The notes under the pieces are model-generated. The model searched no databases, had not been told where the DNA came from, and saw nothing but the letters and a program-made list of their open reading frames with translations. Below, in pieces: positions 1 to 64,000 of a stretch of DNA of 64,000 bases. The stretch's first letter is position 1. Each line of letters begins with the position of its first letter. The translations under genes were made by a program, and so were the position numbers. Origin of the DNA: Siphonodentalium dalli (lineage: Eukaryota > Mollusca > Scaphopoda > Gadilida > Siphonodentaliidae); assembly GCA_032622095.1 (NCBI GenBank), contig CP136067.1, positions 193,588,052-193,652,051 of the forward strand. The letters run 5' to 3'.

Positions 1-357
1 AGCATCCACATGGTGGGGGCATATTTGGTATACGCAGCTTTTATAGCCAAACATTTTTATCGCCAAACAAATTTTGCTTATTTTCCAGTCCAAATGACAT
101 ACATTGAATTAATTACCCAGGAGAAATGCCATAACTGTAAGCTACGCAAAGCAAAATCGCTCGCACTTAAATCGTGAAATGTCGAGTCGGGATCTTACAC
201 CTAAAGTGAAGTACATTATTAAGGAACAGATAATAACTAAGATATATTCCCCGCGTTATTGTTTCGACATTATATGGTTCCCTGTCAAAAAGTTCCAAGG
301 TTTTGTACTGGAGGAATATGATTAGCCAGAGTAGAGATTCGTGGCATGATCTAGTCA
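1..357. repeat. GCCCGTAGAG foldback family, partial copy at window edge
   Basis: Bases about 100-357 match the right two thirds of the complete element at 41045-41404. Shared pieces are the ATTACCC-GGAGAAAT stretch, the GCAAAGCAAAATCG stretch, the ATATATTCCCC stretch and the GTTCCCTGTCAAAA-GTTCCAAGGTTTTG end. The left end is diverged or outside the window. No coding potential is seen. Confidence 0.6.
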
Positions 358-541
358 TTGGTTAGGGGCCATTAAGTTGAGGTATAAAAGAACAAACACA
401 GCAGATATACATGATCTAGTCCATGGTTAGGGGCCATTAAGTTGAGGTATAAAGAACAAACACAGCAGATATACATGATCTAGTCCATGGTTAGGGGCCA
501 TTAAGTTGAGGTATAAAATAACAAACACAGCAGATATACAT
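345..541. repeat. Tandem repeat, 65 bp x 3
   Basis: Three nearly identical units of 64-65 bp start at 345, 410 and 474, each opening CATGATCTAGTC and containing GTTAGGGGCCATTAAG. A fourth copy breaks off after CATG at 539. The array starts exactly where the neighbouring foldback fragment ends, so it may have grown from that element's edge. Confidence 0.9.
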
Positions 542-1110
542 GTTCCGATGCTTTAATGAAGCTAGGACAATCGGGAAACATTTCTCGTTAACAGACGAGC
601 TACAACAGGTGGTATAACATCAATATAAAGAGCCAATGTCATAGCTCAAGGTCAGATGGAGTCGATGACCCTGGCGAGATGTCTTAAGATGGCAGAGCAT
701 CATGCGAATCTCAAGTGACCATGACAACGTTTCTGTTAGTATGCATCTCTGTGATTTTTTTTTTTTTTTAACCCTGTCGTTACTGAATGTATTCGCTCAT
801 TCTGCGCTCCACAGAACAGGGGGGGGGGTACACAGAGGGGGCATGGGGTGGCAAAGTGCATTTCAAATTTCATAGAATGGAAATAATTACCTCATGCAGA
901 TACCAGCTAAAACAGCACTATTATATTGCTCTTTATAAGAGAAAAATATATACTATAGTATCCATTCTCTTAGCTTAATATTAGATTGAAATGAAATTTT
1001 GCTATTTTGGTATTTATGTTAATAGATCTGACTGAAAAAAGGTGCCCCCTTGTCCTTGGCTGCTCCCGGTGCCCCTGTACTGGAATAGTATATTTATCAT
1101 TTAGATGGGA
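542..1110. other. Non-coding spacer
   Basis: No gene or recognised repeat is seen. The stretch has a T-run near 756-769 and a G-run near 819-828. Short open frames here show no protein-like composition. Confidence 0.5.
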
Positions 1111-1790
1111 GTTTTGAGGATACGAGTGTAGAAGACATTTGCATAATGAGGTCCCCAGGGGGCGCGAAATTAGTGACGCTATTCCGCATGGCGGGCTTGC
1201 TTCACCAAATTCATCCTGTGTGCACCTCATTTTGCTTACGCCTCATCGTCTGGGAAGTACCCTATAGTTAACCCTTTACCCAACAGAACGGCCCTGTGCC
1301 AATGCATTCTCTTATATATGCGAGTCGACCATAGGTCGCCTCGCATATATAAGAGAATGCATTGGCTTAACACATTAAAAAATTATAAAATTGTTAAAGA
1401 ATGTAAGAAAAAATGGTAAAAAAAGATTTTTTTTAGGCCAATGCATTCTCTTATATATGCGAGGCGACCTATGGTCGACTCGCATATATAAGAGAATGCA
1501 TTGGCACAGGGTATAACTGTAACTATCACAATGTGGTCAAGGAGCCGGTTCCAATGATATCCATATTTGTATGGTTCTATTGAGACAGACCGAAGATATT
1601 TTAGGCTGTTGAAGCTTTATTCGGCCGGTTTTGGCCGGTTTGTTGGGTAAAGGGTTAATGGGGTGGTCTCAATTTTTGTGATGGGGACATGTGGTTCCAC
1701 TGGATGGCGTTACTAAATTCACCCTCTGGGGACCTCATTCTGCAAATGTCAGACACACTAAATCCAGGCTTGTATGTTTCCTATTCAGTC
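1111..1790. mobile_element. GAGGTCCCC hairpin element, split by a TTAA MITE
   Basis: The left part (about 1130-1230) has ATGAGGTCCCCAGGGGG followed by an inverted CCTCATTTTGCTTACGCC. The right part (about 1700-1785) ends GGGGACCTCATTCTGC and CAGACACACTAAATCCAGG. The same order, uninterrupted, is seen at 63150-63485 (reversed internally). MITE copy 1 (1268-1658) lies between the halves, so this is an older element hit by a younger one. Confidence 0.7.
1268..1658 (-). mobile_element. piggyBac-type MITE with paired hairpins, copy 1
   Basis: The element is flanked by TTAA at 1268-1271 and 1655-1658, with terminal inverted repeats CCCTTTACCCAACA and TGTTGGGTAAAGGG. TTAA plus a CCCT terminus is the signature of piggyBac-superfamily elements. 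Inside are two hairpins of about 70 nt separated by a homopolymer-rich spacer, then a subterminal region with CCGGTTTTGGCCGG on one side only. There is no transposase, so it is non-autonomous. I call the strand minus because the long subterminal arm is at the right. Confidence 0.9.
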
Positions 1791-3871
1791 ATTTGGACCT
1801 ATTTTTAGAATGAGATAATCCATTTAGTAATTAAAGAGTTAACCTCCAAACCTCCATGTGATACGTGTATGCATGTGCATATGGATTTATCGGTAAAGCG
1901 AGCGAAGAAAGAAAAGGAGAGATAGAAAGAGAGAAAGAAATAATTAACAGAAAGAATAACAATGTTGTATTTTACATGTCACGTGACAGTTTGTGCGGCA
2001 ATGAGAACGCCTTTGGTATTACTTTATCATGATAATGGGCAGGTTTAATACGTTCATACGCTGGCAAGTTTGCACGGTATGTTCGTGCGGGCATTTCGTC
2101 ATAGAAAACCACATGGTGCCAGAATATGAACGGAACCGTGTACAGAACATGCATCTCTACCAAAGCTAACGACATGAGAAGTTAAATTTATGTAGTTCAA
2201 CTTGTATCGGTGCTACTGTAATTTGCCTTCAAATACCTGTATGATTTATTCTTGCGAGATCATTGCATGCTATTTACAGGCAAATTCCGGTAGCATCGCT
2301 ACAGGTGGAACTACAGAGATTTTAATTCGAACGTAGTTAGCTGTGGTACAGATGCATCTTATATGCTTGTTTCCGTTCATATTCTGGCACCATATCGTTT
2401 TCTACGACAAACTGCCTGCAAACCATATACCGTGCAAACTTGCCAGTGTATGAGCGTACCCTTAGAAAGCAAAGCAAAATATGTATGAATTAATGATGAC
2501 GATCTCCGTTTTATACGAAAATATATTATATCGCCGGCAAAAGACCAGGCATGAATTACATGTAAATCGACGAGAAAATGATTAATTGGCAATATTATGG
2601 TTTGCCTCTGAGACACCCATATTTGTATTCAGTGAGTTTTCTATGAGGGAATAGAAGATAAAGGAGTTCTGAATTCTGTTTTATTGAAGATGTATATTCA
2701 GTGTTCCAGACCTCCAGTTACAACAACAACACGAACAACAATTTTGTCTAATTTAACGCCATTTTCTGTTATGTTCTGTTGTAAAAATGTTTAAAACCAA
2801 TTATGACATGTAAACTATTGTCCTATAGTATATATATGGATATTGTCAAAAAATGTAACCAAATAATGTTTGCTGCTAAACCTTGAAACGATGTAAAATA
2901 AATTCACATGCCGAAAATTCAATATCAAACAAAATACCATGTCTCGTTCCAAACATGTTATTTTATACACTAGAATCTAAATAAAAAGTGAAAAGGGTTT
3001 CGTAAAATTAGTCTAGAACACTGCATGTATACATCTTTAAAGCTGTGTCTGCTGTTTCTGCAGTCGTGGGGAGGGGACCCAATTGAAACCCAAAAACAGA
3101 ATGTTTTCCGTATACATGTATATAATTATATCTATATATATGTATTACATGTAGTTACTGATCTATCATCTAATGCATTCGAGAGTGAGTAAAGGTCAAG
3201 GTTATACATATCCACCGCTCTATCAGTACACTCCTCGTATATAGTGTCGATAAACGATCGTTGGCTTCTTGGTTATACTATATTAGTTCAGTAGTATAGC
3301 ACTATTTTTGTATATAGTAACTTACTCTTAAGTCAATGTCAAGTTGACATATATTTATATACATGCATAGTTCAACATTTATACACAAAATTGTTCAACA
3401 AAATATATAAGGCAACTCGCTTCATAATGCGAGTAACATTGACACATAATACATGTATACAATGATTGATTTGACATGGGTATATACAAATCTATTATAT
3501 GGTTCCTCTTCACTTTCAAGTGGACCCATGGCACTGACAGTGGTTAAATTTGCAAAAATTATAAAAGTCTGTAAAAAAACATCACCACCAAAAACAACAA
3601 TAAAAATCATTAAAAGTTCTCCAATAACGAAATTTCGCGCGTTGAAACAATTGTTATGTAATCCAAACTGTTACTGTGATTCGCCAATAAGCATCAGTAA
3701 TCACGCAGTGAGTTCAAATATTTAAGTGTAAATTTTATTGATCATGCTTTGAAGTTTTCTAATGTTTAGTGTCAATTTTTTATTATACTTTGGTGTCTTA
3801 TTGGAATAATTGGACATTGACTCGGTAATGCTGCACTGCGTGTACCTATAATGTTTACATATAACGATGTT
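1791..3871. other. Non-coding spacer with one foldback
   Basis: No gene is seen. The only structure is the inverted repeat at 2053-2459, annotated separately. From 2600 to 3871 the DNA is AT-rich with short TATA-type simple sequence near 3110-3150 and 3300-3360. Confidence 0.5.
2053..2459. repeat. Foldback (inverted repeat), about 85-bp arms
   Basis: The arm at about 2053-2136 (GCTGGCAAGTTTGCACGG through TGGTGCCAGAATATGAAC) is repeated in reverse complement at about 2373-2459. An inner pair, GGTGCTACTGTAATTTGCC near 2210 and GGCAAATTCCGGTAGCATCG near 2280, folds in the same sense. The whole unit behaves like one MITE-sized hairpin. Its family is not known to me. Confidence 0.75.
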
Positions 3872-4261
3872 TTAACCCTTTACCCAACAAACCGGCCAAA
3901 ACCGGCCAAATAAAGCTTCAACAGCCTAAAATATCTTCGGTCTGTCTCAATAGAACCATACAAATATGGATATCATTGGAACCGGCTCATTGACCACATT
4001 GTGATAGTTACAGTTATGCCTTGTGCCAATGCATTCTCTTATATATGCGAGTCGACCATAGGTCGCCTCGCATATATAAGAGAATGCATTGGCCTAAAAA
4101 AAATCGTTTTTTTACCATTTTTTTTACATTCTTTAACATTTTTATAATTTTTAATGTGTTAAGCCAATGCATTCTCTTATATATGCGAGGCGACCTATGG
4201 TCGACTCACATATATAAGAGAATGCATTGGTACAGGGCCCTTCTGTTGGGTAAAGGGTTAA
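3872..4261 (+). mobile_element. piggyBac-type MITE with paired hairpins, copy 2
   Basis: TTAA at 3872-3875 and 4258-4261 flanks CCCTTTACCCAACA and TGTTGGGTAAAGGG. The long subterminal arm is at the left, opposite to copy 1. Hairpin 1 is at about 4026-4093 and hairpin 2 at about 4164-4231, with a T-rich spacer between them. Confidence 0.9.
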
Positions 4262-5170
4262 TGTATACGAACTCTCGTTATTGGAGAGTTGTTACTAATG
4301 AAAATTAGAACGAAGTCGATTTATATTTTGATGGTCGTTGGTGAGTTCGTTTTACAGACTTTAATAACATTTATCTTATTGTACATCAACCCACATCGAA
4401 TGTCTTGGATCCCTTTCAATCAAAATATTATGAGACATTGCAAATGTATACCATAACATTGTATATGTCATGTATTCTCTTTACCTTAAATGTACTGAAA
4501 AATTTCATGAAATTGATGTCATTACAGTTTTGTGATGTATTAATCTGTTTTTGATCCCAATAAACATTATTAAAAAAGAAAACGAAAAAAACACTGTGGC
4601 AATTCTTTTGTGGCAGATTAAGTTCATTTTTGTGCATTATTTCTCGTATAATCGGACGATTGTGAACACTGAGCAAACGCATATTCAAGTATAATATGTT
4701 TGATCATGTTAACAATTTTCATTTATCTATAGTGACTTACGATAATTATATAAAATGCCAACATCTTAATACATATATCGTATTATGTTTCGGTCAGTTA
4801 TACACATTTAAGAATGGAATATGTCAACTATAAATGTCCCACTGAGATGTCTATCTTCGCAATAAACATCTTCACTTTAGAATTAAATGATAAGATTACA
4901 CACAAAATGGTATCACCCTTCGTTCAATAAGACATTATGCAATATTTTTTTTCCCGGCAATGTCTCTCATTTTGTCTTGATAGAAAAGAGGACTCACAGA
5001 CTACGGGTTTGTTCACATGCTGGACAATTTGTCTGGCAATGTTTCAGTCGAAGAGGGGTGTACTGTTATACAATTATAGGATATGAAAATCAAACTACTC
5101 ATAACATGCACATGTCAAACAATTCTTCGAAATTAGCAATTAAACACGAACATGAATAGAAACGATGCAC
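4262..5170. other. Non-coding spacer
   Basis: AT-rich DNA with no recognised gene, repeat or RNA. Short frames on both strands look random in composition. Confidence 0.5.
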
Positions 5171-5424
5171 AAGCCTTGAAATAGGGTGTCTGTCATTTGC
5201 AGAATGAGGTCCCCAGAGGGTGAATTTAGTGATGCTACCCCGCATAGCGGGCTAGCATCACCAAATTCACCCTCTGGGGCCTCATTCTGCTTACACCTCA
5301 ACAGAATGAGGTTCCCAGAGGGTGAATTTGGTGATGCTAGCCCGCTATGCGGGGTAGCATAACTAAATTCACCCTCTGGGGACCTCATTCTGCAAATGAC
5401 AGACACCCTATTTCAAGGCTTGAC
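5171..5424. mobile_element. GAGGTCCCC hairpin element, compact double palindrome
   Basis: The outer arms are AAGCCTTGAAATAGGGTG at the left and CACCCTATTTCAAGGCTTG at the right. Inside them lies a palindrome, GAATGAGGTCCCCAGAGGG to CCCTCTGGGGCCTCATTC (about 5199-5288), and then a second, very similar one (about 5301-5393). It is the most compact and symmetric of four copies in the window (about 1130-1785, here, 51595-51945, 63150-63485). No coding capacity. Confidence 0.85.
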
Positions 5425-5474
5425 GATGCACCCGATCAACATAGAGGAAGCACTCTAAATGTAGTTATCGAGCG

Positions 5475-5737
5475 TTAAAGGGGTACTGTACACTAAATCC
5501 GGCCATTTATGGGACCATCTCATTTTATATTCAAAAGAATATAAGCAACAAATTAATGAATTTGAGCCATGGATTAGTGCAAAATACTCTCATGTTCTCT
5601 ATGCACGATGCAAACAACATGGTAATTATAATGAAAATGAATTTATGACTGCAGCCATATATTTATTTTCATTATAATTACCATATTGTTTGTATCGTTC
5701 ATAGAGTACATTCATATTTTTGCACAAATCCACTGGG
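5475..5737. mobile_element. TTAA-flanked AAAGGGG foldback, truncated
   Basis: It begins TTAAAGGGGTACTGTACAC and runs through CCGGCCATTTATGGGACC, matching 15374-15664. A central palindrome (GGTAATTATAATGAAAATG and its inverse) lies at about 5620-5690. The right end is replaced at 5738 by another element and is not found beyond it. Confidence 0.75.
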
Positions 5738-5961
5738 TCGCGGCCGTATTGTATTCATCCAGCGCCTTTCCGTGGTTTAAGAGATTCTTCCAGCCCCGGT
5801 TCCGTAGTTTTAGTCCTACTGGTCAAATTTTTGGAGTAGCATTTCCATATATAGAGCTTTTGAATTATTCAAGACTTCCATATATGGAATGCTACTCCAA
5901 AACGTTGACCTATAGCACTAAAACCACGGAACCGGACCTGGTGGATCCAATATGGCCGCGA
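5738..5961. mobile_element. TCGCGGCC-terminal inverted-repeat element, copy 1
   Basis: The terminal inverted repeats are TCGCGGCCGTATTG at the left and CAATATGGCCGCGA at the right. Inner arms include GGAGTAGCATTTCCATATA and its inverse. It is inserted in, or has replaced the right half of, the AAAGGGG element. A second copy is at 9125-9301. The superfamily is unresolved because no clear target duplication is visible. Confidence 0.75.
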
Positions 5962-6550
5962 GTTAGTGATGTGTGAAGGACAAATGAAATATTGATTGAC
6001 GATTCCCATGAATCTGAATTGTTATGGCTCTGAAGCATCTTCCTCACAAAAGGAAGTAAAATAACACAAAATGATGTAAATGTACTGAATGACTTTTGAT
6101 CTTATCACGATACGAAGAAACAATAAAAAAAAATATGATGTAAATGACTTATAATTTTAAATTGATTAGCATAGAGAGATCATATATGACTTAGAAAGGC
6201 ACAGATTGTCTCCTGGTTCATCTTCTACTCAATATGGCCGATCTGGGTGAGCAAAATGAGTAAATAAAATGCATAATAATTATGCTGCCTGCGTCGAAAT
6301 GGGTATTTATTAGTACCTACAGTTTGTCATTCATGTGCATAAACACAAAGCCGATACTTAATCAGATTTAGGATTAAAGCTGTTGATTAACAACATTAAA
6401 TGGAAACCATATATACCTATATAGAGACCAATCATAGTTTCTATGGGTTAAACTTAGAAAGTGACAAGTAAACTCCCCGAAATATTCTGAAATAAATAAA
6501 AATCAGACCAAATCAACAAATACTCCAATCAAATTGTTGTAAAAATATCC
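5962..6550. other. Non-coding spacer with a dispersed duplicate
   Basis: The stretch 6170-6250 (AGAAAGGCACAGATTGTCTC, ATGGCCGATC) is repeated with mismatches at 7100-7195, and part of it near 7757-7800. This suggests a small repeat split by the insertion at 6551-7046. No gene is seen. Confidence 0.5.
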
Positions 6551-7046
6551 ATAACCCTTTGAGTGCCAGATCCGATTTTTGTATCAATCCATATACCCTG
6601 TGCCAATGCATTCTCTTATATATGCGAGTCGACCATAGGTCTAGGTCGCCTCGCATATATAAGAGAATGCATTGGCCTAACAATTTTTTATCATTTGTTA
6701 TTATTTTTTACAATTTTTTACAATTTTAATAACTTTTTCTTATATTCTTTTACTCTTTCAGTGCCAGACTTATTTTGTAGGTTTAGTGCCAGGGAATCTT
6801 ACGTTTTTCATGGGCATCAAAATTATTACTATGAATAATTGATGATAGTTTTGAGTTATAACATGCCCCTAAGGACTTATCCAGCTTGTTTTTTAAATTC
6901 GCTATAGCATGCTTAAGCATACTCAAAACAATTCAACCCCAAAAAAAAAAACAAAAAAAATAATTATTTTTTATTTTTTTTAGGGCCGATTTTACAGACC
7001 GTAAATTACGGCCGATGAGATCGGCCCCTGGCACTGAAAGGGTTAA
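6551..7046. mobile_element. TTAA-type MITE, CCCTTT-AGTGCCAG ends, carrying one hairpin module
   Basis: The left end is ATAACCCTTTGAGTGCCAG and the right end is CTGGCACTGAAAGGGTTAA. The left TTAA has decayed to ATAA. The ends differ from the CCCTTTACCCAACA family, yet the element contains the same hairpin at about 6600-6676, preceded by TACCCTGTGCC. The hairpin loop has gained GTCTAG, and a poly-A/T block lies near 6940-6980. Confidence 0.75.
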
Positions 7047-7257
7047 GATAATAATAAATACCCATTCCACTGAACTGTGCAGGCTGCGTGTGCAAAACAT
7101 GGTTATAATACATAGAGATCGTATGAATAAGAAAGGCACAGATTGTCTGCTGATTCATGATGTTGTACACAAAATGGCCGATCGCAAATGAGCAACATCA
7201 TTATAAATTAAGTGCAATAACAATAGCGCCGCTGTGCAGACGTATGTATGCACACCA

Positions 7258-7730
7258 TTAAAGGTACTCAATCCGATCAGACGCTCCTAAATTACTATTC
7301 TTTGGCTTCGGGGGGGGGGGGGGTAAAAAATATCTGATTCGAGTCGAGGAACCCACCCATCAAAGCACAGAGTGATCAGATATCGATTTTTGAAGTTTTT
7401 TTATCTCTCGAGATGTGTAACATGTGGCACAGAAACACGTGGCCAAGCGGAGGGTCTCGGACAAAATTGCGGATGAAGATGGATAACTCTAAAATCAAGT
7501 GGTAATACGGTCAAACTTCGTGATAGATGAGTGATAATACGGCCATATTTTGTTGAACAAAATGTTGATAAATAACAAGTTTTGGGAAATTTGATACCAT
7601 AGTTGACAGTGGTTATCATTATTTTGTTGCAATAAATCGATTCTGATAACTAAAGCGTATTTTGAAGAAATGTTGTTGTTGTTGTATCTTGATGGTATGG
7701 AGACCGTCTGATCGGATTGAGTACCTTTAA
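7258..7730 (+). mobile_element. TTAA-flanked AAAGGTACTC foldback, copy 1
   Basis: It starts TTAA-AGGTACTCAATCCGATC and ends with the reverse complement followed by TTAA at 7727-7730. About 470 bp, non-coding. Five copies are seen: here, 22617-23077, 33505-33982, 37549-37976 and 52877-53336. A G-run of about 13 lies at 7311-7323. A TTAA or possibly TA target duplication fits all copies. Confidence 0.85.
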
Positions 7731-8382
7731 GATTTACACAGCAAATAATAAAGCTTAAAGGCACAGCTAGTTTCCTGATTTGTGGTGTAAATATGAAGAG
7801 CAATTAGATACTACAAATCAAGACTCCCTTGTATACCAGCGGCTAGTTACACAGTAGCGTCATTGACAGCCACGGGGTGGGGGACAATGACGTAATTATG
7901 GTGATTTTAGAATAATTTGATACAAGAAAATATTAACAATAAAATAAGAATAGGATTGTTGGTGAGCGCCAAAAGATAAACTTCCATAATATGATGTGTC
8001 ATCAATCGTCTGAAATTCAGATTCATCACTATATAAAAGCGAGATAAGACTGTTTGTTATCTGCAAGTCCCGTTGTGGGGCTCTCAGTGTATGAGTGGCC
8101 CGGCCGCTGGTATTGTGGTGACGATCAATGGTATACTACTCGAGGTCACGATCCATGTATTAAAACAAATAAACTGAATAAAATAAAGCCATTTAAGAAG
8201 AGAGGTAACCATAGCCCATAAAACAGAGGTTTAGATAAACGTGCATGTAACTGGAATGGTCGTTTACAGTAATCTCTATACATATTTTACAACTGAGATA
8301 AAAACATCCAAAGTGATTGGACACGTGCGGCTGAGCTGAAATGTCCGGTGACTTGTGGCCCACCCAATTTCATCTAAATGTA
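7731..8382. other. Non-coding spacer
   Basis: No gene or repeat recognised apart from a decayed piece of the AGAAAGGCACAG repeat at about 7757-7805. Confidence 0.45.
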
Positions 8383-8694
8383 TTAACCCTTTACCCAACA
8401 AACCGGCCAAAAACGGCCAAATAAAGCTGCAACAGCCTAACTTATACAAATATGGATATCATTGGAACCGGCTCATTGACATTGTGATGGTTACAGTTAT
8501 GCCCTGTGCCAATGCATTCTCTTATATATGCGAGTCGACCATAGGTCGCCTCGCATATATAAGAGAATGCATTGATCATTTTTAATATGTGTTAAGCCAA
8601 TGCATTCTCTTATATATGCGAGGTGACCTATGGTCGACTCGCATATATAAGAGAATGCATTGGCACAGGGCCCTTCTGTTGGGTAATGTATTAA
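8383..8694 (+). mobile_element. piggyBac-type MITE with paired hairpins, copy 3 (short)
   Basis: The left end is intact, TTAACCCTTTACCCAACA at 8383. The right end has decayed to TGTTGGGTAATGTATTAA at 8677-8694. The subterminal arm has lost about 25 bases, and the spacer between the two hairpins is nearly gone (ATCATTTTTAATATGTG), so this copy is 312 bp instead of about 400. Confidence 0.85.
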
Positions 8695-9124
8695 CTACAC
8701 ATACATGCACATCTATCTATACCTCCTTCCAATCTACATGTAAATGGAAATAATTGTACATACATGAATTGATCAAATGAAGACCACCCGAGTGGTCTGG
8801 TGGAATTTTATTGTTGAGCGGATTTAGGAAGTATTTGATACGAGTGATGTGTGAAATATCTACAGAACAAATAGCATTATGCATCCAAACCGAACCTCAC
8901 GCGGTATAAAACATTGCACCTAACTAGCCTGCTCCAGTTTATGTGGGGCTCGCAGGAGTGCAAATGACGTCGATACTATCAACTGAATAATAGTCAACAT
9001 GCACCCTTATGGAGCCTCACTTAAACGAAAGCATTTTGCCGTCGAGTGTCGTATAGTCCGCGTGGTGCTCGTGTGCAAGTTGCGTTTATATAATATACAG
9101 AGTTCAATGAGCGAGACCACGGAA
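8695..9124. other. Non-coding spacer
   Basis: Nothing recognised. The open frames at 8999-9220 (plus) and 9021-9290 (minus) overlap the palindromic element that follows and are not gene-like. Confidence 0.45.
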
Positions 9125-9301
9125 TCGCGGCCGTATTGGATTCATCCAGCCTGTTCCGTGGTTTCAGATTCATCCAGCCCCAATTCCGTGTTTTTAGTGC
9201 TATACAAAGTTCTGGAGTAGCATTTCCATATATGTGGGCCTTTTGATAGCACTGAAACCACGGAACCGGGCCTGCACATGGTGGATTCAATATGGCCGCG
9301 A
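9125..9301. mobile_element. TCGCGGCC-terminal inverted-repeat element, copy 2
   Basis: It has TCGCGGCCGTATTGG at the left and CAATATGGCCGCGA at the right, with inner GTTCCGTGGTTTCAG and TGAAACCACGGAACC arms. It is shorter than the copy at 5738-5961. Confidence 0.75.
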
Positions 9302-10263
9302 ATTAGTGGCAGGGCATATATGCATGCATAGCAATCAAATCATCTACAAACTGAGATCAGAGAAAACTTCTTGGACAGGTCGAACCTAAACATGAAATGG
9401 GCATACTGCATGCTGGGCCGTAAAATATACACTGTTAAAATACAAGATTTCTTTAATTAAACCATTCGCTCCTATTATGCCAACACATTGGATTTATCAG
9501 ATTCAAACTAGGCGTATATTGTCGTCTGAGAATGAGTTTGATCCCTCACTCGTGTCCTTATATAATAACTTTGTCGCCATGGTTTCGAATGAAGGAGATG
9601 GCATTTTAAGAGTCTTCCAGTTGGTCATTCTGCCTAAATTTCAAACTTCACACCCCTTATAAGTTATAAATATACCAAAGGATGTCATTAAGACATTTCA
9701 AATGTGTTATATTAATTGTGCTCTGAGTGGAATATAAGTAAAAAGCAAATGAAGTTTCATACAAAGTTTTCTGGAACACTCATTACATCTTATATTGAAC
9801 TGCACTCTCAAATTTAAGAGCAATCGTAAGCAATATGATACATTTCAGCATGCAGAATGCGCAAACAATCAAAGTCTGACCTTAAAGAGTCATATATAAG
9901 AAAACGTGTATAAAATCTCAAACAAAAATAACGAGAAAATAAATCAAAATCTATTTTAATAAACTGAATACATGAATTTTCTATTATATGTACGGATTTT
10001 ACATGATGGCGACCAATGAACTGCACGTAAGACACTAATATAGCACTAGACACTCCATAGTTCTCATAGGGTTATCGCATAAATATTGACCGTCTACGTT
10101 TGAAATGTGATATAATGTTGCATATGGGACTAAACTAAGTAAACATCACTAAATTCACAACAGCAGATATCATTGGAAATTAAATCGAAAATTCCAATTC
10201 AAATATGGCCGGCTGACGTTTGGACGCCATTGGCATGCAGCAGGGTTCACACTAAGTTACAAG
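9302..10263. other. Downstream flank of the BH3-only gene, nothing recognised
   Basis: AT-rich, no gene or repeat recognised. It is 3' of the terminal exon on the minus strand and could contain further untranslated region, but I cannot delimit one. Confidence 0.4.
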
Positions 10264-10294
10264 TTTATTTGTTTGATGTCACTTTATCTTTATT
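10264..10294 (-). promoter_or_regulatory. Candidate polyadenylation signals
   Basis: Two AATAAA hexamers on the minus strand (10294-10289 and 10269-10264) lie about 400 nt after the stop codon of the terminal exon. They are the nearest canonical hexamers I see. The surrounding TCTTTATTGCCTCC also occurs at 33135-33150, so the site may be repeat-derived. Weak support without transcript ends. Confidence 0.3.
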
Positions 10295-10693
10295 GCCTCC
10301 TCTAATGAGAGATTATGTGTTGTTATATAATACACGATGGAACAGCAAAACAAAAAATTACTCTGGGCCCCAATACCGTACACATGCAGAACAATAAAGT
10401 TGCAATATGGGATACTGACACGTTTTGCCGGATAGTACACTGTCATCCGTGATATTCAAATAAACGAGAATGGAAGCGTTGCCATGGAAATGACCGACAG
10501 AACAGACAAATTAAGGATACGATAATCCTACAATTCAATTAAATGTTATGAGAAAATCCTATTAAGTTAATCAACATAAATGAATCAATAACAGATGTAA
10601 CACGATGAGTCTGTAACCTGTAATTTGTGGCTGCAGATAAATTTCCTCGAATCGAGGTTTAGCACTTCAGTCATGTATCTAAGTCGGACAATC

Positions 10694-10834
10694 TCAAGGC
10701 CACATGCCGAAAGGACTGTTCGATCGGATGAATGGCGAATTATTTATGATCTGCCTCACGCAGGCGCATATCTGCTGCCAATATTGTCGTCTGGGTCCCG
10801 AGAACGAGGCTGCTTGACCTTCTGGCACAGTTCC
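10694..10834 (-). CDS. BH3-only protein (Bim/Bmf type), terminal coding exon
   Basis: The exon follows a pyrimidine-rich acceptor, TTTATTTTCCAG, at 10846-10835 and encodes 46 residues before TGA at 10696-10694. It opens at a codon boundary (phase 0), matching the phase-0 donor of the BH3 exon at 16727. The peptide runs from a Gly-Thr-Val-Pro start to an R-R-Q-Y-W-Q-Q-I-C segment, then V-R-Q-I-I-N-N and a polar end. In vertebrate Bmf the region after BH3 likewise has Arg residues, then W-x-Q-I, then hydrophobics and Asn, and I read this as the homologous tail. It is less hydrophobic than the Bim membrane tail, so stable membrane anchoring is uncertain. The link to the BH3 exon is inferred from strand, phase and this similarity. 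An alternative is an unrelated chance frame. Confidence 0.7.
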   Translation of the reverse strand, partial: GTVPEGQAASFSGPRRQYWQQICACVRQIINNSPFIRSNSPFGMWP

Positions 10835-13800
10835 CTGGAAAATAAATGGGACCAATTTATCCAACAAAGGCCAGTAAAGCAATTTTGTGTTGTTTTTTTT
10901 TCGTCACGCCTCAGATATTACCTTGGTTAATATATAGCCACTTCACCTTACACTTGAATCACTTGGACATAAATGTATTAATACATAAAGATCCTAATAT
11001 TGGATACCCAAAAACGAAGACTCTTATTTCCGTTCTCTGACTGAGGCGCCACTTCGGTTGAAACAGAGATGGAAATATGTCCTATATAAAACTCGCAACA
11101 ATTATGAGTCACACAGGCTCGTATATTGGAATAAAACCTCATATTTGGGAAGAATGTGTAATGCACCCAGCACGCTTAATGTGACACCTAACCCTAAAGG
11201 GAAAAAAAATATTTTTCTCCGATTTCACGCCCATCCACATTTTCAGTGAAAAGAGTCGTTAAATGATAAAAAAATGTCACGCCCTATATATGACGCGCAT
11301 CTATTTTTGTGGTCCATCCTCTGGCCACGCATGTCCTATCAACCATTAATGTTTTATCATACAACTAATTATTTTTTATGACACCCGAGTTCAGTGCACT
11401 TGGTCACTGGCTGATAAAAAGTCAGACGGCAACATCGGACGCGCTGGATAATTGATAGGGAGGACCCGGAACCGGAACCAAGATTAGACACTCTCATGCG
11501 AACGGAGGCCAATTAACGACCCTATGTAAATATACCATTCTCTAATTTCATAATTACGTCGGGGTATAATTATGATTGTGTTATGCACGTGCAGCCACGA
11601 TATTCTTATGTCGTCTGCTTCGAAAAGAAACCAAAACAATAACAGACGCTTCCGTATAGAAATCTCATAAAACGGAACACAATAAGATAGCCCGCCCATT
11701 GGGAGCCTTTATTCTAGTGTTTACCTGGAAACTCAGATTTCGTTCCGTTTTATGTGTCTGGTATTTGTTTTATTTGGAATCAATTGCAAGGGGGCACTGG
11801 GTACACCGATCGAACAACAAACACCTGCGAGAGTCATCGATCATAAAATCACTGCTTTGATGTGAGCAAATAGTCGAAGAATCATTGAACATAGCAACTC
11901 CTTGATTATCCTTTACTTTTACGGTTGTAAGATCAGGCAGACCAAATCTCACACTGAGTAATAGCCTTATCCGTCCCTAAATTGTTCAGATCCTGTTGAA
12001 ATTTTGTCGAGTTTATCTAAACATGAATCCGGTGTAGATGGTGATCATAATCACCGGTGCTATGATATCAAAGAACCGAATTCGAATAACCAAGTACTGT
12101 ATGAAGTATTCGAATATATTTAATATATATTTTTATAGACGGTCCGGTTATTTAGCAATGAATGCGAATTAAAATTATAAAATAAATTGCTTTATATATA
12201 GGTTTAAACATATTTTAATAGAATATTCAGTTACATATACTAGGGGATTGGAGGACAAGTTCTTAAAACTTAGATGGATCTCCGCTCCCCACAATACAGA
12301 AAAGTATGACACCAAATATAAATGGTATATTTAAACAGAATAGGTTTGTCATGACGGGTGCATGTATACAATAACAATTGAATTTGAATAACTATACTAT
12401 TAAGTATTACTGGTGAGTGATAGTGTGGTGGTTGAGGGGGGGGGGGGGGTAAGTCTGGGTGCGAGTTAAATATATAAATCATGTGGTTCTTTAATGATCG
12501 ATGTTAATGGGGGTACATTTGTTAGGGGTGGCTAACTATATAGCCGACAGGGGAGTTGTACATGAACGTTATACTTAATGGTGGTTTATATATATATATC
12601 AACTCCAACTGAGTACCGACTCGGCTACATGGAATTAATTCCGTGTTAGCATCCAGGCCGTACACGAAATTTTAGATCATGACATGCGCTAACGAAATTT
12701 ATGTGATACAAAACCAGGTTGTACCCCTTTAATAGTTACATGTATATATGGTTCAATAAGAAAACATGTTCCATCACGTTTGTTTTGCTGTTTCTATCGT
12801 GAGAACGGTCAGAATTGTGGAAAATTTTCAAATTGATAAACTCCATGACACAAAAGGAAGATACAGTTATATAAATAGCCGTGATGCAGACTATATGCCT
12901 TTCGTCCTGGGTGTGACGGGACAAGTAAAAGAAATGTCCCCGGTTACCCCGGGCAAACTAATCCGACACAGCGGGGAGTACCCAGTGTGAGAATCTGTAC
13001 CACCGCGCAGACAAAAGGAGGAGACCTGTTAAGAGTCATCTCAATAAACAACTTTGGCGTTTTGAATAGAAATGCGATGCTGATGCCTTTTGTATAAGCG
13101 TAATTTCGCTTCCATTTATTCTGACTAATATGATTGTGTTCCCTAATTTTTATTGAAATTTCTGATGTTTGTCAATAACAGTCAAACGCGATCTAACATG
13201 CTAAGGTGCTGCGACATTTTGGGGAAAGGAATAAATAACAACAAACTTGTCTAAACGAGTCTGTTTATAGTCATTCACTCGGTGGATGCTGAACTTATTT
13301 GGAAGTGCATGATATTCGAGATATGTCATCACAATCATCACGCTGTTAGCCCGATTGGAATTTTCCGTAATCTTTTCTGAATGATACAGGGTACACCATT
13401 TCAGCGAGAAAAGTGCCTGTGACGCATGGGTTGGGTACAGACTTATTCGGTTTACTCACAGAAAATAATCGCACAATAAGTCTTCAAGTGAAACTTGTTG
13501 AAACACTATTGTAAAATATAACCTAGACTTATAAATACGAAAGAAAGTGATTTAGTTATTGAAGTCTTCGCAAAAATAATTATTGTTGTGCCTTTAAAAA
13601 AACTAGAAAATGACTAGATCGCAATCGGAAAATTCAATCGCAAAAAGAGAAAAGAAAAGAAAAACCTCACAGTCACAAATAAAAAGCCAAACGACGTGAG
13701 CGAATTACCTTGTAATTGTGACATAGTGTAATATCACAGATCTGCGGTTAGATTTATTGGGTGTTGATAGATGCTGAAGTTTGTTTCCAGGTGACGTAAT

Positions 13801-14274
13801 TCAGCCGGCTCGCGAGCACGTGAAGATCGCATCAGTGTCAATGTCGTAATCATCATAAAGAATCATAAAGCACGGCGTTTCATCGCAGTCCGACTCCCGG
13901 TCGTGGTTTTTATCGTGATCGGGGAAATTAGTCCCAGAATGCACTGCCTTGAACCTCTTTATTTCTCCATCAACTTTCAATGGCGCGCTGATTTACAGAC
14001 TCGATGCCACATGTCATATTTTGACAGCCCAGTTTTTTTTAACGAGTGGTAGATAAATTTTAATTATTCTTGGCGTATAATCGTCATCAACTGAGCGCGT
14101 GACGATGGCATGTTTAATATCGTGATTTGCACCAAACCGCAGACAGTTCCAGCCAAGTGAATTGCATGCTCTAAATAATGTTGTCATTCTTAATTTATAG
14201 TAAAATCTATGGAAGTGCGTGCGTTTGAGGCTGTATAGTATAGTTTCAGAATATTCATTTGGAGGAACGAACTT

Positions 14275-14700
14275 TTAAAGACATATTATGTACTTGTTCG
14301 GGTGCGTGAAACTGCTAAGTTTGTATTCAGGCACTATGCCATTTGGAGGAATGCAACATTGTACTAACACAACACGGCCGAAAATCTGAAGCAAATCGAC
14401 CGCACCACTCCATAGAAAAAACATCGTCCGAACTACGCTCAATTGTAAATATTTACTACTCGATTCGGGACGCATCTATTGGCAATCGATTCGGGACGCA
14501 TCTATTGGCAATAAACTAACGAAAACGATTTCACCATCGAGATTCACTGCGTTTAATTAATACATATGAATGACGGTGTTTGTTGTAAATTTAGATATAG
14601 TATTTGTAAAAATAACTACTTTGAATAAGATTATTCTCCATTTCTATTTGATCACCCTATATATATACTGGAGTGTTTCACACCACTTTAACTCAATATC
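14275..14700. repeat. Dispersed 350-bp repeat, copy 1
   Basis: Shared with 22025-22400 and 61785-62050. Landmarks in order are TGTTCGGGTGCGTGAAACTG, GGAGGAATGCA, CTCCATAGAAAA, CTCAATTGTAAATATTTAC, TCGATTCGGGACGCATCTAT and CTATTTGATCACCCTA. No terminal repeats are evident and the class is unknown to me. This copy has an extra 26-bp duplication at 14460-14512. Confidence 0.75.
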
Positions 14701-15373
14701 AGAGTAGGAAAAAAAACTAAAAAAAAACTCGACACAACACGGCATAAACCGAGAAAAAAAATAATTGACGATAATTTGGTATCAATGTTCAATACTGCAT
14801 GTTGAACTATATATGTATAGGGAACTCAGAAACACGTTCTAAATTAATGACAGTTATAAGCAATGATACTTCCGAATAAACTCATTTAAAGTGAGTGAAC
14901 CCTATGATGTGAACAGTCAGTAATTTTAGAATTTATTCAGTTCAAATAGAAAATCCAGAAATTACGCAGCCGTAAACTGCAGAACAGAGAAACAAGTGTA
15001 TATATGAACAACAGAAGTTCGAACGGATGCAAATATAATTCCTTTGAACCCGTCTAGATATGTCTTTTTTTCTGCACGTCAAATGACTGCACTCGGAAGC
15101 CCCCACTTCGGCTGGGAAGCATGCACTTGGCAGATTCTTCAAACGCAATTTCATAACATGAAGTGATAACCATTAGAGTGAACCTATATATACTTCAACA
15201 ACTATGCATAAGTAATTATCTATAACGTTAAAACTATGCCTCATAGAACTGTTGTGAAGTGTATTAACAGTTTTGTGAATATTGTCCCCACCTATGCATG
15301 CTGCACTCGTACATGTACTCGTTATATGCAACTTATCATCTGTCATGTTCAGCTTTATGCATCACCTGCAACG

Positions 15374-15664
15374 TTAAAGGGGGACTGTACACTAAATCCG
15401 GTCATTTATGGGACCATCTCCTTTTATATACACTCAAAAGAAATAAATGCAACAAATGAATAATAATGAAAAAATTTATTTATGACTCCAGCCATTTATT
15501 CATTTTCATTATAATTACCATATTGTTTGTGTCGCTCATAGAGCACATGAGTGTATTTTGCACTAATCCATGGATCAAATTCATTCACTTGTTGCATTTA
15601 TTCTATGAGTATAAAATGAGATGGTCCCACAAATGGCCGGATTTAGTATACAGTGCCCCTTTAA
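15374..15664. mobile_element. TTAA-flanked AAAGGGG foldback, complete
   Basis: TTAA at 15374-15377 and 15661-15664 flanks AAAGGGGGACTGTACAC at the left and GTATACAGTGCCCCTTT at the right. The inner arms CCGGTCATTTATGGGACC and GGTCCCACAAATGGCCGG pair. It is a 291-bp non-autonomous foldback element and gives the intact structure for the broken copy at 5475. Confidence 0.85.
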
Positions 15665-16726
15665 GATTTCACTCCCACAAGTGGTCAAAATATCGTATAC
15701 CGACTGTTGGGTATAGATTGAGCGATTTTTATCCCAGTATAATTTAATACTTTTATAACTTTGTAAATGACATCACCAATGTGACTGTAATCCCATAATA
15801 CACCGCAAACATCACAGTCACGTGATTACGATCTACCAAAAGCTTTTCTGTGTTAAATAATAATTTCGTCCCAGAACGAAATCCTGTTAAACCAAATTTA
15901 TAGTCGACGAATGCCTTCCGGTCATAATTAAATGGGTGTAAAAATCAGGACTCGGACATGGACAACTACAAGGGGTCGCGCAGTTTTGTGTGCGTGTCAC
16001 GTGAGGTTAATTGTCGTGGTAACAGGATTGTGGCGTGTAAAGAAATCTCTGTGGGCAAATGACAAGGCTCCCAAATAAAATGTGATAAGGACACGTTCCT
16101 GTAGGCATTGGCGGTTTATCGGTGAAATAAACCGTGGTCATAACATGTTCCTGGTGAACAACGATCGAAACCTTTTAGAAGCTGCTAATCCAAGGCGATA
16201 AAATATGATTTAATGGATGTCAGCATGACATATACCAGTTCCATCCGCATCAGCTTGATTTAGAATAAGGGTGCGGTGGCACATAATAGGCCAACATAAA
16301 CGTTGTGATATGCATAGCGGCGACAACGAAGATACACTCAAAGATTTACAATTAATTATTGACCATATAAGGGCAATCAAGAGTTAACTAGTGACGAGCA
16401 AGCATGTGGGACGAGAATAATGAAACGTACACATGTAAGCAAGCTATAAAATAGAAACGTAACTCTCAGAAAGATATCGAAGATATCTGCTTGCTGCTAG
16501 ATCCTTTTCCCTTTTTCTATTCTGTTCATGTTTCCATCATCAAACTGCTGTTCATCATAAATGTAATATTAATTGGGGCAAATAAATATTGTTTAAATCA
16601 TCTCTCAGAAACAACAGTCACGAAGTTTCAACCGAAAATTTCAATCTCGCCTTCTGTCCCTTATACGCCATGCCCAATTCCACATAGAACGTCTTTAGAA
16701 CTGATTATAGCGATAAATTTACTCAC

Positions 16727-16950
16727 CAGGTGTCGCCCTCTATAAGAGTCTACGAATTCGTCGCTTATTCTCCTCAGTTCTCGTCCGAACTCGATTTCGC
16801 TGGCACGCCTGCGCGATGGCATGTCCGGTAACGACGAAGATCGGTCACGTGATATCGGGATGATATCCGGAAGTGGACCGTGGTGTTCGTCTGCTTCCTC
16901 CCCGCCACATTCGGAGCGATGCCGATGGCGGACTCGTCTGTGAGCTGAAC
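16727..16950 (-). CDS. BH3-only protein (Bim/Bmf type), BH3 exon
   Basis: The acceptor TTTGTGTTTCAG (16962-16951) and donor CTG-GTGAGT (after 16727) define a 224-nt exon. It begins with the last two bases of a split Gly codon, fitting the single base left by the upstream exon, and encodes 74 further residues. Near its end lies E-I-E-F-G-R-E-L-R-R-I-S-D-E-F-V-D-S-Y. This matches the BH3 helix of Bim at the key positions: Ile, Leu (codon 16777-16775), Ile, the small residue (Ser where Bim has Gly), the invariant Asp, and Phe. The helix binds the groove of pro-survival Bcl-2 proteins and, in the family, triggers mitochondrial apoptosis. Upstream the exon is Arg- and Ser-rich, with R-R-R-A-S directly before BH3, a basophilic-kinase-like site. 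Ending an exon just after BH3 also fits Bim gene structure. The motif is highly specific and a chance match is very unlikely. Confidence 0.88.
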
Positions 16951-17289
16951 CTGAAACACAAATAAAAATGGCGAGGTAAAGCAAACGTCATGCAGCGATG
17001 AAAAAGTAAAAAAAAGTAATTCTGCACACAAAAACCTGCAAGACACAAGGTGGGGTTGAACCTTTTGTTTCTCCAATTAAGAGTTTTAACTAATTATTAT
17101 ATTACAACTTAATCAACTTAAGTGTTGATAACCTTGAAGGATTTGCAGGTTACGAGTCATGCATGCATACATGGGCTTGCGAGCTTGATAGTTTTTTGTT
17201 CTTCTGTATTAGTATATGTTTTGTTTGTTATTTTTTAGCAGTCCCTGCATGGCCTATAAAGTATATATTTTTAGCAGATTTTATTTATA

Positions 17290-17345
17290 CCATCACTGCA
17301 AGAGGGCCACCGTTGGCTCAGTCGGTTAGGCGAATCGCATATTGA
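17290..17345 (+). repeat. tRNA-like SINE head fragment
   Basis: GTTGGCTCAGTCGGTTAG resembles the D-arm and A-box of a tRNA and is preceded by GAGGGCCACC. There is no matching anticodon arm or B-box downstream, so it is not a tRNA gene. A similar head, GGCCCCGGTGGCTCAGTTGAT, occurs at 26317. Read as 5' remnants of a tRNA-derived SINE. Confidence 0.45.
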
Positions 17346-17529
17346 GCCAGCATAGGTCGCATCGGCACCTTTAAGCATCTCCATGTATACATGCATGCAG
17401 ATATAGCACGGAGCGAATTAAACATTGTAGAGAATAGTATAGGTTATATAAAACCACTTGTAAGTCGACACGTCGCCGCTTAAATGTAAGTCTGTGCCTC
17501 GCCGCCCATGCAAGAGTGAGGAGTAATAG

Positions 17530-17544
17530 CCCCCCCCCCCCCCC
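17530..17544. repeat. C homopolymer tract
   Basis: Fifteen consecutive C. Comparable C or G tracts are at 12436-12449 (G), 40485-40498, 45529-45557 (29 C) and about 55468-55484. Such tracts are assembly-fragile. Confidence 0.8.
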
Positions 17545-18574
17545 ACTATAAGAGGGTTATGATTTGACACACATGCACGGATTCGCACATCTTGTGTTTA
17601 CTGTGTATACTACAATACTAAATCACGATTTTACCGTGTTCCATCTTGTCAACTATAGCATCGACGAAAAGACGAAATTTTTAATGACGTGCGAAATAGC
17701 GAATTGTATGTTTTATTATATTCTTTGGGGCAGCATTTGTAATAATACTGCTTCATTTCTGATTTCCACAAAGACGCTCAAGATGTCAAGAAAATTACAA
17801 GAAGACATTGAAGAAATACAAAGGTCACAACTCAGATCGACTGTCAGTATTTTGTGTTTGGCACCTGCCAAGGGAGGTAATTGTGACTCCATTCATGCGG
17901 GATATAAACGACAAGTCAGACTGATGTTATACACAAATCTGCATATGTTGTGCAACATTTAAACCAATACACGTGTCGATTTTACCGCTATCTGTTCGTT
18001 GCTATTGTATTGACATATATCGGTTTTCTGCATTCATAGTTGTGATTCACTCATAATCTCAATAAGTCAGATGCAACAATTGGAGAATTTAAGATCTCAA
18101 TCAGTGTCTCAATTCACAATGTTTTTGTTCAGAACAAAATATACAATTTAACAATGTACGACACAAGTTTGCTTTCAAATGTGGGCGCGTGCTCAAATGA
18201 ATATCCCTTCGGCAAATATACGCATGATCTTTCTTATGATTTGTATGCATATGAAATAAAGAAATCGCAAATGGGCGTTTTGTCTTCCGTTGTTCATCTG
18301 AATGAATCTTAGCATTGCTGTGCAGCGTTGATGCGTCAACACGTGTGAAATTAACTGATCTAACAGGTAGAAACACAAATAGGCATGACAATAGATCGTG
18401 AAGACAGGTGGGGGAAGAGTATCTTTTGTCCAAGAGTTTTGTGAAAGATAATGGTGAAGAAACCAGTGAAGAAACTATAATATAATGTCCGCATGAATAA
18501 TTATGCCGACCATCATCATGTGTAGTGGTCAGACAAATGCTTAGATCATGTAATGAATCTCTATTCTGGCTGTG

Positions 18575-18665
18575 CATGCCGATATAGAGATCTTATACTC
18601 CACCAGTTCAAAACCTGGGAACTTATTTATGTTCTGACAAGGAAGTTTATAAATCTGAAGAAAAA
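18575..18665. repeat. GCCCGTAGAG foldback family, end fragment
   Basis: TAGAGATCTTATACTCCACCA followed by GTTCAAAACC-GGGAAC matches the left end of the element at 41045-41130. Only this end is present. Confidence 0.6.
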
Positions 18666-18700
18666 AAACCAGTGCAGATATTGTTTCTTAATAATGTATT

Positions 18701-18960
18701 TCACAGTATAGGTAAAGGTTCCATCACATGGTAAGAACGCCATTGCAGCTGTTTGGTGGTATTAAAAGTAAGACCAATGGTAACGGCTACTGACTCACAG
18801 ACGTCGAGAAGACGGCGAAGACCCTTCACAGACGGTGCTGCCAGACACATATCATCAGCGTAACAAAAATTATTCAAAGTACAGTTACGAATCACGCATC
18901 CAGCATTCACCTCATTCAGCAGTTCACTCATACCATATATGTACAAATTAAAAAGATGCC
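18701..18960 (-). pseudogene. Non-LTR retrotransposon reverse transcriptase, C-terminal part (broken)
   Basis: On the minus strand the frame continues a reverse transcriptase after the MITE: H-L-F-N-L-Y-I-Y-G-M-S-E-L-L, then N-F-C-Y-A-D-D-M-C-L, the catalytic Y-A-D-D box of the palm, then L-A-A-P-S-V-K-G-L-R-R-L-L-D-V-C. Homology fades near 18760. The reading frame does not join the upstream part even if the MITE and one TTAA are disregarded: the 13 bases between the conserved Leu-Ser codons and the Leu-Phe-Asn codons are not a multiple of three. The element is therefore dead independently of the insertion. It lies in the long intron in the same direction as the host gene. Confidence 0.85.
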
Positions 18961-19313
18961 TTAACCCTTTACCCAACAAACCGGCCAAAACCGGCCAAAT
19001 AAAGCTTCAACAGCCTAAAATATCTTCGGTCTGTCTCAATAGAACCATACAAATATGGATATCATTGGAACCGGCTCCTTGACCACATTGTGATAGTTAC
19101 AGTTATGCCCTGTGCCAATGCATTCTATTATATATGCGAGTCGACCATTGGCCTAACACTTTTTACCATTTTTTCTTACATTCTTTAACAATTTTATAAT
19201 TTTTAATGTGTTAAGCCAATGCATTCTCTTATATATGTGAGGCGACCTATGGTCGACTCGCATATATAAGAGAATGCATTGGCACAGGGCCCTTCTGTTG
19301 GGTAAAGGGTTAA
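18961..19313 (+). mobile_element. piggyBac-type MITE with paired hairpins, copy 4, inside LINE
   Basis: TTAACCCTTTACCCAACA at 18961 and TGTTGGGTAAAGGGTTAA ending at 19313 give a clean TTAA duplication inside the reverse transcriptase frame. The first hairpin is truncated: its left arm is followed directly by TCGACCATTGGCC, so about 50 bases of the loop and right arm are deleted. The second hairpin (about 19216-19283) is intact. Confidence 0.92.
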
Positions 19314-20490
19314 AATGGCTTAGGACACTACCTTGTCTAACACCAGCATCAGGACAGAAGCAGTTTGATAACTCAGATCCCCATATGACTCTGAATTGCT
19401 GGTTTCGGTACCAGTTAATTAAGAGCCTTACAATTATCGGAGGCACCTCGCCTTCTAACAGTTTTTGGAAAAAGACATCATGTTGGATTCGGTCGAACGC
19501 CTTGCTGGCGTCGCGGAAACAAGCAGTGGTGTTTTTGGACACATAGTACCTCACAGCTTTATTCAGAGCAAAAACACACGTGTCAGTAGAGTGCTTAAAT
19601 CCGAATTGATTGGCATTGGTACGAAGATTGTCCTCACATTTACTCAGAATTAAAGTCTCCAAAATTTTCGAAATAACAGAGGATAATGCAATAGGTCTAT
19701 AATGGTCTTTATCGTTAACATTTCCGGATTTGTTTTTAAAAATTGGGACAAGAATAACTTCCAACATCTTAGGTGGCAGATGACTATGAGTCAGGGAAAA
19801 GTTGAAAAGTCGACACAACCATTTAGGTAAAGATTTTCCACAGTATTTGAAGTGCTCCGATGTAACACCATCGCGTCCAGCAGATTTACCAGTCCCTAAA
19901 TTTGTTGTGACATTGCACATATCATCATCAGAAAAAGTCATGACTCCGCCCTCGGACGAAGATATTGCAGGAGAAGACAACATTTCAGAACCCTGACACA
20001 GAAGGTGTTTGAAGTGATCGAACCACAAGTCCGTTACTTCACGGCCGCCTGTTACGCCACCAACAGTCGCAGCGCATCCTGATTTGCATCCTGAAGATAA
20101 CTTCCTCCAGAAACTAGTAAACTTCTTATCATTGGAATCAGAAGCTATTTGCAATCAGCTTTGTATCTCCCCGCATCACGTTTACATTTCCGATAAGCAT
20201 ACTTAAACTGGGACCGGGAACGACACATCGATTCATATATATACCCATAGCTAGGTCGACCTTGATTTATCCATACACCGAAAAAGTGACGTGCGTAATT
20301 ATAGAGTTTTTTAACAGAAGACTTCCAATCCGGAAAATTGGAGTAGCTGTTCTTATTCGACCTTTTGAATTTGAGACGATGCTGCGATTACAGCGTCTAC
20401 AAGCGCTGCCACAATGTTGAGTATGTCAATCAGGTCCTTATGTTCCCCAAGTGAGCAGCATGGGTCATCAACCGAAAAGGCTTCCAACCC
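19314..20490 (-). pseudogene. Non-LTR retrotransposon reverse transcriptase, N-terminal part (broken)
   Basis: The minus-strand frame from about 20154 to 19314 encodes the fingers and first palm of a LINE reverse transcriptase. Seen in order are a G-R-D-G-V-T-S-E-H-F stretch, L-P-P-K-M-L-E-V-I-L-V-P-I-F-K-N-K, D-H-Y-R-P-I-A-L-S-S-V-I-S-K-I-L-E, D-A-S-K-A-F-D-R-I (the first catalytic Asp) and G-V-R-Q-G-S-V-L-S. Further upstream, across at least one stop near 20155, a linker-like segment (K-L-Y-N-Y-A-R-H-F-F-G-V-W-I, then F-K-Y-A-Y-R-K-C-K-R-D) extends to about 20490. No endonuclease domain is present, so the copy is 5'-truncated. The clade (RTE-, CR1- or Jockey-like) cannot be decided by eye. 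Confidence 0.88.
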
Positions 20491-20687
20491 GAAGGTATAT
20501 GTGTTAACAAGAATATGCCATACTCTATACCAATTTGAGAATATTTAGCGAACAAAATTTCCGACATATACAGCTGACATATATCTATTATTATTTCAAG
20601 ACATTATAACCAATACTTTTGGACAAGACGACATCTGAATATATGTTCTCACGAATCGTGCAATCAACTCGAGAGAGAGCGTTAACT

Positions 20688-20735
20688 CCACACGTGGTTA
20701 CAATACACGTCATGGTTAAAAATAACCACACGTGG
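20688..20735. promoter_or_regulatory. Inverted pair of CACGTG E-boxes
   Basis: CCACACGTGGTTA (20688-20700) and TAACCACACGTGG (20723-20735) are perfect inverted copies separated by 22 bases. Each holds a CACGTG core. It could be a bHLH-zipper site pair or just a small hairpin. No function is shown. Confidence 0.4.
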
Positions 20736-21516
20736 CGGTGCGCATTAAACGAGAGCGCGTGAAATCCTGCTGCGCCAGAACCGATGTACGCTAATGTTAT
20801 GAAATCCGATCATTGACACACATCGGGTAGTCGGTCACTGGGCGGGTATATTTGGTAAGCAAAGTCGGTCACAACTGCCTTATATTGGTTATATTAAGTG
20901 ATAAATATGGAGCATGGCATTGCTGACGCAATTACCATATTTATATTTCCCGCCATGGGCGCGGCACGTGGATGTGTGATGTTATCGTTTAATCTTGTTA
21001 TCTTATGTAAATCGAGGTGACATCTCGGTAAATATATGATAAACAATATGTCCAAAATCACGACCCCGTCACCGATAGGTTTCGATATAGAGTTGAATCG
21101 AAAATAGATTTATATAAAAGATACGAATTCGAATATATATACCTATATATGTTGCGCATTTATAAGCTATAGGTCGATACACAATTAAGAAATGATGCAA
21201 CGGAATAGCCCGAATATGTAAAATGTCGGGTTTTAGGTTAAACTGCGTTAACTGTGCATGACATTCATTCAGTGACCGACATGATTTGATGAAACCACCG
21301 CTCAGTAATCTTACAGGCACGAGTTCCTATCTGTTTTGATAGATTCCTTGTATGAGCATGAACTATATATTACATTAAATCTCATGATGACGAGATATTC
21401 TCCAATATCATGGGTAAGATTTGTTATCGCACCCCCTCCCCAAGCACATGAAACGTATTTTCAAAGTGTGGAGAAATTCTATGTACACCCTTGAGGACTC
21501 CAACTTAAATTTCTTT

Positions 21517-21916
21517 TTAACCCTTTACCCAACAGAATGGCCCTGTGCCAATGCATTCTCTTATATATGCGAGTCGACCATAGGTCGCCTCGCATATATA
21601 AGAGAATGCATTGGCTTAACACATTAAAAATTATAAAATTGTTAAAGAATGTAAGAAAAAATGGTAAAAAGTGTTAAAAAAAGATTTTTTTTAGGCCAAT
21701 GCATTCTCTTATATATGCGAGGCGACCTATGGTCATCTCGCATATATAAGAGAATGCATTGACACAGGGCATAACTGTAACCATCACAATGTGGTCATTG
21801 AGCCGGTTCCAATGATACCCATATTTGTATGGTTCTATTGAGACAGACCGAAGATATTTTAGGCTGTTGAAGCTTTATTTTGCCGGTTTTGGCCGGTTTG
21901 TTGGGTAAAGGGTTAA
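21517..21916 (-). mobile_element. piggyBac-type MITE with paired hairpins, copy 5
   Basis: TTAA at 21517-21520 and 21913-21916, ends CCCTTTACCCAACA and TGTTGGGTAAAGGG, both hairpins present. The second hairpin has a loop change (GGTCATC in place of GGTCGAC). At 400 bp it is close to the consensus length. Confidence 0.92.
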
Positions 21917-22024
21917 CAAAACAAAAACAAAGACAGTAAAAAACCAGTCCCATATAAGCTGTGATCGGTAATTGTCGGGTCTTTGAAATTCAATCAAATG
22001 CAGAAATACATTCAACTGTTAAAG

Positions 22025-22400
22025 ACGTATATATATGTACTTATTCGGGTGCGTAAAACTGATAAGTTAGTACTCAGATGCTATAGGCCAACTGGAGGAA
22101 TGTAGCATTCTAGTAACATCTCCGAAAATCTCAAGCAAATCGACCTACCACTCCATAGAAAACATCGTCTGAACTATACGCTCAATTGTAAATATTTACT
22201 AATCGATTCGGGACGCATCTATCGGCAATAAACTAACGAAAATGATTTCGTCATCGACAGTCACTGCATTTAATTAATATTTAAGAATGACGATGTGTAT
22301 TGGCAATTTAGATATAATATATGTAAAAATAACAACTTTGAACAAGATTATCCTCCATTTCTATTTGATCACCCTACCGGAGTGTTTCACATCACTTTAA
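22025..22400. repeat. Dispersed 350-bp repeat, copy 2
   Basis: Co-linear with 14275-14700: TTCGGGTGCGTAAAACTG, CTCCATAGAAAACATCGTC, TCGATTCGGGACGCATCTAT, CTATTTGATCACCCTACCGG. It carries no extra 26-bp duplication. Confidence 0.75.
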
Positions 22401-22616
22401 AACCAAATACAGGTTGCAAAACATATTGAAGACTCACAATGAAAGGTACCAATTGGAAAATTCTGACTGGGGTGTTGGTGTCGAGGGGGTTGTAACATAA
22501 GCTCAACTTGGTATAGTCCGAGGGATGAAACTGAAACTAGACACCCCTCTCCCGAATGAGGAGGCTCTGTTATCCCTACAAATGAATTTCATTAGAAGTT
22601 GTACCATTGCTTTGGT

Positions 22617-23077
22617 CTAAAGGTACTCAATCCGAACAGACGTTCCTAAATTACTATTTCTTTGGCTTTAAGGGTAAAAAATATTTGATTCGAGTCGAGG
22701 AACCCACCCATCAAATCTCAGAGTGATCATATATCGAAGTTTGTTATTTCTCGAGATGTGTAATAATTTGTGGCCCAGAAACACGTGGTCAAATAGATGG
22801 TCTCGGACAAAATTGCGGATGAAGATGGATAACTCTAAAATTAAGTGATAATACGGTCAAATTTCGTGATACTTTAGTGATAAATCCGGCCATATTTTGT
22901 TGAACAAAATGTTGATAAATAACAAGTTTTGGGAAATTTGATACCATAGTTGACAGTGGTTAGCATTATTTTGTTGCAATAAATCGATTTTGATAAATAA
23001 AGCGTATTTTGAAGAAATTTTGTTGTTGTTGTATCTTGATGGTATGGGGACCGTCTGATCGGTTTGAGTACCTTTAA
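22617..23077 (+). mobile_element. TTAA-flanked AAAGGTACTC foldback, copy 2
   Basis: Same structure and orientation as 7258-7730. The left flank reads CTAA instead of TTAA; the right TTAA (23074-23077) is intact. The central part repeats GAGGAACCCACCCATCAAA and TTGATACCATAGTTGACAG. Confidence 0.85.
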
Positions 23078-24971
23078 ACGTTATGATTGACATGCTCTGT
23101 CGTGGCTCTTCTGCAAACAACAGACTTGATAGATCAAACAGGTGGTACATATGTGTATTCGTGTGTCATCCACTCTGCACGCTATAGAGGGCCATCTAAA
23201 ATTACATATAGCACACTTAAATTTCATTGTTCCGTTTCTGGCAGAAATTGAAAATCCAACTTTTTGTTGTACAGCCGCAAACACCCGCGGCGACTCGCGA
23301 GATCAATTTCTATAAACATCGTAGTAAGAGCTCGTAGAGAAGCTATTCACCCGAAACGGGGTCAAGAGGATCCACTAAATATTACCAAAATAGAGACGGA
23401 CTCTTTTCATAAGCACAAACAAAAAACAGCTAATCGAAATACAATATTTACACGTTAGTTTGGCAAAATGCCATGAGATCCGTGGAAACTGGGTCAAAAA
23501 TACTACGCTGTTACTGAGTGTTACTACGATGTTTTGATCTGAGCAGAGGTCCATCGCTGACAGGCAATAGATAATTCTCTTGACCAATTTACCGCATTGT
23601 TTTGACTCGCGCCCGCGTAGTATGTTGCGGAACCTTGCATCCATCAACATATTATGGGGATTAAATCACAACAGCAATTGCCTTTAGTATGAACTAAATT
23701 TGGCCTGCATAGTGGCTTTCGTTTGATGATGTTGGAAAGACTTTTTACTTCTGTTATTATGATAATTGCTCCTAAAACGAGATACTCTTGTTTATTTGAC
23801 TTCAACGAGCATCAGACGAGAGGCCGATCACGGTCGGCAGATGTTTAACTCATCCCTTGGCGTTAGTAAATTTCTATGATCTATATCAAACATTTATAGT
23901 TCTGTATATGCCCTGAAATCACTCCATTATTTCCAAATTCCAGAAAATACGGCTTCACAAAGTGTTCATAAAATGCAATGAAAGTACTAGTTTGGTGGGA
24001 TAAAGTAATGGTGCGACCGTGTGCTTCGCGGTTCTCTGGCTATAGATTCCGTGGCGTATAAGAAGGGCTCGAGTCGAATGTAATTCTTTCGCTCATGTGA
24101 ATTATAGAAAACATAAATATACACAGGCTGGTTTAAAAAAATTCAGATGGCCTACATTCAATAGTTGAGCCACGTTACGTAGTCGGATGTTTTTTCTCGA
24201 AACCACTCAAAATATTTCTCCAAATCGAGTGTTAAACGAGCTAACAATAGCAGCCATTTTAATCGAAAAATACGTACTGATCTCATAAAAATTTAAGAGA
24301 GGCAATTCTCATAAGAGCGAAATGAAAAACTTGAACCCAGTTTATACAGTTTAAAAATATTGGATGAGTTATACAATTCTAACATATAAACTATTCAATA
24401 TCTTTTGTCTAACAGCTCTCGATAAAATAATTTTCACAGAATTTGAAAACCCCTTTTCAATTTTACGAGACGAGTGAAATTGTCGTCGGCTTGATAATCG
24501 ACTATGTTTTTCATCGTTCAATAAGTGATACAGAATTCACAGACCATCGAGCAGAGAAACTTGATATTGTAACTAGTCGCTGCATTAGCTATTGTATATC
24601 TGCACAGTGGACCATTGTTGAACGTGCATCTTATACCGAAGACTCGATTGGGGGGTCATTCCTTACGAATTTATAGAAAATCCACTTGATGCCAATTTCC
24701 TATTATTAGTCAATGTTTGTACAAACAATAATCGGTTTCGAGCATGCAACTTGTGTTTCACCACCTGTGATCTTCTCGAAATGTACAAGACAAATACAGT
24801 GACTTGGGCGATATTTAACCCATTCTATACTGATGGATTCTTCGATTCAGTTATAAAACTATACATTGGAACGGTTTATTATTAATTTGGAGGGGTGTTC
24901 GTGTGATAAAAGCAGACGACAGACAGAACAATAGATAATACAAGAGCATAATATTCATATTCATTGGTGGC
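23078..24971. other. Intronic DNA, nothing recognised
   Basis: No repeat family or exon recognised. Several 60-90-residue frames occur on both strands without domain-like features. Confidence 0.45.
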
Positions 24972-25047
24972 AAATGTTCAGATAATAAGTTCAACAAACG
25001 ACCATTATGTCTATAGGTCATTTGTTGAACTTATTATCTGAACATTT
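24972..25047. repeat. Perfect 27-bp-arm hairpin
   Basis: AAATGTTCAGATAATAAG and onward (24972-24998) is exactly repeated in reverse complement at 25021-25047, around a 22-nt loop that itself contains ACC and GGT. It occurs once in the window and is unrelated to the MITE hairpins. Confidence 0.8.
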
Positions 25048-26180
25048 CCTAAGGGAACTAAACTCGCCAGTGAGTACTTAGTACGGAAATGGTTGAATGG
25101 GGCGGGCTGTCAACCATCGACATTGCACGTTAACTTCCCCCTCCGTTTCTGCCTCTGAATATTTCATTGTCGCTATCTTGGGGTTGACCGTTGAACGTTA
25201 TAGCTAATTATGTTACGACCCATGGTTACTAATAAGTATATAAGACATATATTGGACGATGGGATTGGAGGACATGTGAACTCTACACTTCTCAGTTCTC
25301 ACTTCTGGGATGTAATATTTAAACTGCTGCCAATTTCTATCTTGCATGTGATAGTATGTTAAGCGGGAAGTAGGAAATTGACCCATGCAGTTTGATCCAG
25401 AAATACGTTTATTGAAAATATCATAAAGATCTTGACTCGGAGAATACAATTTCCAACCTTGTGTTTCAGCAATGAAATTTATATAACTCGGAAATTTGGG
25501 AAAAGTTAGGGACTCGGATACGACAGTTCATAACCGCATAAATTAGGACGTCCTTGATCCGATGTGATCAACAAATAATTGGAGCAAGCAGGCATGTACC
25601 AGAAGCAACGTTCAATTAGCTTTATTTATCAAATATGCCCCAATGAAGAAATAAACCACAATTGGACATAGTATATTACGATTAGACTTCAAACATTCTT
25701 CTTAGAGATAGAAAATGGGTGTGGCATGCTGCATGGCAACACACCGCAGACACAACAACCCCACCCCATCCCAACATGAATGAGGATTCAGCAGGTGTGT
25801 TCTCTGCATATAAATAAATAGTGCATGTTTTCTATTGACATGAAGACATGCGTAGAAGATACACATCTGGGTCTACAGTAGGGCATATAGGTGCACAGCG
25901 TTTGGAACCACAACATTCCACAGCCACGTGGCGATAACTGACTCACCTTCCATAAAATTGCGGGCTTAATGATTCCAATAAAATTTACGCGAAGACAAAG
26001 ACTAATATTCATAGATGAGTCGACCCTGTTTAGGGTCTCTTTGAACTTGTTGCTTTCAGGAATGCCTCAGCTTCTATTGGGAGTGCTACCAACCATCCCA
26101 AACATGTGAAACTCGTGATCGCTCAAGTTCAACAACAAACACTTGACATTATTAATCATTATATATATTACATTGTACTT
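25048..26180. other. Intronic DNA, nothing recognised
   Basis: No gene or repeat recognised. Confidence 0.4.
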
Positions 26181-26277
26181 AAATGCCGTGCCATGTAAAC
26201 AGCGCGGTCATTTTTTATTTATATATTTTATATATAGTACATTCATGCCGTGCCATTTAAACAGCGCGGTCATTTGT
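26181..26277 (+). repeat. 65-bp direct duplication
   Basis: ATGCCGTGCCATGTAAACAG-CGCGGTCATTT occurs at 26181 and, with one change, again at 26246, with T-rich sequence between. Confidence 0.8.
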
Positions 26278-26314
26278 TTTTTTTATTTATTTTGGCGTTT
26301 TGGTCAGCAACTCG

Positions 26315-26340
26315 AAGGGCCCCGGTGGCTCAGTTGATAT
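26315..26340 (+). repeat. tRNA-like SINE head fragment
   Basis: GGGCCCCGGTGGCTCAGTTG resembles a tRNA-derived SINE start and stops abruptly before an AT-rich run. Compare 17296-17325. Confidence 0.4.
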
Positions 26341-27669
26341 GAAAAACAATTTGTTTTTAATTAAAATGTTGTTTTAAAATAAAAATAAAAAAATAAAAAT
26401 ATGTTTAATAGTTCAAAACGTGCGCGAAGTTCTATTAAAGTCTCCCGTGCGCATTTCCGACCAAACACGCTCCTGTGGCTTCTATTGCCTGCAGTGGATA
26501 TTTCTTCGATCAAATATAAGACATCCCCAGTTTGTGGACATAATTCCTCGTGTTATACAATGACTCACTACTGACACACTTAATGCGACGTGGGTGCATG
26601 CGAACTGCAATGCATCGTACTCTCCCGGTCATAAAACTGACCCGCTAACCTCGGTGCGCATCATAAACGCGCATGCACGCGCAGAACAGACGACTTGACG
26701 CCTTTGTTTGCCGCAGAATCAGCTGTAATTTCGCACCTTGGGGAATTCCTTGTTGTGTCTATTATCAATTAACAACAGCTAAATATCTACAAAAACTTTC
26801 TGTTTATTTTATATCTCGGCGGGAGATAAATTTGGAACTACTTATCTCCGTCGATGAGCAATACGATTTCACGATGAGGTCATCACAATATAGATCAAAA
26901 GCCATTGCCTGCATGTGCTCGTGGAGTATAACAAATAGAATTCCCACCTCTTATGTAATGACCCAGCATGCTTGGTTATAAAAATGTTAATTTGATCAGC
27001 AATGTTCGATCACCACATGCAAGTCCATGGTGAAACAGCCGAGATTGCAACTTTGGTCAAAATGTTCAATAGTTGGAAAGTTGATATTATTCTGGTAGTT
27101 TGATATTCCAATCAATATTTGAGGGATGTTTCGGGGGTGGGGCATCTGGAAACAATTTGCACGATGTACCCTTGCAGACTATCGCGGCAGTCTTATCGAA
27201 TATCGAATCAGTATAGACGGGGATATAATATCTGCATGGAGTTTGCACTGCCACTATAGGTATACACCGAATTTAAGGAAATCTTATATATTTTTTATTT
27301 AAGACCTTTGGAAATTTACCAGATCAAATGAGAATTAATTGTAACCGACGTAAGTTTTAAATAATAAATAATAGAGTTAATTGCATTATGTACGCGACGG
27401 CAGTATAGTCAGACGAACATACTGAGGGGACTGAACTGTACCTTGCAGTTTATCCACATCCTTGCATGTATATAGGCATATAGGCCTATATATAGGACAT
27501 AACATATACATGATGCATGAGGCGGAGCTTGATATATTCGGACAATCGGAGGTTAGAGATGAGCAGCATTTAATTTTATTGTACAAACAACATATGGCGA
27601 AATTATTCAAGATGAGATAATGGAGCACAATTATATGGGTTTGAGCTGGTTTGTGTAATAATAATTATT

Positions 27670-27735
27670 GGCGGGGATACGAGAGCACGCGCGGAGGCGC
27701 GCGCGAGTTCCCGCCGTCACATCGCGTGCGATCGC
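27670..27735. promoter_or_regulatory. CpG-dense island with E2F-like sites
   Basis: Within AT-rich intron DNA a 66-bp block holds roughly 17 CpG. It includes GGCGGGGA at 27670 and TTCCCGCC at 27708, inverted relative to each other and each close to the E2F core. It might be an internal promoter or enhancer of the BH3-only gene. There is no transcript evidence. Confidence 0.35.
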
Positions 27736-28899
27736 CACATATAATCGACGCTTGTTGTATCTTCTGTCACCAATTGATTTTTTTCTCCTCTCTCGTCATT
27801 TAGACGAAGGAAATGAGATTTAATTCGGTCACCGACATGTGCATGTATCATTCAGCGCTAACATAATTGGGTGAGCAAATTAGAGCAACTTAGGCCCAAC
27901 CAATTTATGAATTTATACACCATGGATTTCCTGTGGCTTATACAGTGCATGTTCAAAACGAAATTGGGGAATATGTACAGGGTCTTAACATCTTAAATAT
28001 TAACATCCACGACCAATTTCATGATGATCAGACGAACAGTTTGGCCTGTAGCCCGTGCTAATGAATTGATTTTTTAAATCCAAGATCTAAAAGGTCCAAG
28101 CTAAAAAGGAATATTAAAATAACATAGTGCCCTGACGGATTTGCTGATTGCTGGTAATTGCTGATGTGGTATATGCCTGCATGCCGATGATCATTTATGT
28201 TCTAATGCGTTTATATGTTGATTTACGGCTTTTATGAATATACAATAAAATGCATGTATAGTATACAAGTTTCCTTCGATGTAAACCACCTAATGAAATT
28301 GGTAGGGAAAATTCTGGTTTGCGTTGAAGTACAGATGTCTAATTATTCTATATATAGCGGATTTACGCCCAGATCCAGTGGCGGGATTTGTCGTCATCAT
28401 CATGTAGAAAGAGGGATATCTTACGGTCTTAATTATGCATTATATAATCTAACTGTTGTGTTAAATTATACGCACAGAATATTCATGTAATTATAAGTGT
28501 TACCTCACACTTGATAAATTTGTTGACGTCTATATATAGAGAAGAACAAAATTATTACGAAGTTCGCGAGGTCAAATTAGTTGTGTTTTTCTTTTAAAAT
28601 TGTGTAAGCATTGTGATAATGTATATATTTTCACTTATAGATTACAATATATTCAGTTGAAAACTCTTGTGCATGGAGTTCATGACAAATATGATGTTTT
28701 CTATATTGAATAAACCCGTTTACTTTCACAATTATGAAATTTTATTACCGTCATATATAGGCGAGGTTATAGATGAGCGGACGATTTACGCTTAAAGTCC
28801 GCTATATAAAAGAGAAAAGCAACAGTACTTTGGCGTAAACCCAGTATATTCCCTATACCAATTTCACTATAGCAGGTTTACGTTGACAGAAACGTGGAA
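27736..28899. other. Intronic DNA, nothing recognised
   Basis: No gene or known repeat family. GGCGTAAACC- and GGATTTACGCC-type short sequences recur near 28365, 28785 and 28830. Confidence 0.4.
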
Positions 28900-29075
28900 T
28901 TTAACCCTGCCATGACTGGGGCATCCTGACATTTTACGAAAATATAGTGCCAATGCATTCTCTTATATATGCGAGTCTCCCATATGCAGCCTCGTATATA
29001 TAAGAGAATACATTGGCCTAACAATATTTACATTGACATTGTAAGCCAGTGCATTCTTTTATATGCAGGAAAAAT
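28900..29075. mobile_element. Degenerate hairpin-module element
   Basis: Starts TTAACCCTGCCATGACTGGGG and carries the CCAATGCATTCTC hairpin (about 28948-29017, loop changed to TCTCCCATATGCAGC). A residual second arm, GCCAGTGCATTCTTTTATATG, lies at about 29044-29065. The right outer end is lost. The outer end differs from the main MITE family. Confidence 0.6.
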
Positions 29076-29422
29076 AAATAAGAACGCATAATCCATCAAA
29101 ATATTAAACAATCCGTTTATGTTGTGAACGCCTTATATACACATACATGTCCAATAAATGCATATACCGTATAACGTCATGTCGTGTTACTTGCGTTGAA
29201 CATTATGGGAGACCGTTTTCACATTCATAAATTATTTGAATTCAGTGTAATTCTTTATGCTTAAGCGGAATTATATTATTAAATTACACCTATATATATC
29301 AGGAAACAGTTGCATGCGCATATATTAGGCGCAATTGTTTGATCCCAATTCAATTTAAATTCTTATAATAAAGTCCAATTAATATACGAAAAATGCATCA
29401 CTTAGAAAGCTGCATGCGATTT

Positions 29423-29514
29423 ATCCGCCGTTATGAATATGACCGCATGATTTGTTTGGTTTCGATATATCCGCCGTTATGAATATGACCGCATGATTTG
29501 TTTGGTTTCGCCTA
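29423..29514 (+). repeat. 46-bp tandem duplication
   Basis: ATCCGCCGTTATGAATATGA followed by CCGCATGATTTGTTTGGTTTC is repeated head to tail at 29423 and 29469, with near identity. Confidence 0.85.
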
Positions 29515-30389
29515 ATGTGGACAGCCTCTGAATGAGGCACATCAATACAATTAAGTTTTACAAATCTTAAATCGCATCGATCGTGTGGAATTTAACAGTT
29601 CACCGATTGTCGATCTGTCACAAGTGTGATTGTTCTAAGTCATGCGACATTATCTCACAGACAGATGCATTTTCTGTCTCGATGATATTGCGTTTGTATC
29701 TGTTTTGACACCAGATCAAAAATATGTACCATACGTTTCAGAGACACGATAACGCTTCCTAGAAATTGACGACAGAAACTGTTATATGATACTCGTTCTT
29801 AAAGATGTAATCGGGGTTTGTGGCCATTGTCAATTTTTACAAAACCTGCATTGTATATATTTTTCATTACATTACATTGTATAAAATAACATCATTTGAA
29901 CCCTGAAAGTGTCACATCGAAGACATGTGCTGTCTTTATATTGGTCGCCGCCGAACAAAGTAATCTTCTAAAACAGTATATAACATACGATTTTTTTTAT
30001 CTGATGAACATTAATTTTAATCTTTTCGATTTTAAATTTATTAAACTAATTGATTTATAAATTAATATTAATCCAACAGCACCAAACAATTTGTATAAAT
30101 ATAAATATATACATTTTAGTGTGAACATGTGAGCGAGATAGAAAGTTAGAGAGCGAGTGAGTGCATGACCACCCCCTCCAATCATTCCGTAGTACCATAT
30201 ACAATGTTTCTTTGTTATATAATACTATATGTACAGGGCAAAAATTATATTGAATAATATCCCCCTATTGGTCAAAAACCATGTTATTTTGTACACTATA
30301 CAATCGAATTTCGGGGGAAAAAAACCCAGTTTCAGTAAAAATTGGCCATGAACCCTGAATACATCTTTGAAATATAAAGTTGCACTCAC

Positions 30390-31328
30390 CTCTGGCGAAC
30401 ACGGACACGCGGTACATATCTGGACGGAGCGTCAGCAGTTGTTCCATAATCCGACATACTGGACTCGGCGTTTGAGTCGCTATTGTTCGGCCAAAAGGCG
30501 ACCGGAACCTGTACCCGCCCAAACGATCCTGCGATGTACTACTGCACAGAGAGTTATGTTCCACCGTTTTTGAAATTGTCCCGACTTCCTCGTCGTCCGA
30601 ATCCTCCTCACTATCACTGATAGGGCACACCATCCTGTTTAGAATAGACAAATCGAGTCCAGCCCGCGAAGAAGGCCGCGAAGGAGGATCAAATCCACGG
30701 CACGAACTTGGACGCGGACACGACCTCGGGTGAGGACAAGACATCGGACGAGGGCGCGAGCCCGGACGGCTGTGGCAAGACAAGGGTCTGTTCTGGAATG
30801 AACCCGGGCGGCTGGAGTAGCCTGAACGATTGTCATGTTCTGGCGCATGTTCAAAGGCATGGAAAACTTCATCGTCATCACTTTCATCTTCTTCGACATC
30901 TTCTGGAATGTCGATTGGGCGAAACCCAATAGATGGTTCACGTCCTCCGACGGCACCAAGAAGTTCGTCTCCAAACAGGTAACTACTTCCCGGAGTAGAC
31001 AACTGTGCTGGTGAATCATCAAACGGGAAACGACTTCCGGGAATAGGTACCTGAGCCGGTGAACCATCAGTGACGTAACCACTGTCACGTTTGGCCGATA
31101 CCGGAGTTATTGTTCGTTGCTTGAAGTCTTTTGGCGACAACGCCAAGTTTGCCGGTAGGAGTCGTGGCGAATCATTTACGAACGGTCGAGTTACACCACT
31201 TGGTAACAGCCGAGGTGGATCAAAGTTACGCGTAGCGCCCAGTAGTGGGAGCTCAAGTGCGTCGTCGCTGTCACTGTCTTCATCTATTCCTAGTTTAAAC
31301 ATATCATCAGTTTCGATCAAGGTTACCA
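30390..31328 (-). CDS. BH3-only protein (Bim/Bmf type), large disordered exon with LC8 motif
   Basis: A 939-nt exon between acceptor GTGTCTTTTCAG (ending 31329) and donor AGAG-GTGAGT (after 30390). It starts two bases into a codon and ends one base into a Gly codon that the BH3 exon completes. The 312 full codons give a low-complexity, probably disordered chain. It opens with I-E-T-D-D-M-F, reminiscent of the acidic D-D-V-F start of Bmf. There follow many Ser/Thr-Pro sites, an R-D-S-G-Y-V-T-D segment, acidic runs (residues about 140-155 and 240-255) and a Pro/Arg/Ser-rich block. Near the end (30486-30457) is T-I-A-T-Q-T-P-S-P-V-C-R, the LC8 dynein light chain motif that Bim and Bmf use for cytoskeletal tethering. 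The start codon is probably in an unseen upstream exon; an internal Met lies at codon 9 of the exon. Confidence 0.85.
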
Positions 31329-32052
31329 CTGAAAAGACACAAAAAACAGAATGAGACATTCTCAATTTATTTCATAAGATGTGAGTAGAAAAGAGTAAAA
31401 GAAAAAAGACGAAGAAAAGCAGAAGAAATAAAAAGAAATGAAACCAACAGAAGAGTTCGTGTATAACGATTAAGAAGACACACGGACAATTAACTGACAT
31501 ATAGAGACAGTCAACCATAGTGATATAATTAATTCCTTCTTAAATATATATATCGTTTCGATTTCGAAATATAGAGAACACTGTCATGTTGAAATGAAAT
31601 AAAATGAAAACAAATTAACCATTGTCAAACATATAAGTATACAAGTGACAAGTCTTTGTACGGGCTAATCCAACTTACGAAAATAAAAGTCATCGAGGAA
31701 ACATCACTTAGTTTGCACAACATGCGACCAATATTCGCAAAAGAAACATTAGATATGTCGAGAGCAGTCAAGATAGTCTTCAATAAGTCCACTAAAGACA
31801 CAGTTATCACCGCGCTAATCAAAGAAGCCGCTCTGTGGGTTATTCGATCGCTAATAAAAACCAACAGAATATAATGTGATAACGGTAAATCGTACGCGCA
31901 TCCAGCTGGGGATATACCGTCTGCCGCGCTGTGCTTACAGAGCCGCGGGGATCAGATTGTCTGAGTTACAAATCAATTATCATTGCTACTTAACTGTTAT
32001 CATAACGGGAAGCATTGATATTGTTAGTGTCTATTGGAAACAAATCTACTCA

Positions 32053-32390
32053 GAGGCGTGGTCAGTGCATTCACCGACAATAGTTTACCGTTAGAAACGC
32101 TTTCGGAATAATAGAGTTATCGCGTCGTGCAGGTCAATGAGGCGTGGTCAATGTCTGCGCGGAGTCGCGGACAATGGTTCACCGTTAGCGTTAGATGCCG
32201 TTCATAATAGAGTATTCGCGTGCCAGGCGTGGTCAACGCATCACCTGACAGGGATTTACAGTTAAGATGGACATTGGAAGCGTGCCGATTCGAATGTTTG
32301 GTCAGAGTTCTACCGACAATGAATTACTGCTGCGCTAGAAAGGCTATTATGGATAATGTAGTCTCATGGTCTCGCGCACGTCGTTAGAAG
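32053..32390. repeat. Degenerate CpG-rich tandem repeat, about 86 bp
   Basis: Units starting GAGGCGTGGTCA at 32053 and 32139, and AGGCGTGGTCAACGC at 32225, share GACAATRGTTYACCGTTAG and AATAGAGT stretches. A fourth, weaker unit extends to about 32390. CpG content is higher than in neighbouring DNA. It is 0.7 kb upstream of the large exon. Confidence 0.7.
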
Positions 32391-32399
32391 TTCGGAAAG

Positions 32400-33504
32400 C
32401 GGTTTATCTCTGAAAGCACGTTGTATAGTATATATTGGTGTATAGATACATGGTCCGTTTTGACACGATTGTTGTTAAATAATTTTATGTTTCTTCTTCG
32501 ACTTCGAGATTCAAAACATATTCGTTTTGAGCCGTGGAAGTTAACCACAACAGTTCAGCGCAATAAGATATCTTTGAAATATATTCCATCCACTTTAATT
32601 CAGATTAAATTATCTATATTAATTATTATATCTAGGCCAAAATATCGAAATTTGTTGAATAAGTAAAAACTCTGTCTGAATTACTTATAAAGTACATACA
32701 TGATACTGTAATTTTGTTGTGAAAATGGGAAAGATATACATGGGGTTTAAAAGACATTTGATATCCAGTACAGGGACGTGGCTATATATAGAGGGTCTCC
32801 GTAAATTTCACCTTAAATTTCCAACTGCACACCCCTTGAGCCAGACCAATCAATTTGCGCCCATTTGGTTTCCAACTGGTACACCTTCAGCTTTTAAATT
32901 GTTGGAAATCTGACATTTTCCGACTGATGACCATTTCAAAATTCAGACCAAAATGTTGACAATGAAAACTCTGCTACTGTTGGCCTAAAACAACAAATTC
33001 TCCACTATACTGCATGGTTGGAATATCAAGCCATGAACCCCCAAATCCCCTGCCATGCACCACTTCACTTATCCATGCAGGGATATAATCGGGGTTCATA
33101 TATTATATATAATACATACAGATGAGACAATATATGTCTTTATTGCCTCCTTCTAAGGAGAGATTGAATATATTACAATAATATACACAGACGACAGTAT
33201 AAATAGCGATGTGGGTTTTGAGAAAAAATAACAGGAATATTGAATGTGATGGAAGCTCAAATGCTTTGTGATTTGTATGTCGAAATGAGGGTTTAAACCT
33301 GGACAAAAATAACCGAATAGAGACGACCGATAAAGTGTGGCAACTTAATTGTGTGGTTTTTTAGAGGAAACGGAGGGATACTTATGAAATGGGAAATTTT
33401 TTCAAACAAATATGGAGTAAGTTTTAAGAAACATTTTTGATCAACGATCTACGATGTACAGTGTATATAATATTTGCTTTTGCCCAGAAACAATTAGGTG
33501 GACT
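32400..33504. other. Non-coding DNA, nothing recognised
   Basis: Only a short repeat, TCTTTATTGCCTCC at 33135, shared with 10286. No exon recognised. Confidence 0.4.
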
Positions 33505-33982
33505 TTAAAGGTACTCAATCCGTAAAGAGGGTCCCCATCTCAACAGATTCCAACAACAACAATCCGATCAGAGGGTCCTATATTACTATTTCTTTGGCTT
33601 TGGGGGTACAAAATATTTGATTCGAGTCGAGGAACCCATCAAACAAAGCTCAGAGTTATTAGATATTGATTTTTGAAATTTGTTATGTTCTCGAGATGAG
33701 TACTAATAACTGCCGTAATCTGCTCTGGATGTGTACTCCAAATCTATTCAAACAGACAAGGATGGATAACTCAAAAATCAAGTGGTAATTTTAACGCAAT
33801 TTTGACCGAGTTCTGGGCCAGATAGTATTCCCGATAATGAAAAATAATAGATTTCTAAAATCGATATCTAACAAATCTGAGCTTTGATGGGTGACTTCCT
33901 CGACTCGAATCAAATATTTTTGACCCCCCGAAGCCATTGAAATAGTAATTGAGAGGAGTTTTATCGGATTGAGTACCTTTAA
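33505..33982 (+). mobile_element. TTAA-flanked AAAGGTACTC foldback, copy 3 (rearranged)
   Basis: TTAA at 33505-33508 and 33979-33982. Near the left end the order is disturbed: after AGGTACTCAATCCG a GGGTCCCCATCTCAACAG and CAACAACAAC piece, the reverse complement of the right subterminal region, is followed by a second ATCCGATCAGAGG start. The right half shows inverted inner arms around ATTTGATTCGAG. Confidence 0.8.
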
Positions 33983-34779
33983 CATCATGCAAATTCCTGA
34001 GTATATATACTATATATAGGTATGTCATCTCTTTGTATATTAATTCAATATAATTATCTTACCCCAAAAATATAGTTACATGTATTTTAGCTACAACCCA
34101 TACACTATATATATAACGCACGAAAATGAGGACGCCGACAACAAATTTCAACATTATAAAACAAAATGTCGTTAATACGTTAGTTACAGCTGAAACAGAT
34201 GGCAAAAGAACAGAAAAGGGTACAAATAATTCAGACGCCACTGTGAAATTAAGAGAGGAAAGCCAGAGGGAGGATCGACGAAAGCAGATAAGAGAAGATA
34301 GAGCGAGATAAGAAAGAAAATAAGAGAAGGGATGCATGCATAACAATTGAAATATTAATTTTACCTTCATAACGTGGTTTCAAAGTAACACATCGAATAG
34401 ATATCCGCATTTGAAAAATAATTGTGTGAATCTCAGAGCTTTACGAAAGCTTCCGTGTCTGAATTCGTGTTGTTAATGTGTCTGTTTGTGCAATAAGCAC
34501 TGCTTCACATCTCGTTAACGAAGCGTTATATAGTAATATGATGCTTTACATCAAAAGGCCGGCTTGCCAATCATTAATTAAATGAATGATTTCTCTAGAT
34601 TGTCGGTGCCAATAAAATGACTCAAACAACCAACTCGGGGCCAAATCATGCTTGTTGAAGTACGTATTCTGTCTCCGATGTCATAACATCTGAGGTTTAG
34701 AGGGAATCGTATCAGACATTTTGTCCGTCGCGTGGGAGGGTTTTCGCGTGTTCGGTGCGTGGAATCGTGTGTTGTCCGG

Positions 34780-36830
34780 TCGCTTGTTGCCAGACCCCAT
34801 AGAAACCAGATTACCCGAGTCTAAATCGGATATCGGGATGAACCAACTGGTGTGAAGCGGGTCAGGGGCGGTAATATTACTCATACTATATAGGCTCATC
34901 AAACTAAGACGATGGGATGGGGCAACAGGGACCAGGTCGACCCTAATTCTTGGACGTGAATATTGGGGTCTTCGTTTTGGGTTATTTGAACAGTTACCGG
35001 AAGCAACCGATGTAACAGGGGAGCATAACTTCAAGAAAAGGGCAATAATTTGTTTTGTCTGTCAGATATAGGTATTGAAGTAAAACTCTGGAAATATAAC
35101 CACATTTTAAAGCACTTCCCAAGCTCACGTTATTAATTTGAATGGATATCTTTTTATCTGATAGGATAATATAAACATGTTTTAGGAGATATCTTAGGTT
35201 TTTCTCGCCACTTTGTGTGTCAAACTGGGAACTCAGGAGTTCGAACTCGCCACAAATTCCAAACTATATATATATAACACTCTCAATATATTGTCTTCTC
35301 GAAAATATCTACGGTTAATTTCGAAGACGTAGAAAAACCCTTAGAAGCGAATATAGAATTCCATGCACTTTTGAAGTACCGATGAAGAAAAATGTCAATT
35401 TCAAAGGCCCCGACATTTCTTGACTGCATGGTCAACCCCATTTTAACAAATATGTATCCCAGTCAGACAAGGACCATTAAATAGGCATGACGACTCTTGA
35501 GAAGACCTTTTGAGAATTACTATGGAGGAAAAACAGTTATGTTCCTAGCTCCGCCCCTATTTGACCTGTTGATCCCATTTTAACAAATCTGAATCCCAGA
35601 CACCCAACACACAAGGACCCTCCATACCAAATATAAGCTAAACAGGCCACATGGTCCTTGTGAAGAAGACGTTTTAAGAATAACGATTGAGGGAAAGAGT
35701 TCCTGGCTCCTCCCATATTTGATCCAATGACCCCATTTGAACAGATCTAAATCACAGTCCCACAAGGACCCTCCATACCAAACAAATTATGAATAGGCCT
35801 TGAGAACAAGACGTTTTTAGGAATTACTATAGAGGGAATAGTTATGTCCCTGGCTCCATCCCTATTTGACCAGGTGACCCCATTTGAACAAATATGAATC
35901 CTAGTCACCCAAGGTCAATGACCCTCAATACCAAATATAAGCTGAATAAGACTGATATCTCTTGGGATGAAGTAGTTTTAATAATATTATGGAGAGAAAG
36001 ATTTAGAAACCAGATTACCCGAGTCAAAATTGGATGTCGGGATGAACCAACTGGTGTGAAGCGGTCAGGGGCGGTAACATTACTCATACTATAGGCTTAT
36101 CAAACTATAAGACGATGGGAGGGGGGCAACAGGGGCCAGGTCGACCCTAATTCTTGGACGTGGATATCGGGTCTTCGTTTTGGTTATTTGAACAGTTGCC
36201 CGAAACAACCGATGTGACAGGGGCCAAACTTCAAGAAAAGGGCAATATTTTTTTCAGAAATAGGTATTGGGGCAAACTCTGGAAATAAAACCACATTTTA
36301 AAGCACTTCCCAAGCTCATGTTATTAAGCTATATACATGCATGTATTTGAATGGATATCTTTTTATCTGATAGGATAATATAAAAATTATGTTTTAGGTT
36401 TTTCTTGCCACTGTGTGTGCTTCCCAATGTGAAACTGGCAACCCAGGAGTACAAACTCTCCACAAATTCCACAGTTATGTCCCTGGCTCAATCCCTATTT
36501 GACCAGGTGACCCCATTTGAACAAATATGAATCCTATAGTCACCCAAGGTCAATGACCCTCAATACCAAATATAAGCTGAATAAGACTGATGTCTCTTGG
36601 GATGAAGTAGTTTTAATATATTATATGGAGAGAAAGATTTATGTCCCTCGCTCTGTCCGTATTGGACCCGATGACCCTATTTGAACAAATCTGAATCCCT
36701 CCATACCAAAACATAAGCTGAATAGGCTTCACGGTTTTGAGAAGAAGACGTTTTAAGAATTATTATGTATATAGGGAAAGAGTTGTGTCCCTGCATGGAC
36801 CCGCCATTATTCGACCTTGTCGGACGGACG
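34780..36830 (+). repeat. Tandem segmental duplication, offset about 1.2 kb
   Basis: The block 34780-35200 (AACCAGATTACCCGAGTC at 34803, GGTCGACCCTAATTCTTGG, CCACATTTTAAAGCACTTCC) recurs at about 35990-36420 (same start at 36008). A second block, 35840-35995 (TCCCTATTTGACCAGGTGAC), recurs at 36480-36630. Degenerate GACCCTCCATACCAAA units fill 35560-35800 and 36690-36780. Frames inside are not conserved between the copies. Confidence 0.8.
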
Positions 36831-37548
36831 GACGAATGGACAGGCAGACGACGCGTAATGACTATAGCTCCAACTGTGACTTAGGAAGATAAAAGGGAAG
36901 TCATTTCATTGAGAGTTGGGATGCACTTCCCTCGAAGTTGTATTTGTGACCATATACGATAGATCGATAGATAAATAGATATCTTGTTTATTGACAGCGT
37001 GCATACAATTGTATTGAAGTACAGTGTGAAGTATATATATATATGTATGTGTATACAGCCAGGGGCGCCGGAAGAGGGGGGCAGAGGGGGCAGCTGACCC
37101 CCCATGCCCTTGACCAAGGGGGGCGAGCGGGGGCAGGACTTGCCATTTTTCTGGAGACAGAAAATGCTTTTTGTGTGTTTAATCTCGTGTTTTTATAGCA
37201 AAATGTAACTTTTTTGGTCCAAATACCACCAGACGGCACTGTCTAAGACCTGTTGGGAAACACAAAATTCAAACTGTTATTGAAGCAACGTCACCCCTTT
37301 TTCAAATTGATATCGAGGCAGTCAGGTCGCGCCAGCGACCGCTGCCGCGGGGGCCTGATGGCTCATAAAAACAACTCTATATATAAGCGCCCGCGGCTAC
37401 CACTTTATAGCATCAAGGGTAGACTGAGCAAATCGAGACGGGATGCTGGTCCCGCCAAACTCTCCAGACGGCATCGACATATCAAAACGCATGCGATTCT
37501 CGCCTATCGTATCCGTATTTGGACGAGATTGTAAGACCATAGCCTGGA

Positions 37549-37976
37549 TTAAAATGCCTAATCCGATTAAGCGCCCCTCGATTACTATTTATTTGGATTC
37601 GGGGGTAAAAAAAAATTCAATTCGAGTCAAGGAACCCACCTATCAAAGCTCAGAGTTATTAGATATCGATTTTTGAAATCTATTATTTAGTGGCCCAGTA
37701 AACAGTCGATGAGCCGACGGTCTCGGATCAAATTGCGGATGAAGATCGATTACTCTAAAATCAAGAGGCATTCTGTTCATAATAAGGCCAAATTTCCTCG
37801 AACAACATGTTGATAAACAACACGTTTCGAGGAATTATATGCTATATAGTTGACAGTGGTTAGCATTATATTTTTGTGCAATTAATCGATTCTGATAACT
37901 GAAGCGGCATTTCTAAAAATGTTGTTGTTGTGGAATCTGATTATATGGGGACCATCGAATCGGATGAGTACCTTAA
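37549..37976 (+). mobile_element. TTAA-flanked AAAGGTACTC foldback, copy 4 (diverged)
   Basis: TTAA at 37549-37552 and 37973-37976. The left end has decayed to AATGCCTAATCCGATTAAG; the right end is GAATCGGATGAGTACC. The interior keeps GAGTCAAGGAACCCACC and GTTGACAGTGGTTAGC. The most diverged copy. Confidence 0.8.
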
Positions 37977-39420
37977 AATCAAAGATACGGGTGGCGTTGG
38001 CGGTGGGTATGCTGTTAAAATATTCACCTCCGTCAAAAACCGCCACAAACAGAAAGAATAGTAAAATATAGACATAGTTTGTTCTTATACCAATCAGAAA
38101 TATGGCATAAACAGTATGTTATTGTCAATTTGTTTCCCTATGTTATGTAAACAAAATTTAAAAAAACGTTATGTTTCCTGGCTTTTGTTTAGATCCGGAT
38201 ATGGTAAACATAAAGAGCGTTTTTGTTACTGTTTTCCTGATATGGAAATAATAAAGAGCGTTTATATCATTTGTGTGTGACTAACCAATAGAATTGAGCT
38301 GTGTTATGTAAACAGAAGCACAACTTTTGTAACACGAGCAGGCTCTTGTTTGCGTACACCATGAATTGCATCGTACATCTTGACAATATACTATTTACGC
38401 TCTGATTATGTTTGGCATATGAACACAACTATATATATATATATTAATATTTTCTGTTGGTAGCGATTTGAACAAATATGAATATTTCTGCAACGAACGC
38501 CGACCGTGCCTTTAAACTCCGGTTATGGCAGAAGTTGCGGTTATATTCATATGCATGATACATGTATACCGGTATATATATGTTTGTGCATGTATAAAAG
38601 TATTTATGCATATATATAAATATATGTGTATTACATATGAGTAAGCACAATCGTGTGATCTCTTCGGTTTCCTGCATGTATATATACATGTAATAAAAGA
38701 GTCCCTATTATATATTTCTATAATTTAGAGTGGACCCACGAGATCAGTGCGATGAGACCCATGTCACAAATTAAAGCGCCTTTTGATAGTGCAGAATTGG
38801 AATATGGCTCAAAGTGTGTGTAGATAAGATGCTTACGATGGAACGCCCAGCCTCGATAATGACTATGTTAGAAAAGGAGTTATTAATTTAATAGATAATG
38901 TATGCACTTTTGCTATATAACAAATCATATCTCTCTAACGTATATTCAAAAGACGAATATATTAGACCGTGAGCTATACCATGTGGCCACCCCCCCCTAT
39001 GCGGATTTTTACCGACTATGTTTTTCCGATCGACAGATGTATTTGCACACATATTTTTCTGCTTGTTTGCCACTCGGGTGTATGGGCTTTTTCATTTTAT
39101 AACGATTTTCAACAAACTGCAGTGATTTTTTGCGATAAAATCCTTATTGGGGGTAGTGGAAATATTTCTCTCAAAATCAATACTAAAACTATATGTATCT
39201 TTTCAAACTGAGTTTCATTCGAAGCATATAATAAGTATATAATAAGTGTCTGCGTCAATAGCGTTACATGGGCAACTGACTCGATATTTTTCTTAAAGTG
39301 ACTCCGATGATATGATTTTTTTTGGGGTTTATTTTGAAGAAATATCTGAAAAAAAGTAGAGTATGTGAACTTAGTCAACTTACGCATGCATGCACAACAA
39401 TGAACACGAGAACATATGCC
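37977..39420. other. Non-coding DNA, nothing recognised
   Basis: No exon or repeat family recognised. Simple TATA and ATGTATA sequence lies near 38420-38700. AAATAAAGAGCGTTT-like text recurs at 38210 and 38250. Confidence 0.4.
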
Positions 39421-39424
39421 TTAT

Positions 39425-39685
39425 TATTAAAGGGTCATATATAAGGTTGTATGTGGTATTGGAAACAACAGGTATTTATCTGGCGGGTCCGCTTTGTAAA
39501 TTAAATTTTTTTGAAATAGATATATTTTTGAGAATTTTTTTCTGGAATTACATCACTTGACCTACATTTGAAAAATCAATATAAAATTCAAAAATATATA
39601 CACCAATATTATAATGGAACAAGCTCCAAGCGGACCACCAGATAAATACCTGTCGTTTCCAACACCACATCAAGTCACAATCAGA
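39425..39685. repeat. Foldback with about 45-bp arms
   Basis: TGTGGTATTGGAAACAACAG through GGCGGGTCCGC (39450-39492) pairs with GCGGACCACCAGATAAATAC through GTTTCCAACACCACA (39633-39672). The centre is AT-rich. Confidence 0.75.
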
Positions 39686-39773
39686 AGTATGTGCAACTCT
39701 GTAACTTTTTCTCCGCAGATTTGCATGGAAACCCCCATTCAAAATCGGTCACTTGACCGCACTCTTAATATGA

Positions 39774-39907
39774 ATTGGTTACCACGTGAGGTCGGAGTCA
39801 TTCGTGGACGGGGATGACCTGCCGAGAGATGATGGTACAATCGAGCCACCCCACCAATCGCCCGCTCGGGGCAGGTCATTCCATTCCACGAATGTGGTAA
39901 CCAATTT
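39774..39907. repeat. Inverted repeat with GTTACCAC arms
   Basis: ATTGGTTACCAC at 39774 pairs with GTGGTAACCAAT ending at 39906. ATTCGTGGA and GATGACCTGCC pair with GGCAGGTCATTCC and TCCACGAAT. It lies 90 bp from the preceding foldback and may be part of one compound element. Confidence 0.7.
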
Positions 39908-40789
39908 ACACACCAATGGAAAGTACAAACAATTTTAACGCGAAAATAATTCACAGTTTTATGCATTCCAACCGCGGCGATAATGGAATCGCCCATCAGT
40001 ATTGCCTCTTTAATAGTGCATATATCGGCAAACAATAATCAGCACGAAATTCACGCATACCCTTTAATTGGACCAACATCTCGGTCAAACTGTTAATGTG
40101 ATCACTAGTCTGATTCCAGTTATGTTGGCCATGGCTCGAGATAATATGCCGAACAAACGGATTATTTTGGCCTAGCACGCATTTCTAATCATGTTGTCCA
40201 TGTCTGTTCGCTGACGTCGGTGTTTTTGTTTCAACATGTAGATAAACGAATCGGATGTCCGTCTCAGGTGATATATATAAGGTAATCAATTAAATAATTC
40301 ATAATTATGCGGAATTTGAGCTTACATGGGAGACACATGGTGACAGACTAATTACATGTAGGGTGGGGTTGGTGAGAATCTATAACTTGGGTCAAAATCA
40401 GTTGTGAATTTAGACCAAAATATGTTTAAATATTTGGGATTGTTTGATTTTTCAACCAATATAAAAAAATACTGTGAAATTAGTCCCCCCCCCCCCCCAC
40501 TTTCGTAATTTTTTGGACTGAAATGACCGTCAGTTGAAGAACATTTTGCAACCATAATAAGTGCCAGTTTGGAAAACTTGTAGGTACCGGTTGTTGGGGA
40601 AATCCCAACCCACGTGATGCATATATATACATGTACAAGAACCCACACATTGTGTCACTGTGATCATGGGGTGGATGTGCAAGCAGAATTCTCGTTATAT
40701 TATTATGTTCATCGTGTGTGACACAATATGCTTGTTCTACTTTTGCATGCGAAGGCCAACATCCAGCAAATTAAATCGGCGATCGACAG
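39908..40789. other. Non-coding DNA, nothing recognised
   Basis: A 98-residue minus-strand frame (40035-39739) overlaps the inverted repeat and is not gene-like. A C-run lies at 40485-40498. Confidence 0.4.
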
Positions 40790-40935
40790 CTCGAAATTGC
40801 ATGTTTTTATTGACTTTAGTGAGCCTATATCGCCAAAAAAACATGGAATTATTTACCCTGGAGAAATTCAAAGCAAACCGCCCACAAAGTCCCTTAAATA
40901 ATGCAATATCGAGTTAGGACCTTCGCCCACTGAAA
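40790..40935. repeat. GCCCGTAGAG foldback family, internal fragment
   Basis: GTGAGCCTATATCGCCAAAA, ATTACCCTGGAGAAATTC and TCGAGTTAGGACCTTCGCCC match the interior of the complete copy just downstream. The ends are absent. Confidence 0.65.
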
Positions 40936-41044
40936 AATAAACTATCAATAAAACATAATAGTTGTGTACTCATAGCATAGTATGGTATTTAGTAAAGTTG
41001 TGAATGTCACGTGTACCTGGCACGTACGTACCGGTGAAGACCAT

Positions 41045-41404
41045 GCCCGTAGAGATCATATTCCACCAGTTCAAAACCTTGGAACTTTTGGAAGTTTTCA
41101 CAGGGAACCTTATAAAGTTGAAAAAATAAAGGGGGGAATATATAAACTCCAAATTGCATGTTTTTTCTATGAATTGTGAGCCGATATAGCAAAAAACGTT
41201 AAATTAATTACCCAGAACCAATTCCATAATTGTAAGCAACGCAAAGCAAAATCGTGAAATTACGAGTTGGGACCTTCACCTACAGTGAACAGATAATAAC
41301 TTAGAAATATATTCCCCACCTTATTTTTTCAACTTTATAAGGTTCCCTGTCAAAACTTCAAAAAGTTCCAAGGTTTTGTACTGTGCAATGTGATCTCTAC
41401 GGGC
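41045..41404. mobile_element. GCCCGTAGAG foldback element, complete
   Basis: Terminal inverted repeats GCCCGTAGAGATCA (41045) and TGATCTCTACGGGC (ending 41404) extend inward through TTCAAAACCTTGGAAC and GTTCCAAGGTTTTG, then AGGGAACCTTATAAAGTTG and its inverse, so each arm is about 90 bp. The 360-bp element is non-coding. It is the reference copy for fragments at 1-357, 18575-18665, 40790-40935 and 48298-48980. The superfamily is not resolved. Confidence 0.85.
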
Positions 41405-42525
41405 GTTAGCCATATATAGCGATACATGGCATGATCTTGTACCGGTGATACCCAGTTATATAATTAAGATGTCGAAAGTTACGCTGAATTTGTCACTCTC
41501 ACATGTTTTTTCTTTGATAAAAGTTACACGGATTCGCTAATTTTGACAAAGTTATCAAGGTTTGGAAAATTATGGTAAAGTTACCAATTATAATCAAATT
41601 ATTAATACAGTCGCAATTCTTCCCCACCCATTCTCAGATTCTGGATAACTTTAATTTATCCACTAATTGTTTTTTAATCTGAAGATGGAATTTCATAAAT
41701 ATCTCAAGTAAAAAAAAAAAAAAGAGTAAAGTTGCATTTATCTTCTGACTTAAATATAAATATAGTTATAACTGAGTTGAGGCTGACAGACCCTGATACG
41801 ATCAGTCAAACAAAAATTCAGGAGAGTTCGGAGAAATAGAAGATGAAGAATCAGAGGTGGATATAGTGGCATCTATAGAAGCCAGCGTCCACTAACAACA
41901 TAAGGTAACATAAGGTATAACACAAATAACACAAACATTATACCGGTAGGCCCCACAGTATATAGATCTACCGGTTTGTGCCTTTAAGATTGATGAAAAA
42001 TCACTTGATCGAGTGCAATACACGAGTTCATATGCACTCTCTGGTCTCGGCTGGATTTCTCGCCTTGAACAATTGATAAGAGTGCATCGACGAGACACAA
42101 ATAAATTAGTGCGACTTCGTCAGGACCCGAAGTCGCATAATTTAACATTTATTTAGAAGAACAAATGCTTTCGATATCCACAGAAATAAAAAAATTAATC
42201 AAACTATTCACTGATTCAGTTTCGCTGAAGAACAATAGACAGACTATGTAATATATATATTGCTTTAATTATTTCAGGAAATGACATTCATTTAAATATA
42301 CAGAAAAAAATGAAAGCAATTTCAATATTTAATTTGTACAGATTGAACCGATGAAGAAACTGTGCCACTGTGCCACAGTGCATAACTTGAAGCGGTAACA
42401 TCAAAGACTGTGACAAGGCCAATATATTAACACAAAAGAATGACAGCGCGATGAATGATATTTTGCAAACTTCACTCCGCAATAAAACCATATCTTTTAA
42501 AAATGTTTTAGATACAAAACTTACC

Positions 42526-42900
42526 AAGTGAAATCAGAGAAATACAAATCCAACAGCATCGGAATAAAAAACATGGAGCAATTGACAATCGGCCATGCGG
42601 CTGGGTTTGTTTTGGTGCATTATGTCATCCACCATATATGGAGCGAACCAATCAGATGCGATCACAACAAACAACATGTCGAGTCTTGCTTGCTGCTTGT
42701 TGTCTGCTCAGTAACATTTCTGCACAAGAAAAGCGTGACAGATACACTATTTTGTTTAGTTATTCATCGGTTTCGTATTATCAGTGATTATTGTAATTGT
42801 TATCTTGTTGTCATAAGAAAGAATTGCTGTTTGGAAATTGTAGATATGACCACGTGACTATTGTTTAGTTTGTAAATAGATTTCGGGAATTTCCCCAAGA
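42526..42900 (-). promoter_or_regulatory. Candidate promoter and 5' exon with CCAAT, E-box and kappaB-like sites
   Basis: Read on the minus strand: GGAAATTCCC (42894-42885) fits the kappaB consensus, CACGTG follows at 42856-42851, then CTGATTGG (inverted CCAAT) at 42655-42648. About 120 nt further, CACTTG-GTAAGT gives a consensus donor after 42525. This order suits a promoter and a short first exon on the same strand as the BH3-only gene, 11.2 kb upstream of its large exon. No frame in the putative exon stays open into the large exon in the required phase, so it would be untranslated or need a further exon. Each motif alone could be chance. Confidence 0.3.
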
Positions 42901-44055
42901 AGGGTTCTCGCGCACTCGGCACGCGCTATTCGTTCTGTGAAAATTCTGCAAGATGTGTAAGAGCAATGAAAACAAAATGTCCAAACACATGTCTTTTAAT
43001 GAATAGGATAAGATGCAGTTATCCAAGATTATAAACAGAGCAGGTGAATATTATGACTGGTGGCAGCGAATAACGGACAACCAAGTCAGATTTATTACTT
43101 TTTAATTTTTTTTTTCTTCTGTTGGTTGGTGCGAAATAAGGTGACATTTGATAAGGTCCCACTAAATTATTAGTAAATACCAAGCAATGGCAAGCAATAC
43201 CAAGCAGTAGAGGTTATTTGTTAAAAAATGATCATAGAAGGTTGTGTGGAGAGTGTAAGGGTTGTTTTATTTAAAATTATATGTACATGTATTTTCGTTG
43301 TTGTATTTTCGACCTATAAACCACTAAAATAAAAAACTGGGTCCGTGACTACCCACTGACCCAGTCCTGAGTCAACCCCTCATTTTGCTATGTGACAACC
43401 CACCCCGGGATGACCCGCCCGCCTAAAAATTAAAATTGTTATTAGGAGGTGTGAGGGGATTATGAGATGTTTGTTTAAAGAAACTGGGTTGCACTTTATT
43501 GATTTTTATTTGATGTAATAATAAATAATATACACATATAAATTGTAATGTAATATATATCCATTGCCGCTGCATATAGTCGACGACCTCTCTTATCTTC
43601 GTACCTTCCAATGGAAACAGCACCCTTTAATGTCTGTATCCAGGAATACTTCTCTTGCAGCTTTCAAAAGCCGCTGTAATATATATATATATTTTTTTAG
43701 AATTTAAGAGAATTTAGAAAATTGGTCGATTCCAGTGTCACAAAGTTGGTGTTGCCAGCGGCCACAAATATCACAATCAACAGCATGCTGTTTCGGACGC
43801 ACCTCCAATTCGCAGTGAATGCAAGGAAACATACTTGCAGAATGAAGATAACCCACACTCAAAAGTTAATATACCGGTACCGGTACCCAGTTCCGTCGGC
43901 ATCATTCAAAGGGTGTTTGCATATATTCCCCTCCCAGTTAACATCAGTGAGATGAATGCTGATCACTAAGTGTTGTGATAACACACTGTGCTAATGAACC
44001 ATTTGCATTAATTTTTTTTTTTTAAAGCACCACTTTTAATTAGTCATCACGTACC
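42901..44055. other. Non-coding DNA with a small dispersed repeat
   Basis: The GACTACCCACTGACCCAG and TGAGTCAACCC sequences at 43345-43378, with GACCCGCCCG at 43413, recur inverted at 44635-44690. An (ACCGGT)-type palindrome, GGTACCGGTACC, lies near 43875. No gene is seen. Confidence 0.45.
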
Positions 44056-44468
44056 TTAACCCTTTACCCAACAAACCGGCCAAAAATGCCCAAATAAAGC
44101 TTCAACAGCCTAAAATATCTTCGGTCTGTCTCAATAACACCATACAAATATGGATATTATTGGAACCGGTTCATTGACCACATTGTGATGGTTACAGTTA
44201 TGCCCTGTGCCAATGCATTCTCTTATATATGCGAGTCGACCATAGGTCGCCTCACATATATAAGAGAATGCATTGGCCTAAAAAAATCTTTTTTTAACAC
44301 TTTTTACCATTTTTTCTTATAATATATTCTACATTCTTTGACAATTTGATCATTTTTAATATGTGTTCAGCCAATGCATTCTCTTATATATGCGAGGCGA
44401 CCTATGGTCGACTCGCATATATAAGAGAATGCATTGGCACAGGGCCGTTCTGTTGGGTAAAGGGTTAA
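44056..44468 (+). mobile_element. piggyBac-type MITE with paired hairpins, copy 6
   Basis: TTAA at 44056-44059 and 44465-44468. Both hairpins are intact (about 44211-44278 and 44368-44438). The spacer has a small insertion, ATAATATATTC, making this the longest copy (413 bp). Confidence 0.92.
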
Positions 44469-45528
44469 GTGCAGCAAAGTTGTCAAAACATCATGTCATT
44501 CTGCTTTACTCCAGTCCGGACATTGACATCATTAATGAATAAACACATCTTTTATTGGTCAAAAACTTTAATAATATATCATCAAAGAACATCATTTCTA
44601 TTAACAATTTTGGGATAACCCGCCTGTGTTTATTGGGACGACCCGCCCCGAAAACAGCTGACGGGCGGGTTGACTCAAGGGTGGGTAGTCCTGTTCCCTT
44701 AAAACTACGCCGAACGAAATTACTGCTTGGCATCTTGGTATTAGGGTTGCCACAACTATTAATTTTCAGAATCGACTAATTGACCATTAGAGTCTACGGT
44801 TAGTCGATTAATCGTTTATATACGCACCTTAAATTACATCCAGGTAAAAAAGACGACTTTACATCCACTCTGAACACAGTTATAAACTGTCAGGGTTGCA
44901 TGTTTAATTTCATATATACAACAGGGGAATACTCATGCTTTCATTCGTCCTGTTGTACATGTAGTTATACACATGCCCTTACTATTAACCAGAATTGCCG
45001 ATGAGCCCGGTGTTTCTACAAACTGCACACACCATGACAGTAACTGTTTAAAATTGCATGAAGTAAAGCTAATCTTGCGAACTCGCCCGCAAGACATCGA
45101 TACATATTTCGACATTACGTGCTTCGCATTAAGTTGGCTAAGGTACTAAACTTCGGCGAAAGGCATGCACTTGCACTGAAGTTAACGAGGACATAGGTTG
45201 ACAGTGGGAGATATGTTAGCTTCTGTGGGGGTGACTGGGATGCAGTCACATTTACTGCCATTTATAACCTGGACATTTTCAATAAAAAGTTGCATCAACA
45301 TCAAAGGCAAAGGAAGTCGCCACGGACTATGAGAACATGTCGCACACAGAAATCTTTGAAGATGACACCAAATGTCGGTGCAACATCAAAGGCAAATTAA
45401 GCTGCATTGGAAGTGGCGAGTCTGATGAGAGAACAGGCTGTCGGGTGGTAAATTGCACTGCATACGCTGTTAACTGTCACTTACAGGCATGGCATTGGTG
45501 CATAGTCCTGCTTACATACACAACCGTA
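44469..45528. other. Non-coding DNA, nothing firm
   Basis: A GGGTTGCCACAAC sequence followed by ATCGACTAATT and AGTCGATTAATCG (44752-44815) resembles hAT-type transposon ends, but no partner end was found. The frame at 45337-45594 is Cys-rich at its start but ends in the poly-C tract. Confidence 0.35.
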
Positions 45529-45557
45529 CCCCCCCCCCCCCCCCCCCCCCCCCCCCC
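45529..45557. repeat. 29-bp C homopolymer
   Basis: Twenty-nine consecutive C. Its length in the assembly should be treated as approximate. Confidence 0.85.
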
Positions 45558-46105
45558 TTTGGGTGATTCATTGACAAAAGTAAATAACCGTTGACTATCA
45601 CACCTGCTGTCAAAGGTTAGTCTACTTAGTATATAATATAATATAGCATAAATATCAAGCAGTAAGGCCAGGGGCAGTAAAATCCAATTAGACACTGTAT
45701 CTCGTAAACACTAACCCCCATCATCCTTTATCTGGGCTTTGGACCAGCAGACTATAAGTCAGGCTGATTTAGAGTAATTTTTTTGTTGTTGCCATTGTTG
45801 GCTTTAGAACTGTCTCATGGCAGTGTCTATCATTTTTGTCATTGCTTAAATTTTCCACATTTGGCTATGGCAGCGGTCTTAGGTATAGTCAACTGTCGGC
45901 CCATTTGAAAGTTTGTGTTGACGTACTGTCAAACACAAAGTTTAATAGTCAGCGCAAACGTCGGCCATGTTGGTCAGTTGTTCAATTTACCCTGGCATGT
46001 CTCATGGCGAACACAAAGTGACTTTGCAGTGGGTGCAAGCACGAAGCTGCCAGCACCATACAAAGCACTTCTAACATCTCTGTGTTGGTCCATTACTATG
46101 TCTTG

Positions 46106-46295
46106 TACAGTAATGTCCTAAATAATCGACTCCTTAACTACAGCAGAATTATGGGTAACTTGTCAGGATTTAGTCCGAAATATGACCTGTTACCATTCAT
46201 CGGAAAGTTCTCACTGAAAATTTCCAACTAAATCCTGAAAAGTTACCCATAATTCTGCTGTGGTTAACGAGTCGATTATTTAGGGAATTACTGTA
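46106..46295. mobile_element. TA-flanked mariner-like foldback, copy 1
   Basis: TA-CAGTAATGTCCTAAATAATC at the left and the inverse, AGGGAATTACTG-TA, at the right. Arms of about 90 bp run through AGCAGAATTATGGGTAAC. A TA duplication with a CAGT terminus suggests a Tc1/mariner MITE. Other copies are at 51363-51480 (half), 53787-53994 and 58792-59008. Confidence 0.85.
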
Positions 46296-46666
46296 CAAAG
46301 GCCAAATTGGCCCAATATAAATAAATTACTAAATACACATCCAACTTTTTCAGAAAAATTTGGTAGGAGGGCAAATTTTATTTTTTATATTTTATTCTTC
46401 ATACTAGTAATATAAATGGTCATGGACAGTTCTAGATATTGAAGCAGTATCCTATCTTATATAATACAAGATTTAGATTGAAATTGTCCAATTTTGATCA
46501 AAATAGACTGATTAATGTGTCATTGAAATTTAATTTGAGGCATGGGAAAAATGTTTACATAAAAGATATCCAAATAATAATAAAATTGAGGAGGGGACAA
46601 AAATAGGGTCGGGAGTGGATGTAAATCTAGCATTTTATTTTATATTGGCCTATATTGGGATTTTTT

Positions 46667-47027
46667 TTAACCCTTTACCCAACAGAAGGGCCCTGTGCCA
46701 ATGCATTCTCTTATATATGCGAGTCGACCATAGGTCGCCTCGCATATATAAGAGAATGCATTGGCTTAACACATTAAAAATTATTAAAGAATGTAAGAAA
46801 AAATGGCCAATGCATTCTCTTATATATGCGAGGCAACCTATGGTCGACTCGCATATATAAGAGAATGCATTGGCACAGGGCATAACTATAACCATCACAA
46901 TGTGGTCAATGAGCCGGTTCCAATGATATCCATATTTGTATGGTTTTATTGAGACAGACCCAAGATATTTTAGGCTGTTGATGCTTTATTTGGCCGGTTT
47001 TGGCCGTTTTGTTGGGTAAAGGGTTAA
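46667..47027 (-). mobile_element. piggyBac-type MITE with paired hairpins, copy 7
   Basis: TTAA at 46667-46670 and 47024-47027. The spacer between hairpins is shortened (361 bp total). It is inserted in a TTGGC-rich tandem repeat: TATTGGCCTATATTGG lies immediately left and TATTGGCATTTTTTTT immediately right. Confidence 0.92.
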
Positions 47028-47200
47028 TATTGGCATTTTTTTTATATTTGCCTCTATTGGCATTTTTTTTATATTTGCCTCTATTGGCATTTTTTTATAT
47101 TGCCATTTTTTTTTCATATTGGCCTATATTGGCCTAATGAAATTATTTTCTGGTATAATGAAATTATTGGCCCAATGAAATTATTTTCTGGTATAAAAAC
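47028..47200 (+). repeat. Tandem repeats: 28-bp TTGGC units and 30-bp TAATGAAATTATT units
   Basis: Units of TTGGCATTTTTTTTATATTT followed by GCCTCTA repeat about four times to 47143. AATGAAATTATTTTCTGGTA then recurs at 47138 and 47176. The first array continues on the far side of the MITE at 46645-46666. Confidence 0.8.
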
Positions 47201-48297
47201 ATGCAGATGGTGGCTTTATTGTGTACAATCAGACAGGGAATCGTTAATTTTTTCTGTAAATAAAATCATTTGTGGTTTATATCTTTCCTTCAAGCACTAT
47301 GTCATCATTTTCGCTCTCGTTTGATATCTTTAATCTTATTTGAATCAGTTTTCGTTCTGTTCACTTGTTTCACCCCAATAAAAGCATCTTTATCATTGAT
47401 AATCATGTTACTGAATTATTTCCTCATTCTTCTGGTTTAATAGTTTAGACCAAACAAACATTTTAATCTCATTACAGCTGATAAATCAGAATTAATCCTG
47501 TTTGTCATTCGATGCAAACATAAGCAGATATTTGTGAGAATGGGACTTCATTGCCTTTTATTTTATTCAAAACTTCATAAACTGGCTTATTATATTGGTG
47601 GTTTGCCCAGGTTTGACCTTATAATTTTTTGAACCAATAAAAGCATTTGTGTTTTAGATGTTACTATGTTATTAATCCCCCCAGCTCTGATATGTGACTA
47701 AATAGCTCCGCTCAAGCAAACATATAAATCTGGTCATTCAGTCCATTAATAAAATTTAATCTTGTTGATCATTGGATGCCTAACATGGAGTGCATAATTG
47801 GATTACTAGCTAACAGTTGATGTTTAATGAAAAAAGTATATAATTTTTTTGTTGGACTTTTCATCACACTGCGCTGTCGAATGAATTTGTGAAGGTAGTT
47901 ACCTCAGTCATGGATGGCAGAATCACTAAAAAAGATGTGAAGGTGGGTGGGTACCTCACTCAGGGATGGCAGAATCACTTAAAAGCAAGAGGGGGTGGCT
48001 TGACCTTCAGACGGGCACTTTTCTTAATGTAAATAAATCATTTGCACATGAGGCATGAGTCGGGCAAGGGATGGTGGGGGCAAGTTGGATGAAGAAAGTA
48101 TACAATTGTTCCCTTGGAATTTTGTTATATATCCTAGTTGGTATAAGTTAGAAGGTGGGGGTGTACTTAATTCAGAACCTCCATAAAAGGCTCCATTCAT
48201 CTGCCTGTTATCACTTTTCTGACAGAGAACTTTAGTGTATTGAACAAACAAGGCAGGGAATATATTTCTTTGTTAACATTTGTTCCTCAATAATCTA
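47201..48297. other. Non-coding DNA, nothing recognised
   Basis: A short duplicated stretch occurs near 47885-47985 (ACCTCAGTCATGGATGGCAG and ACCTCACTCAGGGATGGCAG). No gene. Confidence 0.4.
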
Positions 48298-48980
48298 CTT
48301 CACAGTAGGGAGTGGTCCCAACTTGAGATTGCATTTTGTTTGTGACTTTCGTGAGCCGATATTGCAATAAACATTGAATTAATTACCTGGGAGAAATTCC
48401 ATTATTGTAAGCGATGCAAAGCAAATGCCAATATCGCTCACAAAGTCACTTAAATTGGGCAATTTCGAGTTGGGACCTTCACCTACAGTGAAATACATAT
48501 ACAATATTAACCCTTTACCCAACAAACTGGCCAAAACCGGCCAAATAAAGCTTCAACAGCCTAAAATATCTTCGGTCTGTCTCAATAGAACCATACAAAT
48601 ATGGATATCATTGGAACCGGCTCATTAACCACATTGTGATGGTTACAGTTATACCCTGTGCCAATGCATTCTCTTATATATGCGAGTCGACCATAGGTCG
48701 CCTCGCATATATAAGAGAATGCATTGGCCTAAAAAAAATCTTTTTTTAACACTTTTTACCATTTTTTCTTACATTCTTTAACAATTTTATAATTTTTAAT
48801 GTGTTAAGCCAATGCATTCTCTTATATATGCGAGGCGACCTATATATCACCTGCACTGTTTTTTCAATGTTACACACTTCCCTGTCACAACATCAAAAAA
48901 GTTCCCAGGTTTTGCTCTGGTGGTATATGATCACTAGGTCATCGCTAGAGTAGAGATTCATGGTATGATCTACAATATAT
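48298..48980. mobile_element. GCCCGTAGAG-family copy split by MITE copy 8
   Basis: The left part (48340-48500: GTGAGCCGATATTGCAATAA, GAGTTGGGACCTTCACCTAC) and the right part (48855-48975: TTCCCTGTCACAAC, AGTTCCCAGGTTTTG, TAGAGTAGAGATTC) match the family in order, with a MITE between. Some sequence on the right of the MITE is missing. Confidence 0.7.
48507..48846 (+). mobile_element. piggyBac-type MITE, copy 8, right end deleted
   Basis: The left TTAACCCTTTACCC and first hairpin are intact. The second hairpin stops after its left arm and GGCGACCTAT, and neither the terminal repeat nor the second TTAA is present. The deletion point falls at the hairpin apex, where a replication or cruciform break is plausible. 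Confidence 0.88.
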
Positions 48981-49864
48981 CCAGTTCAAAGTTTACCACA
49001 ATAATTTGCACCAGATTTTAATTTTCTTGTTTCTTAAAGGTGCCATTACATGATTAAGTTTGCTTAATTCAGCAAGCTGAAGAGGTGAGATGCATCGTGT
49101 AATACCATGCCATTTCATACAGCTCAGCACTTTTTATTACCCATACAGGGAGCTGTATGGAAAGGGACCTAACCGTTTTTGCATACAGCACGGATCCCCT
49201 ATTAATGTCAAGTAGCAGTTAAATAACAGAATTCCTCCTGATATCTGATAAAAAACACATGTGTAGTTCACAATATTGGAGTCTAGTTAGTAAATATAAC
49301 CACAGACCAGTTAATTGTGATGGACAGTCTGTGAAAGATTTCCTGATAAAACAGTGCTTTTAAAAGTTTGCTGGATGGTGTAATGTGACCATCCAGCATA
49401 ACCCCCTGTGGTTACCGTTTGGAGCTTAATACAGCAAGCTTAATGGTGTAATGGCACCGTTAAAGTTTAAAAGCCAATGACTAATGAAAACCGTCTTAGT
49501 GCACAATCTAAAATTGTAGTTCTTCATTTTCCAGTCAATCCCCTTCTGATATTCTGAGTTTCTGACATATATTTCTTTGTTTTTAGATGATGACCTTGAG
49601 ACAGTGAAGGTCATGGTCACAGAGAACAGCAGGTGTAATTTTATTGGAATAACCTTGAGCTAAAATCCCTGCTGTGCAGAGCTCTGGGGTGGTATATGGG
49701 TTGCTAAAAGGTTCAGTCCCTTCTGACATAGCCATAGCCATAGCCTTGAGGTTACATGTATGTGGAAGTGTGTTTGCTGAAATGTTGTCTACAGAGGCAT
49801 GGCTGCTGGTAAAACTGGCTGTTACTCAATTAGGTATATATGTGTCTTACTCACCCCAGGTAAA
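48981..49864. other. Non-coding DNA with an inverted pair
   Basis: AAAGGTGCCATTACATGATT-AAGCTTGC-like sequence near 49038-49065 is inverted near 49425-49462 (CAGCAAGCTTAATGGTGTAA, TGGCACC). This suggests a foldback element of about 425 bp. Otherwise nothing recognised. Confidence 0.5.
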
Positions 49865-50885
49865 GTTGTCCTGCTAATTTGCTATGATGCTGGTGGGTCC
49901 TGTTGAATTTATGTGCTGCTGGTAGGGCAAATTGATGCTGTTAAGAAAAAGTACCATTATTTCACTTAAAGTTTTAACTGATGTTCATTTAGTTATGAGA
50001 GGGGTATTGAGACAGTCACCTAGTAATACCCCTAGTTAACTGGTCCTGATAATTTGCTATGATGCTGGTGGATCCTGTGGCGCTGGTAGGGCAAAGTGAA
50101 GCTGTTAAGAATATGTACCGTTATATTTTCTAAAGTTGTCATTTTCGCCGTGTTTGGCTGATCTGAACAAATCAAGAAAAAGGCACTGTATTTATAAAAC
50201 ATTCAAAAACATTAAACATGTATATACATTGTGAAATATTTGAATAATGGGTACCTTATTCATATTTAAATTCGCACAGTACTATTTTGCAAAAATTTAA
50301 AACTGAGTGAAAGTAGTACGTCTTCTGAGTTTAAACTAATTAACCACAGGGAAAACTAGATAGAGAATTATGGTCTGAAATATGTAAATCCGCCGTCAAT
50401 GTGTTTGATATATACTCATCAGATCCAAGACTTTCATGAAAATATTTTAGTCAGTTTTGAATTCGCACAGATATGTGCATGAATTTGAAGTGCGCGAATT
50501 TAAAACTGAGTGAAAAATATTACTGCGCGAATTTAAATACGAGTAAGGTATGTTGATTGTTGGAAACTGCCATAATTTAGAGGCTTGTTCTGTCAATTGC
50601 AAAAACCAGCATCACCATTATTAAAATATTTTAATATAAATATGTTCTTGAATGTTTCATACAGACACTGGCTTTTGCTCAAATCGCTCGGATTAGCCAA
50701 ACACCCCAAAAATGACAACTTTAGCAAAAATAACGTTACTTCTTCTTAACAGCATCACTTTGCTCTACCACCATCATAGTAATTCAACAGGAACCACCAG
50801 CATCATAGCAAATTAGCAGGACCACTTAACCAGGGGTATTACTAGGTGACTGTCTCAATACCCTGTTCATAAGGCCAAACAAAAT
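49865..50885. repeat. Large foldback with about 240-bp arms and a duplicated left arm
   Basis: The left arm, about 49996-50235 (GGGGTATTGAGACAGTCACC, TGCTATGATGCTGGTGG, GTTGTCATTTTCGCCG), is repeated inverted at about 50635-50885. The sequence TAATTTGCTATGATGCTGGT is also duplicated directly at 49877 and 50050. The loop holds a smaller inverted-repeat element at 50268-50550. Confidence 0.8.
50268..50550. mobile_element. Small inverted-repeat element in foldback loop
   Basis: GGTACCTTATTCATATTTAA at the left pairs with TTAAATACGAGTAAGGTA at the right. Repeated AATTCGCACAG and AATTTAAAACTGAGTGAAA pieces occur inside. Nested within the larger foldback. Confidence 0.6.
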
Positions 50886-51362
50886 ACTACCTGTGTTTAG
50901 TGTTACATGGTCTAAAATAAATAGGGTAGGTAGGTAGGAATTTTTTTTTTTTTAATTTTTTTATTCTGAATTCCATTGGTCATTGACAATTCAATCTAGA
51001 AAGCTTCACAATTCAGATTAATTGAAATGTTCAATAATAAATACTGTTATCTTGAATTAGTCAAAGCACTACACTAATAAAACTGATTATAAACATTTTT
51101 ATAGGAGAGGTTTGAAAATGGTTAAGATACTTTTCGATGCCCTTCCCACTGAACAAAACAAAAAAATATCTGTGTCTACAGTCCAATAAAAAGTTTTGGG
51201 TAAGCACCATTTTCTAGGGTAGGTAAGGAAACCCTAAACAGATATTATATTTTTGGCCTATCTAAATGAACATCAGCTGAACATCCCTATATATGAACCC
51301 TATTAGTGTTTATCTGTCTGTTGTCAGCTAACTATGTCTGAATATCTTACAGATATGGAATA
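50886..51362. other. Non-coding DNA, nothing recognised
   Basis: A T-run lies at about 50941-50955; AGGGTAGGTAGG occurs twice (about 50920 and 51215). No gene. Confidence 0.4.
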
Positions 51363-51480
51363 TACAGTAATGCCCTATGCTTTCCGATGAATGGCAACAA
51401 GCCATATTTCCGACTAAATCCTGAAAAGTTACCCATAATTCTGCTGTGGTTATGGAGTCGATTACTTAGGGCCCTTAGGG
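51363..51480. mobile_element. TA-flanked mariner-like foldback, half copy
   Basis: The left terminus CAGTAATGCCCTA is joined directly to the right arm (TTTCCGATGAATGGCAACAA through AGTCGATTACTTAGGGC). Most of the left arm is deleted. Confidence 0.7.
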
Positions 51481-51594
51481 CCTATATGTCCATTTCATCT
51501 ATACTCTTTTTACGACTGTTCTGCACATATGATTGTGAGGTGGTTCCATTGTTCCATCAAATCATCAGGCCTCAAAGTATAGTGCTAGTCATTT

Positions 51595-51945
51595 AGTTTA
51601 GCATCACCAAATTCATCCTCTGGAGACCTCATCTGCTATGGGAGACATAGATATAGTTTTAAATTCCCAGATGGTGATGTGCACCCATTGAGCACCTCGA
51701 TTATGCGTTTGTCGTCTGCCAATTTGGGCATATAGAGAAACGATACTTAAAAAGAAATCAGAAGAAAGATAAAAACGTGTTAATTTTATAATAAAGATAC
51801 TTTCCAGAGAAGATGAGGCCCAAGCAGAATGAGGTCCCCAGAGGGTGAATTTAGTGATGTTAGTCCAATTTTCAGGGTAGGGATCACTAATTTCACCCTC
51901 TGGGGACCTCATTTTGCTAATGTCCACCAGGTTTTGAGGCCTGCA
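51595..51945. mobile_element. GAGGTCCCC hairpin element, long form
   Basis: CATCACCAAATTCATCCTCT at the left, then a 200-bp unique spacer sharing CACCTCGATTATGC with 63240. It ends with the palindrome GAATGAGGTCCCCAGAGGG to CCCTCTGGGGACCTCATT (about 51828-51912). Confidence 0.75.
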
Positions 51946-52423
51946 AATCATCTACAGTAAGTAAACCAGTCCTCATAATTTGCTACAGCAATCAGAAATA
52001 CCGAAGCCATTTGCTGAAGCAAACTGGGACATGATAAAGGGATGCCAAAGTGGATTGCCGAAGCCGAACAATCGGAATTAAGAAGTCTGAGTAGATATAT
52101 TGGTAATACTGGCCGCAAAAAATGTCACAACGGCGGCAATTTAATTTCACTTTATGATCTATTAGAAAATTTTGAAGAAAAAAAAAGAACAGCTATGAAC
52201 ATATAAAATAGCTGTACAGGTACTCTTGTTAGACACATTTTGGTTATTTACGTTTTACATATGACCATATTAGTTTAGAAAAGATGTACAATTGGACTCA
52301 GCAGCATTTATAAATATTTTTAACTTTCAGTTGTAAGCAACTGTGTGGGTGGAAACTTTGTCACCTCGGTGCACCTTAAAACTTACACATGCCAACAGTG
52401 CAGCAACAAGGAAAATGGTTAGT
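51946..52423. other. Non-coding DNA, nothing recognised
   Basis: No gene or repeat recognised. Confidence 0.4.
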
Positions 52424-52824
52424 TTAACCCTTTACCCAACAGAAGGGCCCTGTGCCAATGCATTCTCTTATATATGCGAGTCGACCATAGGTCGCCTCGC
52501 ATATATAAGAGAATGCATTGGCCTAACACATTAAAAATTATAAAATTGTTAAAGAATGTAAGAAAAAATGGTAAAAAGTGTTAAAAAATGTTTTTTTTTT
52601 AGGCCAATGCATTCTCTTATATATGCGAGGCGACCTATGGTCGACTCGCATATATAAGAGAATGCATTGGCACAGGGCATAACTGTAACTAGCACAATGT
52701 GGTCAAGGAGCCGGTTCCAATGATATCCATATTTGTATGGTTCTATTGAGAAAGATCGAAGATATTTTAGGCTGTTGAAGCTTTATCTGGCCGGTTTTGG
52801 CCGGTTTGTTGGGTAAAGGTTTAA
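52424..52824 (-). mobile_element. piggyBac-type MITE with paired hairpins, copy 9
   Basis: TTAA at 52424-52427 and 52821-52824. The right terminus has one change (GGGTAAAGGT). Both hairpins are intact; 401 bp. Confidence 0.92.
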
Positions 52825-52876
52825 ATATCTTTGATACCTAAAATTATTGAAAATATATTTGAAAATATGATTAGTT

Positions 52877-53336
52877 TTAAAGGTACTCTATCCGATTTAA
52901 CGCTCCTAAAATACTATTTATTTGACTTTGGGGGTTAAAAAATATTTTATTCGAGTCGAGGAACCCACCCATCAAAGCTCAGAGTGATCAGATATTGATT
53001 TTTTGAAGTTAGTTATTTCTATTATTTGTGGCCCAGAAACACGCCATCAAATGGATGGTCTCGGTCAAAATTGTGGATGAAGATGGACAACTCTAAAAAC
53101 AAGTGGTAATATAGCCAAATTTTGTGAATACTCAAGTGACAATACGGCGATATTTCGTTGAACAAAATGTTGATAAATAACATGTTTTGGGAAATTTGAT
53201 ACCATAGTTGATTAGTGGTTAGCATTATTTTGATGCAATAAATCGATTCAGATAACAAAAGCGTATTTTGAAGAAATGTTGATGTTGTTGTATCTTGATG
53301 ATATGGGGACCCTCTGATCGGATTGAGTACCTTTAA
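52877..53336 (+). mobile_element. TTAA-flanked AAAGGTACTC foldback, copy 5
   Basis: TTAA at 52877-52880 and 53333-53336, with AGGTACTCTATCCG and CGGATTGAGTACCT ends. Only 52 bp separate it from MITE copy 9. Confidence 0.85.
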
Positions 53337-53439
53337 ATACTATAGTATAGGACTATAGCCATGTAAATAGCCACCAGCATGTGTGTAACAAGAGACCTGT
53401 ACAGCTAACATAGTTGATGTCTATTATATCCCCCTTTTT

Positions 53440-53640
53440 CAGCTTAGAAGATTTTCGCAACATGTAAAAACAATTTCCGAGCTTTTATTCTTACATTTTT
53501 AGTCTGTCCGACTTTTTTTGGTGGAGTTTATCCCCTTTTTTCAACTTTTTTTGCAACATGCATAATTTTGTTCTAGCTTTTATTCCTACATTTTTCGGTC
53601 AATAGGTTTAGGGTTAGGGTTAGGGGTTAGGGTTGTGCAC
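53440..53640 (+). repeat. Dispersed repeat ending in short telomere-like TTAGGG run
   Basis: CATGCATAATTTTGTTC, CTTTTATTCCTACATTTTTC and GGTCAATAGG are followed by about four imperfect TTAGGG units (53604-53635). The same arrangement recurs at 55510-55660 with a more decayed run. GAGCTTTTATTC also occurs internally at 53480. Confidence 0.7.
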
Positions 53641-53786
53641 CTGCAATGGGAATCTGTTATTTTATTATTTTAACTAAATGTTTACTGACATGTGAAACAT
53701 GTTAGTGTTTTAAAAACAGGGGGGGGGGTATCCTTAGTCCCATTGGGACAGTCACACCTCTAGTTATTCCAAGCCCATGTTCAGCA

Positions 53787-53994
53787 TACAGTAATGCCCT
53801 AAATAATCGACTCCTTAACCACAGCAGAATTATGGGTAACTTTTCAGGATTTAGTCAGAAATATGGCTTGTTGCCATTCATCTCACTGAGAGCTTTCTGA
53901 TGAATGGCAACAAGCCATATTTCCGACTAAATCCTGAAAAGTTACCCATAATTCTGCTGTGGTTAAGGAGTCGATTATTTAGGGCATTACTGTA
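53787..53994. mobile_element. TA-flanked mariner-like foldback, copy 3
   Basis: TA-CAGTAATGCCCTAAATAATC to GATTATTTAGGGCATTACTG-TA. The arms are about 95 bp and almost perfect, with a loop of about 15 nt at TCTCACTGAGAG. Confidence 0.9.
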
Positions 53995-54041
53995 GCTACC
54001 GACATTCGACCCCACATCTCTGTTGTGATTCTCGTTTCTCC

Positions 54042-54441
54042 TTAACCCTTTACCCAACAAACCGGCCAAAACCGGCCAAATAAAGCTTCAACAGCCTAAA
54101 ATATCTTCGGTCTGTCTCAATAGAACCATACAAATATGGATATCATTGGAACCGGCTCCTTGACCACATTGTGATAGTTACAGTTATGCCCTGTGCCAAT
54201 GCATTCTCTTATATATGCGAGTCGACCATAGGTCGCCTCGCATATATAAGAGAATGCATTGGCCTAAAAAAAATCTTTTTTTAACACTTTTTACCATTTT
54301 TTCTTACATTCTTTAACAATTTTATAATTTTTAATGTGTTAAGCCAATGCATTCTCTTATATATGCGAGGCGACCTATGGTCGACTCGCATATATAAGAG
54401 AATGCATTGGCACAGGGCCCTTCTGTTGGGTAAAGGGTTAA
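54042..54441 (+). mobile_element. piggyBac-type MITE with paired hairpins, copy 10
   Basis: TTAA at 54042-54045 and 54438-54441, 400 bp, both ends perfect and both hairpins intact (about 54195-54263 and 54345-54412). This is the best reference copy in the window. Confidence 0.95.
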
Positions 54442-56039
54442 TTCCATGCACAAGATAATAGTACTGAGTGGTTGTATTGGGCTATAAAATTACCACCATG
54501 TAAAAAAAAAACACCCTATATCCTTGAACCAGAGAATAGTGCTGGGCGGTTGTATTGGGCACAAAAAATTACCGCTGTAGTTTGAAAATCACACCGGATT
54601 TTCCTTCCACCCATCGACCACATGGTCTTCCTTGCCTAAATCATACTTTTGATTTGGAAATTTCAGTTTGTATTTGCCATTGTACCCAGACCCCTGATAT
54701 TTTTGCAGTTATCTTTTCCCTCATTTTATGAAATGACTCATTAAATTTGTTTTGGACAGTGAAACACAGACCGGTGATCAAATACACAAGCGGACCTGTA
54801 CGAAACAACCCTTTTTATATTGATTTACGCTCCCTTTATTTTTTTTTGGGCACCACCGACCAAGCGGAAACCCTGCCTCTAGGCTAGTTCCTGGTCCAGT
54901 CTCACTACACGTGTCTCAACAAAACATGATGCGAACTTTCAATATCAGGTTGCGGTATAAAATATAACCTTGTGTAATCATTATCTCAAAACTAAAATAA
55001 ATTCATTCAGCGAGTGCTATAGTTTGTTGTCTCCCTTCCGCTCAATTTTGACACTTATTCCGTGGTAATTATCTAGTGATGACCTACATGCCATTCATGG
55101 GCGATGGTGCATCAAGTAACATTGAAATGTTGTTTAAAAAAACATCAGGTTAATTACCCTGACCTCCAGCCACAGTCACTGATGGAGTGTGGCCAGGGGA
55201 GGTAATCTGTAAGGTGATACACGTCACAGGGTAAATTAAGGTAATATGCCATCATCCATAGTCAACTAAGCATCAAAATAAACACTTGTATCAAATTGCA
55301 AAGAAAATCACTTTCATGATAAATGTTTATATATGTCAAAATAGATGGTTCTACCAATCAATTGTACACGTGCCTCAACTGAAAGATTAGATATTCTTTC
55401 CGTATCATATTATAACAATAGACAAGATCATAACAAATGCTATTTGTCCACACAATGAAGTTTGTTATACCCCCCCCCCCCCCCTACCCCCCTCACATGG
55501 TGAAGTAGCCATCTTTTTCAACTTACAAAATCTTCTCAATATGCATAATTTTGTCCGAGCTTTTATTCCTACATTTTTCAGTCAATAGGTTTTAGGATTT
55601 GGATTAAGGGTTAAGAGGTTCAAGATTAGTGTTAGGGCTTAGGGGATTTAGGGTTACCTGTTCACATAATTTCAGTGCCCAATATACAGTAATGGCTACT
55701 ACATTCAAATAACATGTTGAATACGGGGGTATACCTCAGTCCCATCTGGGACAGGCCCATTTCTAGTTATTAATTAATATTGGTTAAAAATATCATGTCT
55801 AAGGCGTTTTGTACTGTGTGAAATACCCATGATGGCACTTTGAACTGGAATAGAATTACTGTAACTTCATTCTCACAACTAATGCGGGAATAAAATTGAA
55901 ATTTTTATTTCTATTACTTTCACTCAGCATTTTGTCCATCTGAACCGAAAACCTACAGGTCATAATTATGCAAAATATTTTGCGCTTTCGTTATGTATAT
56001 TTCTCATTGTGATGAAGTCAAGCTTCAGCTATTGCCATG
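54442..56039. other. Non-coding DNA with scattered simple repeats
   Basis: A short duplication, TGGTTGTATTGGGC at 54469 and 54558; a C-run at about 55468-55484; the second copy of the telomere-like repeat at 55510-55660. TACCTCAGTCCCATCTGGGACAG-like text at 55730 matches 53730. No gene recognised. Confidence 0.5.
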
Positions 56040-58440
56040 GGTTGGCATCCGTGATCCGTCCGTCAACAATTTCCTTTGGCTCACCCTACAGGCCACATCC
56101 CTCATCCGATCATCACCAAACTTCAAATAGATCTTTGGGGTGATTTGAAATTTGAATCCATCGGCACACCCTACAGCACATTTATTGGAGAAATGTTTTG
56201 AAAATTTACAGGCATGTTTACGATCACATCTCGATGGGAGCTATCAAATTTTAGCGATTTTTGTTAAAAAACATGGCCACCAGCAGCCATCATGGTATGG
56301 TATGGTTTATTGAGATTCCGCTGATGATTTTACGGCACACCTCCATATGGGGTCATACATGTAAAAAAGAATATACATATCAACATAAAACAAAGAGAGT
56401 TCCTTAAAACAAGTATATAGTCCTGCACAAATTTTGACAACAGAGCTGGTACAATGGCGCATAATGTGAAGCCGAAAGTTCCGAAAGAAGTTGGGTTGAG
56501 TCCAGGTTGTTTATGGAGGGTATGAAACCTGAACTGACATCTCATGCAAGCCACTAAGTCTTTCGGCGAACACTTCACCCCACGAAACTCAGTACGCCAG
56601 CGCAAGCTCTTTCATGGTGAAGTCAATATATCGGCGCATATTCAGATCAGCGAACCGAGAAACTCTGTACACCAGGCAATGAGATAAACACATATTCAGA
56701 TTAGTGAAAGTCCAAGTCCTTTAAAGTCAATACATAAACACATATAATACATAACCACATAGTCAGACCAGAGCAAGTACTGAGAATCTCTGTATCCAGA
56801 GCAAGGTGTAGCGCATATTCAGATCGGCCCACTGCAAAACTCTGTATACATAAAGTCCATCATGATAGAGTTGGTGTAACGCATGTACACAACGAAGATC
56901 CAGGCTCCCAGTAAAAGTCCACAGCAGCAGAATGATGATGAATCGAACACATTTCACACTCTTCAACTGCACCAGCACAATAAAATTGACATTCACTAAA
57001 CTTGTCAAAATTGAAGGGGTTAAAAGTTTAAGATAAAATTAGTCCGAAAGTAAAATTGTCTGAAACTGTAAGACAGCCTCTCCCAATTCTGTGCATGCAG
57101 GATGGTAATTGTAGCAGAATAAACGGATTTGAGGTGGCAAAGTTCGGGATGAACACTGAAGTATGGTCCATGCCCGATTAAAAAGTGTCAGTAATATATA
57201 AGCACATCTGACACACTCGCGAAATCCTATAATACACGAAGAAACATTAAAAGTTTTGAGCGGCCTCTCCAGCACACATCCTTCCTCGACACCATGACTA
57301 TTACTCTTTGCATGACTAAATCCTTTAGCACTTCCGACAGAACAAATCCCTCATCTGATCACCACAAAACTTCATATGGATCTTCGGGGTGACCTCAAGA
57401 TGGGAGCCATCGATAATTTCCGAAATTCGTTAAAATGCAGCAGTCATCTTGGAATTTACTCTTTGCATGACTGAATTCTTTAGCACACCGTACAAGTCAC
57501 ATCTCTCATCCGATCGTCAATAAACTTCATATGGATCTGCGGGGTGACCTCTATATTTTTCCCGAAATTCATTAAAAAATATGGCCACCAGCAGCCATCT
57601 TGGATTTTACTCTTTGTGTGACTAAATGCTTTGGCACACCCTACAGGTTACATCCCTCATCTGATCGTCAATAAACTTCAATTGGATCTTCCATGGTGAC
57701 CTCAAGATGGGAGCCATCAATTATTTCTAAAATTTGATAAAAAACATGGCCGCCAACAATGGCCCAGCAGCCATCTTGGATTTCAAATTTGAATCCACCG
57801 GAACAACCTGCAGCCCACATTTATTGGAGAATTGTTTTTACAATTTGTGCACAGGCATGTTTAGGATCACATCTAGATGGGAGTCATCAAATTTGAATTC
57901 GATGAAAAACATGGACGCTGGCACGAATCTTAGATTTTACTCTTTTCATGATTAAATCCTTTGGCACACCCTACAGACCAAATCCCTCATCCGATCATCA
58001 CCAAACTTTATATGGATCCTCAGTGTGACTTTCCAAAATTCATAGAAAAACATGCCTGCCAGCAGCCATCTTGGAATTGACTCTTTGCATGTCTACAGGC
58101 CACATCCCTCTTCTGATTGTCGCAAAATTTCATATGAATTTTCGGGGTGACCTCTAGATGGGAGCCATCGATAATTTTCGAAATTCATTGGAAAAACATG
58201 GCTTGCCAGTGGCCATCTTGGATTTTGCTCTTTGCATGACTAAATCCTTTGGCACACATCTATAGGCCATATCCCTCATCCAATTGTCTCCAAACTTCAT
58301 ATGGATCTTCGGAGTGACCTCTAGATGGCAGCCATTGATTATTTCCTAAAATCATTACAAAAACATGGTTGCCAGCAGCCATCTTGATTTCAAATCTGAA
58401 TCGATCGGCACAGCCTGCAGCCCACATTTATTGGTGAAAT
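56040..58440 (+). repeat. Degenerate tandem array, units about 150-165 bp
   Basis: About eight or nine units share CTACAGGCCACATCCCTCAT, CACCAAACTTCATATGGATC, GGTGACCTCTAGATGGGAGC and AACATGGC-GCCAGCAGCCATC. The units then read TTGGATTTTACTCTTTGCAT. A retroelement-like insert interrupts the array at about 56291-57290. Frames are not kept between units, so I do not treat it as coding. Confidence 0.8.
56291..57290 (-). mobile_element. Probable retroelement 3' end inserted in the array
   Basis: Read on the minus strand, about 1 kb of sequence unlike the array ends with CTCAATAAACCATACCATAC and a short (ACCAT)n tail abutting an array unit. A short tandem tail is typical of CR1-like LINE 3' ends. 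The minus-strand frames inside (57275-57039, 57008-56763, 56605-56330) show no reverse transcriptase motif. Confidence 0.5.
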
Positions 58441-58791
58441 GTTTGAAATGAAAATAATTTCATCTACACAATATAAGCCCTTTACTAAAACTTTTTGACC
58501 TTCCTCCTTTTTTATTATATTCAGGAAAAAGTAACTCCTTCCCAAGTTGAGCTACAGTGTCATTGACACTTAAATTCTAAGACAAACCAAATTTACATTC
58601 ATACCTGTTTAGCTTCTGACATCTGTAATTTATGACTATAATATTGATATTCAGGTATGCCAAAAGCAACAAAGGGCAAAGCGGGGTACAACTTCCAGAA
58701 AAGGGTACTTTTTTAATCGGAGATATTGGCATAAATTTTGAAAAGGCAACGTCTTTTTAAAGCACTTTCCAGGACCTCCCTCCCCTCCTCT

Positions 58792-59008
58792 TACAGTAAT
58801 GTCCTAAGTAATTGACTCCTTAACCACAGCAGAATTATGGGTAACTTTTCAGGATTTAGTCGGAAATATGGCTTGTTGCCATTCATCGGAAAGCTCTCAG
58901 TGAGAGCTTTCCTATGAATGGCAACAAGCCATATTTCCGACTAAATCCTGAAAAGTTACCCATAATTCTGCTGTGGTTAAGGAGTCAATTACTTAGGGCA
59001 TTACTGTA
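58792..59008. mobile_element. TA-flanked mariner-like foldback, copy 4
   Basis: TA-CAGTAATGTCCTAAGTAATT to AATTACTTAGGGCATTACTG-TA, with arms of about 100 bp and a centre at GAAAGCTCTCAGTGAGAGCTTTC that is itself palindromic. It is the most complete copy. Confidence 0.9.
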
Positions 59009-59535
59009 CGTCTTACAGAATTATGAATGCATAATTTTGGGGTTCGAACAATCCATGTCTGTTTAAATGTTTTAAGTGTCTGTAACTAGTGCCTACATAA
59101 CTACTAGCATCCATTTATCTATAATTATCCAGGAAGAGTCGTCACATCTCTTCTATTGGAGATCAGCTGACCATTCATAATACAATTCATAGAGATTTCC
59201 ATATTGGAAAACTTCAAATTAATCAAATGTCAACTGTCAATTGACACCGAAGCGGATGAATGAGATGGGCAGGTAGAGATATCTCTAATAAATCAAATGT
59301 CCAGCGGCCAAACACGTGTCCGAGGCAATCAGATGTCCTTTAAGATGATATGCTAGATGATCATTTGTAGACGATTTGGACAATGTCCGTCTCGACACGT
59401 GTGTGAAGAAACTGACCGCTGCCTTTGATAATTTGCTCGCCAAGGCCATAATTAAAATATTGTTTGTTTGAGCACTCCCTACCCAACTACTCAAAACAAA
59501 AATGCCTTTTACTGAAAATATTTTTCATCATCACA
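59009..59535. other. Non-coding DNA, nothing recognised
   Basis: No gene or repeat recognised. Confidence 0.4.
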
Positions 59536-59655
59536 AATGATGAAATTATAATTGTTTTCTCAGCCAAATTTAGGAAATATTTATATAGATTTCAATGTTA
59601 TTAGTTTTTATGGAGAACTTAATAATTACTGTTATATAATGTTGTTGTTACATAG
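59536..59655 (+). repeat. 120-bp direct repeat, left copy
   Basis: AAATGATGAAATTATAATTG, CAGCCAAATTTAGGAAA and TTATAGATTTCAATGTTATT, then TTATGGAGAACT. Repeated in the same direction at 60680-60815. Together the copies bracket the TTAA element at 59852-60605. Confidence 0.85.
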
Positions 59656-59851
59656 AGAGTAATCAATTGGTTCCGAGAATTACTCTATTTATTAAACTTC
59701 TGCATCACATTGGTTCACAAAATATGATTCAAACTCCCAGAATTAATGCATGAAATTCCCGATGTGGAGAAAGAACAACCATAGAAAATTCAGTCTAGAT
59801 CAGTATAAAGCGACGTAACGTCAATGACGTCACAAGAAATGACATAATCCA

Positions 59852-60605
59852 TTAACTCTTTCGCTGCCACCCCGCCACACGGACATACTCCCCAGTGCCA
59901 AGCATTCTGGGTGTAAATACAAGTATTTTATGTATAGGCCTATGTGGGTAATGCAATGACTATCGGGTAATTATCGGTGTATTTAGTTGAAACTTCACAT
60001 GTGGGTATATATGACAATGACCTATCACCTGCCCCGACGTGGAGACCCATTCAAGGTCAAAGCCTTTGGGTCACGTGCCATTGGCAGCCATCTTGGATTT
60101 GCTTTAATTTATGTTTTTCGGTAATTTTTTTCAATTCATATATGATTAAATGTTAGTTTTTTGTTCTATTGTTCTATCCCATTAATTAATGCTTCACCAG
60201 TTAATCATATTCAGGCTACTATTCCGTATTTTTCACCGACCTCATTCCGACAGAATTTTTGGACGCTAGACTGATCAGCAGAAAGGAGGCCGCCAAGTCA
60301 ATTATGATGTTTATTTTCCACTCATATATCGCATCCCATGCACCAAAAGTTAATTTGTCAATGGTATATTCTGGCTCGGACTGTACTCATAGAACTTCAG
60401 GAGTAGCATGACTTTGACTGACCTTTCTTCTAAATTGTCAGCGCACACCAGCACTCTACATAAAATAAATGAACCCCCGTTGTAATGCAACAAAACAATA
60501 TAATTACGACCCGTAAACCAGGTGCACCCCCGAACTCGCATAAATGCGTATTTGGCAGCGACTGGGTAACTCGCATTTATGCGAGCTTGGCATCGAAAGA
60601 GTTAA
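59852..60605. mobile_element. TTAA-flanked element with CTCTTTCGCTGCC ends
   Basis: TTAACTCTTTCGCTGCCA at 59852 and TTGGCATCGAAAGAGTTAA ending 60605 are imperfect inverted repeats with TTAA on both sides. The element is 754 bp. A hairpin of AACTCGCATAAATGCG and CGCATTTATGCGAG lies near the right end (about 60533-60585). No transposase frame. Likely another piggyBac-type non-autonomous element. Confidence 0.75.
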
Positions 60606-60679
60606 TGACATTATCATTTTTAATTAACGGCGTTTTCATTGGAAATCACACATAGTGTAATAAATATGTTTCATTCTCA

Positions 60680-60815
60680 CAAATGATGAAATAAAATTTT
60701 ATTGCTCAGCCAAATTTAGGAAACATTTTTATAGATTTCAATGTTATTAGTTTCTATGGAGAACTGATTACTGTTATACTAATAATAATTACTGTTATAT
60801 AATTGTTGTTACAAA
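60680..60815 (+). repeat. 120-bp direct repeat, right copy
   Basis: Same order as 59536-59655, plus a small internal duplication of TAATTACTGTTATA. Confidence 0.85.
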
Positions 60816-61328
60816 TTTTCTGATATTGCAATATATCTAAACTTAAAATACTCTTGAAAAATGTCAAATAAAAGGACGTGAGTATCAGCCGACCTACCTA
60901 CTGATGTTGATCATTGGGGATGATCAAACAAAGATTTTACTAATATTAGCCTGGCATTTTGTGGATGCTTCAGACACTGTCCGTTCTGCGTGGTCATCAG
61001 GAAATCATATTATCACTAAAGATCGGTGGCCACTCGAGCAGCCGTCATATCACACGTGGCTCTATAGTAAACAATTCACTTAAAATCATATCTGTCTTCT
61101 TGAAATTTGACATATTTTTTTGTGTGTTTTGTATAAATTTCTCATTAATGACGGTCAATTTGACAAATTGAAAAAATTAAATCTTTTTGCTCCTCACTGG
61201 ATGGAGTATATTAGTCAGGAAATAGGGAGGTTTGTATTCTAAGTTTTTAACATTATGAATAAAAATTGCTAACTGTTATTTATTTAGCCTTCTTGTGACC
61301 TTATATTTTTTGTTTTGTAACTATTAAA
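60816..61328. other. Non-coding DNA, nothing recognised
   Basis: No gene or repeat recognised. Confidence 0.4.
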
Positions 61329-61780
61329 GACCCGCCATATCAAATCCAGTCGGAAGTCGGGATTTTTTTACCCTGTGCCAATGCATTCTCTTATATATGC
61401 GAGTCGACCATAGGTCGCCTCGCATATATAAGAGAATGCATTGGCCTAACAATTTTTTACAATTTTAATAATTTTTTATTGTATTCTTTAACAATTTTAT
61501 AATTTCACCCATACAGAGTCCCAGACAAACATGAGCAGACGACACTCTTCTATATGCTTCTATATATGTGTGGGGCTCCCTACAGGGTAATGGATGTTTT
61601 TTATTTTATGTCCTAAAAATTGTCAGAAACATTTATTTAAAAAAAATGATAAAAAATTGTTAGGCCAATGCATTCTCTTATATATGCGAGACGACCTATG
61701 GTCGACTCGCATATATAAGAGAATGCATTGGCACAGGGTAAAAAAATCCCGACTTCCGACTGGATTTGATATGGCGGGTC
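61329..61780. mobile_element. GACCCGCC outer inverted repeat enclosing the hairpin module
   Basis: The outer arms GACCCGCCATATCAAATCC and GGATTTGATATGGCGGGTC enclose GGAAGTCGGGA-T(n) and its inverse. Inside, TA-CCCTGTGCC at 61369 and GGCACAGGG-TA ending 61740 bound the same two-hairpin module found in the TTAACCC MITEs, with a longer unrelated centre. This copy best shows that the module has its own TA-flanked ends. Confidence 0.8.
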
Positions 61781-61784
61781 ACAT

Positions 61785-62050
61785 ATTGTGGACTTGTTCG
61801 AGTGCGTGAAACTGATAAATTAGTACTCAGGCACTATAGATACCAACTGGGGGGAATGTAGCATTCTACTAACATCGCCAAAAATCTCAAAGAAATCGGC
61901 CATACAACTCCATAGAAAACATCGTCTGAACTGTGCTCAATTGTAAATATTTACACTCGATTCGGGACGCAACGATAAATTAATGCAAATGATTTCGCCA
62001 TCGATACTCACTGATGGTGTGTGTTGGGTAATAATCATACCATAGTTGAG
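61785..62050. repeat. Dispersed 350-bp repeat, copy 3 (truncated)
   Basis: TTGTTCGAGTGCGTGAAACT, CTCCATAGAAAACATCGTC, CAATTGTAAATATTTAC and TCGATTCGGGACGCA match 14275 and 22025. The last 100 bp are lost. Confidence 0.75.
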
Positions 62051-63149
62051 CGGGGGAGTTCATAAATCAGATTGTCCATCTGTCTGAGGTATCCATCAAA
62101 CTAACTTCACTTGCTTTTTTTTATTCATTTTCTGGTCCAATTTTTTTCTTCAGGCGACTATAGAAAACAACAGTGTCCAGTGTCCATCCCTTCATATCTT
62201 CAGTAATAATTAATGAAATTAACAGTACTTAGTATGTTAGCGTATTGGTTAGGGCCAAAGGTCAAGTTCAAATAGGGGTGAGGTCCGCCAATCTTTACTT
62301 GAGTTATGGTATTTGTCGAATTTGTCAATTATTTTGGTTTCCGGATGATAACTTTAATAGTTTTAGTTATCATATTGTTTTCAAATTTGGTACATGTATA
62401 TGGATTACTTACATGAAAATACAGGTCATAGAGTGAAAATTTACTGATTAATCAACTAAAACTATGTGTGTTAACAACATAGGCAGTTGGAAGCGAAGAT
62501 TTATTCAATGATTGTACCCAGAATCAAACTTTTCATTTCTAAAAAAAGCCAATGGTAAAATAAATCCACCTATTCGGGGTGGGGGATGTGTGGCCTAGAG
62601 GCCTTTTATTATAAGCTTTTTTAGACTCATTCTAATTTCTAGAGGTTACTAACCAACATGGGTACCTCTGCGCCATCGATTTGGAGATTTATCAGACTTA
62701 TTTTAGGCTTTTAGCAAAGCTCTCCCGAGACCAATTCTTCTCGGTCCATAACAGCTTGGGCTACAGGTTAGGTTGATGCTGTTTTCGACCGAGTCCCCTC
62801 TTCTTGTTCTAAGCTCTCCTAGGTCTAAGCTCTCCCTTGTTTTGTCCCATCTTAATTCTTCAATTTTTCTTCAATTGTTTTGAATATTAGAGATACATGT
62901 AGTACCCTTTTATCACTTAAACAAATAATTTAAGATGGCTGCATTATTTATAGCCCATGTACACACGTGGGGAGCTATCCATAGATAAATTGGGACATGC
63001 AGTCCTTCTATAATTATAGCAAAGCACTGTTGATAATAGGCTTGCAACAAACAAGTATGGTAATAAAATGTGCACTCACATTGAACATAATAAATGACGG
63101 CATCGTAAATATTAAAAGCCATATATGGTCAACAGCATCTGAAATCAAG
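62051..63149. other. Non-coding DNA, nothing recognised
   Basis: No repeat family or gene recognised. AGCTCTCCC-type short text recurs near 62720, 62810 and 62835. Confidence 0.4.
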
Positions 63150-63485
63150 CCTGAGTTTAGTGAGCCTGTCATTTGCAGAATGAGGTCCCCAGAGGGTGAA
63201 TTTAGTGATGCTATCCCGTTATTGATGTTCACCCATTACTCACCTCGATTATGCAATTTATCTTCTGCACATTAGCAGATATAGAAACTTCCCAGAAGGG
63301 AAAAAGTAACTAAAAACAATGTTAATTTGAGACTATAGATATTTCCTGGAAGATGAGGCATAAGCAGAATGAGGTCCCCAGATGGTGAATTTGGTGATGC
63401 CAACCCGCTGTGCAGGGTAGCATCACTAAATTCACCCTGTGGGGACCTCATTCTGCAAATGACAGACACACTAAGCTCAGGCTTG
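63150..63485. mobile_element. GAGGTCCCC hairpin element, long form
   Basis: Outer AAGCCTGAGTTTAGTG and CACTAAGCTCAGGCTTG pair. The left GAATGAGGTCCCCAGAGGG half-palindrome opens it, and the right palindrome (about 63367-63457) closes it. The centre shares CACCTCGATTATGC with 51595-51945. Confidence 0.8.
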
Positions 63486-63939
63486 TCTGAATCCAAAGAA
63501 TTCGGTCAATCTGAAAATGCTTTGGTTATCATTTTGCATTTGCAGGATGTAATTTTATTAACTTGCCCTGTGATCACCGCTAATGATAACTTAATATTAT
63601 ACTTATTATCGTTGGATTCATGGTTGTCATATTTGTTGTTATTGATTAGCCTTTGAGAAGCATGTACTCAAGGACAGTGAAGAGTTTGGGGTTTAAGTGA
63701 ATTAACTAAGGATTTGACCCAGTGTTTTGGAGAGGGTGGGGGTGGGTGACAATACTTTTCTACTATTGGTATCCATTATGCAGTATAAAATCGGAAGAAG
63801 ATCATTGTGTATGGGAAACCATATGTAGTATCTTATAAAACCCTTTGCCATGCTATGTCTTCATGGAATTTACAACTGGAGAAAAATTTGTTTCTCTGGA
63901 GTAGTAATCACTCCCTGGAGCTTCCTGAAATTTTGCGAA
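63486..63939. other. Non-coding DNA, nothing recognised
   Basis: No gene or repeat recognised before the final hairpin module. Confidence 0.4.
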
Positions 63940-64000
63940 TACCCTGTGCCAATGCACATAGGGAGCCTCGCATATATAAGAGAATACATTGGCCTACATT
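63940..64000. mobile_element. Hairpin module, cut by window end
   Basis: TACCCTGTGCCAATGC is followed directly by ACATAGGGAGCCTCGCATA and the right arm, so the left arm is largely deleted. The flank GCGAA before TACCC differs from all other copies. The element runs off the window. Confidence 0.7.

What the first reader, a model, noticed from the sequence alone, without database searches (positions are those of the whole stretch)
10694..31328. A Bim/Bmf-type BH3-only gene assembled from three phase-matched exons
Three minus-strand exons fit together. The large exon ends one base into a codon and the BH3 exon starts with the other two. The BH3 exon ends on a codon boundary and the terminal exon begins on one. 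All splice signals are canonical. The LC8 motif, BH3 helix and Bmf-like tail occur in the order known for vertebrate Bim and Bmf. Family knowledge: BH3-only proteins bind pro-survival Bcl-2 proteins. The gene would span at least 20.6 kb for about 434 known residues.
Basis: partly seen in the sequence, partly recalled or inferred. Interest (0 to 1): 0.88.

Follow-up and report, generated by a model that had tools for sequence, protein, structure and literature searches.

The report
BAD-like cell-death gene with Bim motif
This invertebrate genome holds a three-exon gene for a cell-death trigger protein whose killing helix and nearby control sites look like vertebrate BAD, but which also carries the cytoskeleton-docking motif of vertebrate Bim, so controls that vertebrates keep in separate genes may sit in one protein here.

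Summary
The three minus-strand exons exist as described: A 31328-30390, B 16950-16727, C 10834-10694. Phases (1, then 0) and splice signals fit, and they encode 433 codons plus a stop. Exon B is clearly a BH3 exon. In the 2.2-Gb genome, the Pfam models for BAD and for the Bim-type BH3 each matched only here.

The family label needs changing. The best match is BAD, not Bim or Bmf (Pfam BAD E about 2e-6, at its cut-off; no Bmf-model match found). The BH3 helix is 13/17 identical to BAD's and 9/17 to Bim's. An RxRxxS/RSxSxP serine and an RRxS serine inside the BH3 sit where BAD has Ser136 and Ser155. Upstream lies a Bim-like LC8 motif, TQTPSP. The 'Bmf-like tail' of exon C is no better than shuffled sequence.

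Bcl-2/Bcl-xL-like, LC8 and 14-3-3 genes are present. The host is unidentified, probably a non-arthropod protostome. Papers seen report no BIM or BAD in molluscs. Best reading: a BAD-type BH3-only protein that also has a Bim/Bmf-type LC8 anchor. No transcript or binding data were available.

The parts
30390..31328 (-). Exon A: N-terminal region and LC8 motif; 939 nt; probable ATG at 31302 (codon 9 of the open frame)
   Evidence: strong acceptor TTTTCAG, donor GTGAGT, 368-aa open frame, raised GC
30460..30477 (-). TQTPSP: LC8 (dynein light chain) motif as in Bim (DKSTQT, PMC4695108); T286-P287 is also a proline-directed kinase site
   Evidence: Bim motif and JNK Thr112 from passages of PMC4695108
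16727..16950 (-). Exon B: BH3 exon, 224 nt, phase 1 in and phase 0 out
16913..16915 (-). S325 in RHRHRS-ECGGEEADE; aligns with the BAD Ser112 region (lacks the +2 proline of a 14-3-3 site)
   Evidence: human BAD recalled
16826..16849 (-). RDRSSSLP: S352 fits RxRxxS (Akt type) and RSxSxP (14-3-3 mode 1), as BAD Ser136 does (BAD sequence and motif names recalled)
   Evidence: 2.1% of shuffles of exon B's N part have RSxSxP
16742..16795 (-). BH3 helix IEFGRELRRISDEFVDSY; S375 (RRIS) at the place of BAD Ser155
10694..10834 (-). Exon C: terminal coding exon, 46 codons and TGA; AATAAA at 10294 and 10269 downstream
   Evidence: no detectable similarity to recalled BAD, BIM or BMF
10736..10789 (-). 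Possible amphipathic C-terminal helix RQYWQQICACVRQIINNS
   Evidence: low-confidence model

Best explanation
A single-copy gene for a BH3-only protein of BAD type that also carries a Bim/Bmf-type LC8 docking motif. Proposed working: in healthy cells the protein is held away from mitochondria in two ways, by LC8 bound at TQTPSP and by 14-3-3 bound to phospho-S352; phosphorylation of S375 inside the BH3 helix would also stop the helix entering the groove. Stress-kinase phosphorylation at T286-P and loss of survival-kinase (Akt/PKA-type) phosphorylation would free it. The BH3 helix then inserts into the groove of the genome's Bcl-2/Bcl-xL-like protein and so releases Bax/Bak-type effectors. Shown by calls: the exons, phases, motifs, the similarity of exon B to BAD, and the presence of Bcl-2-like, LC8 and 14-3-3 genes. 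Inferred: splicing, start codon, disorder, binding, phosphorylation and the two-lock logic.
For: Pfam BAD E 2.2e-6 for exons B+C (28.6 bits, cut-off 28.2) and Bclx_interact E 5.2e-4. Searched over the 2.2-Gb genome up to E 10, each model has one match, both in exon B (1 of 6 candidates scored; 1 of 2). BAD BH3 chain 1g5j_B is the best PDB match; BH3 helix identity is 13/17 to BAD and 9/17 to Bim. Exon B vs recalled human BAD scores 104, with 0 of 300 shuffles reaching it; of 1,291 open segments of 30 aa or more in the window it scores 106 and the next 39. S352 meets both RxRxxS and RSxSxP, S375 is RRxS. TQT.SP appears in 0.02% of shuffles of the whole protein. BH3 helix predicted with pLDDT about 90 from the single sequence. 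Partners: Bcl-2/Bcl-xL-like with BH4 (L001, PDB E 4.9e-41), a second Bcl-2-family protein (L002, best PDB hit 'Bcl-2-like 4'), LC8 with 11 matches, 14-3-3 with 10 matches. The protein search found no second copy (3 matches, the three exons).
Against: The BAD score sits at the curated cut-off: the whole 433-aa protein gives 27.9 bits, below 28.2, and genome-wide 27.7 bits, counted as over only with its frame neighbours. The BAD model also rang, below cut-off, in one bacterial control. The Bim-type match is below its cut-off. By composition alone RSxSxP arises in 2.1% of shuffles of exon B's N part and 8% of shuffles of the whole protein, TQT in 1.4%, the BH3 octamer in 1.4%. The LC8 motif has Ile where Bim has Lys before TQT (DKSTQT), although PMC5746249 does not find a strong preference for Lys there. 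Outside the BH3 helix the alignment of exon B to BAD is modest (5 of 300 shuffles reach it), exon A is not like BAD (252 of 300), and exon C is like none of the three. No transcript and no relative was available.
Confidence: 0.72

Rival explanations
1. A Bim/Bmf orthologue: the LC8 motif and exon order show its descent, and the BAD-like BH3 residues are convergent or ancestral.
For: TQTPSPxC closely matches recalled Bim; exon A vs recalled BIM is reached by 8 of 300 shuffles. Exon order LC8 / BH3 / tail is as in Bim, whose E2 carries DKSTQT and E4 the BH3 (PMC4695108 passages). Recalled, not tested: the human BIM BH3 exon is 104 nt with the same phases 1 and 0.
Against: Bim's BH3 has G where this has S; BAD beats Bim in Pfam, PDB and pairwise scores. 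The Bmf model found nothing. No Bim-like or Bmf-like tail.
Confidence: 0.15
2. A BH3-only gene private to this lineage, whose short motifs resemble BAD and Bim only because they bind the same conserved partners.
For: All strong similarity is in short linear motifs; exons A and C do not align to BAD above shuffles. PMC8998228 suggests that schistosome and nematode BH3-only genes are not closely related to each other.
Against: The exon B to BAD alignment runs over about 60 residues up to the BH3 with the phosphosites in the same order, and the BH3 helix is 13/17 identical.
Confidence: 0.1
3. Exons A, B and C are not one gene: A or C belongs to another transcript.
For: Introns of 13.4 and 5.9 kb; phase fit alone (a chance of about one in nine) and order link them; exon C has no homology.
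Against: All three are on one strand, carry strong splice signals and raised GC, and no other open segment of 100-400 nt between strong sites lies on that strand of the window.
Confidence: 0.12

Closest known systems
BAD (Pfam PF10514 Bcl-2_BAD)
   Same: BH3 helix (13/17), order of RxRxxS-type sites, RSxSxP before the BH3, Ser inside the BH3 (RRxS)
   Different: Has an LC8 motif, and a much longer N-terminal exon (425-433 aa in all against 168 in human BAD, recalled); tail not alike
BIM / BCL2L11 (Pfam PF08945 Bclx_interact)
   Same: TQT LC8 motif in the exon that is spliced to a separate BH3 exon; LRRI-DEF core; separate terminal exon
   Different: Ser instead of Gly in the BH3 core; no Bim-like hydrophobic tail; BAD-like 14-3-3 motif
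BMF (Pfam PF15185)
   Same: ATQT..SP-type motif upstream of a BH3 (Bmf sequence recalled)
   Different: Pfam BMF had no match in the genome; BH3 and tail are not Bmf-like
Schistosome, nematode (EGL-1) and cnidarian BH3-only proteins
   Same: Invertebrate BH3-only proteins in genomes with Bcl-2 proteins (PMC8998228)
   Different: LC8 or 14-3-3 motifs are not mentioned for them in the passages and section read; not aligned here

Membership tests
BH3-only proteins | One BH3 motif (L-x3-small-D-[ED]-hydrophobic) on an amphipathic helix and no other BH domain | tested here: met
   no Bcl-2 or BH4 match up to E 10; highest helical moment among windows without internal proline
BH3-only proteins | Binds the groove of pro-survival Bcl-2 proteins | not testable with these tools
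   A Bcl-2/Bcl-xL-like protein with NWGR and BH4 exists in the genome; binding was not tested
BAD | Match to Pfam PF10514 at its cut-off | tested here: inconclusive
   28.6 bits (B+C) over 28.2; whole protein 27.9, under it; only match found in the genome
BAD | 14-3-3/Akt-type serine before the BH3 (Ser136) and Ser inside the BH3 (Ser155) | tested here: met
   Motifs present; phosphorylation and 14-3-3 binding not testable; role in BAD from the abstract and passages of PMC1368972
BAD | BAD-like C-terminal tail | tested here: not met
   224 of 300 shuffles of exon C score as well. The gene is therefore called BAD-type, not filed as a BAD orthologue
BIM | LC8 motif TQT upstream of the BH3, in the exon before it | tested here: met
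   Bim layout from passages of PMC4695108
BIM | Match to PF08945 at its cut-off | tested here: not met
   20.3 to 21.8 bits against 25, although it is the only match found in the genome
BIM | Hydrophobic membrane-binding C-terminus | tested here: not met
   286 of 300 shuffles score as well as exon C
BMF | Match to PF15185, Bmf-like BH3 and tail | tested here: not met
   no match at E <= 0.001, 2 candidates scored; the tool warns that nothing rang in its controls either; no match up to E 10
BAD / BIM / BMF | Orthology by gene tree or synteny | not tested
   No relatives of this animal are held; the motifs are too short for a tree

The most novel reading that the evidence does not exclude
The gene keeps the state of a bilaterian ancestor from which vertebrate BAD, BIM and BMF were split: one protein with both the cytoskeletal LC8 lock and the survival-kinase/14-3-3 lock on one BH3 helix, later divided between separate vertebrate genes.
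Probability: 0.3. Interest if true: 0.78.

Novelty: new variant of a known kind. Interest (0 to 1): 0.6.

Why it matters
Papers seen here (passages) state that BH3-only proteins including BIM and BAD had yet to be identified in molluscs (PMC8917759, which also lists BMF as absent from oyster annotations; PMC5550854), that BMF and its LC8 motif were not found beyond vertebrates (PMC5746249), and that such proteins are only 'potentially present' in Lophotrochozoa (PMC8998228). If the host is a non-arthropod protostome, as the marker searches suggest, a BH3-only gene with both a BAD-type helix and a Bim-type LC8 motif would supply a missing arm of the intrinsic death pathway there. It would also make the origin of BAD, BIM and BMF testable, because any relative can be checked for the same three exons.

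Tried and rejected
Host identification. The paper search for 2.23 Gb and nine chromosomes gave the scorpion Hadrurus arizonensis (abstract and passages read). Rejected: no arthropod hemocyanin C domain at E <= 0.001 (no candidates) and no arthropod cuticle domain at E <= 1e-6 (2 candidates scored). For both the tool warns that nothing rang in its controls, so absence is not proved. Molluscan hemocyanin beta-sandwich: none at E <= 0.001 (same warning). PF08187 (asked for from memory as a molluscan neuropeptide family; the tool calls it Tetradecapep): none. A bantam-like microRNA at 50.2 bits, under the gathering score of 61, with TGAGATCA in place, points to a protostome; that bantam is protostome-only is recalled. 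Further paper searches for the species led nowhere.

Bmf-like tail: rejected as evidence.

Similarity of the start 'MFKLGIDEDSD' to recalled human BAD 'MFQIPEFEPSE': seen by eye, not supported by alignment (exon A vs BAD: 252 of 300 shuffles score as well). The segments are cut one residue late at the exon edges (exon B there lacks its first residue and has the first of exon C).

Rfam on the window: nothing at gathering scores. tRNA: none.

Structure of exons B+C together: low confidence (mean pLDDT 56), so only the exon-B model was used for the BH3 helix. No fold search was run.
Full report
Observation. The window is a 64-kb piece of a 2.2-Gb, 9-contig animal assembly. The three minus-strand exons of the finding are there, with the stated coordinates, phases and splice signals: A 31328-30390, B 16950-16727, C 10834-10694; introns 13,439 and 5,892 nt; 433 codons and TGA. 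Exon A's open frame of 368 aa exceeds the longest frame in any of 200 random Markov-1 sequences of the same size (221). GC by codon position is 45-65% against 37.7% for the window. A splice-site control on the minus strand found 33 strong acceptors (of 2,952 AG) and 22 GTRAGT donors. Exactly one segment of 100-400 nt between such sites is open in any frame, and it is exon B. When the protein is searched in the genome up to E 10, the three exons themselves are the only matches (3 of 3 candidates).

Exon B is a real BH3 exon. The Pfam models for BAD (PF10514) and for the Bim-type BH3 (PF08945) each give one match in the genome up to E 10, and both matches are exon B (2 candidates scored, 6 scored; E 0.0039 and 0.55 at genome scale). 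The tool scores only its best candidates, so weaker matches could be missed. In hmmscan the two-exon protein scores E 2.2e-6 for BAD (28.6 bits, cut-off 28.2) and 5.2e-4 for PF08945 (20.3 bits, cut-off 25); the whole protein scores 3.6e-6 (27.9 bits, just under) and 3.8e-4. In the PDB the best match is BAD BH3 (1g5j_B, 21.4 bits, E 0.0024), ahead of Bim (1pq1_B, 14.3 bits, E 0.38); of the seven listed matches five are BAD or Bim and two are unrelated proteins at E 0.39 and 1. Identity over 17 BH3 residues is 13 to BAD and 9 to Bim. The BH3 helix has the largest helical hydrophobic moment of the proline-free windows of the protein, and AlphaFold2 without an alignment gives exon B one helix (residues 48-72 of 75) with pLDDT about 90 in its middle two blocks.

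What kind of BH3-only protein. Without the BH3 helix the BAD score is 48 (5 of 300 shuffles reach it). Among 1,291 open segments of at least 30 aa in the window, exon B's frame scores 106 against BAD and the next 39. S352 lies in RDRSSSLP, which satisfies RxRxxS and RSxSxP together, as recalled BAD Ser136 does; RSxSxP arises in 2.1% of shuffles of exon B's N part and 8% of the whole protein. S375 lies in RRIS inside the BH3, the place of BAD Ser155. S325 in RHRHRS aligns with the Ser112 region but lacks the +2 proline. PMC1368972 (abstract and passages read) describes Ser136 as apparently the major 14-3-3 site and cites Ser155 for Bcl-XL binding.

The Bim-like side. TQTPSP at 30477-30460 is the only TQTPSP in the six frames of the window (one other TQTP lies at 54684, plus strand). 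TQT.SP occurs in 0.02% of shuffles of the protein, TQT alone in 1.4%. Bim's motif is DKSTQT, in exon E2, which is spliced to the BH3 exon E4, and JNK phosphorylation of its Thr112 frees Bim from microtubules (PMC4695108, passages read). The equivalent T286-P is present here; the Lys before TQT is not. Exon order (LC8, BH3, tail) is as in Bim. That the human BIM BH3 exon has the same phases (1 and 0) is recalled, not tested. The Bmf model found no match in the genome, and exon C aligns to BAD, BIM and BMF no better than shuffles (224, 286 and 200 of 300).

Partners. The genome has a Bcl-2/Bcl-xL-like protein with BH4 and NWGR (L001; PDB E 4.9e-41, Pfam BH4 27.2 bits), and a second Bcl-2-family protein (L002; best PDB hit 6wgz 'Bcl-2-like 4', E 4e-14, with Bcl-2 and Bcl-xL chains below it). 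That 6wgz is a Bak homologue is recalled, so 'Bak-like' for L002 is tentative. There are 11 LC8 matches, one of them partial with a stop, and 10 14-3-3 matches, some of them pieces of one gene. The proposed mechanism thus rests on partners that are present: LC8 and 14-3-3 hold the protein, kinases set and release the locks, and the BH3 helix neutralises the Bcl-2-like guard. Binding and phosphorylation are inferred; the kinases were not searched for.

Host. Not named. No arthropod cuticle or hemocyanin domain was found (the controls rang nowhere, so this is not proof), and a bantam-like microRNA is present. Together they suggest a non-arthropod protostome. No molluscan hemocyanin domain was found. 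The scorpion whose published size and chromosome number fit (PMC11126328) was rejected on the marker searches.

Literature. PMC8917759 (passages) says BH3-only proteins including BIM and BAD had yet to be identified in molluscs, and lists BMF among proteins absent from oyster annotations. PMC5550854 (passages) reports none in oyster or in Mollusca, PMC3634015 (passages) none in bivalves. A squid paper names Bnip3 as BH3-only and notes that Bid is absent (PMC9389742, passages). PMC5746249 (passages) found the BMF protein and motif not conserved beyond vertebrates. [quoted passage not shown] PMC8998228 (passages and section 2.4) finds probable BH3-only proteins in deuterostomes, 'potentially' in Lophotrochozoa, and notes that two echinoderm candidates are long (373 and 350 residues) with the BH3 on one exon, as here. 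In the listings (titles and starts of abstracts), and in the passages opened, I saw no description of a BH3-only protein with both an LC8 and a 14-3-3 motif; the library is open-access only.

Verdict. A real BH3-only gene (about 0.93, my estimate), BAD-type in its BH3 exon with a Bim-type LC8 motif (0.72 as stated), probably in a lineage where such genes are reported missing. The claim that it preserves the common ancestor of BAD, BIM and BMF is open (0.3).

Noticed in passing
G000, 128 PF00452 matches; L003, L004, L005 hold examples: Most of the 128 Bcl-2 matches look like one dispersed family: open frames often of 199-205 aa, many with exactly 54.5 bits; one typed frame gives Pfam Bcl-2 E 2.8e-14. 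34 neighbouring pairs lie head to head within 3 kb and none tail to tail. In L003, by eye, two such frames flank a GC-rich inverted centre beside another open frame, as if carried in inverted repeats of a mobile or viral element. About a hundred copies of a Bcl-2-like gene in one animal genome is unusual.
   Followed up: partly
window 19153-20154, minus: Open frame of 333 aa with a reverse transcriptase domain (PF00078, E 3.4e-12): a retroelement fragment inside the 13.4-kb intron.
   Followed up: partly
G000 C4:187786402-187981972 and C7:140075307-140101554: LC8 dynein light chain matches are clustered: eight within 200 kb on C4 and two within 27 kb on C7.
   Followed up: no
window 18864-19188, 21479-21989, 46650-46985: Recurring related open-frame fragments (such as '...LPNKPAKTG...' and '...YGYHWNRL...') on both strands, probably one dispersed repeat.
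   Followed up: no
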